Shown: in pieces, positions 1-64,000 of the stretch | Position numbering within the stretch: the first letter of the stretch is position 1 | Layout of the letters: the number at the start of each line of letters is the position of its first letter | Assembly: GCF_001676615.1 (NCBI RefSeq) | Contig: NZ_LYXZ01000006.1 | Location: 62,001-126,000, forward strand | DNA from: Labrys sp. WJW | Lineage (GTDB): Bacteria > Pseudomonadota > Alphaproteobacteria > Rhizobiales > Labraceae | Direction: 5' to 3' | Length of the DNA stretch: 64,000 nucleotides | Made by a program: the position numbers and the translations under genes | Notes under the pieces: model-generated | Seen by the model: the letters and a program-made list of their open reading frames with translations, nothing else | Databases searched by the model: none | What the model was told of the DNA's origin: nothing

Positions 1-1691
1 GCGCCAAGGCGGCGCCTGCCGCCGCGGCATCGATCCCGACGGGCCCGGACGCTACGCATCTTCAGGCGCAGGATGTCGTGACCGCCGGCGGCGGCAAACT
101 TGTCGACCAGGAGAAATGGAAGCGGGCCGAACATCCCTTCGACGCCTATCCCCGCCTGAAGGCCCAGGCCAAAGACAACGCCTTTCCCAAGCCCGAGGAC
201 AATTTTCGCTGGCGCTATTTCGGCCTGTTCTATGTCGCGCCCGCCCAGTCGAGCTACATGGTGCGGCTGCGCATCCCCAACGGCATCCTCAACCATTGGC
301 AGTTCGCCGGCATGGCCGATGTCGCCGAACGCATGGGCGGGGGCTATGCCCATGTCACCACCCGGGCCAATCTGCAGATCCGCGAGGTGATGCCGGACAA
401 TGCGCCCCGCGTGGTGGAAGCCATCCAGGATCTCGGCCTGTGCTCACGCGGCTCCGGGGCCGACAACATCCGCAACGTCACCGGCTCGGCCACCGCCGGC
501 ATCGATCCGCAGGAACTTGTCGACACCAGGCCGCTGGCCCGGGAATGGCACCATCACATCCTCAACGACCGCTCGCTCTACGGCCTGCCGCGCAAGTTCA
601 ACGTCGCCTTCGATGGCGGCGGGCTGATAGCCACGCTGGAAGAGACCAACGACATCGGCTTCCAGGCCGTGCGCATCGGCGGCGAGATCTGGTTCCGCCT
701 CGTCCTCGGCGGCATCACCGGCCATCGTGATCTCGCCCGGCCGACCGGCGTGTTCTGCAAGGCCGAGGAATGCTGCGCCATCGCCGATGCCATCGTGCGG
801 GTGTTCATCGACAAGGGCGACCGCACCAACCGCACCAAGGCGCGCATGAAATATGTCCTCGATGCCATCAGCTTCGAGACCTATCTGGAGGCGGTGGAGG
901 CCAAGCTCGGCCGCACGCTCACCCGCCTGTCCGAGGACGGGGTCGAGCCCCGCCCCGCCTTCGACCGCCTCGCCCATATCGGCGTGCACCCCCAGAGCCA
1001 GCCCGGCCTGAACTGGATCGGCGTCACCCTGCCCGTTGGCCGGATGGATGCCGGCCAGATGCGCGGCCTTGCCGCCATCGCTCGCGATTTCGGCGATGGC
1101 GACATCCGCCTCACCGTCTGGCAGAACCTGCTGATCTCCGGCGTGCCGGATGGCAACGTCGCGGACGCCAAGGCTGCGATCGAGGCGCTCGGCCTCGACT
1201 GGAAGGCGACGTCGCTGCGCGCCGGCCTGGTGGCCTGCACCGGCGCCACCGGCTGCAAGTTCGCCGCTGCCCATACCAAGGAGCATGCCCTGGAGATCGC
1301 CGATCATGTAGATGCCCGGCTTGCAGACGCAGGACTCGCGCTCGACGTGCCCGTCAACGTGCATCTTACCGGCTGCCATCATTCCTGCGCCCAGCATTAT
1401 ATCGGCGATATCGGCCTGATCGGTGCCAAGGTGACCCTCAACGAGGAAGGCGACCAAGCCGAGGGCTATTCGATCGTGGTCGGCGGCGGCTATGGCGACC
1501 AGGCCCGGATCGGCCGGGAACTCTGGAAGGAGATCCGGGCCGAGGACTGTCCAGGCAAGGTCGAGGGGCTGCTGCGTGCCTATCTCGAACGCCGCGAAGG
1601 ACCAGCGGAGAGCTTCCAGGCCTTTACCAGCCGGCACGAGCCCGAAGCGCTGCGCGGCCTGGTCGACGACAGGGAGCTTGCCGGCGCATGA
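1..1691 (+). CDS. nirA: Ferredoxin/NADPH-type nitrite reductase, NirA family (5' truncated by window)
   Basis: Assimilatory siroheme/[4Fe-4S] nitrite reductase, reducing nitrite to ammonium in the cytoplasm. The reading frame is open from base 3, so the true start lies before the window. A GTG at 78 is in frame, but the residues before it (GPDATHLQAQD) look like conserved family sequence. Two nitrite/sulfite reductase half-domains are visible. The siroheme/Fe-S cysteines appear near the C-terminus as CTGATGC and, about 45 residues later, TGCHHSC (C-x5-C and C-x3-C). The RGSGADNIRNVTG motif lies in the N-terminal half. The stop codon overlaps the ATG of the next gene (ATGA), so the two are translationally coupled. 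A sulfite reductase role cannot be fully excluded, but the adjacent nitrate reductase strongly favours nitrite. Confidence 0.9.
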   Translation, partial: AKAAPAAAASIPTGPDATHLQAQDVVTAGGGKLVDQEKWKRAEHPFDAYPRLKAQAKDNAFPKPEDNFRWRYFGLFYVAPAQSSYMVRLRIPNGILNHWQFAGMADVAERMGGGYAHVTTRANLQIREVMPDNAPRVVEAIQDLGLCSRGSGADNIRNVTGSATAGIDPQELVDTRPLAREWHHHILNDRSLYGLPRKFNVAFDGGGLIATLEETNDIGFQAVRIGGEIWFRLVLGGITGHRDLARPTGVFCKAEECCAIADAIVRVFIDKGDRTNRTKARMKYVLDAISFETYLEAVEAKLGRTLTRLSEDGVEPRPAFDRLAHIGVHPQSQPGLNWIGVTLPVGRMDAGQMRGLAAIARDFGDGDIRLTVWQNLLISGVPDGNVADAKAAIEALGLDWKATSLRAGLVACTGATGCKFAAAHTKEHALEIADHVDARLADAGLALDVPVNVHLTGCHHSCAQHYIGDIGLIGAKVTLNEEGDQAEGYSIVVGGGYGDQARIGRELWKEIRAEDCPGKVEGLLRAYLERREGPAESFQAFTSRHEPEALRGLVDDRELAGA

Positions 1692-3328
1692 ACATGATCG
1701 CCATCCCGCCCCAGCGTTCGCTCATTCCCGAAGGCGCCCCCTTCAGCCCGGAGCAAAGGGCCTGGCTCGACGGCTTTTTCGGCGCTGTCCTCGCCGCCCA
1801 GAGCGGCATGGCTATTGCCGACCTGCCGGGCTCCACTGCCACCGTGCCCGATCAGCCTGCCGGCCTCACTTTGGCCGACAATGACGAGGCACCCTGGCAC
1901 GACCCAGGCATGGGCCTCGACGAACGTCTCGCTTTGGCCAAGGACAGGCCGCTGGCGCCGCGCCTGATGGCGGCGATGGCCCAGCAGGATTGCGGCCAAT
2001 GCGGCTACAACTGCGCCGACTATGCCAATGCGCTCTTCCTGCGCAAGGAAGAGCGCCTCACTCTGTGCGCGCCCGGCGGCAAGGAAACCGCCCGCATGCT
2101 CAAGGCCCTGGCGCAGGAGATCGGGCAGGGCGGCACCGCTTCTCCTGCAAGCCCTGCCGCAAAGGCCGAGGAGGCTCCGACCGAGGTCAGCCAGCCCCCG
2201 GCTGCTGACGGCCTGCCCGGCCGCTCGCGCGACAACCCGGTCGCCGCACGCTTCCTCTCGCGCCGCCGGCTGAATGGCGAGAAATCCGCCAAGACGACCT
2301 GGCATGTCGAATTCGACCTGTCCGAGAGCGGGCTCGATTATATCGCGGGCGATAGTTTCGGCATTGTTCCCAGGAACCAGACGGGCCTTGCCGACCAGAT
2401 CATCGCTTTGCTCGGGGCCCGGCCCGAAGCGCTGATCGACGGCAAGAGCCTGCGCGACAGGCTGATCGAGGACATCTCGCTCGGCACGCCGCCCGACAGC
2501 CTGTTCCAGCTCCTGTCCTATCTCAGCACCGGAGATCTGCGCCGCAAGGCCCGGGCACTGGCCAATGGCGAGGACCCGGACGGAGATGCGGCAACGCTCG
2601 ACGTGCTCGCCGTGCTCTACAAGTTCCAGGGCATCCGCCCCGGCGCCGAGGCTTTCCTCGAGGCCCTCGATCCCCTGCAGCCCCGGCTCTACTCGATCTC
2701 CTCCTCGCACAAGGCCAATCCGGGCCGGATCTCGCTTACCGTGGACACGGTGCGCTACCGCATCGGCGCGCGCGACCGGCTGGGCGTCGCCTCGACCTTC
2801 CTGGGCGAGCGCATCGCCGAAGGCGAGGCGCTCAAGGTCTATGTGCAGAAAGCCCACGGTTTCCGCCTGCCGGAGAACAGCGAAACGCCGGTGATCATGA
2901 TCGGGCCGGGCACGGGTGTCGCCCCGTTCCGCGCCTTCCTGCAGGAACGCCGGGCGGGGGGCGCCCCCGGACGCAACTGGCTGTTCTTCGGCCACCAGCA
3001 TCGCGACCATGACTTCTTCTACGAGGACGAATTCGCCGCCATGCGCGAGAGCGGCCTGCTCACCCGCCTGTCGCTGGCCTGGTCGCGCGATGCCGAGGGC
3101 AAGTTCTACGTGCAGGACCGCATGCGCGAGGTCGGTGCCGATCTCTGGCGCTGGCTGGCCGAAGGTGCCCATTTCTATGTCTGCGGCGATGCCAAGCGCA
3201 TGGCGCGCGACGTCGAGCGCGCTTTGGTCGACATCGTGGCGCAATGGGGCGCCCGCTCCACCGAGGAGGCAGCCGGCTTCGTCAACGGGCTGAAGAAGGC
3301 CGGCCGCTACCAGGCAGACGTTTATTGA
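1688..3328 (+). CDS. CysJ-like FAD/NADPH flavoprotein with N-terminal Fe-S motif, reductase partner of NirA/NasA
   Basis: A 546-residue NADPH-dependent electron-transfer flavoprotein, usually annotated as sulfite reductase alpha subunit. It starts at the ATG overlapping the nirA stop. Around residues 100-135 there is a cysteine pattern (CGQCGYNC, then LCAPGG) like the [4Fe-4S] motif of RnfB-type proteins. The CysJ-type FAD domain follows, with RLYSISSS and a GVASTFL segment. The NADPH domain has GPGTGVAPFRAFLQERR and FYVCGDAKRMA and ends in a C-terminal Tyr. The FMN-binding flavodoxin domain of classic CysJ is absent; the Fe-S motif may replace it. Position between nirA and nasA suggests that it delivers NADPH electrons for nitrate/nitrite reduction. 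That partner assignment is inference. Confidence 0.85.
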   Translation: MNMIAIPPQRSLIPEGAPFSPEQRAWLDGFFGAVLAAQSGMAIADLPGSTATVPDQPAGLTLADNDEAPWHDPGMGLDERLALAKDRPLAPRLMAAMAQQDCGQCGYNCADYANALFLRKEERLTLCAPGGKETARMLKALAQEIGQGGTASPASPAAKAEEAPTEVSQPPAADGLPGRSRDNPVAARFLSRRRLNGEKSAKTTWHVEFDLSESGLDYIAGDSFGIVPRNQTGLADQIIALLGARPEALIDGKSLRDRLIEDISLGTPPDSLFQLLSYLSTGDLRRKARALANGEDPDGDAATLDVLAVLYKFQGIRPGAEAFLEALDPLQPRLYSISSSHKANPGRISLTVDTVRYRIGARDRLGVASTFLGERIAEGEALKVYVQKAHGFRLPENSETPVIMIGPGTGVAPFRAFLQERRAGGAPGRNWLFFGHQHRDHDFFYEDEFAAMRESGLLTRLSLAWSRDAEGKFYVQDRMREVGADLWRWLAEGAHFYVCGDAKRMARDVERALVDIVAQWGARSTEEAAGFVNGLKKAGRYQADVY

Positions 3329-3392
3329 GGGGCGGTGCGATGAAGCAGGCGGAACACAGCGCTACGCACCCCTCATCCGGCGCTTCGCGCCA

Positions 3393-3415
3393 CCTTCTCC
3401 CGCAAGGGGAGAAGG
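3393..3415. repeat. Intergenic hairpin repeat, copy 1 (CCTTCTCCC stem)
   Basis: Perfect inverted repeat with arms CCTTCTCCC and GGGAGAAGG around a 5-nt loop, preceded by a CCCCTCATCCGG segment. Two further copies lie near 57.86 and 58.01 kb in this window, one of them with the same CCCTCATCCGG flank. This is a dispersed intergenic palindrome of the kind common in rhizobial genomes, here between the reductase gene and nasA. Confidence 0.75.
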
Positions 3416-3455
3416 GTATTCGCGCCTTCTTGTCTAGGCCCCGGAGACCCCAGCC

Positions 3456-6152
3456 ATGAACGTCTCCATGCCCGCCCCCGATCCTGCGACGATCACGCCC
3501 GCCCCGACACCCGTGCGCACCACCTGCGCCTATTGCGGCGTCGGCTGCGGTGTCGTCGCCACCGCCGACGGCAAGGGCGGTGCCGCCATTGCCGGAGATG
3601 CCGCCCATCCCGCCAACCAGGGCCGTCTCTGCGTCAAGGGCGCGGCGCTCGGCGAGACGCTGGCCACCGGCCATCGCCTCGTCCATCCCACCATCCACGG
3701 CGTGCGCACCACCTGGAACCGCGCCCTCGATGCCGTGGCCAAGGGATTCAGGGACACGATCGAGCGCCATGGCCCCGATGCGGTGGCGCTCTATCTCTCC
3801 GGCCAGCTGCTGACCGAGGACTATTACGTCGCCAACAAGCTGATGAAGGGCTTCATCGGTTCGGCCAATGTCGACACCAATTCCCGCCTGTGCATGGCCT
3901 CCACCGTCGCCGGCCATCGCCGCGCCTTCGGCGCCGACATCGTGCCGGGCTGCTACGAGGATCTCGACGAGGCCGATCTCGTGGTGCTGACCGGTTCCAA
4001 CACGGCCTGGTGCCATCCCGTGCTCTGGCAGCGCATCGAGCAGGCCCGCAACAGGCGCGGCACCCGCATCGTGGTGATCGACCCTCGCCGCACGGTGACC
4101 GCCGACAGCGCCGACCTGCATCTTGCCGTGGCGCCGGGCATGGACGCCGTTCTCTTCGCTCGCCTGCTGGTCGAAATCGCCGAAAGAGGCGCCGTCGACG
4201 CAGACTATGTCTCCAGCCACACCGACGGGTTCGAAGCCGCCCTGGCCAATGCCCACGAGATCGCTCCCAGCCGCGCCGATGCCGCCGCCCGCTGCGGCCT
4301 CAGCGAGCAGGCCCTCGCCGCCTTCCTCGACTTGTGGATCGAGACCCCGCGTGTGGTCACCTGCTTCAGCCAGGGCATCAACCAGTCGGCCCAGGGGACG
4401 GACAAGGTCAACGCCATCCTCAACGCCCATCTCGCCGCCGGCCGCATCGGCAGGCCCGGCTGCGGCCCCTTCTCACTCACCGGCCAGCCCAATGCCATGG
4501 GCGGGCGGGAGGTGGGGGGGCTCGCCAACCAGCTCGCCGCCCATATGGGCTTTTCGCCGGACGAGGTGGATCGCGTCGGCCGCTTCTGGCAGGCCCCCCG
4601 CATGGCCGAAAAGGAAGGCCGCAAGGCAGTCTCGATGTTCGAGGCGATCGAGCGCGGCGAGATCCGCGCGCTCTGGGTGCTCTGCACCAATCCCGCCGCC
4701 AGCCTGCCGCGCGCCGACGCCATGCGCTCAGCCCTGCGCCAGCTCGATTTCCTCGCCGTTTCCGAGGTCAGCGCCCATGTCGACGGCCTCACCGATGCCG
4801 CGACTGTGGTTCTGCCCTCGGCTGCCTGGGGCGAGAAGAACGGCACCGTCACCAATTCCGAGCGGCGCATTTCGCGCCAGCGGCCCTTCCTGGCGCCTCC
4901 CGGCGAGGCGCAGCCCGACTGGTGGCAGATCTGCGAGGTCGCCAGAAGGCTTGGCCATGCCCAGGCCTTCGATTTTGCTTCGCCTGCGGCGATCTTTCGG
5001 GAGCATGCCGCGCTGTCGGCTTTCGAGAATGACGGCGCGCGCCTATTTGACATCGGCGGCCTCGCCGACCTCAGCGACGAAGCCTATGATACGCTCGAAC
5101 CCGTGCAATGGCCGCTGCCATCGGGCCAAGACGCCGGCACGCAGCGCCTGTTCGCCGAAGGCGGCTTCGTCCATGCCGATGGCCGCGCCCGCCTCGTCCC
5201 GCTGGCACCGCCGGCACTGGCCGCTGAGCCCACCGCCGAACATCCGCTCCTGCTCAACACCGGCCGGGTGCGCGACCACTGGCACACCATGACCCGCACC
5301 GGGCTCAGCCCGCGCCTGGCCCAGCACCGCAACGCCCCCTTCGTGGAAGTGCATCCCGCCGACGCCGAGCGCTTCGGCCTCAAGGACGGTGCCTTTGCCG
5401 CCGTGAGCGCCGGCGAGGGCCAGGTCGAGCTGCGCGTGGTGGTCACCGACAGCCAGCAGGCCGGCTCGATCTTCGCGCCGATCCACTGGACCGATGCCAA
5501 TGCCGCCCGCGCCCGCGTGGGCTCGCTCGTCCATGCCCGCACCGATCCCGTTTCCGGTCAGCCCGATTCGAAGACGGTGCCGGCTTCGATCCGGCCCTGG
5601 GCGATACAGGCGGAAGGCTTCATCGCCTCGCGCCGCCGCCTGCCCCTGCCGGCCTGGCTCAGCCACGCCCGCATGACAGTCGCGGATGGCGAGATCGTGC
5701 ATTTCGCCAGCCCGCGCGCGCCGGGAGCGTTGCATGATCTCCTCTCGAACTGGCTCAATCTGTGGACGAGCCCGCTGCATCAGCGCAATCCCGTCGCCGA
5801 TCTCTACCGCTCGGCCTCGATCGTGGACCATCGCCTCGAGATCCTGCTTTCCACCGCCCCGCGCCGGGACGAGGACGGCGCAGCCTGGGCCAGGGATCTG
5901 CTGGCCCGGGAACGGATCGACGCCGCCACCCGCCGTTTCATCCTCGCCGGGCGGGCACCCGATCCAGGCCTGCGCCCGAGCCGCCAGGTCTGCGCCTGCT
6001 TCGGCATCGACCAGGCCCGCATCGAGGCGGCGGCACGCAGTGGCGTCGACAGCGTCGAGGCGATCGGCGCGGCCTTGAAGGCCGGCACGAATTGCGGGTC
6101 CTGCCGACCTGAAATCCGTAAGATCCTGGAAGGCTGCCGTCAGCCGGCTTGA
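3456..6152 (+). CDS. nasA: Assimilatory nitrate reductase, molybdopterin catalytic subunit with C-terminal BFD-like [2Fe-2S] domain
   Basis: An 898-residue cytoplasmic nitrate reductase of the Mo-bisMGD (DMSO reductase) superfamily; reduces nitrate to nitrite. The N-terminal [4Fe-4S] site is C24-x2-C27-x3-C31 with the fourth Cys in GRLCVKG. Molybdopterin oxidoreductase and dinucleotide-binding domains follow (for example GINQSAQGTDKVNA, GQPNAMGGREVGGLANQLA). The last roughly 55 residues carry a BFD-like motif (C-x-C, then TNCGSC), typical of NasA/NarB proteins that take electrons through an extra Fe-S centre. No signal peptide is seen, as expected for the assimilatory enzyme. Third gene of the operon, 127 bp after the reductase gene. 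Confidence 0.93.
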   Translation: MNVSMPAPDPATITPAPTPVRTTCAYCGVGCGVVATADGKGGAAIAGDAAHPANQGRLCVKGAALGETLATGHRLVHPTIHGVRTTWNRALDAVAKGFRDTIERHGPDAVALYLSGQLLTEDYYVANKLMKGFIGSANVDTNSRLCMASTVAGHRRAFGADIVPGCYEDLDEADLVVLTGSNTAWCHPVLWQRIEQARNRRGTRIVVIDPRRTVTADSADLHLAVAPGMDAVLFARLLVEIAERGAVDADYVSSHTDGFEAALANAHEIAPSRADAAARCGLSEQALAAFLDLWIETPRVVTCFSQGINQSAQGTDKVNAILNAHLAAGRIGRPGCGPFSLTGQPNAMGGREVGGLANQLAAHMGFSPDEVDRVGRFWQAPRMAEKEGRKAVSMFEAIERGEIRALWVLCTNPAASLPRADAMRSALRQLDFLAVSEVSAHVDGLTDAATVVLPSAAWGEKNGTVTNSERRISRQRPFLAPPGEAQPDWWQICEVARRLGHAQAFDFASPAAIFREHAALSAFENDGARLFDIGGLADLSDEAYDTLEPVQWPLPSGQDAGTQRLFAEGGFVHADGRARLVPLAPPALAAEPTAEHPLLLNTGRVRDHWHTMTRTGLSPRLAQHRNAPFVEVHPADAERFGLKDGAFAAVSAGEGQVELRVVVTDSQQAGSIFAPIHWTDANAARARVGSLVHARTDPVSGQPDSKTVPASIRPWAIQAEGFIASRRRLPLPAWLSHARMTVADGEIVHFASPRAPGALHDLLSNWLNLWTSPLHQRNPVADLYRSASIVDHRLEILLSTAPRRDEDGAAWARDLLARERIDAATRRFILAGRAPDPGLRPSRQVCACFGIDQARIEAAARSGVDSVEAIGAALKAGTNCGSCRPEIRKILEGCRQPA

Positions 6153-6156
6153 GGAG

Positions 6157-6258
6157 GCGGACGAGACGTCCGCGATCCCAGCCGTGACGGTTCGGCCGCA
6201 AACCATGAGGGGCTCGCACAGGAAGCAGCGCGGCTGGGACCGCGGACATCCTGTCCGC
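6157..6258. repeat. Paired inverted REP-like palindromes (REPIN/BIME-like hairpin) between convergent genes
   Basis: Two short palindromes, GCGGAC-N5-GTCCGC at 6157-6173 and GCGGAC-N5-GTCCGC at 6242-6258, sit in mirror orientation. Together with flanking CCCAGCCG / CGGCTGGG they form a long hairpin: arms 6168-6184 and 6231-6247 are 17 bp with one mismatch. The structure of two REP units head to head is that of a REPIN/BIME. It lies between the nasA stop and the convergent GMC gene and may also act as a bidirectional terminator. Confidence 0.6.
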
Positions 6259-6268
6259 CCTGTCTTGT

Positions 6269-7960
6269 TCACTCGCCCCGGGCGATCCAGCGAGCCGCCT
6301 TTTCGGCGATCATCAAGGTCGGCGAATTGGTGTTGCCGCTGGTGATCGCCGGCATCACGCCGGCATCGACCACGCGCAGGCCATCGACGCCGCGTAGGCG
6401 CAGATGGCTGTCGACCACGGCATCGGGATCATCGGCCCGGCCCATCCGGGTGGTACCGACCGGGTGGAAGATCGTGCTGGCGATATCGCCGGCCAGGCGC
6501 GCCAATTCCTCGTCGCTCTGGAATTCGACGCCCGGCTTCCATTCCACCGGCTTGTAGGGGGCCAGCGCCTTCTGGCTCACGATGTTGCGGACATGGCGCA
6601 GGCTGTCGGCGGCGACCTTGCGGTCCTCCTCCGTCGAGAGATAGCTGGGCGCGATGGCCGGCGCCTCGCCTGCCCGGTTGGAGCGGATGCGCACGCTGCC
6701 CCGGCTGGTTGGATTGAGATTGCACACGCTTGCCGTGAAGGCCGGGAAATCATGCAGCGGCTCGCCGAAGGCGTTCAGGCTGAGGGGCTGCACGTGATAT
6801 TGCAGATTGGCGTGGGTACGGCCGGGGTCGGAGCGGCTGAAGGCGCCGAGCTGGGAGGGTGCCATGCTCATCGGCCCGCTGCGGCGGAGCATGTATTCGA
6901 GGCCGATGCCCATCTTGCCGGTCAGGCTGCTCGCCAGCGTGTTGAGCGTGCGGGCCCCTTCGATCTTGAACACGGCCCGGATCTGCAGATGGTCCTGCAG
7001 GTTCTCGCCGACGCCTGGCAGATCATGCACGACTTCAATGCCGTGAGATTGCAGAAGGCCGGCCGGGCCGATACCGGAAAGCTGCAGGATCTGGGGCGAG
7101 CCGACCGCGCCGGCCGAGAGGATGACCTCGCGCTTGGCCTGGATTTCGACGAGCTCGCCGCCACGCCTCAGCACCACGCCGGTGCAGCGCTGCCGCCCAT
7201 CGTCGCCGAGCGCAAAGGTCAGGCGCTCGACCTCAGCCTGTGTCCACACGGTGAGATTGGGACGTGCGCGCGCCGGCCGCAGGAAAGCCTTGGAAGTGTT
7301 CCAGCGCCAGCCGGCCTTCTGGTTGACCTCGAAATAGCCGACGCCCTCATTGTCGCCACTGTTGAAATCCTCGGTGCGCGGCACGCCGGCCTGCACCGCC
7401 GCTTCGGCGAAGGCATCGAGGATATCCCAGCGCAGGCGCTGCTTTTCGATGCGCCATTCGCCGCCATGGCCGTGCATGTCGGAAAAGCGGCTGTTATCGC
7501 CGGTGGCGGGATCGGCACCGCCATCGAGGCGATGGTGATTCTCGTGGGCCTTGAAGTCGGGCAGGCTGTTCGCCCAGCTCCAGGCCTCGTCGCCAGTCGT
7601 TGCCGCCCAGCCGTCATAGTCGCGGGCCTGGCCGCGCATATAGATCATGCCGTTGATGGAGGAGCAGCCGCCCAGGGTCTTGCCGCGCGGATAGCGCAGC
7701 GAACGCCCGTTCAGGCCGGGCTCGGCCTCGGTCTGGTAGAGCCAGTCGGTGCGCGGATTGCCGATGCAATAGAGATAGCCGACCGGGATATGGATCCAGG
7801 GGTAGTTGTCCGGCCGCCCCGCTTCCAGCAACAGCACCTGCCGGCTGGGATTGCTGGAGAGCCTGTTGGCCAGAAGGCACCCGGCCGAGCCGGCTCCCAC
7901 CACGATGAAGTCGAAAGGACCCGCCAAGGAGCTGGCCTGCTCAGCCTTGCCGCGCGACAT
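6269..7960 (-). CDS. GMC-family FAD oxidoreductase (choline/alcohol dehydrogenase-like)
   Basis: A 563-residue glucose-methanol-choline oxidoreductase. The N-terminal Rossmann motif VVGAGSAGCLLANRL is followed by the GMC signature region (PRGKTLGGCSSINGMIYMRG). A second GMC signature GAVGSPQILQLSGIGP lies mid-protein. The C-terminus has HPVGTTRMG and the NTNSPTLMIAEK tail, with the expected catalytic His/Asn region. The substrate is an alcohol, but which one cannot be told from sequence; choline (BetA) is only one option, and no betB or betI lies next to it. It is monocistronic and convergent with nasA. Confidence 0.88.
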   Translation of the reverse strand: MSRGKAEQASSLAGPFDFIVVGAGSAGCLLANRLSSNPSRQVLLLEAGRPDNYPWIHIPVGYLYCIGNPRTDWLYQTEAEPGLNGRSLRYPRGKTLGGCSSINGMIYMRGQARDYDGWAATTGDEAWSWANSLPDFKAHENHHRLDGGADPATGDNSRFSDMHGHGGEWRIEKQRLRWDILDAFAEAAVQAGVPRTEDFNSGDNEGVGYFEVNQKAGWRWNTSKAFLRPARARPNLTVWTQAEVERLTFALGDDGRQRCTGVVLRRGGELVEIQAKREVILSAGAVGSPQILQLSGIGPAGLLQSHGIEVVHDLPGVGENLQDHLQIRAVFKIEGARTLNTLASSLTGKMGIGLEYMLRRSGPMSMAPSQLGAFSRSDPGRTHANLQYHVQPLSLNAFGEPLHDFPAFTASVCNLNPTSRGSVRIRSNRAGEAPAIAPSYLSTEEDRKVAADSLRHVRNIVSQKALAPYKPVEWKPGVEFQSDEELARLAGDIASTIFHPVGTTRMGRADDPDAVVDSHLRLRGVDGLRVVDAGVMPAITSGNTNSPTLMIAEKAARWIARGE

Positions 7961-8197
7961 GCTTCCACCCTCGATATTTCAGCCACCAGTCATAGCCGGG
8001 CTTGCCGCTGCTCTCCAAACGGAAATGAAGGGAGCCGGCGCGGTGCAGGCGGCGAGTCAGGAGGGAGTGAAGCCCCGCCGGCTACCGCGACGAAAACCGG
8101 CAGGGCCACACCCGCACAAACCCCTTCGAGGGGAAAGGGGTCTGCACACTTTGCTTGTTGATCATGCCGGAGGCTATTTCCGGCGGAACAGCAGCGA

Positions 8198-8836
8198 TCA
8201 GATGCCTTTCTCGATCGCCTCGTTCAGGTCCTGATATTCTTCGCAGCCGGTACCGCAGAGCGTCTTGATGGTGTCGAGCTGCTGTTTGGCCAGATCGAGC
8301 CGGCCCTTGATCACATAGGCCTCGCCCAGATATTCGCGGACCTGTGCGTATTGGGGATCGGCCGCCACCGATTTCAGATAATAGCCGATGCCCTCGTCGG
8401 TCCGGCCGAGCTTGCGCGTGGCATAGCCGCGATAGTTGAGAGCCTTGGCGGTATTCGGATCCTTGAGCAGATCCAGGACCTGCAGCGATTCGTCATAGCG
8501 GTCGGCCTTGGCGAGTACCCAGGCATAGTTGGCCATGTCGTCGTCGGGCAGGGCCTCGGATTTCAGCTTCAGGCAAGCTTTCTTGCGGGTGCTCCAGACC
8601 TGCCCGCGCGGACAGGTGGTCATGTCGGTGATCGGCTTGCCGTTGGTGACTCCGCCTCCACCGCTGGAGCCATTGCCGCCTCCCCCACCGCCGGCGCCGC
8701 CACCGGAACCACCCCCACCGGAACTGCCACCACCGCCGCCGCCGCCCGCGGCGAGGGCCGCACCCGCGGTCAACATGAAGGCTGCCGAAAGAACGGTGAC
8801 CGCCAGGCGGCGCGTCGAGGATCGGATAAAGGACAT
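8198..8836 (-). CDS. Secreted Gly-rich TPR-repeat protein, function unknown
   Basis: About 212 residues from the ATG at 8836, chosen because a GGGAG motif lies about 8 nt upstream; a longer frame starts at 8854. A signal peptide (LAVTVLSAAFMLTAGAALA) is followed by a striking poly-Gly/Ser low-complexity stretch of about 35 residues. Then comes a short Cys-containing segment (CPRGQVWSTRKKAC) and two to three TPR-like helical repeats (ALNYRGYATRKLGRTDEGIGYYLKSV). A pair of cysteines near the end (CGTGC) may form a disulfide. Probably periplasmic. Related alphaproteobacterial proteins are annotated only as TPR proteins; no specific role is inferred. Confidence 0.75.
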   Translation of the reverse strand: MSFIRSSTRRLAVTVLSAAFMLTAGAALAAGGGGGGGSSGGGGSGGGAGGGGGGNGSSGGGGVTNGKPITDMTTCPRGQVWSTRKKACLKLKSEALPDDDMANYAWVLAKADRYDESLQVLDLLKDPNTAKALNYRGYATRKLGRTDEGIGYYLKSVAADPQYAQVREYLGEAYVIKGRLDLAKQQLDTIKTLCGTGCEEYQDLNEAIEKGI

Positions 8837-9217
8837 GGTGTCTCTCCCTTGCATGGATGCCGGGAAAACACATGGAGCGGGATATTATTCGTCGGCGGGC
8901 TGTACTAGGTCGCCGGCCGGCTCGGCATTTCCGGGCAATCCGCTGACCAACCCCGCCGGCGCCGGCCGCTCTTCCAGGAAAATGCACCTTGCTTTCCTTG
9001 ACTCTACGGCTCACGCCTGTATAAGCCACGCCAGCGCGCGGCCTTTGGGCCGCGTGCCTTTTTTCGTGGCCGTTCATTCTCGCAAGGAAGGACGGCAAAT
9101 ATCAACGACTGGAAAAGCCGGCCGCTGCGGGGACTTTGCTCAGGCAAGGACCCGATCCGTTTCGTTTCCCTTCAGGGAGGCAAGGCGGGCGAAAGCCGGG
9201 TCCGAACGAGGAAAAAC
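8837..9217 (+). promoter_or_regulatory. rplU-rpmA upstream region with sigma70-type promoter and long leader
   Basis: This 381-bp gap holds a good vegetative promoter: TTGACT at 8998-9003, a 16-bp spacer and TATAAG at 9020-9025, on the plus strand. Predicted transcription would start near 9032, giving a leader of about 185 nt before rplU. The stem-loop described at 9037-9064 sits at the very start of this leader. The left part of the gap (8837-8990), upstream of the divergent TPR gene, shows nothing else I can identify. Confidence 0.7.
9037..9064 (+). terminator. Terminator-like hairpin at the 5' end of the rplU-rpmA leader (attenuator candidate)
   Basis: Perfect 7-bp GC stem CGCGGCC-TTTG-GGCCGCG (9037-9054), followed within 4 nt by six T residues (9059-9064), the form of an intrinsic terminator. 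It begins about 5 nt after the predicted transcription start and lies 150 nt before rplU. No plus-strand gene is upstream for it to terminate. It could be an attenuator or a 5'-protecting hairpin. Confidence 0.55.
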
Positions 9218-9877
9218 ATGTTCGCGGTCATCAAGACGGGCGGTAAGCAATACCGCGTCAATCAGAACGACGTTCTCCGGGTCGAGAAGCTCGACGCCAA
9301 GGTTGGAGAAGTCATCGTATTCCCCGAAATCCTGGCCGTTGGCGGTGACGCCGGCCTGACTTTCGGTACCCCCACGGTTGCCGGTGCTTCGGTTGCCGCC
9401 GAGGTGGTCGAGCATGATCGTGATGACAAGGTCATCGCTTTCAAGAAGCGCCGCCGGCAGAATTCGAAGCGCAAGCGCGGCCATCGCCAGCACCAGACCG
9501 TGGTGCGGATCGCCGAGATCCTCACGGGCGGCGCCAAGCCTTCCAAGGCTGCTGCTAAGCCCGCCAAGGTTGCCAAGGACGAGGCTCCCGTCGCTGCCGC
9601 CGCCGTTCCGGCTGGCGATCTCGACGCCTCCAACCTCTCGCTGATCTCGGGCGTCGGCCCGACCATCGAGAAGAAGCTGCGCGCCGCTGGCATCAGCAGC
9701 TGGAACGACATCGCCGCCTGGACCGATGCCGACATCGCCAAGTGGGACGAAGAGCTCTCGCTGCGCGGCCGCGCCACCCGCGAAGAGTGGGTCGAGCAGG
9801 CCAAGGAGCTTCTCGCCGGCAAGCCGCCGCGTGCGAAGGTCGATCAGGCCGAGCAGGCTTCCGGCAAGGACCTCTGA
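9218..9877 (+). CDS. rplU: 50S ribosomal protein bL21 with C-terminal HhH-like extension
   Basis: Residues 1-103 are standard bL21 ([14 protein letters not shown], and [15 protein letters not shown] that binds 23S rRNA). They are followed by an Ala/Lys-rich linker and a roughly 70-residue extension ([20 protein letters not shown]) resembling a helix-hairpin-helix fold. This gives 219 residues against about 103 in E. coli. The extension is known in other alphaproteobacteria; its role is not established. First gene of the rplU-rpmA unit, with a promoter at 8998-9025. Confidence 0.95.
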
Positions 9878-9997
9878 GCCGGTTTCGGAGGGACGGGGTC
9901 GACAACAGCCCGGCTTTCGGGCATTGTCGCCCCCAATTGATGGATTTCACCGCCGTGTCACAGCACCGGCGTAGACAGAATTCGAGGAGTTATCGCC

Positions 9998-10267
9998 ATG
10001 GCTCACAAAAAAGCAGGCGGTTCGTCGCGCAACGGTCGTGATTCGGCCGGTCGTCGCTTGGGCGTGAAGAAGTTCGGTTCGGAAGCCGTCGTCGCTGGCA
10101 ACATCATCGTGCGCCAGCGCGGCACGAAATGGCATCCGGGCGTCAATGTCGGCATGGGCAAGGATCATACCCTTTTTGCACTTACCGACGGCCGAGTGGA
10201 CTTCCGCACCCGAGCCAACGGCCGAATTTACGTCAACGTCGCCACGACCAAAGTAGCAGCAGAATAA
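9998..10267 (+). CDS. rpmA: 50S ribosomal protein bL27
   Basis: An 89-residue bL27, starting [16 protein letters not shown] and containing [24 protein letters not shown]. The N-terminal tail reaches the peptidyl-transferase centre in the family. A GAGG motif precedes the ATG. It follows rplU by 120 bp, the usual pairing. A GC-rich inverted repeat (CCGCCGG / CCGGCGG, about 10287-10311) follows the stop but lacks a T-run. Confidence 0.97.
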
Positions 10268-10397
10268 TCCCGGCGGGTCAGAAGCTCCGCCGGCTCCACT
10301 GGACCGGCGGACCTGAAAAGACCCCAATTGGGACTCCAGGTTGACGCAGGGGCGGTGGAGAAATCCTTCCGCCCCTTCTTCTTGCCAGGAGCCCATC

Positions 10398-11033
10398 ATG
10401 CCCCCTTACAAGTCTCTCCCGGCCACGACCATTGCCTCGATCGAGATCGAGACGCTGCGCCTCGTGCTGCGCAAGCCGCATCAGGGCGACGTGCCGAGCA
10501 TGGCGCGCCTCGCCAATGATTCGGCCGTAGCGCTGATGACGGGGCGCTTGCCCTTCCCCTATGGCGAGACCGACGCCGAAACCTTCGTGCGATACCAGGA
10601 CGAGGCTCGCAAGGCGGGCAAGGAACTCGCCTTCGCGATCGAATGCCGCGACAGCGGTGCCTTCCTAGGCTGCATCGGCTTGCGCTTTCCCAAGCGCGAG
10701 AGCGCGGAGATCGGCTATTGGCTGGGCAAGCCCCATTGGGGCCAGGGACTGGCGACGGAAGCGGCGCGGGCCCTGATCGACCATGGCTTTTCGACCCTGC
10801 CGATCGCCTCGATCACCGGCGAATGCCGGGTGATCAACGAAGCCTCGCGCCGGGTGATGGAAAAGTGCGGGCTGCGCTATGTCAATTCCGGCCTGCAGCA
10901 TGCGCCGGCCCGCGGCGGTGCTCTGCCGATCGATCGCTTCAGTCTGGCCCGCCCCGACTGGGCGAGCTTCAAGGCTTGGGTGCCGGCCGTGGTCCGCGAG
11001 GCACCGCCGCCGCTGGCGGAGCTGACTCCATAG
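10398..11033 (+). CDS. GNAT-family N-acetyltransferase (RimJ/RimL-like)
   Basis: A 211-residue acetyltransferase using acetyl-CoA. It starts at the ATG preceded by AGGAG. Conserved features are an N-terminal LRLVLRKPHQGD strand, the IGYWLGKPHWGQGLATEA acetyl-CoA binding segment (Q/R-x-x-G-x-G/A) and NEASRRVMEKCGLRY near the C-terminus. A GNAT gene at this position after rpmA is common in Hyphomicrobiales. The acceptor (protein N-terminus or small molecule) is not known. Its 3' end overlaps the convergent FecR-domain gene by 65 bp. Confidence 0.85.
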   Translation: MPPYKSLPATTIASIEIETLRLVLRKPHQGDVPSMARLANDSAVALMTGRLPFPYGETDAETFVRYQDEARKAGKELAFAIECRDSGAFLGCIGLRFPKRESAEIGYWLGKPHWGQGLATEAARALIDHGFSTLPIASITGECRVINEASRRVMEKCGLRYVNSGLQHAPARGGALPIDRFSLARPDWASFKAWVPAVVREAPPPLAELTP

Positions 11034-11646
11034 AGGCCCCGCCGATCACGGATGCTTCCGCCTGGGCGATGCGCAGCGTATTCCAGCTCGTCGGCTCGGA
11101 CGGCGCCTGCCTGGCATTGACCAGGTTGGTGCCGAGGCCATTGGTGAGGGTCACCTGACCGCCCTTGGTGGCGACGGTGACCACGCCATGCTCGACGAAG
11201 ACGCCGAAGACGCCTTCACTGGGGCCGGCGAAAAACTTCGTGCCGCGGGCGGCGATCAGGCCGAACGGCGTGGTGACGTTGAGCGGGCCGGAAGGCTGGT
11301 TGTCGGGCCGGTCGAACAGCATGGCGCCGCGCTCCAGCACCAGGTCGCCCCCTCGGTCCACCAGGAATTTGTCGATGCGCACCCGCGTGCGCTCACCCAG
11401 CGACAGCCGGGTGGCGTCGCCGAGTCGCGCCGCCAGCCGGGCGCCCTCCCCCGTTGCCAGCATGTCGTCGATGAAAACCGGCTCGCCGACTTGCAGGGCG
11501 CGTTTCTCGCCCCTGAGCTGCCCCGTGGTCTGCCCCGTGACAGCCAGAACGGTGCCGGCCTCGACGATCTGCATTGCCGAGGCGATACCCGGCCGCAGCC
11601 CGGCAAGAGCCAGGCCGGCAAGCACGGTACGGCGGTGAATCAACAT
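10969..11646 (-). CDS. Secreted FecR-domain protein
   Basis: 225 residues. The N-terminus MLIHRRTVLAGLALAGL resembles a twin-arginine signal, followed by an Ala-rich cleavage region (GIASA). The middle carries a FecR-type domain: LGDATRLSLGERTRVRIDKFLVDRGGDLVLERGAMLF, then TPFGLIAARGTKFFAGP and VFVEHGVVTVATKGGQVTLTNG. FecR domains in true FecR act as anti-sigma/signal proteins; here there is no transmembrane anchor and no sigma factor or TonB receptor nearby. It is better viewed as a stand-alone periplasmic FecR-domain protein of unknown role. The C-terminus is Pro/Ala-rich. Confidence 0.8.
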   Translation of the reverse strand: MLIHRRTVLAGLALAGLRPGIASAMQIVEAGTVLAVTGQTTGQLRGEKRALQVGEPVFIDDMLATGEGARLAARLGDATRLSLGERTRVRIDKFLVDRGGDLVLERGAMLFDRPDNQPSGPLNVTTPFGLIAARGTKFFAGPSEGVFGVFVEHGVVTVATKGGQVTLTNGLGTNLVNARQAPSEPTSWNTLRIAQAEASVIGGASMESAPPAAAVPRGPRPAPKP

Positions 11647-11851
11647 GATGACGCTTCCTTGTCCCTATCCGTCCTGGGGCGGAAAGCCACGAAACACAAT
11701 CCTTGTCCGAATGCCATAGGCCAAGGATTCCGTCTGGGCCGTGACAAGTGGCACGTGGCCAGCACCGGATCCAATCCAAATCGAACCCAACGCCGCAGAA
11801 AACCTCTAGAGCATTTTGCAATTCGGCAGAAGCGCCCAGAATCGCAAATAT

Positions 11852-11885
11852 GCATCGAACCCGGTTTCGAGATCGGGTTCGATGC
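11852..11885. repeat. Intergenic palindrome between FecR-domain gene and small secreted protein gene
   Basis: Perfect 11-bp inverted repeat GCATCGAACCC / GGGTTCGATGC around a 12-nt loop. It sits in the 277-bp gap 11647-11923, in a context (AGAGCATTTTGCAATTCGG) that resembles dispersed rhizobial intergenic repeats. It may also terminate the minus-strand gene at 11924-12199. Confidence 0.55.
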
Positions 11886-11923
11886 TATGGGGCAAAGCCG
11901 TTTTTGGTCCAAATGCGCTTCGT

Positions 11924-12199
11924 TTAGTAGCCGCTGCGCTCGCAGACGCGCTGGCGCCGCTTGACGTAGCGCCCGTAATAGTCGTCATACACCCGCACGA
12001 CGCGATAGTAGCAGCGGGGACGATATTGCCGGCGATAGCCGCCACCATAGTCGTCATCGTCATAGCCGCCGCTGTTGTATCCGCCGCCACCATATCCCCC
12101 ACCGCCATATTGGGCGGAGGCCGGCAGCGGCGCCAGGGCGGCCGCGCCCAGAACGGCGCCCAGCAGCAGATAACGAAGCTTCAGGCCGGAAATCGTCAT
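11924..12199 (-). CDS. Small secreted Gly/Tyr-rich protein, unknown function
   Basis: About 91 residues from the ATG at 12199, chosen because GAGGAG lies at good spacing; the longer frame upstream is unlikely. A signal peptide (LRYLLLGAVLGAAALAPLPASA) is followed by a Gly/Tyr/Asp-rich stretch (YGGGGYGGGGYNSGGYDDDDYGG). The tail is basic and Tyr/Arg-rich with two cysteines (RPRCYYRVVRVYDDYYGRYVKRRQRVC), a pattern frequent in small rhizobial periplasmic proteins. Function unknown. Confidence 0.65.
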   Translation of the reverse strand: MTISGLKLRYLLLGAVLGAAALAPLPASAQYGGGGYGGGGYNSGGYDDDDYGGGYRRQYRPRCYYRVVRVYDDYYGRYVKRRQRVCERSGY

Positions 12200-12534
12200 C
12201 GCAGTTCTCCTCGCTCGAACACGATTCCGAAAAGCAGGGCCCGGCAAGCCGTGCGGGCAGGCTTTCGGATGATGATTGCTCAAAAGCGCTGCCTGTCGGG
12301 AGGAGAACCCGCACGAAACCATTCCGGCCACGCCGCTTGGCATGGCCTCTGCCTTGTTTTCCCCCCGGACGGGAACGGATCGCAGGATCCGTCCCGGCGA
12401 CGCTGACCGGCCCCATTGCTCCGCAAAGAGCAGACGAACCCGATCAAGCCATCATCACGCCGTCACTCTAGCCCGTCTGTTCCCGCTGAAACAGCTCAAC
12501 TTTTGCGGGAGTTGCCCTTTCTTCTCTACCGTCG
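12200..12534. other. Intergenic gap between small secreted protein gene and terC
   Basis: 335 bp upstream of the minus-strand secreted-protein gene and downstream of the terC stop. No convincing coding frame, RNA or strong hairpin was recognised. The stretch beside 12199 must hold the promoter of that gene. Confidence 0.5.
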
Positions 12535-13536
12535 TCAGGAGGAAACGCTCGAGCTGTCCTGGCCCCGCGTCTTCCAGAGCGAGAAGACGATGCCGCCGAC
12601 GATGATCGCAACGGTCACGATCAGGGCAAGCGCCGGATCGACCTTGCCGATGAGATGGCCCCAATAGATCTTGCCGCCGATGAAGACGAGGACGAGGGCC
12701 AGCGCATATTTGAGGTAGTGGAAGCGATCGATCATCGCCGCCAGAGCGAAATAGAGCGCCCTCAGGCCGAGAATGGCCATGATATTGGCAGTGTAGACGA
12801 TGAAGGTATCGGTGGTGATGGCCAGGATGGCCGGCACCGAGTCCACGGCGAAGACGATGTCGGCGACGTTGATGACGATCAGAGCCAGCAGCAGCGGCGT
12901 GGCATGCAGCAGGTTCCGGCCCGTGGCGCGGTCCGGCTGGCGCACCACGAAGCGGCTGCCATGTAATTCATCGCTGATGCGCATATGGCGGCGCAGGAAG
13001 CGCACCAGCCAGTTTTCCTTGAACTCGGCATGGTCGTCCGAGGCTACCAGCATGCGCAGGCCCGTCAGGATCAGGAAGGCCGCGAAGATATAGAGCACCC
13101 AGCCATAGCTCTGCACGATGCTGGCGCCGGCCGCGATCATGATGCCGCGCAGCACCACGGCGGCCAGGATACCCCAGACCAGGGCGCGATACTGATAGGC
13201 CGGCGGCACGGCGAAGTAGCGGAAGATCAGCGCGATGACGAAGACATTGTCGATCGACAGCGACTTCTCGATGAAATAGCCGGTGAAATAGTCGAGCGCC
13301 GGACTGGTGCCGTCGGGGCGGGTATCCATGCCCCACCAGATGGCACCACCGAAAGCCATGGCGATGGCGATATAGACGGCCGACAATTTGAAACTGTCGG
13401 CGACACTGAGCACCTTGTCGTCGCGATTGAGCACGCCGAGGTCGAAGGCGAGCAGCAATGCCACGAAGGCGAGGAAGGCCAGCCACATCCAGGTCGGCTG
13501 GCCGGCAAAATCGGAATACAGGAAATCGAGCATCAT
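12535..13536 (-). CDS. TerC-family integral membrane protein (Alx-like, probable metal exporter)
   Basis: A 333-residue multi-spanning membrane protein with about nine hydrophobic segments. Family motifs are FFIEKSLSIDNVFVIALIF-like (here YFIEKSLSIDNVFVIAL) and NVADIVFAVDSVPAILAITTD, each bearing acidic residues in the membrane that bind metal in TerC proteins. The length and the central loop (ISDELHGSRFVVR) are typical of Alx/YgjT, implicated in Mn2+ export. A Met one codon after the first start gives an alternative start at 13533. No tellurite operon genes are nearby, so a manganese/metal homeostasis role is more likely than tellurium resistance. Confidence 0.88.
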   Translation of the reverse strand: MMLDFLYSDFAGQPTWMWLAFLAFVALLLAFDLGVLNRDDKVLSVADSFKLSAVYIAIAMAFGGAIWWGMDTRPDGTSPALDYFTGYFIEKSLSIDNVFVIALIFRYFAVPPAYQYRALVWGILAAVVLRGIMIAAGASIVQSYGWVLYIFAAFLILTGLRMLVASDDHAEFKENWLVRFLRRHMRISDELHGSRFVVRQPDRATGRNLLHATPLLLALIVINVADIVFAVDSVPAILAITTDTFIVYTANIMAILGLRALYFALAAMIDRFHYLKYALALVLVFIGGKIYWGHLIGKVDPALALIVTVAIIVGGIVFSLWKTRGQDSSSVSS

Positions 13537-13729
13537 GCCGGACCCTTTTGCTTCGAGAACATCGAAGCCGGCTCCGACATCGCGTCATGCAGGGCATGCG
13601 CCAGAGGGGCCCGGTAACCGGCGCTCTCAAATCGCCGAAACGGGCATATCCCGTCAAGGGGCGGTCACATTAAGCTTTGCTCATCTGGAGCAGGACGGGC
13701 TGTAGTCGTCCCGTGCGCACCCGGCAATG

Positions 13730-13762
13730 AAAAAGGCCGGAGCGCAAGGCCCCGGCCCGAAA
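13730..13762 (-). terminator. Intrinsic terminator of rpmB
   Basis: Read on the minus strand, a GC-rich stem (GGGCCGG paired with CCGGCC) is followed by five T residues. It lies about 20 bp beyond the rpmB stop, the right place and polarity for the end of that transcript. Confidence 0.7.
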
Positions 13763-13782
13763 AGTCAGTTATGCGACCAGCC

Positions 13783-14073
13783 TTAGTGGGCAGTCGTCAT
13801 TTTCTTTTCGATTTCGCGCTTCAGGCGCAGGGCCGGCGCGGTAAGCTCGTGGCTGGAAGCCTTGATCAGCCAAGCGTCGAGGCCACCATTGTGCTCGACG
13901 GTACGCAGGCCGGCCGCCGAGACGCGCAGGCGCACGGAGCGGCCGAGCACGTCGGAGATCAGCGTGACATTGTGCAGGTTCGGCAGGAACTTGCGCTTGG
14001 TCTTGACGTTCGAATGGCTCACCTTGTGGCCGGTCTGAACGCCCTTCTCGGTCAACGAGCAACGGCGGGACAT
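13783..14073 (-). CDS. rpmB: 50S ribosomal protein bL28
   Basis: 96 residues starting [22 protein letters not shown], with [13 protein letters not shown] typical of bL28. The start is the ATG at 14073; the longer open frame upstream is non-coding leader. A sigma70-type promoter (TTGACG, 17-bp spacer, TATAGC) lies on the minus strand at 14260-14288, giving a leader of about 180 nt that contains a terminator-like hairpin (14200-14232). A terminator follows the gene. Confidence 0.96.
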
Positions 14074-14199
14074 CTTGTCTATCCTTCTCGATTCGGAACG
14101 GCGCCGCTGCAGCGGGGCCAGGGCAGATCCGGAAGAACCTGCCGGTGTTAAGAGGGTCCGGCAATCCTGCATGGCTTGCGCCGGCAGAATCGCTTGGGC

Positions 14200-14232
14200 A
14201 AAAAGAAAACCGCCACCCCAGAATGGGGGCGG
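14200..14232 (-). terminator. Terminator-like hairpin in the rpmB leader (attenuator candidate)
   Basis: On the minus strand a stem CCGCCCCCA with loop TTC and partner TGGGGTGGCGG (one bulge) is followed by TTTTCTTTTT. It lies about 20 nt after the predicted transcription start and about 125 nt before the rpmB ATG. The arrangement mirrors that in front of rplU. Confidence 0.55.
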
Positions 14233-14259
14233 AACCTCCCGCCAAAATTTGTGTGGGTT

Positions 14260-14288
14260 GCTATAGTCGGGAGCTTGTGCCGCGTCAA
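14260..14288 (-). promoter_or_regulatory. Sigma70-type promoter for rpmB
   Basis: Minus strand: TTGACG (14288-14283), 17-bp spacer, TATAGC (14265-14260). This is a near-consensus vegetative promoter pointing at rpmB, with predicted start near 14253. Confidence 0.7.
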
Positions 14289-14398
14289 GAGTTTGACTCT
14301 AAACTTGGGACGCATGCGCGAGAGGGCTTGCCTTCCGCTGTGCTTGCCTGTATCAGGGCGGCGCATCCGCAAGGATCGCCTTCTGAAAGACCGTTGGC

Positions 14399-14474
14399 GC
14401 CGCTTTAGCTCAGCCGGTAGAGCACATCATTCGTAATGATGGGGTCGCGTGTTCGAGTCACGCAAGCGGCACCA
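14399..14474 (+). tRNA. tRNA-Thr (anticodon CGT)
   Basis: 76 nt with encoded 3' CCA. The acceptor stem GCCGCTT pairs with AAGCGGC, with discriminator A. The D-arm contains AGCTCAGCCGGTAGAGC, the anticodon stem-loop is ATCAT-TCGTA-ATGAT with anticodon CGT, and the T-arm has GTTCGAGTC. CGT reads ACG threonine codons. No integrase or remnant flanks it, so there is no sign of use as an integration site. Confidence 0.96.
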
Positions 14475-14517
14475 CTCTCAGCCTTATATCGACCGTTCGC
14501 GTTGTCAGGGCTGACAT

Positions 14518-15060
14518 TCAATTCCACATTTCAGGATAAAAGGCCGGGCAGACGCAATGCCGGCTGGTGCGCGGCGGATCGATCAGGCGACCCGCCAGCG
14601 GTGCGAGCAGCGTCTCGACCTGCTCTGCTGAACGAATGGTCGCTTCCCTGACCTCGTAGGGCGCATCGGGGTCGCTCAGGCTGATTTCCAACCGATTCGC
14701 CCGCGCATGGACATAGACGGGCTGCCCAGCCAGTTGGATATGGCCAGGCTGGCGGATGCCCTTGGTTCCGGGCACGATGGAAGCAAAGCCCTGATAGGCC
14801 TCGGCCGTGTAGGCAACGCCCGGCCCCGGTTGGGGAGAGCCGGGCGCAACGGCGTCCAGCACAATCCCCAAGCCAGCGCAGACATCCACCAGGCCAACCT
14901 CCGCCTGCAGCGCGATCGCCAGCAGCAGTTCGTCTCCGTCATTGGCATGGCCGCCGACAGCACGGCAGAAGCGGAAATAACGCAGCCTTCGCGCCCATTG
15001 CGCGATCTCCTGCCGGTCATGGCGCTCGAACAGATAGCGGTTCCAACGATCGTCGCTCAT
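14518..15060 (-). CDS. Hypothetical protein, 180 residues
   Basis: Not recognised. Open frame on the minus strand starting MSDDRWNRYLFERHDRQ, mainly soluble and with no signal peptide or membrane segment. It contains a hydrophobic GDELLLAIALQAEVGLVDVCAGLGIVLDAV centre and ends in CVCPAFYPEMWN. Coding-like codon usage (high third-position GC) and lack of competing frames support a real gene. It lies next to tRNA-Thr and has no obvious operon partner. Confidence 0.55.
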   Translation of the reverse strand: MSDDRWNRYLFERHDRQEIAQWARRLRYFRFCRAVGGHANDGDELLLAIALQAEVGLVDVCAGLGIVLDAVAPGSPQPGPGVAYTAEAYQGFASIVPGTKGIRQPGHIQLAGQPVYVHARANRLEISLSDPDAPYEVREATIRSAEQVETLLAPLAGRLIDPPRTSRHCVCPAFYPEMWN

Positions 15061-15455
15061 GCGCGTGCAGGTCCCTTGCCAGAATCCTCGGCACAGCTTC
15101 TCGACGGTGCTCCTTCGTGGTCAATATCGAGAAGCTCTGCAAATATTCAAGATCCTGCAGCTTCCCCCACCCCGTCATACCGGCCGGCACCAGCACATTG
15201 GTTGCCCTGCCAGGCGGCAGGACGGATGGAGCTCCACGGCCCCGCGATTGAGCGCGATCCGGTCTTTGCCATCCCGAAACGCCGGGGACGAGATGATGGA
15301 TCTGGCTGGCGGTTCCGTCGAAGCATCCACGCCTATCTCGGCATCCAGCCCCTGCCCTTCGGGAAAAATGGCTTGCCTGGATCAGCAAAGCCACAGCATG
15401 ATCACAATCGCTTTGAAAGACGTACCTAAAGACAAGATCAGTCAGGGGGAGACAT
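15061..15455. other. Gap between hypothetical gene and MFS gene
   Basis: 395 bp. A minus-strand frame of about 150 codons spans most of it and overlaps the start of the neighbouring gene in another phase. Its composition is uneven and I do not accept it as a gene, although its last third (MTGWGKLQDLEYLQSF) looks protein-like and could be a remnant. An AGGGGGAG ribosome-binding site for the MFS gene ends the gap. Confidence 0.4.
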
Positions 15456-16775
15456 ATGAGTAGCACCGCGGCCGTGGCGGCAGTAGACCCACATGATACC
15501 CGTCGACGGGTGATGGCGATTGTCGGCTCATCTTCCGGAAATCTTGTCGAATGGTTTGACTTCTACGCCTATGCGTTTACGGCACTCTACTTTTCGAGTG
15601 CCTTCTTCGGCTTCATCAAGAATGCCGAGCCGACCACCCAGCTCCTCTACTCCTCGGCCGTCTTCGCCATCGGTTTCCTCATGCGGCCGATCGGCGGCTG
15701 GCTCTTCGGTTGGATTGCCGACCGCTACGGCCGCAAGAACTCGATGATGATCTCGGTCCTGATGATGTGTGCCGGATCGCTGGCGATCGCGCTGCTGCCG
15801 ACCTATGCCACGGCGGGCATCCTGGCACCGATCCTTCTCCTCGTCTGCCGGATGGTCCAGGGCCTGTCCGTGGGCGGCGAATACGGAACCTCGGCGACCT
15901 ATATGAGCGAGGTCGCGCTCGCCGGGCGGCGCGGCTTCTTCGGTTCTTTCCAATATGTGACGCTGATCGGCGGCCAGCTCCTCGCCTCGGCCGTCATCGT
16001 CATCCTCGAACTCGCATTCAGCGACGAGCAAATGCGGGCGTGGGGCTGGCGAATTCCCTTCGTTGTGGGCGCTTGCGCCGCGGTCGTCGCCTTCTACCTC
16101 AGGCGCTCCCTGCACGAGACCTCGTCGGCGGAGACACGCGCCCGCAAGGAAGCTGGCTCGCTCGTCGGCCTGCTGCGCCGGCATCCGCGGCCTTTCCTGA
16201 CCGTGATAGGCTACACGGCCGGTGGCTCGCTGATCTTCTACACCTTCACCACCTACATGCAGAAATATCTGGTCAATACGGCGCACATGGCCAAGGAGAC
16301 GGTCAACGTCACCATGACGGCGGTGCTGTTTACCTATATGTGCATGCAGCCCCTCTTCGGCGCGCTTTCCGACAGGATCGGGCGGAAATGGTCGATGATG
16401 CTGTTCGGCGGCCTCGCGACGCTCTGCACCGTGCCGCTCCTGACGGCCATCGGCAGCGTTCAGAGCCCGATCATGGCCTATTTCCTGGTGGTAGCGGCAC
16501 TCGCGATCGTGTCCTTCTACACCTCGATCAGCGGGCTCGTGAAAGCCGAGATGTTTCCGGCCGAGGTCCGCGCGCTTGGAGTCGGCCTCTCCTACGCCAT
16601 CGCCAATGCCGTCTTCGGCGGTTCGGCCGAGGCAGTAGCGCTTGCCTTCAAGGATGCCGGCCATGAGGCATGGTTCTTCTGGTATGTCACGGCGATGTGC
16701 GCGATTGCCTTCCTCACCGCCCTCACCATGCTCGCCAACCGGCCGACCTATCTGGCGGGCGAGGGCACGGAATAG
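15456..16775 (+). CDS. MFS transporter of the metabolite:H+ symporter family (KgtP/alpha-ketoglutarate permease-like)
   Basis: 439 residues with 12 predicted transmembrane segments. The N-terminal motif [24 protein letters not shown], the loop 2-3 motif [13 protein letters not shown] and [21 protein letters not shown] are hallmarks of the MHS family that includes KgtP, ProP and CitA. The [10 protein letters not shown] and [22 protein letters not shown] segments match dicarboxylate permeases best. A proton-coupled uptake of 2-oxoglutarate or a related carboxylate is likely, but the substrate is inferred. A strong Shine-Dalgarno (AGGGGGAG) precedes the ATG. Confidence 0.8.
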
Positions 16776-16836
16776 GCCCCTATAGCCCCGTGCCGCAAAG
16801 CGCGAGCAGGTTTTCGGTGAACTCGCCAGTATGGCC

Positions 16837-16863
16837 CCATGAGGCATCTTCGATGCCTCATGG
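16837..16863. terminator. Perfect hairpin between convergent MFS and malic enzyme genes
   Basis: 12-bp perfect inverted repeat CCATGAGGCATC / GATGCCTCATGG with a 3-nt loop, lying between the stops of two convergent genes. It has no T-run, so factor-independent termination is unsure; a bidirectional RNA-end hairpin is likely. Confidence 0.55.
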
Positions 16864-16908
16864 AATTGTCGATAGCGCCGAACAGACCGAGGGGCCAGCG
16901 CGCCTCGT

Positions 16909-19221
16909 TCACCCGCCGATATTGGCTGCTGCCAGCACCGCCATGTTGACGAGATCGGTGTCCTTGGCGGCCAGCGGCACGATCTGCACCGACTTGTCGA
17001 GGCCGACCAGGATCGGGCCGATCACCGTGGCCCCGCCGAGCTCCTGCAGCATCTTGGTGGCGATCGAGGCCGAGTGGAAAGCCGGCATGATCAGCACATT
17101 GGCAGGCCCTGACAGGCGGCAGAACGGATAGAGCGCCATGGCCTCGCGGTTGAGCGCGACATCGGCGCCCATCTCGCCGTCATATTCGAAATCGACGCGC
17201 CGGCGGTCGAGAATACGCACGGCATCGCGCACGCGCTCGGCCCGCTCGCCCTCGGGATGGCCGAAAGTGGAATAGGCGAGCATGGCCACGCGCGGCTCAT
17301 AGCCCAGGCGCTTGGCCACCGAGGCCGCCTCGATGGCGATGGCAGCCAGCTCCTCCGAGGTCGGCATGTCGTGCACGGCAGTATCGGCCACCAGGACCGT
17401 GCGCCCGCGCGCAATGGCGATGGAAAGGCCGAGGACGCAATGGCCGGGCTTGTCGCTGACGACGCGCCTGACATCCTCGAGGGCGATCGAATAATTGCGG
17501 GTCAGGCCAGTGACCATGGCGTCGGCATCGCCCATCGCCACCATGCAGGCGGCGAAATGGTTGCGGTCGATCGAGGCCAGGCGCACGCAGTCGCGCATCA
17601 AATAGCCCTGGCGCTGCAGCCTGTCATAGAGATATTGCGCATAGGCATTGGTGCGCGGCGAGATGCGGGCATTCTGGATCACCATGCCTTCGCGCAGCTC
17701 GACGCCGGCAAACGCGGCGGCCGCCTCCACGCGATCCTCGCGGCCGACCAGGATGGCGGTGCCCAGCCCCTGGTTGACGAAGGACGCGGCGGCACGGATC
17801 ACCGCCTCCTCCTCGCCCTCGGCGAACACCACGCGCTTGGGCGAACGGCGGACCCGGTCGAAGATGCCGGCCAGCGTGCCGGCGACGGGATCGCGGCGGG
17901 CCGAGAGCGCAGCGCGATAGGCAACGAGATCGGCGATCGGCTTGCGGGCGACGCCGGTCTCCATCGCGGCCTTGGCCACGGCCACCGGCACGCGCGTCAT
18001 CAGGCGAGGATCGAACGGGGCGGGAATGATGTAGTCGCGGCCGAAGCGCGGCCGCGCGCCCTGATAGGCGCTCGCCACCTCGTCCGGCACCTCCTCCTGG
18101 GCAAGCTCGGCCAGGGCCTGGGCTGCCGCCACCTTCATCTCCATGTTGATGGCCGTGGCATGCACGTCGAGCGCGCCGCGGAAGATATAGGGAAAGCCCA
18201 GGACATTGTTGACCTGGTTGGGGTAGTCGGAGCGGCCGGTGGCGATGATGACGTCGTCGCGCACGGCGTGGGCCTCGTCCGGCGTGATCTCCGGATCGGG
18301 ATTGGCCATGGCGAAGACCACCGGATTGGGCGCCATCGAACGCAGCATCTCGGTGGTGAGGGCGCCCTTGACCGACAGGCCGAAAAAGATGTCCGCGCCG
18401 TCGAGAGCCTGCGCCAATGTGCGCCGGTCCGTCTCGGCGGCATGGGCGGATTTCCACTGGTTCATGCCATCGCTGCGGCCTTTGTAGACCACGCCCTTGG
18501 TATCGCAGAGCAGGACGTTGTCCGGCGCAAAGCCCATGGCCTTGACCAGCTCGACGCAGGCGATGCCGGCCGCCCCGGCGCCGTTGACCACCAGACGGGT
18601 GGAGTTGATGTCGCGCCCGGTCAGCTTCAGGCAGTTGAACAGGCCGGCGGCAGCGATGATGGCGGTGCCGTGCTGGTCGTCATGGAAGACCGGGATGTCC
18701 ATCAATTCCTTGAGGCGCTGCTCGATGATGAAGCATTCCGGCGCCTTGATGTCTTCCAGGTTGATACCGCCGAAGCTCGGGCCGAGATAGCGCACCGCAT
18801 TGATGAAGGCATCGGCGTCCTTGGTATCGATCTCCAGATCGATCGAATCGACATCGGCAAAGCGCTTGAACAGCACGGATTTGCCTTCCATCACCGGCTT
18901 GGAGGCCAGTGCGCCGAGATCGCCGAGACCGAGAATGGCGGTGCCGTTGGAGATTACCGCCACCATGTTGCCCTTGGCCGTATAGTCATAGGCCAGCGCC
19001 GGGTTCTCCGCGATCGCCCGCACAGGCACCGCCACGCCCGGCGAATAAGCGAGCGAGAGGTCGCGCTGCGTCGCCATCGGCTTGGTCGGTACCACCTCGA
19101 GCTTGCCTGGCTTGCCTTGGGCGTGGAAGGCCAGGGCCTCCTGATCGGTGAAGCTGGGGCGGGCTTGATTGGAGCGGACCGGGGTCGAGCCGACTGGGCG
19201 CGGCGGTTTCTTATCCGTCAT
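16909..19221 (-). CDS. maeB: NADP-dependent malic enzyme with C-terminal phosphotransacetylase-like domain
   Basis: 770 residues from the ATG at 19221 (MTDKKPPRPVGS). Oxidative decarboxylation of malate to pyruvate. The N-terminal malic domain has SLAYSPGVAVPVRAI and GNMVAVISNGTAILGLGDLG. The Rossmann domain has RLVVNGAGAAGIACVELVKAMG. The region from about residue 440 onward is a phosphotransacetylase-like domain (VVFAEGEEEAVIRAA, VADTAVHDMPTSEELAAIA) that in this MaeB class is regulatory, binding acetyl-CoA, rather than catalytic. Length and domain order are those of rhizobial Tme/MaeB. Monocistronic. Confidence 0.93.
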   Translation of the reverse strand: MTDKKPPRPVGSTPVRSNQARPSFTDQEALAFHAQGKPGKLEVVPTKPMATQRDLSLAYSPGVAVPVRAIAENPALAYDYTAKGNMVAVISNGTAILGLGDLGALASKPVMEGKSVLFKRFADVDSIDLEIDTKDADAFINAVRYLGPSFGGINLEDIKAPECFIIEQRLKELMDIPVFHDDQHGTAIIAAAGLFNCLKLTGRDINSTRLVVNGAGAAGIACVELVKAMGFAPDNVLLCDTKGVVYKGRSDGMNQWKSAHAAETDRRTLAQALDGADIFFGLSVKGALTTEMLRSMAPNPVVFAMANPDPEITPDEAHAVRDDVIIATGRSDYPNQVNNVLGFPYIFRGALDVHATAINMEMKVAAAQALAELAQEEVPDEVASAYQGARPRFGRDYIIPAPFDPRLMTRVPVAVAKAAMETGVARKPIADLVAYRAALSARRDPVAGTLAGIFDRVRRSPKRVVFAEGEEEAVIRAAASFVNQGLGTAILVGREDRVEAAAAFAGVELREGMVIQNARISPRTNAYAQYLYDRLQRQGYLMRDCVRLASIDRNHFAACMVAMGDADAMVTGLTRNYSIALEDVRRVVSDKPGHCVLGLSIAIARGRTVLVADTAVHDMPTSEELAAIAIEAASVAKRLGYEPRVAMLAYSTFGHPEGERAERVRDAVRILDRRRVDFEYDGEMGADVALNREAMALYPFCRLSGPANVLIMPAFHSASIATKMLQELGGATVIGPILVGLDKSVQIVPLAAKDTDLVNMAVLAAANIGG

Positions 19222-19384
19222 TGCGGGGGCGTTTCCATTATCAGGGGAACCGACCCTAAGCACAATTACGGGCTTCGTCCACGGACGATGCCGCGAAGGC
19301 CGCTGTTCCTCCTGCTTCCAAGTGGGAAGAAAAAGCAGCAGGAACCGCGCTGCCGGCCCATCGCGTTCACTGCGAAAAAGGGCG

Positions 19385-20248
19385 TCAGGCTGCCCGGCGG
19401 CCGTCGCGATAACCCTCGAGCCGGCCCTTCAGCGTGTTGAGATAATAAATCGCCCGGCCGCGTTGGCCACGTGCTCGGCTGAGGACATAGCCCCCGAAGG
19501 AGCGCAGCATGTAGTTGAAGGAATAGAGCGTGCCCATGCGATGCTTGGCCAGGACATAGCCCATGCCGCGGCCATAGCCGCGCGCCTTCTGCTGCATGCG
19601 GACATCCATCATGTCGATGCGAATCTCGGGATGATGGCCATAGATGGCGTCATCATAATAGGAGCGATAGCCGCGCTCCAGCATGCGCAGCACGATGTCG
19701 GGCGCCTCGCAGGCCTGCCAGGGCGAGGTGGCGCCGACACCGACATCCTCGTCATAGCCGCCGACGGCCTCGAAAACATCGCGTCGGCAGAAGGACACCC
19801 ATTCGATCAGCGTGTCGAAGACATCGCGGGCGCCGGTCCAGCGTGCCCCCTCGGCAAAGCGACCATTGATCGAGCGCCCCGTCTCGTCGGCGGCCCGGCC
19901 GTTGACGATATCGGCTCCCGTTTCCGCGAAGGTCTTCCGCACCTTTTCCAGCAGCCAGGACGGGTAGGTGCAATCATCATCGGGAAAGCCGAGCAGCTCG
20001 CCCTCGGCGACCTTGGCGCCATTGTTGCGGGCCCGGCTTGCACCCGGCACGCCGGGCGTGCGCAGATGGCGGATCGGGAAAGGGCGCATCTTGCGCGCCA
20101 GCACCTCGGTAACCCGCTCGTCGCGATTCTGGTCGACGATGATCACCTCGAAATCCCTGAAGGTCTGGGTTTCCAGGCTGTCGAGCATCAATGCGATCTC
20201 CTCGGAGCGTCCGAGCGTCGCCATCACCAGTGAAAAATGTACGGCCAT
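19385..20248 (-). CDS. Family 2 glycosyltransferase
   Basis: 287 residues with a GT-A fold: FSLVMATLGRSEEIALMLDSL at the start, VIIVDQN, then a DDDCTYP metal-binding acidic motif and a GARDVFD/GGYDEDVG acceptor-side region. It probably transfers a sugar to a lipid-linked or nascent polysaccharide at the inner membrane. It is the last gene of a minus-strand run (flippase, GT2, GT2) with 15 bp to its upstream neighbour, so co-transcription is likely. Donor and acceptor sugars cannot be told from sequence. Confidence 0.85.
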   Translation of the reverse strand: MAVHFSLVMATLGRSEEIALMLDSLETQTFRDFEVIIVDQNRDERVTEVLARKMRPFPIRHLRTPGVPGASRARNNGAKVAEGELLGFPDDDCTYPSWLLEKVRKTFAETGADIVNGRAADETGRSINGRFAEGARWTGARDVFDTLIEWVSFCRRDVFEAVGGYDEDVGVGATSPWQACEAPDIVLRMLERGYRSYYDDAIYGHHPEIRIDMMDVRMQQKARGYGRGMGYVLAKHRMGTLYSFNYMLRSFGGYVLSRARGQRGRAIYYLNTLKGRLEGYRDGRRAA

Positions 20249-20263
20249 CGTCTGCGCCTTGAC

Positions 20264-21142
20264 CTACAATTTGAGAATCCGCGCAGGATCGAGTTGCCCC
20301 CGTACCAGATCCCACAGAGCTAGAAGATTGCCGGCGAGCCGTCCGCGCCGGTCGGTCCAAGGCTCCGGAAAGGCGCTCTTGACCAGATTGGAAGCCAGGT
20401 TTTCGATGCTGCCCTCCAGCGCACCGCGCAGGCTCATATTGCCCTTGCGCATGATGTAGACGCGGTTGGCGATCTGCGAATAGCCGAGCCGCCGGCCCGG
20501 ACTGCGGCCGCCTGACTTGGTGCCCAGATGCACGCCGCGCAGGCGCCCACTCCTGACGATCCGGCCGAAAGGCGCGAGCTGCCGGGAGAAATCGACATCC
20601 TCGAGCCAAGCATAGAGCGGCAGCTTCTCGTCGAAGGCAAGGCCGTGCCGGCGCACCGGCTCGAGCCGCACCGCCATGTTGCAGCCATAGCCGTTATAGA
20701 CCGGCTCCAGCGTGTCAGCCGCGCGATTGGGGCCCGCCGCCTCCAACCTGTCGAGGCCCTCGCGCATGCCGAGCCCCGCTCCCGGGGCGCCATCGGCGAG
20801 CACCGTCCCGGTGACCATCACCATATCGGGATTTTCGACAAACAGCCTGACGGTCTCGGCCAGGAAATCGGGCGCGGGCAGGAAGTCGTCGTCGAAGAAC
20901 ATCACGATGTCCGCATCGGTGGCGGCCATCAGGGCATTGCGCTGATGCGGCAGGCCGACCGGGCCCGCGATCATCTTCAGGCCCGGAACGAGCTGGCGGA
21001 GGGCGGCTTCGTCGGCATCGGCGGGCTTGGCCGGGCAGATCAGGAAATCGTCGGGCCGGCGCTCCTGGCCCATCATCACCCGCACGGTCTCGGTCAGCAC
21101 ATCCCGTCGGCCCGCCGTCGCGATTGCGACGGCAATCCGCAT
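20264..21142 (-). CDS. Family 2 glycosyltransferase
   Basis: 292 residues from MRIAVAIATAGRRDVLTETV, where family homology begins; an ATG at 21205 would add 21 residues and sit 4 bp from the flippase stop, so the start is not settled. The FFDDDFLPAPDF metal-binding motif and a WLEDVDFSRQL (ED) motif with the typical spacing of GT2 enzymes are present. It forms a minus-strand operon with the flippase and the second GT2, probably assembling repeat units of an exopolysaccharide. Confidence 0.83.
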   Translation of the reverse strand: MRIAVAIATAGRRDVLTETVRVMMGQERRPDDFLICPAKPADADEAALRQLVPGLKMIAGPVGLPHQRNALMAATDADIVMFFDDDFLPAPDFLAETVRLFVENPDMVMVTGTVLADGAPGAGLGMREGLDRLEAAGPNRAADTLEPVYNGYGCNMAVRLEPVRRHGLAFDEKLPLYAWLEDVDFSRQLAPFGRIVRSGRLRGVHLGTKSGGRSPGRRLGYSQIANRVYIMRKGNMSLRGALEGSIENLASNLVKSAFPEPWTDRRGRLAGNLLALWDLVRGQLDPARILKL

Positions 21143-21209
21143 GTTTTCATGCGCCTTCACGCCGATCTCTCCATGATGCAGGTCTTCCTTGCCATCGCCA
21201 CGCATGTCG

Positions 21210-22700
21210 TCAGGTCCTGAACCGAAGCCGTGCCCGCGACATGAGCTGGTCGACCAGGCCGGTCAGCCCGAGCGCATCGCCGAACCAGCGCGACATCAGA
21301 TAGACACTGCCGACATAGGTCACGAGATAGACCGCGCCGGCAGCGCCAATCCGGACCAGATTCATGACGATGTCGGTACTGTCTTGAAACAGGGTCGAGA
21401 CATAGACCAGGAAAAGCGCACTGATCACCAGGGCTGCACAGGGCCCGACAAAGGCGGCAAGCTGGGCACGATAGCCCAACCCGATCATCGATTTCACCGC
21501 CATCATGGTCGAGACCAGCACCGCAAGCGTGGCAAGCCCCTTGGCTGCAATCGCTCCCATAACGCCGAAGCACAGGATACCGGCGATGGTGAGCGGCACG
21601 CGCACGGCAAACTCGATCAGGTTCCTGAAGGTGATCTGCCGCGACTTGTTGAGACTGACGGCCAGCGGCGCCATCGGCAGCGCCGGAATGGAGCCGATGC
21701 AGGCCAGGGCGATGCCGGTAAGGATGGGGGCGGCCTCGGCCCATTGCGGGCCGAGAAAGACATGAATCAGGTGCTCGGCCATGATGGCGCCGAAGCAAAG
21801 GATCGGGGCCATCAGCAGGAAAATGCCGACACTGGCCTTGAGATAGCTGTTCCGAAGGCCGCCATTCTGATGCGCATTGACGAAGGCCACGTTCAACGGC
21901 GTCCCGAGCGGGGCGGCCAGGACCTGGAACGGCAGCGAGGAAAGATCGTTGGCCATGACATAACGCCCGAAGGCGGCGGGCGGAATGAAACGGGGTAGAA
22001 TGAAGCGGTCCGCCTGCCAGTTGATGGCCGACAGGATCTGCGACATCAGGTTCCAGGTCAGGATGTCGGCAAAGACCGGCCAGGCCTTCAGCGTCAGGCG
22101 CGGGCGCATCGGCGCGAGCCAATAGGAGCCGACCAGGGCGACGAAGGCGACCAGAATGGTTCCGAGCGCGATCGACCAGTAGCTCCGCGTCAGGATCGCC
22201 ACGATGATCGCGGTGGTCACGGCAATGGTCTTGCTGGTGATGTCGAGCCCTGCCTGGCGGCGGAAATCCATGCGCCGGTTGAATTCCACCAGCATGGGAC
22301 TGACGCAGCCGCGCATGGCAGGCGCCAGCGCCAGGCTCATCACCAGCGGCACCAGCCGGGGCTCGCCATAGAAGATCGAGATGGGCCAGGCGCAGAGAAT
22401 GAAGAAGCCGGCGATAATCAGCCCGCGCAGGGCGCCCAGCGTGAAAGCGGTGTTGTAGACCTCCGCGGTCGGCTCGGGAACGCGCAGCATGGCTGCGCCG
22501 AGCGGCAGTTCCATCACGGCCTCGACGATGAAGATCAAGGTCATCGCCATCGCGACCAGGCCGAAATCGCTGGGCCCGAGGAAACGGGCCAGCACGATCA
22601 GGGCGACGAAATCCACCGACTTGCCGGCAAGCCGCGCTCCGGCCGTCCAGGCACCGGCCTTGGCCGTCTGTTTCGAAAGTGCGCCGATTTCAGCCCTCAT
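21210..22700 (-). CDS. Wzx/ExoT-like polysaccharide flippase (MOP superfamily)
   Basis: 496 residues with about 12-14 hydrophobic segments and the N-terminal pattern GARLAGKSVDFVALIVLARFLGPSDFGLVAMA, typical of Wzx/RfbX-type oligosaccharide exporters. It would flip undecaprenyl-linked repeat units across the inner membrane. First gene of the minus-strand flippase-GT2-GT2 operon. The neighbouring GH16 hydrolase and Wzy-like protein fit a Wzx/Wzy-dependent exopolysaccharide system. Confidence 0.85.
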   Translation of the reverse strand: MRAEIGALSKQTAKAGAWTAGARLAGKSVDFVALIVLARFLGPSDFGLVAMAMTLIFIVEAVMELPLGAAMLRVPEPTAEVYNTAFTLGALRGLIIAGFFILCAWPISIFYGEPRLVPLVMSLALAPAMRGCVSPMLVEFNRRMDFRRQAGLDITSKTIAVTTAIIVAILTRSYWSIALGTILVAFVALVGSYWLAPMRPRLTLKAWPVFADILTWNLMSQILSAINWQADRFILPRFIPPAAFGRYVMANDLSSLPFQVLAAPLGTPLNVAFVNAHQNGGLRNSYLKASVGIFLLMAPILCFGAIMAEHLIHVFLGPQWAEAAPILTGIALACIGSIPALPMAPLAVSLNKSRQITFRNLIEFAVRVPLTIAGILCFGVMGAIAAKGLATLAVLVSTMMAVKSMIGLGYRAQLAAFVGPCAALVISALFLVYVSTLFQDSTDIVMNLVRIGAAGAVYLVTYVGSVYLMSRWFGDALGLTGLVDQLMSRARLRFRT

Positions 22701-23193
22701 GGCGGCACAGGCTCCCCTCTGCCTGCCCCCTTAGGGACCAAGCAGTTTCGAAGCCGGCGCCGGAAGCTCCGCGCTGCCATTGGGGAGATACGATCAGGAT
22801 CATCATCGAGGTTGAAGTGTATGGAACGTGGATATCACGGCGCGACGACCGGAGCCTTTCATCAGCGAACAAAAATCTCGACCCGGGGTTCGTGCCCCAG
22901 ACCGGCTATCAAAACAAGTCGTGGCTTATCCGGCCGCGGATGACCGCCGATGATGACGGCTGCTACCAGCGATGGCTATTTTATGCAAAGGCCTCGCAGC
23001 CTGACAGCTATCCATTCGAAGGATCGCCAAAAGGGAACCACTCCCCCTTTTGGGAGGTGGTCCGCGTCGCACCCTCTGGGCTATCCTCAGGCAGCTCGGC
23101 AAAGACCTGGCGGCTCCCAATCATCACACATCAGCAGCCCGTTGCAACGCTCCGTCGATGGAGCACCCGCGAGCCTGAAAGGAATTCGTACCC
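22701..23193. other. 493-bp regulatory gap between flippase operon and GH16 gene
   Basis: Divergent promoter region with lower GC than its surroundings. It contains the shared motif described at 23002-23026, and directly after it an AAAAGGG / CCCTTTT inverted repeat. No convincing small gene was found. The GH16 ATG is preceded by AAAGGA. Confidence 0.6.
23002..23026. promoter_or_regulatory. Putative polysaccharide-locus operator, copy 1
   Basis: GACAG-N-TATCCATTCG-N2-GGAT, an imperfect dyad with arms TATCC and GGAT separated by 7 bp. Nearly the same string occurs upstream of the GT4 gene (25825-25849). It lies about 170 bp before the GH16 gene and may be a regulator site. Confidence 0.5.
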
Positions 23194-24060
23194 ATGAGTC
23201 CCATCACCCGGCGCCTGTTCCTGGCCGTTCCCGCCCTGGGCCTGTTCGCCGCTCCGGCATGGGGGCAGGCCGCACCGGATCTCAGCGGCTACAAGCTCAT
23301 CTTCAGGGACGAGTTCGACGGCACCGAGCTCGATCGCGACAAATGGCACATCGGCACCAATCCCAAGGGCGAGCAGTGGGGTTCCGACAGCTATTTCGTC
23401 ACCGCCAGCCAGGCGGACGCCGAGCTCTTCGGCCAGGTCTACCAGGTCGCGGACGGCAAGCTGCGGATCCGGGCCAACCACAAGGCCGACTTTGCCGATC
23501 CCACCGGCTGGAAGCGCAAATGGTATTCCGGCATGATCAGCACGGCCTTTCCCAACGGCAAGCCGCCGAGCGCAGCCTTTCGGCGCGGCTATGTCGAGGT
23601 CCGCCAGAAATTCCCGGCCGGAAAGGGCGTGTGGCCGGCCAATTGGGCCCTCAACCTGAAATCGCAGACCCCTGAGGGCGATCCGCTCGGTTCCATCGAG
23701 ATCGACGGGCTGGAAGCCTATGGCGTCGACATGACCATCTTCCACACCATCGTCCACAATTGGGGGAACAAGACCTCTTCCCCCGCCATGTCGCAAAAGC
23801 TCCCCGACCTGACCGCCGATTTCCATACCTATGGCTATCTGGTGGGCGACAACGAGGTTTCCGCTTTTCTCGACGGCAAGCTCGTCCACACGGTTTCGCT
23901 GTTGCGGGCCGATAGCGTCGACCGCTTCTTCTGGATGTTCAACCTGGCCATGGGCGGCGGCTGGCCGATTACCGTTCCCGAAAACGGCCATTACGACATG
24001 CTGATCGATTATGTCCGCATCTATTCCAAGGATCCGGACGCGGTTGCCATCAACCCATGA
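23194..24060 (+). CDS. Secreted glycoside hydrolase family 16 protein (ExoK-like endoglycanase)
   Basis: 288 residues. The N-terminus MSPITRRLFLAVPALGLFAAPAWG is a possible twin-arginine signal. The GH16 core starts YKLIFRDEFDGTELDRDKW and has the catalytic motif E-I-D-G-L-E (E-x-D-x-x-E) preceded by WPANWAL. The HTYGYLVGDNEVSAFLDGKLV strand and a C-terminal YDMLIDYVRIY complete the jelly roll. In rhizobia such enzymes (ExoK, ExsH) cut the nascent exopolysaccharide to set chain length. Its place inside the polysaccharide locus supports that role; the exact glycosidic bond is unknown. Confidence 0.86.
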   Translation: MSPITRRLFLAVPALGLFAAPAWGQAAPDLSGYKLIFRDEFDGTELDRDKWHIGTNPKGEQWGSDSYFVTASQADAELFGQVYQVADGKLRIRANHKADFADPTGWKRKWYSGMISTAFPNGKPPSAAFRRGYVEVRQKFPAGKGVWPANWALNLKSQTPEGDPLGSIEIDGLEAYGVDMTIFHTIVHNWGNKTSSPAMSQKLPDLTADFHTYGYLVGDNEVSAFLDGKLVHTVSLLRADSVDRFFWMFNLAMGGGWPITVPENGHYDMLIDYVRIYSKDPDAVAINP

Positions 24061-24077
24061 TTTCTAACCCATAGCTT

Positions 24078-25529
24078 CTAACCCATGACCTCGGCTCTGG
24101 CCGGCCTGATGGCCTCCGCCGTCTGCTTTCTGGCCCCCGAATCGAGGTCGCAGGTAGCGCAGGCAATGCCGGCCAGCATGTAGAAGGGCAGGCCGAGATC
24201 GATCAGGGTACCCGAGATCGTCGCCATGATCAGACCCACGAGACAGCCGATCCGCAGGGCGGCGCGCAGCTGGATCGTGGCCCAATCGAGAGGGCGGATA
24301 GCGGGTTTGAACAGCACCATCAGGATGAAGATCCCGTAGGTGAGTGCGCCGATGGCACCGAGATTGGCCAGAACCGCCAGCGGGAAGCTCGAGGCGCGCA
24401 CCGTGCCAATGCCGGCTCCCAGCCCATAGGTCGCGAAGAAAGTCTCGAGCGCCGTCTGGTTCCACATGCCGCGCTCCGCCGCCGACTGGCTCGTTCCCTT
24501 GTTCAGGACGAAGTCCTGTATCATGCCGTAGATCGTTTCTGCCAAGGCGGGAGTGAGCAGCACGGCTGCGACGATCACGGCAAGCAGCAGGGGCGCAAAA
24601 GCGAGATAGGCATAGACGCTGCGCGGCAGGGGCCCTCCCCGCACGAGCCGCAGCAAGGACTCCGCGTAGAGGATCGCCAGCACCACCGGCAAGGCAACAT
24701 AGCCGCTGGTGGAAGTGCAGAAGATCACCAGGAGCAAGTTGATCAGCGCCAGCCAGAATGTGAGCTGAGGGCGGATATTGCCGAGCCAGAGCCGGAGAGC
24801 AAAACTGCCGGCCCACATCGACGACGAGGCGAAGGCCGCCGCCTCGGTGAAGGAGCCGTTGATGCGCTTGAGCCCGTTGACCACGGTATCGTCGTGCATC
24901 GTGTAGGTGGTGTTGCGCATGAAATCGAGCAGGAAGGCGGTTCCCGTCCAGAAGGTGGCGAGATCGACGGCCGCGAAGAAAATATTGAGGGCGCAATAGG
25001 CCACCACCGCATTGGTGACAGCCTCCAGGCCTTCCCTGGTCCGCGCAACGATGTAGCAGATCAGAAAGCAGACGATGTCGCCGATGAAATATACGCTCTG
25101 CGTCAGATTGCCGGTGGTGGGAGAAAGCGGCACCAGAATGGGCGCAGAGCCACCGTCGGAGGTGGCACCGATGGCGGCGACATAGGAGGCCCCGGCGAAG
25201 AAGCGCGGCAGGATGAAGGCCCCGACGATGCCGACAGCCGCCGTCGCAACGAACCAGAATCCCTCGCGCGGAAAGGTGAGGCGTGCCGTGACGACCGACC
25301 AGGTGCCCGGGCGCGTCAGCACGGATGCCGCCGTGAAGCCCAGCAGCAGATGGGCCGGCTGGATGGTGGTGCCCGCCAGGATCAACGCGGCGGAAGAACC
25401 AAAGATCATGCATGGGATGAGCACGGAGACGCCGAAGATCGGCCCGCGTCTCAAAGCCAGGATTCCAAGCAGAATAAAGAAGACGCCGATGGGTTCCAAA
25501 CTCACGCCAGGCCCTTTCTGTCTGCCCAT
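24078..25529 (-). CDS. Wzy/O-antigen-ligase-like polysaccharide polymerase
   Basis: 483 residues with about 11-12 hydrophobic segments and a large periplasmic-type loop in the second half (LAETIYGMIQDFVLNKGTSQSAAERGMWNQTALETFFATYGLGAGIGTVRASSFP is the region around residues 325-380). The topology and the RGMWNQTALETFF/GLGAGIGT pattern resemble Wzy/WaaL (O-antigen ligase) family proteins, which act by polymerising lipid-linked repeat units. Assignment rests on topology and neighbourhood, since the family is divergent. Its stop lies 17 bp from that of the GH16 gene (convergent). Confidence 0.7.
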   Translation of the reverse strand: MGRQKGPGVSLEPIGVFFILLGILALRRGPIFGVSVLIPCMIFGSSAALILAGTTIQPAHLLLGFTAASVLTRPGTWSVVTARLTFPREGFWFVATAAVGIVGAFILPRFFAGASYVAAIGATSDGGSAPILVPLSPTTGNLTQSVYFIGDIVCFLICYIVARTREGLEAVTNAVVAYCALNIFFAAVDLATFWTGTAFLLDFMRNTTYTMHDDTVVNGLKRINGSFTEAAAFASSSMWAGSFALRLWLGNIRPQLTFWLALINLLLVIFCTSTSGYVALPVVLAILYAESLLRLVRGGPLPRSVYAYLAFAPLLLAVIVAAVLLTPALAETIYGMIQDFVLNKGTSQSAAERGMWNQTALETFFATYGLGAGIGTVRASSFPLAVLANLGAIGALTYGIFILMVLFKPAIRPLDWATIQLRAALRIGCLVGLIMATISGTLIDLGLPFYMLAGIACATCDLDSGARKQTAEAIRPARAEVMG

Positions 25530-25899
25530 GGCAGGGTACGTTCCAGCAGAAACGCCCGCTCCAATCCTTGCTTCGGCCCGGCCTCGCAGCGTTCGAAAGC
25601 AGTTCGAACCGTGGAACGCCTGTTTTCCGGCTCAGGAAAGATATTCCCGAATGGCCCCGTTCGCGCAAAAATGCCGGCACGGGTTCCGCCGTCGGGACAG
25701 TATCACATCATGGCGCACGACGATTCCAGTTCGAACGCCTCCGAAGCATGGCAGCAGCCGCAGCGATACCGGCCTGGCAGGATCGGTGTCCAGCGGGCTT
25801 TTCTAGACAATGGCACACGCAGCCGACAGATATCCATTCGGCGGATATCAATGAGAAGGAGCCCCATCCCTTTAGCCAAGTGGCCTGCGCCGGGCTTTT
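25530..25899. other. 370-bp gap between Wzy-like and GT4 genes
   Basis: Divergent promoter region holding the second copy of the shared polysaccharide motif (25825-25849). A partial inverted match (GATATTCCCGAATGG near 25639-25653) faces the Wzy-like gene. No gene is supported here. Confidence 0.55.
25825..25849. promoter_or_regulatory. Putative polysaccharide-locus operator, copy 2
   Basis: Perfect palindrome GATATCC-ATTCGGC-GGATATC (25829-25849), preceded by GACA. It shares GACAG-N-TATCCATTCG-N2-GGAT with the site upstream of the GH16 gene. It is a candidate binding site for a common regulator of the GT4 gene, and perhaps of the divergent Wzy-like gene. Confidence 0.55.
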
Positions 25900-27183
25900 G
25901 TGGATTATGCTCAGATCGTCTTGGCCATGATGCCGCCGGTTTCGAATGTCGAAGCTTGGCGGAAGGACCTTGCCACAGCGGTCAGCCCCGGCGATGCAAC
26001 CACACCATGGCGACGAGCCTTCGCAAGCCGCATCGACAAGAAACTGTTTGGCGTTTTTCCTTTCCGACGAGAGCTGGCCTTGCGCATCCTGCATGTCTTG
26101 AATCATACACGCCGCCTCAACGGTCATGTGCACCTCACCATCGATCTCGCCTGCATGCAGGCGCAGCTCGGTCATGAGGTGGCCATCGCCAGCGGCGATG
26201 GTGACTTCGACGCCTTGCTGGCGGCCCATGGCGTTGAGATCATCCGGATCGACCAGCGCCAGAAGCCCCTGGTGGCGCTGCGCGCGGTCGCCGCGCTCAC
26301 CCGGCTGCTGCGTTCGCGCCGTTTCGATATCGTGCATGCCCATATGATGACGAGCGCGGTGCTGTGCTGGCCGGCCTGCAAGGCGGCGGGCGTGCCGCTG
26401 GTCACCACAGTTCACAACGAATTTGCGCGCAGCGCCGTCGCCATGGGCGTGGGCCGGCGGGTGATTGCCGTGAGCGACGCCGTCGCCCGTTCGATGGCCA
26501 AGCGCGGCATCCCGGCTTCCCGCATCCGCACCGTGCTGAACGGCAATATCGGTTCGCCGCGCCTCTCGGCGCCGGCCGGCCCGCCTGCGGCTCTGGGCAC
26601 GCCCTCGCTTCTCTATGTCGGCGGCCTGCATCCGCGCAAGGGGGCGCCCGTCCTGCTGCGGGCCTTCGAGCGGGTCGCCAGGGAAGTTTCCGGGGCCTCG
26701 CTGCATTTCGTCGGCGACGGCCCGCACCGCGCCGAATACGAGGCCATGGCCGCGGCCATGCCATGCGCGGCGGCGATCACCTTTCACGGTGGCTGGGACG
26801 ACCCGCGGCCTTTCTTCAGGGGAGCGGATGTCTTCGTGCTGCCATCCCTGGCCGAACCGGCCGGGCTGGTGCTCTCCGAGGCCAGCGAGGCGGGCTGCGC
26901 CATCGTCGCTTCCGATGTCGGCGGCGTGCCGGAAATGCTGGATGGCGGCAAGGCCGGCCTGCTGGTGCCCCCCGATGATCCTGCTCGCCTGGCCGAGGCC
27001 CTGGTTTCCCTGCTCACCACCCCCGGAGCCCTGGAGGATGGCAAGAGCCGCGCCCGCGCGAATGCCGAGCGCATGACCCTGGACCGCGTGGTCGAGGAGA
27101 CCTTTGCGGTCTATCGTGAATGCCTGCCGGCTTCGGCCCCAGGCGGGTCTCAGCCCCAGGTCAGCGGGTCGAGGCCTAGATAG
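25900..27183 (+). CDS. Family 4 glycosyltransferase
   Basis: Up to 427 residues. Homology begins at about residue 60 (LRILHVLNHTRRLNGHVHLTIDLACMQ), so the real start may be the TTG at 26080; the first 60 residues look non-conserved. It has a GT-B fold: N-terminal domain with DIVHAHMMTSAV, and C-terminal domain with LLYVGGLHPRKGAPVLLRAF and a PSLAEPAGLVLSEASEAGCAIVASDVGGVPEML donor-binding region (E-x7-E). It transfers a sugar in polysaccharide assembly; specificity unknown. The 3' end overlaps the convergent APH-like gene by 34 bp. Confidence 0.82.
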   Translation: MDYAQIVLAMMPPVSNVEAWRKDLATAVSPGDATTPWRRAFASRIDKKLFGVFPFRRELALRILHVLNHTRRLNGHVHLTIDLACMQAQLGHEVAIASGDGDFDALLAAHGVEIIRIDQRQKPLVALRAVAALTRLLRSRRFDIVHAHMMTSAVLCWPACKAAGVPLVTTVHNEFARSAVAMGVGRRVIAVSDAVARSMAKRGIPASRIRTVLNGNIGSPRLSAPAGPPAALGTPSLLYVGGLHPRKGAPVLLRAFERVAREVSGASLHFVGDGPHRAEYEAMAAAMPCAAAITFHGGWDDPRPFFRGADVFVLPSLAEPAGLVLSEASEAGCAIVASDVGGVPEMLDGGKAGLLVPPDDPARLAEALVSLLTTPGALEDGKSRARANAERMTLDRVVEETFAVYRECLPASAPGGSQPQVSGSRPR

Positions 27184-27968
27184 AAGGCGAGCCGACCCCT
27201 GTCCGGCCGCTGCAGCCCGAGCACCTCGAACAGGCTGGTGAAGGCCGCTTCAGCCTGCTCCGGTCCAGACCAGCTCTCGCCGGCATTGGCCAGCATCAGC
27301 GCAAGATCGGCATAGCGGTCCGCCGTGCCGAGGCGGCCGAGATCGATCATGCCGGTGCAGCGCAGCGTGGCGGGATCGACCATGAAATTGGGCATGCAGG
27401 CATCGCCATGGCAGACGACGCGATCCCCGGCTTCTTCCGCCAGGCGCTGTTCGCGCTGTGCCTCGAGCGCAAGAAGGAGGCCGGCCGGATTCGCCTCCCG
27501 CTGCTCCGGCGGCAGGAAATCCGGATTGACGGCGCCGCGTGACACCACGTCGGTCGCGCGTGCGAGCATGGTCGACAGGCCGCGTTCGAACAGGCACTCC
27601 TCGATCGCCAGCGCGTGCAGCGCGCCGATCCGCGCCGCGATCGACGGCCAGGCCTGCAATAGCTGATTGCCGTCGAGGTCGCTCGCCGGTACGCCGGCTA
27701 TGGCACTGGTGACCAGGCAGGCGCCCTCCTCCCCCGCACGCCAATCGAGCACCTCGGGTGAACCGAGCTTGAAGCGGCTCAGCCATTCGACCCGCCGGCA
27801 TTCTCCCTCCAGGGCCATGGCGCCCCTGCCCCGTGATAGTTTGGCAAAGGCCAGGCCATCGCTGCGGCGATAGACGCTGTCGCCCGATTCACCATGGCCG
27901 ACCACGAGCCATTCTTTTGCCGATGGCAAGGCTGGCAGCAGGCTCTGGATATTGGCGGCCGAAGGCAT
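27150..27968 (-). CDS. APH(3'')-type aminoglycoside (streptomycin) O-phosphotransferase homologue
   Basis: 272 residues from the ATG at 27968, which has GGAG 9 nt upstream. ATP-dependent kinase fold. The nucleotide-side [18 protein letters not shown], the catalytic loop [14 protein letters not shown] (H-G-D-x-x-x-x-N) and the metal-binding [18 protein letters not shown] are all present, and the protein ends in DPLTWG. From memory these segments, and [11 protein letters not shown], correspond closely to APH(3'')-Ib (StrA), including total length (267). So a streptomycin 3''-kinase-like activity is plausible. No mobile element or partner resistance gene is adjacent, so it is likely a resident chromosomal gene, and the substrate is unproven. 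Confidence 0.8.
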
Positions 27969-28320
27969 GGCGAATCGCTCCGAATTGGGAGCCGTGACCA
28001 TAGTGCAGAATAATACCAAGTCCCGGGAACGATGTGCATCGGTCGATCTTTCGCACCCTGGCATGAGGCGGCGGCCGGAACGCGGAGTGTCGACCTCTGG
28101 TCGACATCTTCTTTCCGAGTTTTCAAGAATGTCGATCTGGAGATCGGCACTCCAATCCCGCACTATCCCTGCAAAGTTAGCGCCTATGCCTGTCCCCTCC
28201 CCGGCACCGGAGCGGCCGATCCTGCGTCTCGAGTTCGGGATGCCACGGGCTGAGTGGCACCCCATTGGTTCGCAGGGGCTTTTGCCCTATATCAAGGGCC
28301 TTCAATCACTCGGAAGCACC
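27969..28320. other. Divergent promoter gap between APH-like gene and dapF
   Basis: 352 bp. It contains a perfect palindrome TGTCGAC-CTCTG-GTCGACA at 28088-28106, a possible operator between divergent genes. Nothing coding is convincing; the frame running into dapF is non-conserved upstream of 28321. Confidence 0.5.
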
Positions 28321-29184
28321 ATGTCTGGCCTCGCCAACCGCCCCTATCTGAAGATGAACGGCATCGGCAACGAGATCGTCGTGCTCGATCTCACCGACGG
28401 GTCGCATGTCGTCACGCCGGCGGAAGCCCAGGCCATCGCGGCACATGAGCCGTTCGACCAGCTGATGGTGCTCTATCCGCCGCAGCAGGCGGGAACAGAT
28501 GCCTTCATGCGCATCTTCAACGGTGACGGTTCCCAGTCCGGCGCCTGCGGCAACGGCACGCGCTGCGTATCCTGGTATCTGATGCCGGTGCTCGGCAAGG
28601 ACCGCCTGGTGCTGCAGACGCCGACCAGCCTGGTCGAGGCCCGGCGCGCCGGTGCGGATTTCACCGTCGATATGGGCCCGCCCGCCCTGGACTGGCAGGC
28701 GATCCCCCTGTCCCGGGACGCCGGCGATACCAGGGCGATCGACTATGCCTATGGCCCGGCCGGGGCTGCCGTCCTGCAATCGCCGAGCGTGGTGAGCATG
28801 GGCAATCCCCATGCGGTGTTCTGGATCGACCGGGATCCCGCCGAGATCGACCTCGCGGCCATCGGCCCGGCCATCGAGCACGATCCCCTGTTTCCCGAGC
28901 GGGTGAATGTCTCAATCGCCCAGGTTCGCGATAGCAGCCATATCGTGCTGCGCGTGTGGGAGCGCGGCGCTGGCCTCACCCGCGCCTGCGGCTCGGCCGC
29001 CTGCGCCACCGGCGTGGCCGCGGCGCGGCTTGGCCTCACCGGGCGCGAGACGCGCATCAGCCTGCCGGGCGGAGACCTCCGGATCGAATGGCGCGAGACC
29101 GATGGTCACGTGCTGATGACCGGCGCAGCGGAACTCGAGCATGAGGCTCGCTTTGCGGCCTCCTGGTTCGCCGACGCGGCATGA
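28321..29184 (+). CDS. dapF: Diaminopimelate epimerase
   Basis: 287 residues; interconverts LL- and meso-diaminopimelate for lysine and peptidoglycan synthesis. Starts at the ATG followed by [23 protein letters not shown]. The catalytic cysteine pair is visible in [10 protein letters not shown] and [11 protein letters not shown], with MGNPHAVFW between. Overlaps mtaB by 4 bp (ATGA), the usual alphaproteobacterial dapF-mtaB pair. Confidence 0.95.
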
Positions 29185-30419
29185 CCGAGATCGTCACCTT
29201 CGGCTGCCGCCTCAACATTCACGAATCCGAGGCGATGAAGACCGTCATCGGCTCGCGTGACGATCTGACCGTGGTCAATTCCTGCGCGGTGACGGCCGAG
29301 GCGGCGCGCCAGGCCAGACAGGCCATCCGCCGGCTCAAGCGCGACAATCCGGAGCGGCGGATCGCCGTCACCGGCTGTGCGGCACAGACGGATGCAGACC
29401 GCTTCACCGCCATGCCGGAAGTCGATTTCGTGGTCGGCAATGCAGAGAAGCTGAAAGCCCGCACCTGGGCCTCGCTGAGCAAGACTTCGGGCAAGCTCGT
29501 GACCTCCGACATCATGACGGCCGAAGACATCGCCTTGCCCGAGGTCGAGCGTTTCGAGGGCCGGGCACGCGGCTTCGTGCAGATCCAGAACGGCTGCGAC
29601 CACCGCTGCACCTTCTGCATCATTCCCTTCGGCCGCGGCAATTCGCGTTCCCTGCCCCCGCAGACGGTGATCGCGCAGATCCGCCGGCTGGTCGAGGCCG
29701 GCTACAAGGAGATCGTGCTGACCGGGGTCGACCTCACCAGCTATGGCCCCGACCTGGTCGATCCCCTGCCCTTGGGCACCCTGGTACGCCGCATTCTGCG
29801 CGAGGTGCCGGAACTGCCGCGCCTGCGCCTGTCTTCCATCGATTCGATCGAGGCCGACGCCGATCTGATGCGGGCCCTGGCCGAGGATGACAGGCTGATG
29901 CCGCATCTGCACCTGTCGCTGCAGGCCGGCGACGACCTCATTCTCAAGCGCATGAAGCGCCGCCATCTGCGCCAGGATGCGATCCGCTTCTGCGCCGAGG
30001 CCCGGCGCCTCCGGCCCGACATCGTGTTCGGGGCCGATTTGATCGCCGGTTTCCCCACCGAGGACGAGACGATGTTCAGCCGCTCGCTCGATCTCATCGA
30101 GCAGTGCAGCATCACCTATCTGCATGCCTTTCCCTTCTCGCCGCGGCCCGGCACGCCTGCGGCGCGCATGCCGCCCGTCGACGGCGCGGAGGTTAAGCGG
30201 CGCGCCGCCCGGCTGCGGGAGGCCGGCGACCGGGCGATGGCACGCTTTCTTGCCAGCGAAACCGGCGAGACCCGCGAGATCCTGATGGAGCGCGGCGGCA
30301 TCGGCCGCACCGCGCAATTCGCGGCCGTGCGGCCCGACAAGCCGGCGGCCCCGGGCAGCTTCCTGCGTGTGCGGATCGACGGCCGGCAAGGCCGGGAACT
30401 GACGGCGACGGCTCTGTAG
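29181..30419 (+). CDS. mtaB: tRNA N6-threonylcarbamoyladenosine methylthiotransferase
   Basis: 412-residue radical-SAM methylthiotransferase converting t6A37 to ms2t6A37 in tRNA. N-terminal UPF0004 domain with three Cys (TFGCRLN, NSCAVT, TGCAAQ). The radical SAM cluster is [13 protein letters not shown] (C-x3-C-x2-C). A short TRAM-like region (residues about 355-410) ends the protein. The radical-SAM/LSLQAGDD motif favours MtaB over MiaB/RimO. In many relatives ftsY follows; here a 398-bp gap and a DUF3108 gene follow instead. Confidence 0.93.
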
Positions 30420-30817
30420 GCGGCGCCAGCCGGCGCTTCACCGAGGCGCGCATGTCTCAGCGGCATGGTTGCATGGTGCGATGTGCGTATTCTGGAACCG
30501 GCAGGACTGCGGGAAAGAGGCGGCCCGGATGACCGCGCTCCCCGTGACACAATTGCGCCACGTCTGATTCATCGGCCATTCAGCCTGGGGACGCCAAGAT
30601 AGCTCCAACAGTACCGGCATCGGCAAGCTTTACGTAACGTTTACCTTGTTAGAATGCGCCTGAGAGACTCTATGCGCATGACGAACTTGCCGACCAGAGC
30701 CTCCTGCCGAAAAGCGGACGCCTTTTTCGGCGAGAATGACGCGACGACAATAACCTATGGCGTCGGGCCCGAACCCGAATTCGGATCCGATGCCGTAAGC
30801 GGCCCCCGGAGACCGGC
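30420..30817. other. Gap between mtaB and DUF3108 gene
   Basis: 398 bp. A possible promoter for the DUF3108 gene lies around 30645-30674 (TTGTTA, 17-bp spacer, TCTATG), just after an AT-rich stretch (TTTACGTAACGTTTACC). No gene is supported; the usual downstream ftsY is absent. Confidence 0.45.
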
Positions 30818-31633
30818 GTGACGATTTCGCATTTCTTTCGATCGGCGCTCGGCGCCAGCCTTTTCATCGCTACCGGCCTGGCGCCTTCCCTGGCAGCGGC
30901 TGCCAGCGCCAAGACAGCGATAAACTACGGTGTCACCCTTGCCGGCTTTCCCATCGGCACGGCAAACCTCGCCATCAATCTGAGCGATGGCGGCCCCTAC
31001 AAGATCGACGCCTCCGCCAAGGTGGGCGGTCTGATCCGGCTGATCAGCGATGGGCGTGGCTCGGCGTCCTCATCGGGCAAACTCGGCTCCAGCCAAGTCC
31101 GGCCAACGGCCTATACCCTCACCTCGGTGGCAGGCAAGAAGCCGCAATCCGTGCAGATGGCTCTCGCAGGCGGCAATGTCACCGCCCTGCAGCTGCAGCC
31201 GGACCTGCCGCCGCGCAAGGATCGAGTGCCGCTCACGGATGCCAACAAGCATGGCGTGATCGACCCGCTTTCGGCCGTGCTGGTACCCGTCACCGGCAGC
31301 GCGACCCTTGACGCCTCGGCCTGCCGACGCTCGCTTCCGGTGTTCGACGGGGCGCAGCGTTTCGACATCAGGCTGTCCTACGCCCGTACGGAGCAGGTGA
31401 GCGGCAAGGGATATGCCGGTCCCGCCATCGTCTGCTCGGCACGCTATGTGCCGATTGCCGGACACCGGCCTTCGCGCTCTCAGACCAAGTTCATGGTCGA
31501 TAATCGCGACATCGAGCTATGGCTGGCGCCGATCGGCGAGACCCATGTGCTCGCTCCGTTCAAGATCATTATCGGTACCCAGATCGGGCGTCTGACCCTG
31601 ACCGCATCCCGCTTTGGCGGCGACGCTGAGTGA
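30818..31633 (+). CDS. DUF3108-domain periplasmic protein
   Basis: 271 residues with a signal peptide (LGASLFIATGLAPSLAAAASA). The rest matches the DUF3108 pattern: INYGVTLAGFPIGTANLAINL at the start, a KVGGLIRLISDGRGSASSSG strand pair and a C-terminal MVDNRDIELWLAPIGETHVLAPFKIIIGTQIGRLTLTASRF. Widespread in Hyphomicrobiales near rpmB, function unknown; here rpmB is 16 kb away. Beta-rich, probably periplasmic or outer-membrane associated. Confidence 0.78.
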   Translation: MTISHFFRSALGASLFIATGLAPSLAAAASAKTAINYGVTLAGFPIGTANLAINLSDGGPYKIDASAKVGGLIRLISDGRGSASSSGKLGSSQVRPTAYTLTSVAGKKPQSVQMALAGGNVTALQLQPDLPPRKDRVPLTDANKHGVIDPLSAVLVPVTGSATLDASACRRSLPVFDGAQRFDIRLSYARTEQVSGKGYAGPAIVCSARYVPIAGHRPSRSQTKFMVDNRDIELWLAPIGETHVLAPFKIIIGTQIGRLTLTASRFGGDAE

Positions 31634-32204
31634 ACCCGATGCGGCTGTCCCGAAACGGGACGCCGGAGGTTAAGCCCGTGCAGCCCGATTTCGTCTCAAT
31701 TGACTTCCATCCCTTGCCAGGGGTGGAACAGGGTTGTCTTTAGCCAACTATTGATCGGCTTGTTCAACACGATGAGAAGCCGGCCACCTGTTTTACCGAT
31801 AGGGTCTCATCGGCGCGTTCCGTGCAGGGCTAGGATGAGGATGGCCAGCTGACACATTCCGAACCTATCGCCTCCTCCCACCCCGATCGACACCAAACTA
31901 CCGTGGAAACATCGAGAAAGCCCCGGATCTTTCCGATTCGTCGGTGATTCGTTCAGGGTTCGGCTACATCCTCCGCCACGATTAACAGCCGCCAGCCGCC
32001 ATTAAGTTGCCGGCTTAGCTTTCCGTCAACCATATCCCGGCAAGAAACGTCGATAAAGGCCAAGCCAGCGACTTGGCAAGCGGTTCCCAGACCCACCCGC
32101 AGGCATTGCGTTCCGGGATGGCGAGCCATTGAAACGGGTTTTCCCCCGGAAGTGCGGGCATCCTCGCCCGCTTTTGCTCGCCAGGGCGCTTCGCCCAAGT
32201 GCTG
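31634..32204. other. 571-bp gap between DUF3108 gene and xth
   Basis: The longest gap outside the parS, oriC and operator regions, with lower GC than neighbouring genes. Two overlapping minus-strand frames near 31953-32272 contain protein-like stretches (for example DMVDGKLSRQLNGGWRLLIVAEDV), but neither has a good start or typical codon usage. They may be fragments of a decayed small gene. No RNA or strong hairpin recognised. Confidence 0.4.
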
Positions 32205-33026
32205 TCAGTCGATCTCGAAGACACCGGTGACGGGCACGTGATCGGAGGGCTTTTCCCAGCCACGGGCTTCACTGAGAATCTCGATCGACCGGGCCGTGCC
32301 GGTCAGGCTCGGGCTCGCCCAGATATGATCGAGCCGCCGGCCGCGGTTGGAGGCGATCCAGTCGGCAGCGCGATAGCTCCACCACGTATAGAGTTTGGCC
32401 GGCTCGGGCGTGAATTCGCGCATCAGGTCGATCCAGCCTCCGACGGCAATCATCGCCTTCATCGCCTCGGTTTCCACCGGCGTATGCGAGACGACATCGA
32501 GCAGTTGCTTATGGCTCCAGACATCATGCTCGAAGGGCGCGATGTTGAGGTCTCCCACCAGCAAGGCCCGGCCATTGGCTTGCGGAAAATCGCCGGCAAA
32601 CCAGGCATGCATCTCCGCGAGAAAATCGAGCTTATGACCAAACTTCGGATTGAGCTCGCGATCGGGAATATCCCCGCCCGCCGGCACGTAAAAATTGTGA
32701 ACGGTGAGCGGCTGCTTCAGGCCGGCTTCGGCCCCGAGCCGAATCGAGATATGGCGGGCGTCGCCCTTCTGGCAGAATTCGCGCTTGTCGACGGTCTCGA
32801 AAGGCAGGCGCGAGAAGATCGCTACGCCGTGATAGCCCTTCTGCCCATTGAAGGCGATGTGCTCGAAGCCCAGCTTGCGTACATCGTTGAGAGGAAACTT
32901 GCCGTCCTCGACCTTGGTTTCCTGCAGACACAGAATGTCCGGGTTCTTCTCCCTCACGAGCCGCTCCACCAATCCCATACGCAAGCGGACCGAATTGATA
33001 TTCCAGGTGGTGAGGGTGATCTGCAT
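32205..33026 (-). CDS. xth: Exodeoxyribonuclease III
   Basis: 273-residue AP endonuclease/3'-5' exonuclease of the ExoIII family for base excision repair. The start is the ATG at 33026 (MQITLTTWNINSVRLR). Catalytic motifs: CLQETKVED, YVPAGGDIPD, LVGDLNIAPFEHDVW and the terminal PSDHVPVTGVF. Monocistronic, adjacent to parB. Confidence 0.95.
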   Translation of the reverse strand: MQITLTTWNINSVRLRMGLVERLVREKNPDILCLQETKVEDGKFPLNDVRKLGFEHIAFNGQKGYHGVAIFSRLPFETVDKREFCQKGDARHISIRLGAEAGLKQPLTVHNFYVPAGGDIPDRELNPKFGHKLDFLAEMHAWFAGDFPQANGRALLVGDLNIAPFEHDVWSHKQLLDVVSHTPVETEAMKAMIAVGGWIDLMREFTPEPAKLYTWWSYRAADWIASNRGRRLDHIWASPSLTGTARSIEILSEARGWEKPSDHVPVTGVFEID

Positions 33027-33289
33027 GGAGAAGATACTCGGGTGAGGGGGTCGCCACGCCTTGCGTGGGGTGGTCCTGGTCGAAGATGCCGGCTGTCGGG
33101 CAACGCTACCAGCGGGAGCCGAATGATCCTTGCCCCCCAACTCTGCCGGGCCTCGCGATCGGCCTGGCTGCCATCGGGGAAAGATCGGAAGACGGTGCCC
33201 CGATCCGATTCAGGGATCAGAACAGATGCCCTACTTTCTCGCTACGGCGGCACTGTTCCGAAAGGAGGAGGTCGCTGTCGGCACAAAGC

Positions 33290-34168
33290 CTAGCCGCGCA
33301 AACGGCGGCAGAGATCGTCGAGCTGCTCGAGCGATTTGTAGCGAATCTTCAGCTCGCCGCCATCGCCACGGTGATCAAGCACGACCTTGAGACCGAGTAC
33401 GTCGGAGATGGTCCGCTCCAGGGCAATCGTATCGGGATCTTTCTCGACGCGGCTGCGCGCCCGCAAGATCTTGCCGGCACTTTGCGACTGATCCTGTACG
33501 ATGCTCTCAGCGTCGCGCACCGACATATTCTCATCGATGATCAGCCGGGCCACGCTTTCGGGATCGGAGACCGACAGGAGGGCGCGCGCATGCCCAGCCG
33601 TCAGCTTGCCGCTCACCACATTGACCTTGATCGCATCGGGAAGCTTGAGCAGGCGCAGCGTGTTCGCCACGTGGCTACGGCTCTTGCCGATGACCTTGGC
33701 AAGATCGTTCTGAGAATAGGAGAATTCCTCGATCAGGCGGTCATAGCCGATCGCTTCTTCGATCGCGTTGAGGTCGGCTCGCTGGACATTCTCGATGATA
33801 GCAAGTTCGAGCGCTTCCTTGTCGGAGGCTTCGACGATCGTTACGGGTACATCATGAAGCTCGGCCCGCTGCGCGGCACGCCAGCGCCGCTCGCCAGCGA
33901 TGATCTCGTAAGCATCCATGCTGCCCGCGACGGCGCGGACCAGGATCGGCTGGATGATGCCCTTCTCGCGAACGGAATTCGCGAGATCCTCGAGTTCTTC
34001 CTCGCTGAAATTCTGACGGGGATTCTTCGGGTTAGGCCGCAAGAAACCCGTTGGCACCCGACGCTGCCCCCGGGCCCGTTCGATCGCCGCGCCTTCATCG
34101 CCCGCATCCCCGATCAGGGCTGCCAGGCCGCGTCCCAGCCTCGGGCGCATCTTGTCATCAGAAGTCAT
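33290..34168 (-). CDS. parB: Chromosome partitioning protein ParB
   Basis: 292 residues. ParB/Srx CTPase domain (LRPNPKNPRQNFSEEELEDLANSVREKGIIQP; AGERRWRAAQ; ENVQRADLN), then the HTH that reads parS (YSQNDLAKVIGKSRSHVANTLRLL) and a C-terminal dimerisation region. GERRWRA is the arginine box of the CTP-binding site. It follows parA by 9 bp, forming a parA-parB operon. Four parS-like sites lie within 8 kb (35608, 41610, 41636, 41831). Confidence 0.96.
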   Translation of the reverse strand: MTSDDKMRPRLGRGLAALIGDAGDEGAAIERARGQRRVPTGFLRPNPKNPRQNFSEEELEDLANSVREKGIIQPILVRAVAGSMDAYEIIAGERRWRAAQRAELHDVPVTIVEASDKEALELAIIENVQRADLNAIEEAIGYDRLIEEFSYSQNDLAKVIGKSRSHVANTLRLLKLPDAIKVNVVSGKLTAGHARALLSVSDPESVARLIIDENMSVRDAESIVQDQSQSAGKILRARSRVEKDPDTIALERTISDVLGLKVVLDHRGDGGELKIRYKSLEQLDDLCRRLRG

Positions 34169-34177
34169 GGTCGATCC

Positions 34178-34975
34178 TTACGCAGCACGTAACAATTTCT
34201 CGCGCTGAATCACTTCGGAGGCGAGACGAACATAGGCCTGGCTACCCGGGCATTTGAGATCATACAGCAGGGACGGCTTGCCATAGGACGGGGCTTCCGA
34301 CACGCGAACATTGCGCGGGATCACCGTCTGATAGACTTTCTCGCCCAGGAAATCGCGAACATCTGCCATGACCTGCCCGGAAAGATTGTTGCGGGCGTCA
34401 TACATGGTCAGCACCACACCATGAATGCTGAGATGTGGATTGAGCGAATTACGCACCTGCTCCACCGTGCGCAGGAGTTGCGACAAGCCTTCCAGAGCGA
34501 AGAACTCGCATTGCAGGGGCACCAGCACGGCATCGGCAGCTGCCATGGCATTCACGGTGAGAAGATTGAGCGAGGGCGGGCAATCCACCAGGACATAGGA
34601 GCAGGGGAAATCGCTCGATGAAGTCAGGGCATGGATGGCCTTGCGCAGGCGGAATGCGCGGTCCCGTTCACTCGCAATTTCAAGTTCGACACCGAGCAGA
34701 TCCATATTGGACGGCGCAATATGCAGCCGCGGCACGACCGTCTCGACGATTGCCGCGCGCAGATCGCAATCCCCCACCATCACGTCATAGGTGGTCCGCA
34801 CGCGCTGCTTCATGCCGATTCCGAGACCGGTTGAAGCGTTGCCCTGGGGATCGAGATCGATGATCAGCACATCCTCGCCGATCGCGGCAAGCGCGGTACC
34901 GAGATTGATGGCCGTCGTGGTCTTGCCGACCCCACCCTTTTGATTGGCAATAGTGAGAATACGCGGCAACGTCAT
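34178..34975 (-). CDS. parA: Chromosome partitioning ATPase ParA
   Basis: 265-residue deviant-Walker ATPase, starting RILTIANQKGGVGKTTTAINLGTAL (deviant Walker A KGGVGKT). DLDPQGNASTGLG and VDCPPSLNLLTVNA contain the other nucleotide motifs. It drives origin segregation together with ParB. There is no N-terminal HTH, as expected for chromosomal rather than plasmid ParA. Sits 41 bp downstream of rsmG, in the conserved rsmG-parA-parB order. Confidence 0.96.
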   Translation of the reverse strand: MTLPRILTIANQKGGVGKTTTAINLGTALAAIGEDVLIIDLDPQGNASTGLGIGMKQRVRTTYDVMVGDCDLRAAIVETVVPRLHIAPSNMDLLGVELEIASERDRAFRLRKAIHALTSSSDFPCSYVLVDCPPSLNLLTVNAMAAADAVLVPLQCEFFALEGLSQLLRTVEQVRNSLNPHLSIHGVVLTMYDARNNLSGQVMADVRDFLGEKVYQTVIPRNVRVSEAPSYGKPSLLYDLKCPGSQAYVRLASEVIQREKLLRAA

Positions 34976-35016
34976 GGCACCTATCTTTCCTGCAGCACGA
35001 AGCGTGGAAACGGCAT

Positions 35017-35667
35017 CTATTTGTCACCCGCCAGGCGCTTTGTCGCGGCTTTGATCGAAACAATCTGCCCAGTCGAGTCAGTAAGGCTCGGTATCAATTC
35101 CGCTCGGATATTCCAATATTTAGTTGCTCGGGTCAATTCCTGCCCTACATCTTGACCCTTGAGAAACAACGCACGGGCTCCCGTTTTCAACAGCTCCGCA
35201 CTGTAGTCGAGCAATTCGGGCAGCGACGCCAAGGCGCGGGCTGTGATCAGATCCACCGGACTTTGCCAGTTCGAGACAAAATCCTCGATCCGAACCGCAT
35301 GCACTGTCGCTGGCGCGCCGGTTATACGCGCCACCTCGCGCAAGAAAGAAGCCTTGCGACCATTCGACTCGACCAGATGCACCTGAAATCCCGGCACACT
35401 CTTGTTAGCAATCGCCAGGACCATGCCGGGAAAGCCGGCGCCACTGCCGAAATCGACAATCGTCCTGGCATCCCCAAGCAGGGGAAGCAATTGAGCGCTG
35501 TCGGCAATATGGCGAGTCCAGGCCTGGGAGAGGGTCGACGGGGCCACCAGGTTTTTGATCTTTTGCCAGCGCTGCAGGAGCTCGACATACAGGTCTAAGT
35601 CTCCAACTGTTTCACGTGAAACAGGGAGGGATCGCAGCGCTTCCTGGCGGTCAATATCGAGTGTCAT
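35017..35667 (-). CDS. rsmG: 16S rRNA (guanine527-N7)-methyltransferase
   Basis: 216 residues from the ATG at 35667 (MTLDIDRQEALRSLPVSRETVG). SAM-binding VDFGSGAGFPGMVLAI and LVESNGRKASFLREV are diagnostic of RsmG (GidB). A perfect parS site is embedded in the codons for residues 15-20 (VSRET), as in several other alphaproteobacterial rsmG genes. Between mnmG and parA. Confidence 0.94.
   Translation of the reverse strand: MTLDIDRQEALRSLPVSRETVGDLDLYVELLQRWQKIKNLVAPSTLSQAWTRHIADSAQLLPLLGDARTIVDFGSGAGFPGMVLAIANKSVPGFQVHLVESNGRKASFLREVARITGAPATVHAVRIEDFVSNWQSPVDLITARALASLPELLDYSAELLKTGARALFLKGQDVGQELTRATKYWNIRAELIPSLTDSTGQIVSIKAATKRLAGDK
35608..35623. promoter_or_regulatory. parS: parS site, perfect 16-bp consensus
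   Basis: TGTTTCACGTGAAACA, an exact match to the conserved chromosomal parS, lying in the 5' coding part of rsmG. It is the ParB loading site, 1.4 kb from parB and about 10 kb from the putative origin. Confidence 0.95.
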
Positions 35668-36009
35668 GGCCGGACCATGGCTGATCCCACTCGCGGTGGC
35701 AAGCGAGACCTGGAGTAATCCAACGCTGCGGCCGACCGGCCTCATGAACCGGAGTGGGCTATTTTCATCGGGCGTACGGCATAGCGTGAATCTGGTTCAC
35801 TTAGCTGTCCGCCAGTTTGTTCGGCTTTGTCATCATCGGCTCAATCCGGTGATCCAACCAAGATCTCCGCGTCGTGCTGGCGCCATTCTAAATGGCCAGA
35901 CGTTTTCTTCCTTGAAAGACCTGCATTGGGCTTAGCCTGCGGCATGTCGGTCATGCGACTGCATACCGTTTCGCGGTTCTGGAAAAGATTCGATACGAGT
36001 CCGAATCGA
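35668..36009. other. Gap between rsmG and mnmG
   Basis: 342 bp. A GTGAATC-TG-GTTCAC inverted repeat lies at about 35786. A minus-strand frame crosses it into the end of mnmG but is non-conserved. In many relatives mnmG and rsmG are nearly adjacent, so this spacer is longer than usual. Confidence 0.4.
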
Positions 36010-37890
36010 TCAGAGAGAGGCCCTTGCCTGTTTACGCTTGCGGAGGGCCGCAAGCAGAAGGGTGGTTGCCGCCGGCGTGATACCGTCAATCCGGCTCGCC
36101 TGGCCAATGGTACGCGGCCGCACACTGGCGAATTTCTGCCGGGTCTCATTGGAGAAGCCCACCACGGCCTGGAAGTCAAAATCACCAGGTATTTCAATAT
36201 CTTCGTCACGACGAAAGGCAGCCACATCCGCCTTCTGCCGCTCCAGATAGACGGCGTACTTGGCCTCGATCTCGACCTGCTCGAGCACGGCACCCTCGAA
36301 TCCGGCGGCTTCCGGCCACAGACGGGCAAGATCGGTGAAAGCCACATCGGGGTAGGCAAGGAGATCGAAAGCGGAGCGCCTGACGCCATCACGATTGATA
36401 TGAATGCCAGCCACCGCCGCCTGGTTGGGCGTCACCGAAACGGATCGGCCCCAGGCAAGGGCCGTTTCGAAGGCCGCCTGCTTGGTCTTCCAGGCCCGTT
36501 CCCTGACAGCACCGACCAGACCAAGCGCGATGCCGCGATCGGTCAGGCGCCTATCGGCATTGTCGGCTCGCAGGGTCAGGCGATATTCGGCACGCGAGGT
36601 GAACATGCGATAGGGCTCGCTCACACCCCGGGTGACGAGGTCATCGATCATCACGCCGATATAGGATTCGTCGCGGCGGAAACTAACGCCTTCGGCGCCA
36701 CCCGCCCGGTGCGCCGCATTGAGTCCGGCGACCAGGCCCTGCGCGCCCGCCTCCTCATAGCCGGTGGTGCCGTTGATCTGGCCGGCCAGGAACAGTCCGC
36801 GCACCCGCCGTGCCTCGAGCGTGGCATCGAGCTCGCGAGGGTCGATATGGTCATATTCGATGGCATAGCCGGGCCGGATCATCCGGACCTTCTCGAGGCC
36901 TGGAATGGTCGCGAGCATGGCCTGCTGCACATCCTCGGGCAGGGAGGTCGAGATGCCATTGGGATAGACCGTATGGTCGTTCAGGCCTTCCGGTTCCAGG
37001 AAGATCTGATGGCCGTCCCGCTCGCCGAAGCGCACTACCTTGTCCTCGATCGACGGGCAATAGCGCGGACCCCGGCTCTCGATCTGCCCCGAATAGATCG
37101 GTGCGCGGTGGATATTGTCCTGGATGACCTTGTGGGTCTGCGGCGTGGTACGAGTGATACCGCAGGAAACCTGCGGATTGGACAGATGCGTCGTCAGTGT
37201 CGAGAACGGCTCCGGCGGCTCGTCGCCGGGCTGCATCTCGAGCGAGGCCCAGTCGATGGTTCGGCCGTCGAGACGCGCCGGCGTACCCGTCTTCAGTCGC
37301 CCCAACTCGAAACCGATGCGGGCGAGGGTTCGGGAAAGACCGAGGGCAGGGGCTTCACCGACGCGGCCGGCCGCAATCCTGGTATCGCCGATATGGATGA
37401 TGCCGCTCAGAAAGGTTCCGGTGGTCAGGACAACTGATCCGCAGCCGAATCGATCACCCTTCGTGGTCGATACGGCCCGGACCGCGCCATCCACGATCTC
37501 GATATCGTCCACCTCGGCTTCGACCACGGTCAGATTGGCCTGCTCGGCAATCGCCGTCTGCATGGCAGCGGCATAGAGCGCACGATCGGCCTGCGCCCGC
37601 GGTCCGCGCACGGCGGGGCCCTTGCGACGGTTGAGCACGCGGAACTGAATGCCACCCTGATCGGCGACCCGCCCCATCAAACCATCGAGCGCGTCTATCT
37701 CGCGCACGAGATGTCCCTTGCCGAGCCCACCGATCGCCGGATTGCAGGACATGGTGCCGATCGTCTCGGCCCGATGGGTAATGAGAGCCGTCCGGGCGCC
37801 AAGCCGTGCGGCGGCTGCCGCCGCCTCACAGCCAGCATGGCCCCCGCCCACCACGATCACATCGAATTGCCGGTTCATCATCGAATCCAT
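36010..37890 (-). CDS. mnmG: tRNA uridine 5-carboxymethylaminomethyl modification enzyme, FAD subunit
   Basis: 626 residues (622 if it starts at the second near Met, 37878). Partner of MnmE in forming (c)mnm5U34 in tRNA. N-terminal FAD motif [21 protein letters not shown], then [25 protein letters not shown]; a second dinucleotide region and the C-terminal helical domain. Conserved cysteine in SCNPAIGG. Its partner mnmE is the next gene upstream on the same strand. Confidence 0.96.
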
Positions 37891-38123
37891 TCGCCCGCCA
37901 TCCGCGGCCTCGAACGCCCATCCGTCATGGCGAACGCCGCCGGACGTTCCAGGGGTTCAGCGCCTGCATCGTCCGGCTGCGCTCACGGTGATGGCGCAGA
38001 ATATCCGTGTTTCGGCTGCAGCTCTTACGCTGAAGCGGCCTCCACGTCAAAACCAGCGTGTGGCCGAGAGCTGGAGGAGTGGTTCCAGCCAGTCACGCTG
38101 GCGTTTCCAATACCTCGTTCCGC

Positions 38124-39446
38124 TCACTTGCCGATGCAGAATTCGCGAAAGATCACATCATAGATCTCGTCGATATCGACCCTGCCGGTCAGCCGGCCGA
38201 TGGCCCTCACGGCCAGGCGCAAATCCTCGGCGACGAATTCCACCGGCGTCGTCTCATCCGCCGCCTGCACCGTCGCCAGATGGGCCTTCACGATCTCGAG
38301 CTCCCGGCGATGACGCTCCCGCGTCACAAGGGCTGTCTCACCGCTCTCCAGGGCTGTTCTCGCCGCCTGCTCGAGCCGCTCCAGCAAGGCCGGCATGCCG
38401 GCACCGCTGCGAGCCGATAGGCCGAGCTCGAAGCCCACAGGCAGAGTCTGCGGCAAGGCAGCCTGGTCGTCGTCCTGCTTGGTGAAAACGCGCAGGAGAG
38501 GAACGGGCAGATCGGGTGGGTCGGCGCGGGCATCGCCGGCCTCCAGCCAGATTACCAGATCGGCACGGTCCAGGCTTGCGCGCGCCCGTTCTACGCCGAT
38601 CGCCTCGACGACATCCACTGTATCGCGCAAGCCGGCAGTGTCGATCAGGGTTACCGGATAGCCGCCCAGATCGAGATGCACCTCCAGTGTATCGCGAGTG
38701 GTGCCGGCAATGGGGGAGACGATGGCGACATCGCGCCGGGCCAGGGCATTGAGCAGCGTCGACTTGCCGGCATTGGGCGGGCCCGCAATCACCATCACCG
38801 CGCCCTCGCGCAACCGCTCGCCGCTGCGTGCGCCTCGCAAGGCCGCTTCGATCTCCGCCAGCAAGGCTTCGGCGCCCGAGCGGACCGACTGGAACAGGGC
38901 AGGGACATCCTCCTCGTCGGGAAAGTCGATCTCGGCTTCCATCAGGGCCAGCAGACCGGCAAGACGCTGGCGCCAGGCCGTAGCCGCCCGCTCCAGCGCA
39001 CCACCCGCCTGCCGCAGCGCCTGCCGCCTTTGGCTGCCCGTCTCCGCCTCGACCAGGCTGGCGATACCCTCCGCCGAGGTCAAATCCATCCGGCCATTCG
39101 CGACGGCCCGTCGGGTGAACTCGCCCCGTTCGGCCAGACGAAAGCCCGGCAGGGCGGCGATAGCGGCGATCACGCCAGAAATGATGGCGCGACCGCCATG
39201 CACCTGCAATTCGGCGACATCCTCGCCTGTGAAGCTGGCTGGACCCGGAAAGAACAGCACCAGCGCCTCGTCGAGCACCTCGCCGCCTTCAGGATCCTTC
39301 AGACGCCGCAAGGCGGCGCGGCGCGGCGACGGCACGCTCCCGGCAATCGTTTCCAATCCGAATCGAACCGAGGGACCCGACAGCCGGATCACGGCAACGC
39401 CGGCACGGCCGACACCCGAGGCGAGTGCGACGATGGTCTCAGCCAT
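38124..39446 (-). CDS. mnmE: tRNA modification GTPase MnmE
   Basis: 440 residues from the ATG at 39446 (MAETIVALASGVGRAGVAVIRLSG). N-terminal formyl-THF-binding domain, helical domain, and an inserted G domain (GPPNAGKST, AGTTRD, DTAGLRD), ending in the essential CIGK tail. With MnmG forms the tRNA wobble-uridine modification complex. The G domain appears intact. Confidence 0.95.
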   Translation of the reverse strand: MAETIVALASGVGRAGVAVIRLSGPSVRFGLETIAGSVPSPRRAALRRLKDPEGGEVLDEALVLFFPGPASFTGEDVAELQVHGGRAIISGVIAAIAALPGFRLAERGEFTRRAVANGRMDLTSAEGIASLVEAETGSQRRQALRQAGGALERAATAWRQRLAGLLALMEAEIDFPDEEDVPALFQSVRSGAEALLAEIEAALRGARSGERLREGAVMVIAGPPNAGKSTLLNALARRDVAIVSPIAGTTRDTLEVHLDLGGYPVTLIDTAGLRDTVDVVEAIGVERARASLDRADLVIWLEAGDARADPPDLPVPLLRVFTKQDDDQAALPQTLPVGFELGLSARSGAGMPALLERLEQAARTALESGETALVTRERHRRELEIVKAHLATVQAADETTPVEFVAEDLRLAVRAIGRLTGRVDIDEIYDVIFREFCIGK

Positions 39447-39555
39447 GCGCGAGCACTCCACCCGCTCCGGCAGATCCTGCCCTTGATGACGGCGAGGTGC
39501 TTTCACTTCCCGGCCGGCGCCCCCATACTCTCTTCTTGAAAGAGAGGCTGCCATC

Positions 39556-41577
39556 ATGTCCACCGCGCTGCAAAACAACCTCGCTCATGAAACCAGCCCC
39601 TATCTGATCCAGCACGCCGACAATCCCGTGCATTGGCAACCCTGGGGCGAAGAGGCCCTGGCGCTCGCCCGGGCCCAGAACAAACCGATCCTGCTCTCCG
39701 TCGGCTACGCCGCCTGTCATTGGTGCCATGTCATGGCGCATGAGAGCTTCGAAAATCCCGACATCGCCGCCGTCATGAACGAGCTTTTCATCAACATCAA
39801 GGTGGATCGCGAGGAGCGGCCCGATATCGACCAGATCTATATGGGTGCCCTCCACGCTCTCGGCGAGCAGGGCGGCTGGCCGCTCACCATGTTCCTCACG
39901 CCTGGAGGCGAGCCCTTCTGGGGCGGTACTTACTATCCGCCCGAATCGCGCTATGGCCGCCCCGGCTTCGTCGACGTGCTCCGGGCCATCGCCAAGGCCT
40001 ACCATACCGATTTCGAACGGGTCGGCCGCAATCGCCAGGCGTTGCTCGGCGCGCTCAACCGCATTCCCCAGCGTGGCGATCGCACCTTCGGCGCCGATGG
40101 CCTCGCTCAGGCGATCAGTGCCTTGGCCGGCATCACCGATCCGGTCAATGGCGGCACCAAGGGTGCGCCGAAATTTCCAAATGCCTCCTATCTCGAACTG
40201 CTGTGGCGCGGTGGACCGGGCAGCGAAGCCCGCAAGCTGATGCTGCTGACGCTGGAGCGCATCTGCCAGGGCGGCATCCGCGATCATGTCGGAGGCGGTT
40301 TTGCACGCTACAGTGTCGATGAACAGTGGCTGGTGCCGCATTTCGAGAAGATGCTCTACGACAATGCCCAATTGCTCGAATTGCTGGCACTGGCCTGGCA
40401 AGAGACCAAACGCGATCTCTATCGGCAGGCGGCCGTCGAGGTGGTCGAATGGCTGCGACGCGAAATGATGGCGGGAGATGGCCACGCATTCGCCGCCTCC
40501 CTCGATGCTGATTCGGAGGGACATGAGGGCCGCTTCTATGTCTGGAGGCCGCATGAACTCGTCGAGATCCTCGGTCTGGATGATGCCGAATTCGTGGCCC
40601 ACAGCTTCGACATCGCTGACGGGGGCAATTGGGAAGGCCAATCCATTCCCAACCGTCTCGGCAGGGACGACCTCGAACCGGCTCTCGATATCGGCTGGCA
40701 GGATCTCAGACCCAGGCTGATCGCCGAGCGAGCCAGGCGTGTTGCCCCAGCTCGGGACGACAAGGTCTTGGCCGACTGGAACGGCCTCGCCATTGCCGCG
40801 CTTGCCCGCGCCTCCAGCGTATTTGGCAAGCCAGATTGGCGCGATCTCGCCCGAGCAGCCTTTCATTTCGTTGCCGAATCCATGGCCGACGGGGCGCGGC
40901 TCGGCCACTCCTGGCGCGCGGGCCGGTTGTTGAAGCCCGGCCTGGCCACCGATCTCGCGGCGATGATCCGTGCCGCGCTCGCCCTGCACGAAGCCAATGC
41001 GGGCGGGAACTATCTCGACCAAGCCATCGGCTGGGCCGAGGCGATCGAGCGCGATTACGCCGATGCCGAGGGCGGCGGCTATTTCCTCACGGCTGAGGAC
41101 GCCGCCGCCTTGATCACCCGCCCACGCTCCACGCTCGATGATGCCGTTCCCAATGCCAACGGCATCATGGCGGATAATCTCGTCCGCCTTGCCGCCCTGA
41201 CCGGCGACGAGCGCTGGCTGCAGCGTGCAGACGCGTTGCTGACGGCACTCTCCCCCGCGATGGCCGGCAATGTCTTCGGACATGCTTCCCTGCTCAATGC
41301 CCTCGACCTGAGGCTTCACGGCCTGGAGATTATCGTGATCGGCAAGGGAGCAGCAGCCGAACAGCTATATCGCGCCGCTCTCGATCAACCCTTTCCATCC
41401 AGAATCGTTTTCAGAGCCGAAAGCCTCGGCGACTTGCCCGAAGGCCATGCGGCACACAACGCCAGTATCGGCAGCGAACCCGCGGCTTTCGTCTGCTCTG
41501 GACAGCGCTGCTCTCTTCCCGCCGGAGATACAGACGGCCTGGTCGCGACTATCGGATCCATGCGGGCATCCGGATGA
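39556..41577 (+). CDS. Thioredoxin-fold DUF255 protein (YyaL/SSP411 family)
   Basis: 673 residues. N-terminal DUF255 thioredoxin-like domain starts [21 protein letters not shown] and has a C-x-x-C motif in [16 protein letters not shown]. The rest is an (alpha/alpha)6-barrel-like region ([28 protein letters not shown]) as in N-acylglucosamine epimerase-like folds. Family members are conserved but without an assigned reaction. It is the only plus-strand gene between parB and the origin. The three imperfect parS sites follow it. Confidence 0.88.
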
Positions 41578-41609
41578 TGCCGGGTCAGGCCTTCCTGCGG
41601 AGGCGGCCC

Positions 41610-41625
41610 TGTTTCACGTGAATCA
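41610..41625. promoter_or_regulatory. parS: parS-like site (one mismatch), tandem copy 1
   Basis: TGTTTCACGTGAATCA, one base from the perfect palindrome; the second copy begins 26 bp further on in the same orientation. Confidence 0.85.
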
Positions 41626-41635
41626 CCGTATGCCT

Positions 41636-41651
41636 TGTTTCACGTGAATCA
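41636..41651. promoter_or_regulatory. parS: parS-like site (one mismatch), tandem copy 2
   Basis: TGTTTCACGTGAATCA, identical to the copy at 41610 and with the same single mismatch. Confidence 0.85.
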
Positions 41652-41830
41652 GGTCCGAACTCGTTCGATTGGCCGAGACAGCCCGCCTGGTCCGTCATCG
41701 CAGGACATGGGCCTGCCGCCGGGGACATGCCAGAGCGGACATGGGAATGTATCCTCGGTTCCGATGCCAGCGACGACAAGGCTCGTTCAAGCCCGCTTGC
41801 TGCCGGAATGCGCTGCATTGGGTGCGAGGG

Positions 41831-41846
41831 TGATTCACGTGAAACA
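41831..41846. promoter_or_regulatory. parS: parS-like site (one mismatch), inverted copy
   Basis: TGATTCACGTGAAACA, the exact reverse complement of the two tandem copies 180 bp to the left. Confidence 0.85.
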
Positions 41847-42106
41847 GGGTTAATTCCGCCCGGCGGCTTCTGCCGTCACTCGGCAGGCTGCCTCCGAGCA
41901 GAACACGTCGAGAGGGAGCGCCTGTATGTTCTCGCTCCTTGTTCCCAACCCTATCTCATGGACTGCCGGAACGGCTTTGCGATATCTGGCCAAGCCACCG
42001 CCATATTCGCCCTTGCAGGAGCGGTCTTCTCCCACAGTACCAGAAGGGGAACTGCACCTTTTTTTGCCCGGCTACTCCATTCCGTCTCCGAATCGATGCC
42101 GATAGC

Positions 42107-42135
42107 AAAACGGCCCGGCATGCTGCCGGGCCGTT
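42107..42135 (-). terminator. Terminator downstream of rho
   Basis: Perfect 11-bp stem AACGGCCCGGC / GCCGGGCCGTT with a 5-nt loop. On the minus strand it ends in a short T-tract. Lies 25 bp after the rho stop. Confidence 0.75.
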
Positions 42136-42159
42136 CACAATAACGTCCTGATGGATGTA

Positions 42160-43425
<1,266 letters not shown>

Positions 43426-43668
43426 GGGGGTCCTTGTTGGGGGATCGATTCGTTTCATGACGCGCATCAAAAAGCGCGGATAGAAGGATTTTCGGGGGGA
43501 ACAGGTCTTGTTATCGCCAGACTTAGTCTTGCGTCAGCGCCGTGGCCGGGTTCGACACCCATACCCTCAAGACGCCAGCCTGCAATGGAAGGAGAAGCGC
43601 TTTATACAGCCGGCTCTGCGCCTGGGCAAGCGGGCGGACCGGCCAAATGTCGAAAAAGCGCGAAATCC

Positions 43669-44109
43669 TCAGAAGGGCTTCACCACCACCAGGATGACGA
43701 TCAGGATCATCAGCACGGTGGGAATTTCGTTGATCATCCGGAAGAATTTCGCCGGGCGAACATTACGGTCCTCGGCGAATTCCCGCGTCAGCTTCGAAAA
43801 CCAGCCATGCACGCCCGAAAGCACCAGGACGAGCAGGAATTTCGCATGAAACCAGGGCTGGTGGTAGAAGCCAGACGACCACACCAGCAGAAGGCCGAAA
43901 ATCCAGGTGGCGCCCATGGCCGGGTTGATGATGGCCTTCAGAAGACGACGCTCCATCACCTTGAAGGTCTCGCTCTGGATCGAGCCCTTGGCAGCCTCGG
44001 CATGATAGACGAACAGGCGCGGCAGATAGAGCATGCCCGCCATCCAGGCGATCACGGCGATGATGTGCCCCGCCTTTACGAGATCATAGGCCGTGCTGCC
44101 ATAGTCCAT
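43669..44109 (-). CDS. hemJ: Protoporphyrinogen IX oxidase HemJ
   Basis: 146 residues with four hydrophobic segments. HemJ/UPF0093 motifs: KAGHIIAVIAWMAGMLYLPRLFVYH (His and the LPRLFVYH signature) and HAKFLLVLVLSGVHGWF. Catalyses the oxidation step before chelation in haem synthesis. Next to hemE, with which it belongs functionally. Confidence 0.92.
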   Translation of the reverse strand: MDYGSTAYDLVKAGHIIAVIAWMAGMLYLPRLFVYHAEAAKGSIQSETFKVMERRLLKAIINPAMGATWIFGLLLVWSSGFYHQPWFHAKFLLVLVLSGVHGWFSKLTREFAEDRNVRPAKFFRMINEIPTVLMILIVILVVVKPF

Positions 44110-44201
44110 CGCGTCGTTCCTGCCATTTGGTGGTGCCGCCCCTTCTCCTCATCGTCGAGAAGGCTGCTTTTCCGGCACGGACGATCATCAGTCTAGCAAC
44201 C

Positions 44202-45224
44202 CTAGCCCCTGATTCGCTTCAGCATCTGTTCGACATGGGCGATCGGCGTATGCGGCACGATGCCGTGCCCCAGATTGAAGATGAAGGGCCGGCCTGCAAG
44301 GTTTTCGAGGATGCGGTCGAGCGCCCGGTTCAACGGATCGCCGCCCGCCACCAGCGCCAGCGGATCGAGATTGCCCTGCACCGGCTTCAGGGGCAGCACC
44401 TCGCGCGCAGCCCAGGCCGGATCGACGGCCCAGTCGAGCCCGATGGCATCGACTGCCACGGCTTCGGCATAATCGCGATAGAAGGAACCGGCGCCACGCG
44501 GAAAGCCGATGATGCGCGCCCCGGGATGACGCGCCCTGACACCCTCAACGATGCGCTTCGCCGGTTCGATAGCCCAGCGCTCGAATTCGTCCGGCGGCAG
44601 GATACCGGCCCAGCTGTCGAATATCTGGACAGCGTCGACGCCATTTTCAAGCTGGGCTGCCAAATAATCGATCGAAGCCGCTACCAATCGGTCGATCAGG
44701 GCGGCGAAAAAGGCCGGATCCTGATAGGCGGCGAGGCGCGCCGGGACCTGGTCCTTCACCCCGCGGCCGGCGATCATATAGGTCGCCACCGTCCAGGGCG
44801 CTCCGCAAAAGCCGAGGAAGGTCACATTGGCCGGCAAGGCTGCCTTGACCTGGCGGATCGTCTCGAAGACCGGCGCAAGGTGATCGAGATCGATCTGGGG
44901 CTTGAGCCCGGCCAGACCGGCGAGATCGGTGACCGGCTCCAGCCGCGGGCCCTCGCCCTCCTCGAACCAGACTTTCTGCCCCAAGGCGTCGGGTACCACT
45001 AGAATGTCCGAGAACAGGATAGCGGCGTCGAAGCCGAAGCGCCTGATCGGCTGCAAGGTCGCCTCGACGGCGAGATCGGGCGTGTAGCAGAAGTTCAGGA
45101 AGCCCGAAGCCTTGGTCCTGATCGCCCGATATTCCGGCAGATAACGTCCTGCCTGGCGCATCAGCCAGATTGGCGGCACTGCCTGAGCCTTGCCGGCGAG
45201 GACGTCGAGGAGAGGTTTGGTCAT
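44202..45224 (-). CDS. hemE: Uroporphyrinogen decarboxylase
   Basis: 340 residues from MTKPLLDVLAGKAQAVPPIWLMRQAGRYLPEYR, start at 45224; the longer frame reaching 45500 would cross the origin region and is rejected. Signature motifs WLMRQAGRYLPEY and GFCGAPWTVATYMI are present. Decarboxylates uroporphyrinogen III to coproporphyrinogen III. In Caulobacter the chromosomal origin lies directly upstream of hemE; the same arrangement is seen here. Confidence 0.96.
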   Translation of the reverse strand: MTKPLLDVLAGKAQAVPPIWLMRQAGRYLPEYRAIRTKASGFLNFCYTPDLAVEATLQPIRRFGFDAAILFSDILVVPDALGQKVWFEEGEGPRLEPVTDLAGLAGLKPQIDLDHLAPVFETIRQVKAALPANVTFLGFCGAPWTVATYMIAGRGVKDQVPARLAAYQDPAFFAALIDRLVAASIDYLAAQLENGVDAVQIFDSWAGILPPDEFERWAIEPAKRIVEGVRARHPGARIIGFPRGAGSFYRDYAEAVAVDAIGLDWAVDPAWAAREVLPLKPVQGNLDPLALVAGGDPLNRALDRILENLAGRPFIFNLGHGIVPHTPIAHVEQMLKRIRG

Positions 45225-45453
45225 GTCGGTCAGGCTTTCTCGGCAACACCAAGCAGGGCAATCGATCGAACCGACGTTTCGGTCGGCTGGCCCGGCTGAA
45301 AGATTGAAACGTCGCTGGACTATCAGATCCATTCGTGAAGGGCGTATGGGAAATCCAGCCCGTGTGGATTCTCCCGATCGAACCGAGAGCGCGATCCGAC
45401 CTACCGCCAAAGAAAATAGAAAAGAGAGATATGAATCTTCATTCTCTTTCTTC

Positions 45454-45468
45454 TTAACGCTTCGTTTA
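45454..45468. promoter_or_regulatory. Imperfect CtrA-like site in oriC region
   Basis: TTAA-N7-TTTA, one mismatch from the CtrA consensus TTAA-N7-TTAA; lies in an AT-rich patch next to a DnaA-like box. Confidence 0.5.
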
Positions 45469-45492
45469 CCGTGCTTCCTCGCCGTCCACAAT

Positions 45493-45501
45493 CTATTCAC
45501 A
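45493..45501. promoter_or_regulatory. DnaA-box-like site 1
   Basis: CTATTCACA, one mismatch to TTATNCACA. A CCGTCCACA lies just before it. Confidence 0.5.
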
Positions 45502-45714
45502 GGCGACAGGAGAATGCCGCCGAAAATTCAATGCGAAAAATCGGGAGAAAGCCTTTCGGATTCCGGCCGTTGAATCAAGGCAGTGGCGGCAAGCTCAGGG
45601 GGAGGGCGCCGAGTCTCACTTAGCGCCTTATGAGTCTTTTGCAGCCAAGCACGTGGAATCCCATCCCAAGCGATCAGCCTGTTGATGAAAGATCGAGTTC
45701 TTCCACAGCCTCTC

Positions 45715-45729
45715 TTAAGAAGGGGTTAA
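45715..45729. promoter_or_regulatory. Perfect CtrA-binding motif in oriC region
   Basis: TTAA (45715-45718), exactly 7 nt, TTAA (45726-45729). This is the full consensus for the cell-cycle regulator CtrA, which in Caulobacter represses replication initiation. Confidence 0.75.
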
Positions 45730-45749
45730 GGCCTTTCAGCTGTCCCCAC

Positions 45750-45758
45750 TTGTCCACA
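45750..45758. promoter_or_regulatory. DnaA-box-like site 2
   Basis: TTGTCCACA, one mismatch to TTATCCACA, 20 bp from the CtrA box. Confidence 0.55.
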
Positions 45759-45856
45759 ATGCCATCCCGCGCCAATTTGAAACTTACAGACATTGCAGGG
45801 TTTCCCGGCGGGGCCTCTTTGTGGACCTCGCTGGGAAACTCTGATTAGGTCCTGTC

Positions 45857-46696
45857 ATGGTCACAAGAAGCTTCTTCCATCTTCACCTGGTTTCGGACTC
45901 CACCGGCGAGACTTTGATCATGGCCGGGCGGGCCGTTGCCGCCCAGTATCCGGCGGTCTCGGCGCTCGAGCACATCTATCCGCTGGTGCGCAGCGAGCGC
46001 GATCTCGATCGCACCATCGCCGAGATCGAGGCCAACCCTGGTGTGGTGCTCTATACCCTGGTCGAGCCCGAGCTGGCGGAGCGGTTGGAGCGCAGTTGCC
46101 GCGAGATGGGTGCGCCAGTGCTGTCCGTGCTGCAGCCGATCTTCGACCTGTTCAAATCCTATCTCGGTACCGAGGTAATGGTGAAGCCCGGTGCCCAGCA
46201 TGTGCTGAACGCCGATTATTTTCGCCGCATCGACGCGCTCAACTACACGATGATGCATGATGACGGCCTGATGCCGACCGACTACGAGGAAGCCGATGTA
46301 TTGCTCCTCGGCGTCAGCCGGACCTCCAAGACGCCGACCTCGATCTATCTGGCCCATCGCGGCGTCAAGACCGCCAATATTCCGCTGGTGCCCGGCGTGG
46401 CGCTGCCGCCGGAGGTCGAGCATCTGAAGAACCCGCTGATCGTCGGCCTGTTTGCCTCACCCGAGCGTATCGTGCAGATCCGTGAGAACCGGGTGCTGAC
46501 GCTCAGCCCGCATCACGACGTCGATACCTATACCGACCGCATGGCCGTGGCCGAGGAAATCGCCCAGTCGCGGCGCCTGTTTTCCCAGCGTGGCTGGCCG
46601 ATGATCGACGTCACCCGTCGTTCGATCGAGGAAACCGCAGCAGCCATCCAGGGCTTGCTGCGTGCCCATCGCCGCGCCCGCATCGTGGAGACGTGA
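45857..46696 (+). CDS. ppsR: PEP synthase / PPDK regulatory protein (DUF299, bifunctional kinase-phosphorylase)
   Basis: 279 residues. DUF299/PPSR family: starts FFHLHLVSDSTGETLIMAGRA and has the P-loop-like GVSRTSKTPTSIYLA. Regulates phosphoenolpyruvate synthase or pyruvate phosphate dikinase by ADP-dependent (de)phosphorylation. It is the first gene rightward of the putative origin, the conserved position (RP001 in Caulobacter). Which of the two targets applies is not determinable here. Confidence 0.92.
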   Translation: MVTRSFFHLHLVSDSTGETLIMAGRAVAAQYPAVSALEHIYPLVRSERDLDRTIAEIEANPGVVLYTLVEPELAERLERSCREMGAPVLSVLQPIFDLFKSYLGTEVMVKPGAQHVLNADYFRRIDALNYTMMHDDGLMPTDYEEADVLLLGVSRTSKTPTSIYLAHRGVKTANIPLVPGVALPPEVEHLKNPLIVGLFASPERIVQIRENRVLTLSPHHDVDTYTDRMAVAEEIAQSRRLFSQRGWPMIDVTRRSIEETAAAIQGLLRAHRRARIVET

Positions 46697-46706
46697 GGGC
46701 AAGCGC

Positions 46707-47327
46707 ATGCGGGTTCTGGCATGGTTGGCGGGAATCCTGGGAAGTATCCTCCTGGCCTATTACGGCGGAGGTTCTCTTCTGCCCGACCATGTCAGCATCT
46801 ATCGCAAGACGGAAATCGGTCGGCCACCCTCTGCCGTCTTTCCGCTGATCAACGACCTCAGGGCCTTCGACCAGTGGTGGCTGTTCACCAGCCCGAATCC
46901 AGCGCCGAAGCCTGATCAAGCCGGCCCGACGACGATCAGCGGACCTTCATCCGGCGTCGGCCAGAAACAGATCTGGCTGGTTCGCAACGGATCCGATCGA
47001 CAGCTGGAGATCCTCGGCCAGATCGAAATCGTCGAGAGCGAGGCCGATCGGCATGTCGCCATTGCCGTCGATGTTCCCGACTGGCTGTCGGGACGTTTTC
47101 GTTTCGACCTTGCCGGAAACGGCGACACCCAGCTCGAATGGGCATCCGATGTTGCGCTGGATACAACCTTCAAGCGCTGGGCCGGCTATCTCTTGGCTGA
47201 CAAGGCCATAGGCCCGCTGGAGGAGATCTCGTTGGCGCAGCTCAAGGAACTGGCGGAAACCGGCACGATCCGCCGACCTGAACCGGTCAAGCCTGCGAAG
47301 ACGGACTCTCCACCCACGGCAAGCTGA
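46707..47327 (+). CDS. SRPBCC (START-like) domain membrane-anchored protein
   Basis: 206 residues from the ATG at 46707, 10 bp after the PPSR stop. An N-terminal hydrophobic segment (residues about 4-22) anchors a START-like domain (VSIYRKTEIGRPPSAVFPLINDLRAFDQWW, DRHVAIAVDVPDWLSGRFRFDLAGNGDTQLEWASD, C-terminal helix RWAGYLLADKAIGPLEEISLAQLKELAE). This fold binds hydrophobic ligands, but the ligand is unknown. The extension ends in a Pro/Lys-rich tail. Confidence 0.78.
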   Translation: MRVLAWLAGILGSILLAYYGGGSLLPDHVSIYRKTEIGRPPSAVFPLINDLRAFDQWWLFTSPNPAPKPDQAGPTTISGPSSGVGQKQIWLVRNGSDRQLEILGQIEIVESEADRHVAIAVDVPDWLSGRFRFDLAGNGDTQLEWASDVALDTTFKRWAGYLLADKAIGPLEEISLAQLKELAETGTIRRPEPVKPAKTDSPPTAS

Positions 47328-47349
47328 CGAAGTTCGGGAACGATAGCCG

Positions 47350-47820
47350 ATGATAGCCGATGCAACCCCTGTGGCGCCGAAGCCGCGCCCGGTTCTGAGC
47401 TTCCTCATCCACCTCGCCTTCAGCCTCATCGGCATCGCCCTCGCTTCGCTCACTGCGGCCCTGACCTATATCGGTGCGATGATGGTTCGATCCGACACCG
47501 GCCTCGCAGACGCCGGTGATATCCCGAAGCTGATCGGTTTCCTGACCTATATGACCGTGTTGCTCGCGGGCCTGCCGGCGCTTCTGACCCGTACCCTCCT
47601 GCATTTGCTCGGCTGGCAGGCACCCTGGCTTTATATGGCGGCCGCCGCGATCGTTGCGGCCGTCAGCTCGGTCTATCTGATGTTCGGCACCGAGTGGATT
47701 TCCAATGGGAGCACCGAATTGGCCCGGCTAGCCTGCGGCTTCGGCTTGATGGGCGCTCTCTGCGGCCTGGTGTTCTGGCTGGTGGCAGTGCGGCTACCGG
47801 CCCGCTTTCTGAGGCAATAG
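47350..47820 (+). CDS. Small integral membrane protein, paralogue A
   Basis: 156 residues with four hydrophobic segments. Close in pattern to the protein at 56164-56661: LAFSLIGIALASLTAALTYIG against LAFSLLGIALASLMAASVYVG, and a shared CGLVFWLVAV near the C-terminus. I do not recognise the family. Follows the SRPBCC gene by 22 bp and probably shares its transcript. Confidence 0.7.
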   Translation: MIADATPVAPKPRPVLSFLIHLAFSLIGIALASLTAALTYIGAMMVRSDTGLADAGDIPKLIGFLTYMTVLLAGLPALLTRTLLHLLGWQAPWLYMAAAAIVAAVSSVYLMFGTEWISNGSTELARLACGFGLMGALCGLVFWLVAVRLPARFLRQ

Positions 47821-47936
47821 GTCTTTTTCGGCCGAAACGGCATCCCATCCTTTCACCAGTGCCGTGGGACATTCGTTATTGCCTCATGGCGGTGGAAAAG
47901 CACCCGCGATTCACTCCCATGACTTCCTGGGCAAGC

Positions 47937-50900
47937 CTACCACCTGTAACGCAGCCCCGCGGTCCCCTTGAGGGTGTAGTTGTCGCCACCCTTGCCGGAT
48001 AGCGCCATGGCATAGCTTGCCTCGCCATAGGCACTCCAGTTCTTGTTCCAGGCATAGGTCGCTCCGGCGCCGACCTCGCCCCACAGGCGGCGATTGCTCT
48101 GCACCAGCGAGGCGCCGGAGACCTTCACGCTCCTGCCCTTCAGGAACTCGTAAGTGAGGTTGGCGATGCCGTAGAACTGCAGGCGCGCCGTCTGGCCATT
48201 GGCATCCTGCCAGCTCGACAAATGTTCCAGCCGGATGCCGGCGCGGCCCTGGAGGCTGTCGCCCCGGCCGAGCGCAATGCGGTTGCCCAGATTGTCGGTG
48301 AAGCTGGAGAAGTCGACATGGGTCCAGGCGAGCTGGGCCTGCGGCACCACCGCCCAGCCCGAGCCAAGCTCATAGCGTTTGCCGACCTCCAGGCTCGCCG
48401 CGGTCGACCAGCCCTGGTTGCGGCCGTTCTTGTTCGACAGGCTCGAATCGTACCAGGTGAACTGGCCGATGGCGTCGGCATAGAGACCGTCATGGCCGAG
48501 CCAGGTCAAATTGGCGCCGATGCCATAGCCCTGGGTAGTGATTCGGCCCTTGGCCCGGGCCGCTCCCGTCGCCGGGTCGTTGCTCACATCGATGCGGGCT
48601 GTCGAGGTGCCGATGATGGCATAGGCGCCGATGGTGAGATCGCCCGCCGCGGTCTCCCTGGCCACGCCTTCATAGCCGGCCTGCAGGAAGCCGATGCTCT
48701 GATTATAGGCCGAGCCCGTCCTGGGCGCGAAGGAGGAATATTGCCCCCCCATCCGCCCCCAGGCACCCTGGCCGATCAGCGCTGGCCCGCCCTTGGCATA
48801 GGCCATGGCTCCGGCGGGCGGCAGATTGGCCGCGACCGCGGCCGTGCCATCGGGCCAGATGCGATTGCCGGTGCGCTGCTGCAGGGTGCCGAGCGTCGCC
48901 TGCGCGAAGTTCGACAGCACGTCCGCATAGGGCAGGGCCGTCTGGCTGTTGGGCGACAATTTGCCGGTCGAGCGCAGATACCAGTTCTGGTTGCCGGCAT
49001 CGTCGCCCACGCCGCCGAGATAGAGGTTGTAGTCATAGGCACCCGCCGCCACGGCAGCGCCGAGGCTGAAGGCACCGGCCTGCGAAGTGCCGCCGACATG
49101 GATCACCTCGATGCCATTGGCGGTGGTCGCCGCACCGGGACCGCCGCTGTTGCGGATATTGAGCGTTGTCGTCCCAGAGACATCGCCGTCGACGATCAGC
49201 TTGTCGGTCGGCGCATTGTCCGAGGCCAGATAGGTGTTGAGCTCGAGCGTGCCGCCATTGCCGACATAGTCGCCCGTTACCGTAAAGGTGTTTCCCGTGT
49301 TGGTATTGTTGGCGTTGAGGTCGATGGTGCCAGCATTGGCGATGCTACCGGAGACGGTAACAGCCTGGATGCCTGCTGCCGATGTCACTGTGCCGCCACC
49401 CTTGACGTCGAGCATCTCGGTGGCGAGGTCGCCGGTAAGGTTGAGCGCGCCACCCGAGCGCACATTGACCTTCTCCCAATTGGCGATCTGAATATTGTCG
49501 GGCATTCCAGTGGAGATCGAAGACCCCGTGATGGCGCGGTCGAGGTTCAGTGTGTCGATCATGCCGTCACTGCTTGACACGTTGTCGCCACCGTCGAGGG
49601 CGGTGAGGGCGGAAATATCCGCGCCGCCGGCGATGTTGACGGTATCGCTGCCATTGCCGAGCCTGATCGCTCCTAAGACCTTCGAGCCGCTCTGCAAAGT
49701 GGCGGTTGCATTGCCGTCGGTATCCTGGACACCGAGGCCGGAGGAAGCCGAGACATCGGAGCCGGCCTGAAGGTTGATCGCAACGGTGGAACCGGTGATG
49801 GTATTCGTCTGCACGCCGGCGCCCGAACCGCCTGTGACCAGGGCGGCGACATTCAAGGTCGTCGTTCCCGTGCCGTAATTGGTGGCACCGATACCGTCGG
49901 CGGCGCCCTTGATCTCGCCCGCCGTCTGCTCGACCTTCAAGTCCGTGCCATAATTGGTCGCGGAGACACCGCTGCCTGAAGTACCGGTCACCGCGCCGGC
50001 CGTCGTGATTGTTGTCGCACCCGTGCCGACATTGGTTGCGTTGACGCCGTCGCTGGAGCCGGAAATCTTGCCCGCCGTCTGTTCTATCTTCAGATCCGTG
50101 CCGTAGCTATAGGCCAGGACGCCGGCTCCGGAGGACCCCGTCACCGTACCAGCCGTCGTCACGGATGCCGTGCCCATACCCCCATTTTCGGCGTTGATGC
50201 CGTTGGTGCCGCCCGAAATCTCGCCGGCGGTCTGCTTCACCGTCAGATCGGTGCCGGTATTCGAGGCGTAGACACCATTTTCGGAGGAACCGGTCACCGT
50301 GCCTGCCGTGGTGACGGCGGTGAAGCCCTGGCCGCCATTGGTGGCCTTGATGCCGGTACCACCGCCCGTAATCGACCCCGCTGTCTGCTCTACCGTGAGA
50401 TTCTGCCCATAATTGGTCGCCAGGACACCGGTACCGTTTGCGGCCGAAGCGCTGACCGTGCCCACCGTGATGACGGCGGTCGAGCCCGTGCCGGTATTGG
50501 TTGCGCTGATGCCGCTGGAGACCCCCGATATCTTGCCGGCCGTCTGCTCGACCTTCAGATCCTTGCCGCTATTGGTGGCAAGGACACCGATTCCGGCAGT
50601 ACCGGTCACCGTCCCGGCCGTCGTAACGGTGGTCGACCCCTTGCCGACGTTGGTGGCGCGGATGCCAAAAGTGGATCCCGAGATTGATCCAGCCGTCTGG
50701 GTTACCGTTACATTGCCGGTGGAGGCGTTGTTGACGATCGAGGCTACCACGCCCGCGCTCTGCGGTGCGAAGGTCCCGGCAACCGTGCCGGCCGTCGTCA
50801 CATCGACCGAGCCCAGGCCGTAATGCTGGGCAAGAATGCCGGCATCGCCGCCGCTGATGCTGCCAGCCGTCTGGTTGACGGTGACAGTGCTGGTGGACTG

Positions 50901-51728
50901 CGCATTCCATGCGGAGGCATAGACAGCCGCGTAAGAAAAGTAGCCGCTGTTGGTTGCCCCCGTCGATGTGATCGTTCCAGCCGTCGTGACCGTTGTCGCG
51001 CCCAATCCGTAATTCTCGATCCGTATGCCGCTCATCATGGCGGAAATAGTGCCGCCGGTCTGGTTGATGGTGGCATTGCCCGTGCCGGCAGAATTGCCGT
51101 AGACGGCATAGACTCCGAAGGACTGGAAATTATCCATCGAACCGTTCACCGTTCCGGCCGTGGTGATGGTCATTGCCCCCGTGCCGCTTTGGAAGGCATT
51201 GATGCCGTACATGAGGCCCGCGATGGTTCCGGCGGTCTGGTTGATCGTCAGGTCCGTGCTGCCGGCATTGTTCCGTGCGTTCACCCCGGCAGTGTAGGGG
51301 TTGGAATTGTAGACCAGGCTCGTGGCGGATCCGGCCGATGTGATGGTCATGGCACCGGGGCCGTTATTTGTCGCGGCGACGGCATCCCAGCCCGTTCCGG
51401 TGACAACGAACGTCGAGTCCAGCGATAGGGAGGTAAGCGGCGTGTCCGTGATATTCAGGCTGCCCATATTGCCCGAGCAGGCATAGGCATTGGGGCCGGC
51501 AGTGCAGGCGGCCCATGCGCGGTCGGCATTTCTGATCAGGGCGCCAGGCAGCATTACCGGCGCTGCGATGAGGCCGGCGGCCAGCGCGGATGTCGAAATG
51601 GAGGAAAGCGAGGTGCGGAACACGAACGGGGCAAGCAATCGGCTCGCGGTGGTCCTGATCGGCTGGTGCCTTTGTCCTGCAGAGGATTTGTTCCGAGAGC
51701 CGAAGGAATTCTTGCGTCGTTTTGTCAT
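47937..51728 (-). CDS. Type Va autotransporter with nine-unit repeat passenger
   Basis: 1263 residues from the ATG at 51728 (an in-frame ATG at 51806 would translate through two operator-like palindromes). N-terminus: basic and extended signal peptide (about residues 30-75). The passenger contains nine repeats of about 51-60 residues marked by QTAG/QTGG + ISG and TTAGTVTG (about 49.86-51.26 kb); the last five are regular at 51 residues. An intermediate beta-helix-like region follows, then a C-terminal autotransporter beta-barrel of about 270 residues from IGQGAWGRMGGQYSSF ending in LRYRW. Likely a surface adhesin. It lies head-on to replication from the nearby origin, monocistronic. Confidence 0.85.
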   Translation of the reverse strand: MTKRRKNSFGSRNKSSAGQRHQPIRTTASRLLAPFVFRTSLSSISTSALAAGLIAAPVMLPGALIRNADRAWAACTAGPNAYACSGNMGSLNITDTPLTSLSLDSTFVVTGTGWDAVAATNNGPGAMTITSAGSATSLVYNSNPYTAGVNARNNAGSTDLTINQTAGTIAGLMYGINAFQSGTGAMTITTAGTVNGSMDNFQSFGVYAVYGNSAGTGNATINQTGGTISAMMSGIRIENYGLGATTVTTAGTITSTGATNSGYFSYAAVYASAWNAQSTSTVTVNQTAGSISGGDAGILAQHYGLGSVDVTTAGTVAGTFAPQSAGVVASIVNNASTGNVTVTQTAGSISGSTFGIRATNVGKGSTTVTTAGTVTGTAGIGVLATNSGKDLKVEQTAGKISGVSSGISATNTGTGSTAVITVGTVSASAANGTGVLATNYGQNLTVEQTAGSITGGGTGIKATNGGQGFTAVTTAGTVTGSSENGVYASNTGTDLTVKQTAGEISGGTNGINAENGGMGTASVTTAGTVTGSSGAGVLAYSYGTDLKIEQTAGKISGSSDGVNATNVGTGATTITTAGAVTGTSGSGVSATNYGTDLKVEQTAGEIKGAADGIGATNYGTGTTTLNVAALVTGGSGAGVQTNTITGSTVAINLQAGSDVSASSGLGVQDTDGNATATLQSGSKVLGAIRLGNGSDTVNIAGGADISALTALDGGDNVSSSDGMIDTLNLDRAITGSSISTGMPDNIQIANWEKVNVRSGGALNLTGDLATEMLDVKGGGTVTSAAGIQAVTVSGSIANAGTIDLNANNTNTGNTFTVTGDYVGNGGTLELNTYLASDNAPTDKLIVDGDVSGTTTLNIRNSGGPGAATTANGIEVIHVGGTSQAGAFSLGAAVAAGAYDYNLYLGGVGDDAGNQNWYLRSTGKLSPNSQTALPYADVLSNFAQATLGTLQQRTGNRIWPDGTAAVAANLPPAGAMAYAKGGPALIGQGAWGRMGGQYSSFAPRTGSAYNQSIGFLQAGYEGVARETAAGDLTIGAYAIIGTSTARIDVSNDPATGAARAKGRITTQGYGIGANLTWLGHDGLYADAIGQFTWYDSSLSNKNGRNQGWSTAASLEVGKRYELGSGWAVVPQAQLAWTHVDFSSFTDNLGNRIALGRGDSLQGRAGIRLEHLSSWQDANGQTARLQFYGIANLTYEFLKGRSVKVSGASLVQSNRRLWGEVGAGATYAWNKNWSAYGEASYAMALSGKGGDNYTLKGTAGLRYRW
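49860..51260 (-). repeat. Tandem repeat array in the autotransporter passenger
   Basis: Nine consecutive degenerate units each encoding a Q-T-(A/G)-G-x-I-x-(G/A) turn followed by a TTAG-V strand; about 153 bp per unit in the last five. Variation in copy number would alter passenger length. Confidence 0.8.
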
Positions 51729-51749
51729 TTTTCTTGCTTTGACCGATTG

Positions 51750-51763
51750 GTGCGATAGCGCAC
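51750..51763. promoter_or_regulatory. Autotransporter operator, site 1
   Basis: GTGCG-ATAG-CGCAC, an arm-perfect dyad 22 bp upstream of the autotransporter start codon. Confidence 0.6.
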
Positions 51764-51790
51764 ATATCGAGGCCGGCGACGCAGGGCGAT

Positions 51791-51804
51791 GTGCGATTTC
51801 GCAC
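51791..51804. promoter_or_regulatory. Autotransporter operator, site 2
   Basis: GTGCG-ATTT-CGCAC, extended to TGTGCGATTTCGCACA. Same arms as site 1, starting 41 bp away, about four helical turns. Confidence 0.65.
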
Positions 51805-52256
51805 ACTCAAAAGCATTATGTCGTTGATTCCAGAGGTATTTTGCCCACGCTTTGCGTGGCGAGACCGTCCGTGGCCTGCGGGGCGTGAGTTGCCCTCCAG
51901 ACCGATGGAGGGGCGGCATGTAGCCTTAATTTCTTCAGCGAAATCAGAAGATTAAATCCTCTGCTGCTGCTGGAGCCGGTGTTGAGCGATCGGCCTGGTG
52001 GCAGAAACTTCACCCGGTCTTTGACGGCTATTGCGAGCCGAAAGGCTAAGCCAAAATCAGTATTTGCTGCCAGACCATCGCTGTTTCACGCGGACGGCCT
52101 GCATCAAACCGTGTCTTCGAAACCTGAGACGATATCCTCCACATACTGCCTCGCCTCAGCGGAGTGACGAGGCCGGCTCCAGTCGGACGGCGTTCGTCAC
52201 CCTCCTGCATCGTGACAAAAGCCGCGGGCGCTTGCGTTCCGCCGCGAAAAGCCTAT

Positions 52257-52280
52257 CTTGTTGAACGAGTGTACAACAAG
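52257..52280. promoter_or_regulatory. TetR-type operator in front of flavoenzyme gene
   Basis: 24-bp palindrome CTTGTTG-N10-CAACAAG with further inner symmetry (AC/GT). It ends 13 bp before the flavoenzyme ATG, so binding would block the leader/start region. A nearly identical site is at 55953-55976. Confidence 0.75.
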
Positions 52281-52293
52281 AGATCGACCCGCG

Positions 52294-54351
52294 ATGGCCC
52301 GCAATCCGCGATATGACATTCTGTTCGAGCCGGTACGGATCGGTCCGGTCACCGCGCCCAACCGCTTCTACCAGACGCCCCACGCCATCGGCATGGGCTA
52401 TCTCAAGCCCGAAAGCGGTGCCAGGCTGCGCGGCATCAAGGCCGAGGGTGGTTGGGGGGTGGTGTGCACCGAATATTGCTCGATCCATCCGAGCTCCGAT
52501 GATTCTCCCTTCGGCTTTTTAACCCTGTGGGACGAGGATGACGTGCGCTCGCTCGTTCCCACGGTCGAGGCCATCCATGCCCATGGCAGCCTCGCCGGCG
52601 TGGAGCTGTGGCATGGCGGCTCCCATGCCAATAATCGCCTCACGCGCGAGCCGGTCCTGGCCCCGTCGGCCCGTCCGGCCCTGATTCCCCAGCCTGGCAG
52701 CGCGCGCGCCATGGACAAGGCCGATATCAAGGCGTTCCGGACCTGGCATCGCGACGCCGCCCTGCGGGCAAAACGTGCCGGCTTCGACATCGTCTACTGC
52801 TATGCCGGTCATGACTATCTGCCCTTCCAGTTCCTGTCGCCCCGCCTCAATCTGCGCGGCGACGAATATGGCGGCAGCCTCGCCAATCGCACCAGGCTGC
52901 TGCGGGAACTGATCGAGGACATGCACGAGGCCGTCGGCGATCGCTGCGCGGTTGCCGTGCGCCTGTCGGTCGACGAATTGCATGGGCCTCGCGGCATCAC
53001 CTCGCAAGGGGAAGGCCGGGAAATCCTCGCCATGCTGGCGGAGCTGCCGGATCTATGGGACGTCAACGTCTCCGGTTCGCTCGGCAATGACTCCCGCTCC
53101 GCCCGCTTCAGTAACGAAGGCTTCCAGGAAGAGCATGTCGCCTTCGTCAAGGCCGTTACCAGCAAGCCGGTGGTGAGCGTCGGGCGTTTCACCTCGCCCG
53201 ACAGCATGGTGAGCCAGGTCCGGCGCGGCATTCAGGATTTCATTGGTGCGGCCCGCCCCTCGATCGCCGATCCCTTCCTGCCCAGGAAGATCGACGAAGG
53301 GCGGGAGGACGAGATCCGCGAATGCATCGGCTGCAATATCTGCCGCTCGGCCAACAACGAGGCCGTGCCGCTGCGCTGCACGCAAAATCCCACCATCGGC
53401 GAGGAATGGCGGCGTGGGTGGCATCCCGAGCGCATCGAAACGGCAGCTGCGGGGCCGTCCCGCGTGCTGGTGGTAGGAAGCGGCCCGGCGGGCCTCGAAT
53501 GCGCCCTCACGCTAGGGCGTCGCGGCCATCGCGTGATGCTGGCGGAAGCCGAACGCCGGCTCGGCGGGCGCATCAATCGCGAATCCACCCTTCCGGGGCT
53601 CGCCAGCTGGGCCCGCGTGCGCGACTACCGCCTGCATATGATCGGTAAGCTCTCCGAGATCGAGATCTTTCCCGAGAGCTCGCTGGGCGCCGAGGATATC
53701 CTGGCGCTTGAGGCCGAGCATGTCGTGCTTGCCACCGGCAGCCACTGGCGGCGCGATGGCATCGGCAGCCTTGGCGAAGAGGCGGCGGAACTCGGCACCG
53801 GCCGGATCCTCACGCCCGACGATGTCTTTGCTGGCGCCAAGGTCAGCGGGCCGGTGCTGATCTATGACGACGAGCATTATGCTGTCGGCGGTGCGCTGGC
53901 CGAGACCTTCCGCAGGCAAGGCCACGAGGTGTGGCTGGCCACCCCGGCAGCCGTGTTGTCGAGCTGGGCCGTGATGACGGACGAGCAGTTCTTCATCCAC
54001 AGGCGGCTCTTGGAGCTTGGCGTGGAACCGCTGCTTGGCCAGAAGCTGGCCAGGGCAGCGGAGGGCGTGGCAGAACTCGCCTGCACCTATACCGGCCGGA
54101 TCCGCCGGCATGATTTCGGCACCCTCGTCCTGGTCACCGGCCGCGTGGCGGAGGATGGCCTCTATCGCGAACTGGCCGACATGGCGGGGCGATGGCAGGA
54201 GGCCGGCATCCGCTCCGTCACGCGCATCGGCGATTGCCTTGCACCCTCGTCGATTGCCGATGCGGTGCATGCCGGCCATCGCTGGGCACGCGAGCTCGAC
54301 AGGCCGCCGGCCGAGATCGTGCCGCGCCGGGAACGGCCGCTGCCGGCTTGA
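52294..54351 (+). CDS. NADH:flavin oxidoreductase of the TMADH / dimethylglycine dehydrogenase (DgcA) type
   Basis: 685 residues from the ATG at 52294. An N-terminal old-yellow-enzyme FMN barrel (LFEPVRIGPVTAPNRFYQTPHAIG, ELWHGGSHANN, GGSLANRTRLLREL) is followed by a four-cysteine [4Fe-4S] site about residues 344-361 (ECIGCNICRSANNEAVPLRC) and a C-terminal FAD/NAD domain (VLVVGSGPAGLECALTLGRRG, about residue 390). This architecture is that of trimethylamine dehydrogenase, DgcA and StcD/HpbB-like demethylases. A methylated amine or betaine substrate is likely, exact one unknown. Preceded by a TetR operator and convergent with the tetR gene. Confidence 0.85.
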   Translation: MARNPRYDILFEPVRIGPVTAPNRFYQTPHAIGMGYLKPESGARLRGIKAEGGWGVVCTEYCSIHPSSDDSPFGFLTLWDEDDVRSLVPTVEAIHAHGSLAGVELWHGGSHANNRLTREPVLAPSARPALIPQPGSARAMDKADIKAFRTWHRDAALRAKRAGFDIVYCYAGHDYLPFQFLSPRLNLRGDEYGGSLANRTRLLRELIEDMHEAVGDRCAVAVRLSVDELHGPRGITSQGEGREILAMLAELPDLWDVNVSGSLGNDSRSARFSNEGFQEEHVAFVKAVTSKPVVSVGRFTSPDSMVSQVRRGIQDFIGAARPSIADPFLPRKIDEGREDEIRECIGCNICRSANNEAVPLRCTQNPTIGEEWRRGWHPERIETAAAGPSRVLVVGSGPAGLECALTLGRRGHRVMLAEAERRLGGRINRESTLPGLASWARVRDYRLHMIGKLSEIEIFPESSLGAEDILALEAEHVVLATGSHWRRDGIGSLGEEAAELGTGRILTPDDVFAGAKVSGPVLIYDDEHYAVGGALAETFRRQGHEVWLATPAAVLSSWAVMTDEQFFIHRRLLELGVEPLLGQKLARAAEGVAELACTYTGRIRRHDFGTLVLVTGRVAEDGLYRELADMAGRWQEAGIRSVTRIGDCLAPSSIADAVHAGHRWARELDRPPAEIVPRRERPLPA

Positions 54352-54362
54352 ACGTTCCGCGC

Positions 54363-55025
54363 TTATCGCAGGGGGCCGAGTGCGCTTTCGAGCAGGCCAA
54401 GGCTGGCTTCCTCGGCCTCGGCCGGTGTCACCACCTTGGCATCGAGGCACCATTCCAGCCAGAGGCCGTCGACCAGGGCGATGAAATTGCGGGCGAGCCC
54501 GGCCGCGTCGACCTGACGGCCGCGATGGGCGGCGATGGCGGCAATTTCAAGAGCCAGCTCGCCCCGATAGGCTTCGTAGAGGCGGCGATGGGCCTGGCGC
54601 AGCTTGTCGTTGACCGCGATCTCGCCCCAGAGTGCCAGCCAGACCAGGAGATTGTCGCGGGTGAAGGAGCGGGGCTGGAAATTGGAGCGCACCAGGGCAA
54701 ACAGAACGGCCTCGGGCGAGCGCTGCGCCTGATTTTCACGCTGCCGGCGGGCCTGTGCGATATGCTCGCTGACGTTTTCATAGAGCGAAGACTGGTAGAC
54801 CTCGACCAGGAGATCGTCGAGGCTGCCGAAATGATGGTTGATCAGGCCACGCGAGACCTGGGCTTCCTTGCAGATGCTGTCGATGGTGAAGGCGGCGATA
54901 CCGCCCTTGGCCAGAGCGCGTATCGCCGCCTCGATCAGCTGGCGCCGGCGGACGTCCGCAGTTTCGCGGTTGAACCGGGGCGCGCGCTTGGCGGGGCGGG
55001 ACGGTGCAGGCGAGGCTGAGGTCAA
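54363..55025 (-). CDS. TetR-family regulator (BetI-like)
   Basis: 220 residues. The N-terminal HTH is RRRQLIEAAIRALAKGGIAAFTIDSICKEAQVSRGLINHHFGSLDDLL; SRGLINHHFGS is typical of the BetI/TetR_C_6 branch. The C-terminal ligand domain (LLVWLALWGEIAVNDKLRQAHRRLYEAYRGEL, LVDGLWLEWCLDAKV) also matches BetI-like proteins. It lies in one minus-strand operon with the binding protein (36 bp apart) and converges on the flavoenzyme. The same palindrome before both units suggests that it controls both, and itself. Confidence 0.85.
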   Translation of the reverse strand: MTSASPAPSRPAKRAPRFNRETADVRRRQLIEAAIRALAKGGIAAFTIDSICKEAQVSRGLINHHFGSLDDLLVEVYQSSLYENVSEHIAQARRQRENQAQRSPEAVLFALVRSNFQPRSFTRDNLLVWLALWGEIAVNDKLRQAHRRLYEAYRGELALEIAAIAAHRGRQVDAAGLARNFIALVDGLWLEWCLDAKVVTPAEAEEASLGLLESALGPLR

Positions 55026-55061
55026 ACCGGATCGCTTTCTCCCGGCACCGGCAGGACGCCC

Positions 55062-55841
55062 TCAGTCCTTGGGCGGCGTGCCGATGTCGAAGCTAAAATA
55101 TCTCTTGGCGAGCCTGTCGAACTCACCGCTTTTGTAGACGGCAGTGATGCCTGCATCGAGCCTGGCCTTCAAGTCGATATCGCTCTTGCGCAGGCCGCCG
55201 GCGATGCCCGCCTCGAAAATCGGGTCCCTGGGCACGTTCTTGACCTCGCAGCATTCGCCGTCCTTGCCCTTGAGAAAATCGGCCAGCGCGATGCTGTCGG
55301 CCAGGCCGAGATCGAGCCGCCCGGCGACGAGATCGGCATTGGCGGCATCCTGGGTCGAGTAGGTCTTCACGGTGGCTTCGGGATAGGCGCGAGCGATATA
55401 ATCGGCATAGACCGTGCTCGTCTGCACGCCGACAGTCTTGCCCTTCAGTCCGCCGGGCGAGAAGTCGAAGCTGTCGCCCTTGGCGCCGACGAAGTGGGCC
55501 GGGGTGGTATAATAAGGGATGGTGAAGGCGATTTGCTGGGAGCGTTCCGGCGTGATGCCCATCGAGGCCCAGATCACGTCGATCTTGTTTGAATTGAGCG
55601 CCGGGATGATGCCGTCCCAGGCGGTCTGGACGATCTCGCAATCGAGCTTGGCGGCTTTGCAGACGGCCTTGGCGAGATCGACTTCGAAGCCGGCCCATTG
55701 CCCCTCAGCATCCTTGGCCGCGAAGGGCGGATAGGGTTCGGCGGCGAGGCTGACGCGGGTCGGCGCGGCCTCGGCCCCGGTGATGGCGACGTAGAGCAGG
55801 GCGGCGGCGGCGATACAACGCGTCCCGATGTGAAGAGGCAT
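55062..55841 (-). CDS. Orphan ABC substrate-binding protein, family 3 (amino-acid type)
   Basis: 259 residues from the ATG at 55841. Signal peptide (LHIGTRCIAAAALLYVAITGAEA), then the SBP_bac_3 fold (VSLAAEPYPPFAAKDAEGQWAGFEVDLAKAVCKAAKL, IDVIWASMGITPERSQQIAFTIPYY, GKTVGVQTSTVYADYI). Resembles lysine/arginine/ornithine-type binding proteins. No permease or ATPase gene is adjacent, so it must share another transporter or serve as a sensor. In the operon with tetR; operator 112 bp upstream. Confidence 0.85.
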   Translation of the reverse strand: MPLHIGTRCIAAAALLYVAITGAEAAPTRVSLAAEPYPPFAAKDAEGQWAGFEVDLAKAVCKAAKLDCEIVQTAWDGIIPALNSNKIDVIWASMGITPERSQQIAFTIPYYTTPAHFVGAKGDSFDFSPGGLKGKTVGVQTSTVYADYIARAYPEATVKTYSTQDAANADLVAGRLDLGLADSIALADFLKGKDGECCEVKNVPRDPIFEAGIAGGLRKSDIDLKARLDAGITAVYKSGEFDRLAKRYFSFDIGTPPKD

Positions 55842-56163
55842 GGTGTCTTTCCGTTCTCTCTGGCTGCACAGGCATGACCGCGGAGGATCGGATGATCGGC
55901 AAGTATGGACGTTCCCGGTGCCGAGCATCCTTCGACGCGGCTGCTGTTCTTTCTTGTTGAACAAATGTACAACAAGAGAAGTGAGGATGCAATGCTCCTG
56001 ACGGCCGGCATGAATGCAGCTGGAGAGGGGCATCGGGCGAGATGCCGGCAGGGCGCGATTTTGCTGTGAATTCGCGGGAGCCTCACGGCGACGGAGGCGC
56101 CTCATTCATCCGCAGCTTGGCATAGAATGGGAGCCTTGATCGGCCAATGCGAGCGGAGTGTGA
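55842..56163. other. Promoter gap of the binding-protein/tetR operon
   Basis: 322 bp with the second TetR-type operator (55953-55976). The remainder (56000-56163) lies upstream of the plus-strand membrane protein gene and shows no other clear element. Confidence 0.6.
55953..55976. promoter_or_regulatory. TetR-type operator in front of binding-protein/tetR operon
   Basis: CTTGTTG-N10-CAACAAG, differing from the flavoenzyme copy only at central positions (AAA for GAG). Confidence 0.75.
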
Positions 56164-56661
56164 ATGACGGAGAACCGGACCCTATGGCCGCCAGGCGATC
56201 ATCCGGCCCTCGTTTTTCTTTTTCAGTTGGCTTTCAGCCTGCTGGGCATCGCCTTGGCGTCCCTCATGGCGGCGTCTGTCTATGTCGGTGTGGCGGCGCT
56301 GCAGGGTGAAAACCCGTTTCCGCTGGGTTTGGCTCCGCCCTGTCCAATCACGGATCTGGCCGTCTTGACGGCGATGTTTGCCGTCTTTCCAGCCCTGCTG
56401 ACCCAGGGAGCCGCGCAGCTGATCGGTTGGAGATCGGCGTGGCCTTACATCGCCGCAGCTGGGGCTTTTGCCGTCGCCGCCTATTTCGAGATGGTCAGGA
56501 CGGCACAGATTCTGGGGGATCCCGGTCCCGCCATGGATGCCACGGCTTTCGCTGCGCTGGGTGCATCGTGTGGCCTGGTATTCTGGCTGGTGGCGGTGCT
56601 GCTGCCCGCCAGCCTCGCGCTCAAACCCTGGTGGCCAAGGCCTCGAATAGTTCGAGATTGA
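56164..56661 (+). CDS. Small integral membrane protein, paralogue B
   Basis: 165 residues with four hydrophobic segments; same family as the protein at 47350 (see LAFSLLGIALASLMAASVYVG and CGLVFWLVAVLLP). Function unknown. Its 3' end overlaps the convergent serine hydrolase gene by 41 bp. The two copies bracket the autotransporter and TetR module. Confidence 0.7.
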   Translation: MTENRTLWPPGDHPALVFLFQLAFSLLGIALASLMAASVYVGVAALQGENPFPLGLAPPCPITDLAVLTAMFAVFPALLTQGAAQLIGWRSAWPYIAAAGAFAVAAYFEMVRTAQILGDPGPAMDATAFAALGASCGLVFWLVAVLLPASLALKPWWPRPRIVRD

Positions 56662-57805
56662 GCTTGTCGGTGGGATCGTCCACCGGCTCGGGCTGCGACG
56701 ACATCTTGACAACAACCACCTCGGCGGCCGGGTTCACATAGAGCCACTGGCCGTGAATGCCGATGGCCAGGAAGGCGCCGTTGGCATAGCCGGTCTGATA
56801 CCATTTGTTGCGGTAGCGGCCCTGGCCGAGCAGATGCACGAAATCGCCCTGCTGCCAGGCCTCGGCGCTGCCACCCCGGCAGGTGTCGTCGACCCAGGCC
56901 TGCGAGACGATGCGGGTGCCATCGAGACTGCCGCCCTGGCGCATCATGTCGCCGACACGGGCGAGATCCCGCGCGCTCATGCTGATGCCGCCTGCAGCCC
57001 GTGCGGTGCCAGCCGCATCGACGGTGACGATGCCGTCCTGGCGGGCGCCGAGCTTTTGCCACAGGCGAGAGGAGGCGTAATCGGCGTAGCGCTCGCCACT
57101 AGCCCGTTCCACCACGATGCCGAGCAGATCGGAATTGGGCGAGCGGTAGCAGAAGGGGCCGCCATGCTCGCCGGCGCCCTTGGGCATGGAAGCGATGAAG
57201 CCGAGCAGCGTACCGGGATCCTGGCCGGGCGCCGAGGGATTCCACAAGGTGGCGCGCCGATAACGGGCGAATTCGCCGGTGGGATCGAGATAGGCTTCCT
57301 CGAAGGAAAGGCTGACGCGCATGTCGAGCAGATGGCGCACGCTGGCGTCGGCAAAGGCCGAACCGGCGACTTCGGGCACATAGTCGGCGATGGGCGCCTC
57401 GGGATCGAGCCGACCTTCATCCTCGGCGATGCCGGCCAGGATCGCGGTCAGCGACTTGGAGATCGAGAAGACGATGTGTCTGTCAGCACTGGTGAAATGC
57501 GGGGCATGGTAGTCGGCGACGAAGCGGCCCGATTTCATCACCACCAGGGCATCGGTGGAGGTCTGCGCGAGGATGGCGGCAATGGAATGGCTGTCACCGC
57601 CGATCGCCAGAGTCTCGCGCAGCAGGCCGGAAGGATCGGCGTCCGGCGTCTCGGGCTTGGCGGCTTTGGCGGCGATGCGTGCGGTCGGCACCAGTTCGGA
57701 AACGTTGCGGAAAGCCCAGACATTCCAGGGCGCCTGGCGCCAATTGGAAAGCTGTACGGCATTGCGGGAAAAACCGTAGGCGGATTCGAAGGCTGAATGA
57801 GGCAT
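56621..57805 (-). CDS. Class C beta-lactamase-like serine hydrolase (PBP4*/esterase type)
   Basis: 394 residues, no signal peptide. Active-site S-x-x-K in FSISKSLTAILAG (about residue 115) and Tyr motif in CYRSPNSDLLGIVVE. C-terminal G-Q-W region (IHGQWLYVNPAAEVVVVKMSSQPEP). Family includes 6-aminohexanoate hydrolases, esterases and PBP-like enzymes; a true beta-lactamase is unlikely because no export signal is visible. Substrate unknown. Confidence 0.8.
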   Translation of the reverse strand: MPHSAFESAYGFSRNAVQLSNWRQAPWNVWAFRNVSELVPTARIAAKAAKPETPDADPSGLLRETLAIGGDSHSIAAILAQTSTDALVVMKSGRFVADYHAPHFTSADRHIVFSISKSLTAILAGIAEDEGRLDPEAPIADYVPEVAGSAFADASVRHLLDMRVSLSFEEAYLDPTGEFARYRRATLWNPSAPGQDPGTLLGFIASMPKGAGEHGGPFCYRSPNSDLLGIVVERASGERYADYASSRLWQKLGARQDGIVTVDAAGTARAAGGISMSARDLARVGDMMRQGGSLDGTRIVSQAWVDDTCRGGSAEAWQQGDFVHLLGQGRYRNKWYQTGYANGAFLAIGIHGQWLYVNPAAEVVVVKMSSQPEPVDDPTDKLNLELFEALATRV

Positions 57806-57860
57806 GGGTGCTGAAGATGCGTCAATAATTGATGGGAGATCGGGGGTGTGGTGCAGCCGG

Positions 57861-57883
57861 CCTTCTCCCCTTGCGGGAGAAGG
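57861..57883. repeat. Intergenic hairpin repeat, copy 2
   Basis: CCTTCTCCC-CTTGC-GGGAGAAGG, the element seen at 3393-3415 in inverted flank orientation. It lies in the 267-bp gap between the serine hydrolase and the polyamine transporter operon. Confidence 0.75.
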
Positions 57884-58010
57884 TGCCGTAGCGAGGTCCT
57901 TTCAGGACCTCGCGTTCAAGCAGGAGACTTGGGGGGGCGGATGAGGGAAGAAACGCAACCTTGCTGAGAGGGCGGTGCGACCCCTCATCCGGCCCGGCTG
58001 CGCAGGTCCA

Positions 58011-58033
58011 CCTTCTCCCACAAGGGGAGAAGG
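58011..58033. repeat. Intergenic hairpin repeat, copy 3
   Basis: CCTTCTCCC-ACAAG-GGGAGAAGG preceded by CCCCTCATCCGG, the same flank as copy 1. With copy 2 it forms an inverted pair about 150 bp apart. Confidence 0.75.
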
Positions 58034-58072
58034 CTAAGGCGCTTCATTCTGCCCGATCGGGACGGACAGCGC

Positions 58073-59107
58073 CTATTTCTGCAGCTCGGTCCAGATCTTG
58101 CTGTAGAGCTCGGTCACTTCCGGCGGACAGGCATGCGAGAATTCGGCGGTCTTCATGACCTCCTCCGGCACGTTCACCTCAGGTGCATCCTTCATGTCGG
58201 CCGGCATGAATTTTTCCGAGCCTGCGATGCCGTTGGCATAGCGGTGGAAGGCCGAGTTCATCGCCGCGTTTTCCGGATCCATCATGAAGTTCATGAAGAG
58301 CTTGGCGTTCTCGACATTCTTGGCCTCCTTCAGCACGACGATGTTGTCGCTCCAGAGCTGCACGCCCTCTTTGGGGTAGCCGTAATGGATCTGCGGGTGG
58401 CCAAGGCGCTGGCGCAGGGCCGAGCCGTTCCAGTCGCTGGAGGCCTTGAAGTCGCCGGCGCCCATCTTCTCGATGGTGTTGTATTCCATCGCGATCCAGT
58501 TGGGCTTGGCCTTGACCAGGGTATCGCGCACCTTCTTGAGCAGCGCCTTGTCGCCGTCGCACATCTTACCGCCATTGTAGCGGATGGCGGCATGGATGAC
58601 GTCGTTCATCTCGGGCACGACATTGGTCTTGCCCTTCAGCTCGGCCGGCGTGTCGAAGATGATGCCCCAGGTGTTGATGTCACCCTTGTAGACGTCGGTG
58701 TTAACGACGACGCCGACCGTACCCCAGGCCCATGGCACGGAATATTTGCGGCCGGGATCGAAGGGCGGATCGGCCCATTCCTTGGCGACGTTCTTGAAGT
58801 TCTCCATCTTGGACGGATCGACTTCCTGCACGAGGCCTTCGGAGATCCAGATCGGGATGAAGTTCTGCGAGGGCATGGCGATGTCGTAGCCCGTGCCGCC
58901 CTGGCGCACCTTGGCGAGCGCCGTGTCGTTGGAATCGTAGTCGGTGATGGTGACCTTGACGTTGTATTTCTGCTCGAACTTCTTGATCATCTCGGGGCTG
59001 GTGTAATTGCCCCAGTTGAAGATGTTGAGCGCTCCCTCCGCGCTGGCAAGGCTCGTGGATGCGAGCAATGCCAGGGCGGCCGCTGTGGCCGTCGATTTCC
59101 AGTTCAT
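58073..59107 (-). CDS. Polyamine-type ABC transporter, periplasmic binding protein (PotD family)
   Basis: 344 residues. Signal peptide (TAAALALLASTSLASAEG), then LNIFNWGNYTSPEMIKKFEQKYNVKVTITDYDSNDTALAKVRQGGTGYDIAMPS, the classic PotD/PotF start. YNTIEKMGAGDFKASSDWNGSALRQ and the C-terminal PPEVTELYSKIWTELQK complete the fold. Binds spermidine, putrescine or a similar cation; the exact ligand is uncertain. Last gene of a complete potABCD-order operon. Confidence 0.88.
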   Translation of the reverse strand: MNWKSTATAAALALLASTSLASAEGALNIFNWGNYTSPEMIKKFEQKYNVKVTITDYDSNDTALAKVRQGGTGYDIAMPSQNFIPIWISEGLVQEVDPSKMENFKNVAKEWADPPFDPGRKYSVPWAWGTVGVVVNTDVYKGDINTWGIIFDTPAELKGKTNVVPEMNDVIHAAIRYNGGKMCDGDKALLKKVRDTLVKAKPNWIAMEYNTIEKMGAGDFKASSDWNGSALRQRLGHPQIHYGYPKEGVQLWSDNIVVLKEAKNVENAKLFMNFMMDPENAAMNSAFHRYANGIAGSEKFMPADMKDAPEVNVPEEVMKTAEFSHACPPEVTELYSKIWTELQK

Positions 59108-59216
59108 CTCTGTCTCCCGTTACAAAGCCGGGGCACCGGCTTGAGCTCTATTGTCCCCAACCTGAGTGGCGATGCGGCGGCTAGGCGAAGATGCGGTCTT
59201 CGCTCCATCCGGCACA

Positions 59217-60017
59217 TCAGTCTTTCTTCCTGCTGATGAAGAAGAAAATCGTGACGATGACGACGGACAGCAGCAGGAAGACCGTCGACAGCGCGTTGAC
59301 TTCGGGTGTGACGCCGCGGCGCAACTGGCCGAGCATATAGGTCGGCAGCGTGTCCTGGCCGCCGGACTTGACGAATTCGGTGATCACCACGTCGTCGAGC
59401 GAGGTGACGAAGGCCAGCATCAGGCCGGCGAGGATGCCGGGCCAGAGCAGCGGCAGGGTCACGCGCCGGAAGGCCCGCCACGGCGTGGCATAGAGGTCGG
59501 CGGCGGCGCGCTCCAAGGTGAGGTCCATGCCCTCCAGGCGGGCGCGGATCGGCAGATAGGCGAAGGGCACGCAGAAGGCTGTGTGGGCGGCGATCAGATA
59601 GGCCAGGCCGTCATAGCCGGTGACGATCTTGATGCGGGAAAAGAAGATCAGCAGCGCCACGCCGGTGACGATCTCGGGCACCATCAGCGGCTGGTTGATG
59701 GCCGAATAGGTGAAGGTGAGGCCCGGATAGGCTTCGGTACGTGTGGTCGCCAGCGCTGCCATGGTGGCGCAGACGGTGGAGAGCACCGCGGCGATGGTGG
59801 CGATCTGGAAGGAGCGCAGGGTGGCATCGACCACCTGGTCGTTGTTCCAGGCCGCCACGAACCATTTCAGCGAGAAGCCGCCCCAGGTGGAGACCGAGGA
59901 GGATTCGTTGAAGGCGTAGATCACCATCACCACGATTGGCAGATAGAGCAGCACGAAGCAGAGGAGCGCGATGGTGGTGAAGCCGGGCTGGCGGCGGATC
60001 GAGAAGGGCTCAGCCAT
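59217..60017 (-). CDS. Polyamine-type ABC transporter permease (PotC family)
   Basis: 266 residues with six hydrophobic segments, the MetI-type signature (EIVTGVALLIFFSR, AAADLYATPWRAFRRVTLPLLWPGILAGLM; E-A-A loop). Overlaps the potB-like gene by 8 bp. One of the two transmembrane subunits. Confidence 0.87.
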   Translation of the reverse strand: MAEPFSIRRQPGFTTIALLCFVLLYLPIVVMVIYAFNESSSVSTWGGFSLKWFVAAWNNDQVVDATLRSFQIATIAAVLSTVCATMAALATTRTEAYPGLTFTYSAINQPLMVPEIVTGVALLIFFSRIKIVTGYDGLAYLIAAHTAFCVPFAYLPIRARLEGMDLTLERAAADLYATPWRAFRRVTLPLLWPGILAGLMLAFVTSLDDVVITEFVKSGGQDTLPTYMLGQLRRGVTPEVNALSTVFLLLSVVIVTIFFFISRKKD

Positions 60018-60930
60018 GTTTCACTCCCGAACCGCCGGTGTTGCGCACATAGACCAGCAGCGCCACCATCACGATCGCCATCACCGTGATGGAGAGCGAG
60101 GCGCCCAGCGGCCAGTTGCGGCCCTGGCCGAACTGCAGCTCGATCAGGTTGGACAACATCATGTTCTTGCCGCCGCCGAGCAGGTTCGGCGTGACATAGG
60201 CGCCGAGCGCGGGAATGAACACCAGGATGGAGCCGGCGACGATGCCGGGCTTGGTCAGCGGGATGATGATGCGGCGGAGCACCTGGAAGCGGCTGGCATA
60301 GAGGTCATAGCCGGCCTCGACCAGGCGGAAGTCGAACTTCTCCATGCTGGCATAGATCGGCAGCACCATCAGCGGCAGGTAGACATAGGCCATGCCGGCC
60401 AGGATGGCGGTATCGGTATAGAGGATCTGCAGCGGCGCCGAGATCACGCCGAGCTTGATCAGCATCGTGTTGAACAGGCCTTCGTTGCGGATGATCTGCA
60501 GCACGGCGAAGGTGCGGATCAGAAGGTTGGTCCAGAACGGAATGGTGATCAGGAACAACCAGAGGTCGCGCCGGTTGGCCGGCCGCGTCGAGATGAAATA
60601 GGCGGTGGGAAAGCCGAGCGCCAAGGTGACCACCGTGGTCATCAGTGCGAGCTTCACCGAACGCCAGAAGATGGTGAGATGGGCGCTGGCCAGTGACAGT
60701 GTGTCGTCGAACATGTCGCGTTCGAAGAACACGGAGACCCAGCCGTCGGTGGAGAACTTCCACTTTACGTCGCCATAGGGGCCGGGCTCGAGGAAGGAAT
60801 AGACCAGCACGATCAGGAGCGGGCCAGTGGCGGCGAGCAGGATCACCAGCAAGGCGGGCGCGGAAAGCAGCCAGCGGTTGCGGATTTCGTCCTGTCGGGT
60901 CTTGGCTGCGATTTCGGCGGCGTCCGTCAT
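60010..60930 (-). CDS. Polyamine-type ABC transporter permease (PotB family)
   Basis: 306 residues with six hydrophobic segments; permease EAA loop VEAGYDLYASRFQVLRRIIIPLTKPGIVAGSILVFIPALGAYVTPNLLGG. Shares one base with the stop of the ATPase gene (TGATG), so translation is coupled. Confidence 0.87.
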   Translation of the reverse strand: MTDAAEIAAKTRQDEIRNRWLLSAPALLVILLAATGPLLIVLVYSFLEPGPYGDVKWKFSTDGWVSVFFERDMFDDTLSLASAHLTIFWRSVKLALMTTVVTLALGFPTAYFISTRPANRRDLWLFLITIPFWTNLLIRTFAVLQIIRNEGLFNTMLIKLGVISAPLQILYTDTAILAGMAYVYLPLMVLPIYASMEKFDFRLVEAGYDLYASRFQVLRRIIIPLTKPGIVAGSILVFIPALGAYVTPNLLGGGKNMMLSNLIELQFGQGRNWPLGASLSITVMAIVMVALLVYVRNTGGSGVKHG

Positions 60931-62048
60931 CAGTCCCTCAACACCCGGGCTGTGCCTTCGGCGAAGGTGACGCCGGCGCGCTGGCCAGGCTCGAAGGCCT
61001 GTCCTGGGCTGCTCGCGGCTCCAGCCCCAGTATTCTGCCGGCGCACGGTGAAGCGGGGGCCGTGATCGAGCCGCAGGTGAAAATGCGTATCGGTGCCGAG
61101 ATAGACGACGTTCTCCACCGTTCCGGCCAGGAGGGCACCTTCGGCGGCGGTGAGCTGGGCATGTTCGGGGCGTACCACCAGCCAGGTCTTGTCGGCGGGC
61201 TGGTGCCCGTCGCTGAGGCCGGCCGTGATTTCGCGGCCCGAGGGCAGCTTGACGCGGGCCTGGGCGCCGTCGCGGCCGAGGAAATCGGTTTCGATGAAAT
61301 TGGTCTCGCCGATGAACTCGGCGACGAAGCGCTCGGCCGGCGTGTCGTAGATGTCGCGCGGGCCGCCCACCTGCAGGATCCGCCCCGCCGACATCACGGC
61401 GATGCGGTCCGACATGGCCAGGGCCTCTTCCTGGTCATGGGTGACGAAGATGAAGGTGATGCCGGTCTCGTGCTGCAGGCGCTTCAATTCGAGCTGCATT
61501 TCCTTGCGCAGCTTGTAGTCGAGGGCCGACAGCGGCTCGTCGAGCAGCAACACCTTGGGTTGGGGCGCCAGGGCACGGGCGAGGGCGACGCGCTGCTGCT
61601 GGCCGCCCGAGATCTGGCTGGTCTTGCGATCGGCCAGATGCTCCATGCGCACCAGACGCAGCATCTGGGCGACCCGCGTGCCGATCTCGGCCTTGGGTTT
61701 GCCCAGCATCTCCAGGCCGAAGCCGATATTCTCGGCCACCGACATGTGCGGGAACAGGGCATAGCTCTGGAACACCGTGTTGACTGGCCGCTTGAAGGGC
61801 GGCAGGCCGGCAATGTCCTCGCCATAGAGCTGGATCTGCCCGGACGTGGGGAAATCGAACCCCGCGATCAGGCGCAGCAGCGTGGTCTTGCCGCAGCCCG
61901 ACGGCCCGAGCAGGGTGAAGAACTCATTCTGACGAATGGAAACGTTCACCGTATCCAGAGCGACGAAGGCATTGTCGCCAGCGCCGAAAACCTTCCGCAC
62001 ATCGCGAACTTCGATTGAATTGACAACCGTTCCGTCCGGCACGCACAA
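60930..62048 (-). CDS. Polyamine-type ABC transporter ATPase (PotA family)
   Basis: 372 residues. Walker [10 protein letters not shown], signature [14 protein letters not shown], Walker [13 protein letters not shown]-loop [10 protein letters not shown], and a C-terminal TOBE-type domain (about 250-370). First gene of the operon. The start may be the GTG a few codons downstream ([15 protein letters not shown]). The upstream gap (62049-62261) holds the palindrome at 62112-62121. Confidence 0.88.
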
Positions 62049-62111
62049 CCCCTCATCTGCCTGGGCTTACAGCCAGGCTCGTCTCGGTTCATTTTTCTTG
62101 GCTTTTGATAA

Positions 62112-62121
62112 TGTGATCACA
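62112..62121. promoter_or_regulatory. Palindrome upstream of the polyamine transporter operon
   Basis: TGTGATCACA within AATGTGATCACAATAT, a 10-bp perfect dyad 64 bp upstream of the ATPase gene in an AT-rich patch; a candidate operator of unknown regulator. Confidence 0.4.
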
Positions 62122-62261
62122 ATATCCGATGGTTTGCAACGGTCCGGCGTGCAGGATTTTTAGGCGCCCCCTGCGGCGGATCGCGGCTTTTTTGGCCGCT
62201 CCCCTACGCAAAAGCCGGGCGGACTGCTAAGGCAGGGTAGAAAAACGGGATTTTCAGACGA

Positions 62262-62903
62262 ATGAAAAAAGTTGACGGTCGGGCTGAAGGCAGGATTGGC
62301 GAAACATCGCCGCACTTCATTCTGGCCTCCAAGTCGGCCATTCGCGGCGAGATGCTCCGGGCCGCCGGGCTGGCGATCGAAACGATCCCGGCATCGATCG
62401 ACGAGCGCGGCTTCGAACGTCGTTGGCAGACGGACAATCTGGCTCCCGACCGGGTTGCCGAAGCCCTTGCCCGCGAGAAAGCCCTTGCCGTTTCCCGGGA
62501 CGAGCCGGACGCGGTGGTGATCGGTGCCGATCAAACCATGGCCTTGGGCGAGCAGCGCTTTTCCAAGGTGGCAACCTTGGCGGAGGCCCGCGACAAGCTC
62601 CTCGCCTTGCGCGGACGGCGGCACGAACTGCATTCGGCCTATGCCCTGGCACGGAATGGCGAAGTCACCGCGAGCGGCGTTGCCAGCGCCCGCCTGACCA
62701 TGCGCGATTTCTCCGATGCCTTCCTCGACGACTACCTTGCCCGAGCGGGCGAGGCCATCCTGGGCAGCGTCGGCTGCTATCAGCTCGAAGGGCTGGGCGT
62801 GACCCTGTTCGAGGCGATCGAGGGCGACTATTTCACCATTCTCGGCCTCCCCCTGCTGCCTTTGCTCGCCGCGCTGCGCGAGCACGGCCTTGCGACCGCC
62901 TGA
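62262..62903 (+). CDS. maf: Maf-family nucleotide pyrophosphatase
   Basis: 213 residues. Maf motifs: HFILASKSAIRGEMLRAAGL at the N-terminus, VVIGADQTMALGEQRFSK in the middle and GSVGCYQLEGLGVTLFEAIEGDYFTILGLPLLPLL at the C-terminus. Hydrolyses non-canonical nucleoside triphosphates. The YQLEG/GLP pattern fits the YceF/Maf2-like subgroup. First gene of maf-aroE-coaE. Confidence 0.9.
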   Translation: MKKVDGRAEGRIGETSPHFILASKSAIRGEMLRAAGLAIETIPASIDERGFERRWQTDNLAPDRVAEALAREKALAVSRDEPDAVVIGADQTMALGEQRFSKVATLAEARDKLLALRGRRHELHSAYALARNGEVTASGVASARLTMRDFSDAFLDDYLARAGEAILGSVGCYQLEGLGVTLFEAIEGDYFTILGLPLLPLLAALREHGLATA

Positions 62904-62921
62904 GCCCTTACAGGACCTGCC

Positions 62922-63755
62922 ATGAAACGTGCCTTCGTCGTCGGCTATCCCATCTCCCATTCACGTTCGCCGCTGATCCACGGGTTCTGGCTGAAGGAAC
63001 TCGGCATTCAGGGCAGCTATGAGCGCATCGCCGTGGAGCCCACGGCCTTCGAGACCTTTGTCGCGACCCTGGTCGAGCAGGGTTTTGCCGGCGGGAACGT
63101 AACCGTACCGCACAAGGAAGCAGCGTTCCGCCTTGCCAGCGTGGACGATCCTGTCGCGCGCGATCTCGAAGCGGTCAACACGCTCTGGTACGAAGATGGC
63201 GTGCTGAAAGGGATGAATACCGATGTCGCCGGCTTCCTTGCCAATCTCGACCAGGAGGCTCCGGGCTGGAGCGACGGGATGAAGCAGGCCGTCGTGCTGG
63301 GGGCTGGCGGCGCTTCTCGGGCCATTCTCTACGGGCTCCTGCAGCGTGGCGCCGAGCAGATCCTGCTGGTCAACCGCACACTGGAACGGGCCGAAGCACT
63401 TGCCCGCCATTTCGGCTCGAAGGTCACGGCTTTGGCCTGGGACCAGGCCGAGACCGCCCTTGCAGGGGCCGATCTCCTGGTCAATACCACCTCACTCGGC
63501 ATGAAAGGCCAGCCGCCGCTCGATCTCGATCTCTCGCGCCTGCCGAAATCGGCACTGGTCACCGACATCGTCTATGTACCGCTGGAGACGCCGCTGCTCG
63601 CAGCGGCCCGGCAGGCCCGGCTTGCCACGGTGGACGGGCTCGGCATGCTCCTGCACCAGGCCGTTCCCGGTTTCGAGCGCTGGTTCGGCGCCAGGCCCGA
63701 GGTGACGCCGCAATTGCGGGCGCTGGTGCTGGCGGACATCGAGGCGAAAGCGTAG
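62922..63755 (+). CDS. aroE: Shikimate dehydrogenase (NADP+)
   Basis: 277 residues. Substrate motifs [17 protein letters not shown] and [17 protein letters not shown]-binding [17 protein letters not shown] and [20 protein letters not shown] and [17 protein letters not shown]. Reduces 3-dehydroshikimate in aromatic amino acid synthesis. 18 bp downstream of maf. Confidence 0.95.
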
Positions 63756-63798
63756 GATTTCCGGGGTTAGGATTTCCCGGCTTGGGATTTCCTGGCGA
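63754..63798. repeat. Three tandem 15-bp repeats after aroE
   Basis: Three consecutive degenerate 15-mers: AGGATTTCCGGGGTT, AGGATTTCCCGGCTT, GGGATTTCCTGGCGA. They fill the aroE-coaE spacer. Function unknown; a slippage product is the simplest reading. Confidence 0.7.
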
Positions 63799-63861
63799 TC
63801 CCTGCTGGCGTCCCAGTGTGATCACGATGCGGATGGGGGCGCGTGCCCCCTGGAGGCGATG

Positions 63862-64000
63862 ATGACCTTCATCCTTGGCCTGACCGGCTCGATCGGCATG
63901 GGCAAGTCGGCGACGGCAGCGATGTTCCGGGCGCGGGGCGTGCCGGTGCATGACGCCGATGCCACGGTTCATCGTCTCTATGCCGGGCCAGCCGTGGAGG
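63862..64000 (+). CDS. coaE: Dephospho-CoA kinase (3' truncated by window)
   Basis: 46 codons visible: [26 protein letters not shown] contains the P-loop G-x4-GKS (here GSIGMGKS), then [17 protein letters not shown]. Catalyses the last step of CoA synthesis. The ATG at 63862 gives 5-nt spacing to GGAGG; an ATG at 63859 is too close. Continues beyond the window. Confidence 0.92.

Follow-up and report, generated by a model that had tools for sequence, protein, structure and literature searches.

Streptomycin resistance is usually discussed in terms of the mobile strA-strB pair. In the IncQ plasmid record that was compared, strB directly follows strA, the gene of APH(3'')-Ib (StrA; RSF1010/Tn5393 type). 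A chromosomal counterpart has been described from Agrobacterium fabrum, where, in the part of the report available to us, an orphan strB gives measured streptomycin resistance (PMC10521367). The same excerpt shows that an unpaired streptomycin kinase on the chromosome can determine how resistant a rhizobial species is (PMC10521367). Aminoglycoside phosphotransferases and streptomycin kinases have already been reported for Rhizobium tropici genomes in the accessible portion of that work (PMC3557214). A large aminoglycoside-enzyme screen, as far as its available text describes, left out six tested enzymes expected to be streptomycin-only because the E. coli host was already streptomycin-resistant (PMC10400643). 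No streptomycin phenotype of Labrys was found in the sections of the Labrys literature at hand, and searches for literature on latent resistance genes and on Variovorax with strA returned nothing.

The window analyzed here, a 64,000-nucleotide stretch of Labrys sp. WJW (G000:C99:62001-126000; 7.6-Mb draft, 140 contigs, contamination estimate 6.09%), carries the only copy in that genome of a kinase gene that most likely encodes a resident chromosomal streptomycin 3''-phosphotransferase (Table 1). The product is homologous to APH(3'')-Ib along its full length, is equally long, and has the same catalytic motifs and the same LDPLTWG at the C-terminus. Unlike APH(3'')-Ib, the Labrys gene is chromosomal, has no adjoining strB and hence lacks the module arrangement of the mobile pair, belongs to another sub-clade, and is 57-59% identical at the protein level. 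It resembles the A. fabrum orphan strB, in the text available, as a putative intrinsic, unpaired streptomycin kinase on a rhizobial chromosome with conserved genes adjoining; the A. fabrum gene differs in being a putative APH(6) with a measured phenotype, whereas the Labrys gene is an APH(3'') known from sequence (PMC10521367).

The gene is a stop-free 272-aa reading frame with a terminal stop on the minus strand. Its product scored 349.8 bits (E 8.4e-105) against the NCBIfam APH(3'') model NF032896, exceeding the curated cut-off of 325, and 159.3 bits against the APH(3') model, below the cut-off of 205; the Pfam APH match reached 92.8 bits. The allele models for APH(3'')-Ib (NF032895) and APH(3'')-Ia gave 334.6 and 250.7 bits, respectively, both below cut-offs of 600. 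Since the APH(3'')-Ib score lies far under its cut-off, the allele class is excluded and the family is kept. GC by codon position was 0.73/0.52/0.79, and codon usage fell inside the range of 16 other window genes, in line with the host-like composition claimed by the earlier note. Based on NCBIfam, Pfam, codon-position GC, and codon usage, this is no chance ORF.

The HGDxxxxN and DLG motifs, the LDPLTWG terminus, and the length agree with APH(3'')-Ib, as the earlier note had read from the letters. Over 44 APH(3'') rows including that of the window, counted without L045, L046, and 4h05, 55 positions were invariant, and wherever the other 43 rows were invariant, the window kinase agreed with them. 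H187 G188 D189, N194, and D209 belong to these 55 positions, and we assume for them the roles held in the APH family (catalytic HGDxxxxN, metal-binding DLG). The best match among solved structures was the 6fuc chain (E 6.3e-67, 48% identity over 257 positions), whose PDB entry is named only 'Aminoglycoside phosphotransferase' and which we take to be a Streptomyces APH(3''), the 6fuc/6fux chain presumably being actinobacterial. This chain has the same motifs, but its row lies farther away in the tree (end branch 1.37); the next match was 4h05, an APH(3')-VIII by entry name. The family of the kinase is settled by sequence alone. With the required residues in place, phosphorylation would follow the mechanism established for APH enzymes, and the kinase very probably inactivates streptomycin; streptomycin as substrate, expression, and resistance are all predictions.

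Table 1. Features of the kinase locus and of the unlinked second kinase (window coordinates unless a contig is named).
Feature	Position	Strand	Basis or remark
Malic-enzyme-like gene maeB, bounding the variable interval on the left	16909..19263	-	
Rest of polysaccharide block: two GT2 glycosyltransferases, MOP-type flippase, GH16 protein, domain-less ORF	19385..25529	.	Domain matches, synteny
483-aa ORF, part of polysaccharide block	24078-25529	-	No Pfam/NCBIfam match
GT4 glycosyltransferase	25957..27183	+	Domain match
Predicted APH(3'')-family aminoglycoside (streptomycin) 3''-kinase, 272 aa	27150..27968	-	NF032896, tree place, invariant positions
Leader immediately upstream of the kinase start codon	27969..28020	-	Alignment, conserved in three Labrys species
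dapF, bounding the variable interval on the right	28321..29184	+	TIGR00652, 197.5 bits (cut-off 114.65)
Origin-side genes parB, parA-like, rsmG, mnmG, mnmE, rho, hemE	33290..45500	-	
rsmG	35017-35745	-	Roughly 7 kb from the kinase
APH(6)-like kinase gene	Contig C53 of G000, L066:7228-8040	-	APH_6_hur match

A tree of 47 rows and 272 columns was built after removal of loci that duplicated the same genes, of L047, whose match was broken, and of the distant APH copies L005, L006, L011, and L012 from G003 and G004. In this tree, 44 rows including the window kinase formed one APH(3'') group (98/98), separate from 4h05 and two Mesorhizobium rows, with 4h05 as the one named APH(3') reference. Together with the NF032896 score, this upheld the APH(3'')-like class given in the earlier note; placement in another APH clade, named there as the refuting result of an alignment and phylogeny, did not occur. 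The three Labrys orthologues clustered at 100/99 support within a group (88/80) that also contained Variovorax, five rhizobial rows, an order-mate, and a 61% identical Labrys copy; when Rhizobium Root483D2 was included, the support was 90/79. StrA belonged to another group (86/72), which also comprised Telmatospirillum, Microvirga, the Rhizobium tropici group, and an order-mate pair; two nearly StrA-identical genome-survey matches, each with strB beside it, sat with StrA. By path, the rows nearest StrA were Telmatospirillum and Microvirga. The deep fork uniting the Labrys group with the 6fuc row was weak (67/13). The 61% Labrys copy paired with an order-mate (97/87), and forcing the four Labrys rows together was 14 log units worse and not rejected (p-AU 0.09). 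Consequently, we make no claim of a separate acquisition of this copy.

Kinase matches were obtained in four of the five Labrys genomes, namely that of the window, two at 83-84% identity (Labrys okinawensis, 84%, and Labrys sp. KNU-23, 83%, the closest named relatives), and one at 61%; this fourth genome and KNU-23 each also carried a distant copy at 32-35%. In L. okinawensis and KNU-23, the kinase was flanked on one side by the GH16 gene, the 483-aa ORF, and the GT4 gene and on the other by dapF, mtaB, and a DUF3108 gene, as in the window. Flank proteins were 89-99% identical between the window and these relatives, and the kinase was 83-84% identical. For the three species pairs, the kinase dS was 0.35-0.45 versus 0.20-0.38 for the flank genes measured. 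The kinase dN/dS among the three species was 0.20-0.31, around two to three times that of the neighbor genes (0.09-0.16), which indicates looser constraint. Since the dS values are alike and dN/dS is low, the kinase is about as old as its neighbors, maintained, and faster-changing. It is an old, maintained chromosomal resident of these Labrys species.

The other two Labrys genomes had neither the kinase nor the GT4 gene at dapF, so that the kinase is dispensable; GT4 protein matches were confined to the three genomes with the kinase at dapF. The GT4 and kinase genes lie tail to tail, and their 3' ends overlap by 34 bp. The earlier note had placed the gene beside dapF in a conserved housekeeping neighborhood. 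The dapF adjacency was confirmed, and the neighborhood claim was half right because the other side is a polysaccharide block, in an interval that differs in two Labrys. In the window, maeB and dapF bracket 9,057 bp (19264-28320) made up of this block and the kinase, while in genome G001 the malic-enzyme gene lies around 200 bp from dapF, and in G004 the two genes enclose around 5.4 kb of different sequence. The maeB-dapF interval is therefore variable within Labrys. We infer its history as a choice of two directions: the common ancestor of at least three Labrys species may have acquired the kinase where maeB meets dapF, or the other two species may have lost it. The G004 interval includes an 891-aa ORF without a Pfam match. 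The 483-aa ORF of the window block, which presumably resembles an O-antigen-ligase-like membrane protein of polysaccharide assembly, has over 93% identity in two other Labrys.

Signs of mobility were sought around the kinase. Pfam and NCBIfam named no transposase or integrase in the 27 ORFs scanned (kinase not counted), which are a subset of those in 10341-46696 and include three small ORFs and the 483-aa ORF without a match; to this extent, the absence of mobile elements described in the earlier note held. Among the repeats listed for 19000-28600, no long repeats flanked the polysaccharide block, the pairs being short and imperfect, and the sole tRNA of the window, at 14399, lies outside the block. 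StrB relatives were absent from the two orthologous Labrys loci with 6 kb on each side, consistent with the statement that no strB is nearby.

Arrival as a strA allele on a transposon or plasmid would be in keeping with a family best known from mobile DNA, with plasmid matches in at least 5000 records, and with interval contents that differ among Labrys. Against this, the kinase was only 57-59% identical to plasmid StrA. The top-ranked place of the plasmid search was APH(3'')-Ib, with 57.2% identity across the full query (at least 5000 records), and most plasmid rows among the matches listed had 59.1% identity over 94%. The 60-80% identity band comprised 72 of the best 5000 plasmid records, ranked lower than the top StrA; the best 30 rows listed include two of these, both partial matches. 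Phage matches numbered four in 50,697 records, three annotated as streptomycin resistance (strA) and one as a kanamycin cassette. Recent acquisition from a mobile element was rejected on the flank-like dS to the sister species and the synteny in three species; as neither an integrase or transposase named in the ORFs scanned nor a linked strB accompanies the gene, we consider it very improbable. The opposite relation, in which the kinase is the chromosomal ancestor of clinical StrA, would suit a gene of the same family on the chromosome of a soil bacterium. However, StrA lies in the other group of the tree, and forcing three Labrys and three StrA rows together was 74 log units worse and, with the model applied, rejected (p-AU 5.11e-06, for a constraint group chosen after the tree was seen). 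In addition, the four StrA-group rows measured had 64-72% identity to StrA, versus 57-58% for the Labrys gene. Direct ancestry of StrA was dismissed on the grouping and the constraint test, and we give it practically no chance. The Labrys kinase is, as judged from the tree, a cousin and not the parent of plasmid strA. Of the ancestral environmental reservoir that the earlier note had imagined, the ancestor fell away, and one of several environmental reservoirs is what stands.

A relative that drifted to another substrate and confers no resistance to streptomycin could explain why the kinase dN/dS exceeds that of the neighbors; the substrate might be a different aminoglycoside, an aminocyclitol, or a metabolite of the cell. 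Since the direct neighbor is a glycosyltransferase in a polysaccharide block, a sugar-like substrate is imaginable. Nevertheless, the complete agreement at the positions invariant in the other rows and the score above the curated APH(3'') cut-off speak against such drift, which we regard as unlikely. Moreover, the flank proteins of the two Labrys loci shared no common cluster (at least 40% identity) with the other 39 of the 41 loci compared, so the polysaccharide link is not general. The streptomycin 3''-phosphotransferase is the reading that we prefer, and after its arrival the kinase would have been retained under purifying selection.

On the dapF side of the kinase lies a set of genes encoding ParB, a ParA-like protein, RsmG, MnmG, MnmE, Rho, and HemE. 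A gene set of this type marks alphaproteobacterial origin regions. The cumulative G-C minimum of the window is near 49 kb; the window contains no exact TTATCCACA box, and dnaA of the draft is on another contig (C76). In the complete chromosome of KNU-23, GC skew was sampled in 44 stretches of 20 kb. The skew was negative in 18 of the 21 stretches starting before 2.586 Mb (exceptions at 1.206, 1.340, and 1.876 Mb) and positive in all 23 from 2.586 Mb on. The KNU-23 kinase gene is at 2.5726 Mb, and the sign flips within around 20 kb of it, which substantiates the chromosomal position near the replication origin proposed earlier. In A. fabrum, according to the excerpt available, three genes are said to influence susceptibility to streptomycin, and rsmG is among them (PMC10521367). 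Its closeness to the kinase is probably a coincidence because rsmG is part of the origin-side set.

The APH(3'') family is uncommon in the genomes sampled. At E <= 1e-60, the order sample of 397 genomes yielded 10 with a match (nine over the cut-off), the class sample of 385 yielded one, which is the genome of the window, and the phylum sample of 398 yielded three, which are the genome of the window and two with StrA-like matches; the genome of the window is counted in each sample. In a named scan, 69 stretches yielded 35 loci, of which three (L045-L047) are distant. Forty-one loci were compared with a crude gene caller, which gave several loci an opposite-strand ORF or missed the kinase. In 16 of the 41 (15 distinct genomes; L022-L028, L030-L032, L034-L036, L038, L044, L072), all from the Rhizobium tropici group, the same two genes surrounded the kinase, which therefore looks intrinsic in this group. 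At L022, the neighbors read as a RecF/SMC-type protein and DnaJ, followed by DnaK, and at L019 as a dehydrogenase, with a photolyase nearby. Five rhizobial loci had another common arrangement, and an order-mate pair and some Variovorax loci shared flanks. Judging from the neighbor genes, the compared non-Labrys loci are presumably chromosomal. Among the kinase loci searched, dapF adjoined the kinase only in the three Labrys species. The Labrys gene is thus like the APH(3'') genes of Variovorax and Rhizobiales assemblies in identity (54-66%, the distant L045-L047 aside), in the lack of a StrB relative in the flanks examined, and in a position common within its group, as in the 16 Rhizobium loci; it differs in genomic place. 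Such strA-like genes with no strB in their flanks occupy common places within Labrys, the Rhizobium tropici group, another rhizobial group, and partly Variovorax. They provide a concrete gene set for testing the protective value of intrinsic APH(3'') in soil bacteria and for locating the branch nearest strA. The single Labrys gene is otherwise ordinary, a settled and probably functional chromosomal APH(3'').

Across the loci examined, StrB relatives occurred only beside StrA (L050, L073, L074) and on contig C53 of the genome of the window (L056, L066). The C53 gene is the sole APH_6_hur match of that genome, and the other four Labrys genomes had none. Its product has 36% identity to StrB and scored 253.7 bits against APH(6), below the cut-off of 325, and it is consequently APH(6)-like but not over the line. 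Its neighbors are read as fumarase, a DegP-like protease, HflK/HflC, and MiaA. We offer a speculation that we think rather doubtful, in two parts. The dapF-linked APH(3'') and the C53 kinase might act as a split chromosomal strA-strB pair giving intrinsic streptomycin resistance, and orphan APH(3'') genes fixed in several soil genera might be the pool of mobile strA, drawn from a Telmatospirillum/Microvirga/Rhizobium-like branch and not from Labrys.

The leader of the kinase contains a TTATTCTGCA stretch, with GGAG 9 nt before the ATG, and may represent a promoter or ribosome-binding site. An in-frame ATG at 28001 is a possible alternative start that would lengthen the kinase by 11 residues; in the alignment, this ATG and the one at 27968 are both conserved in the three Labrys species.
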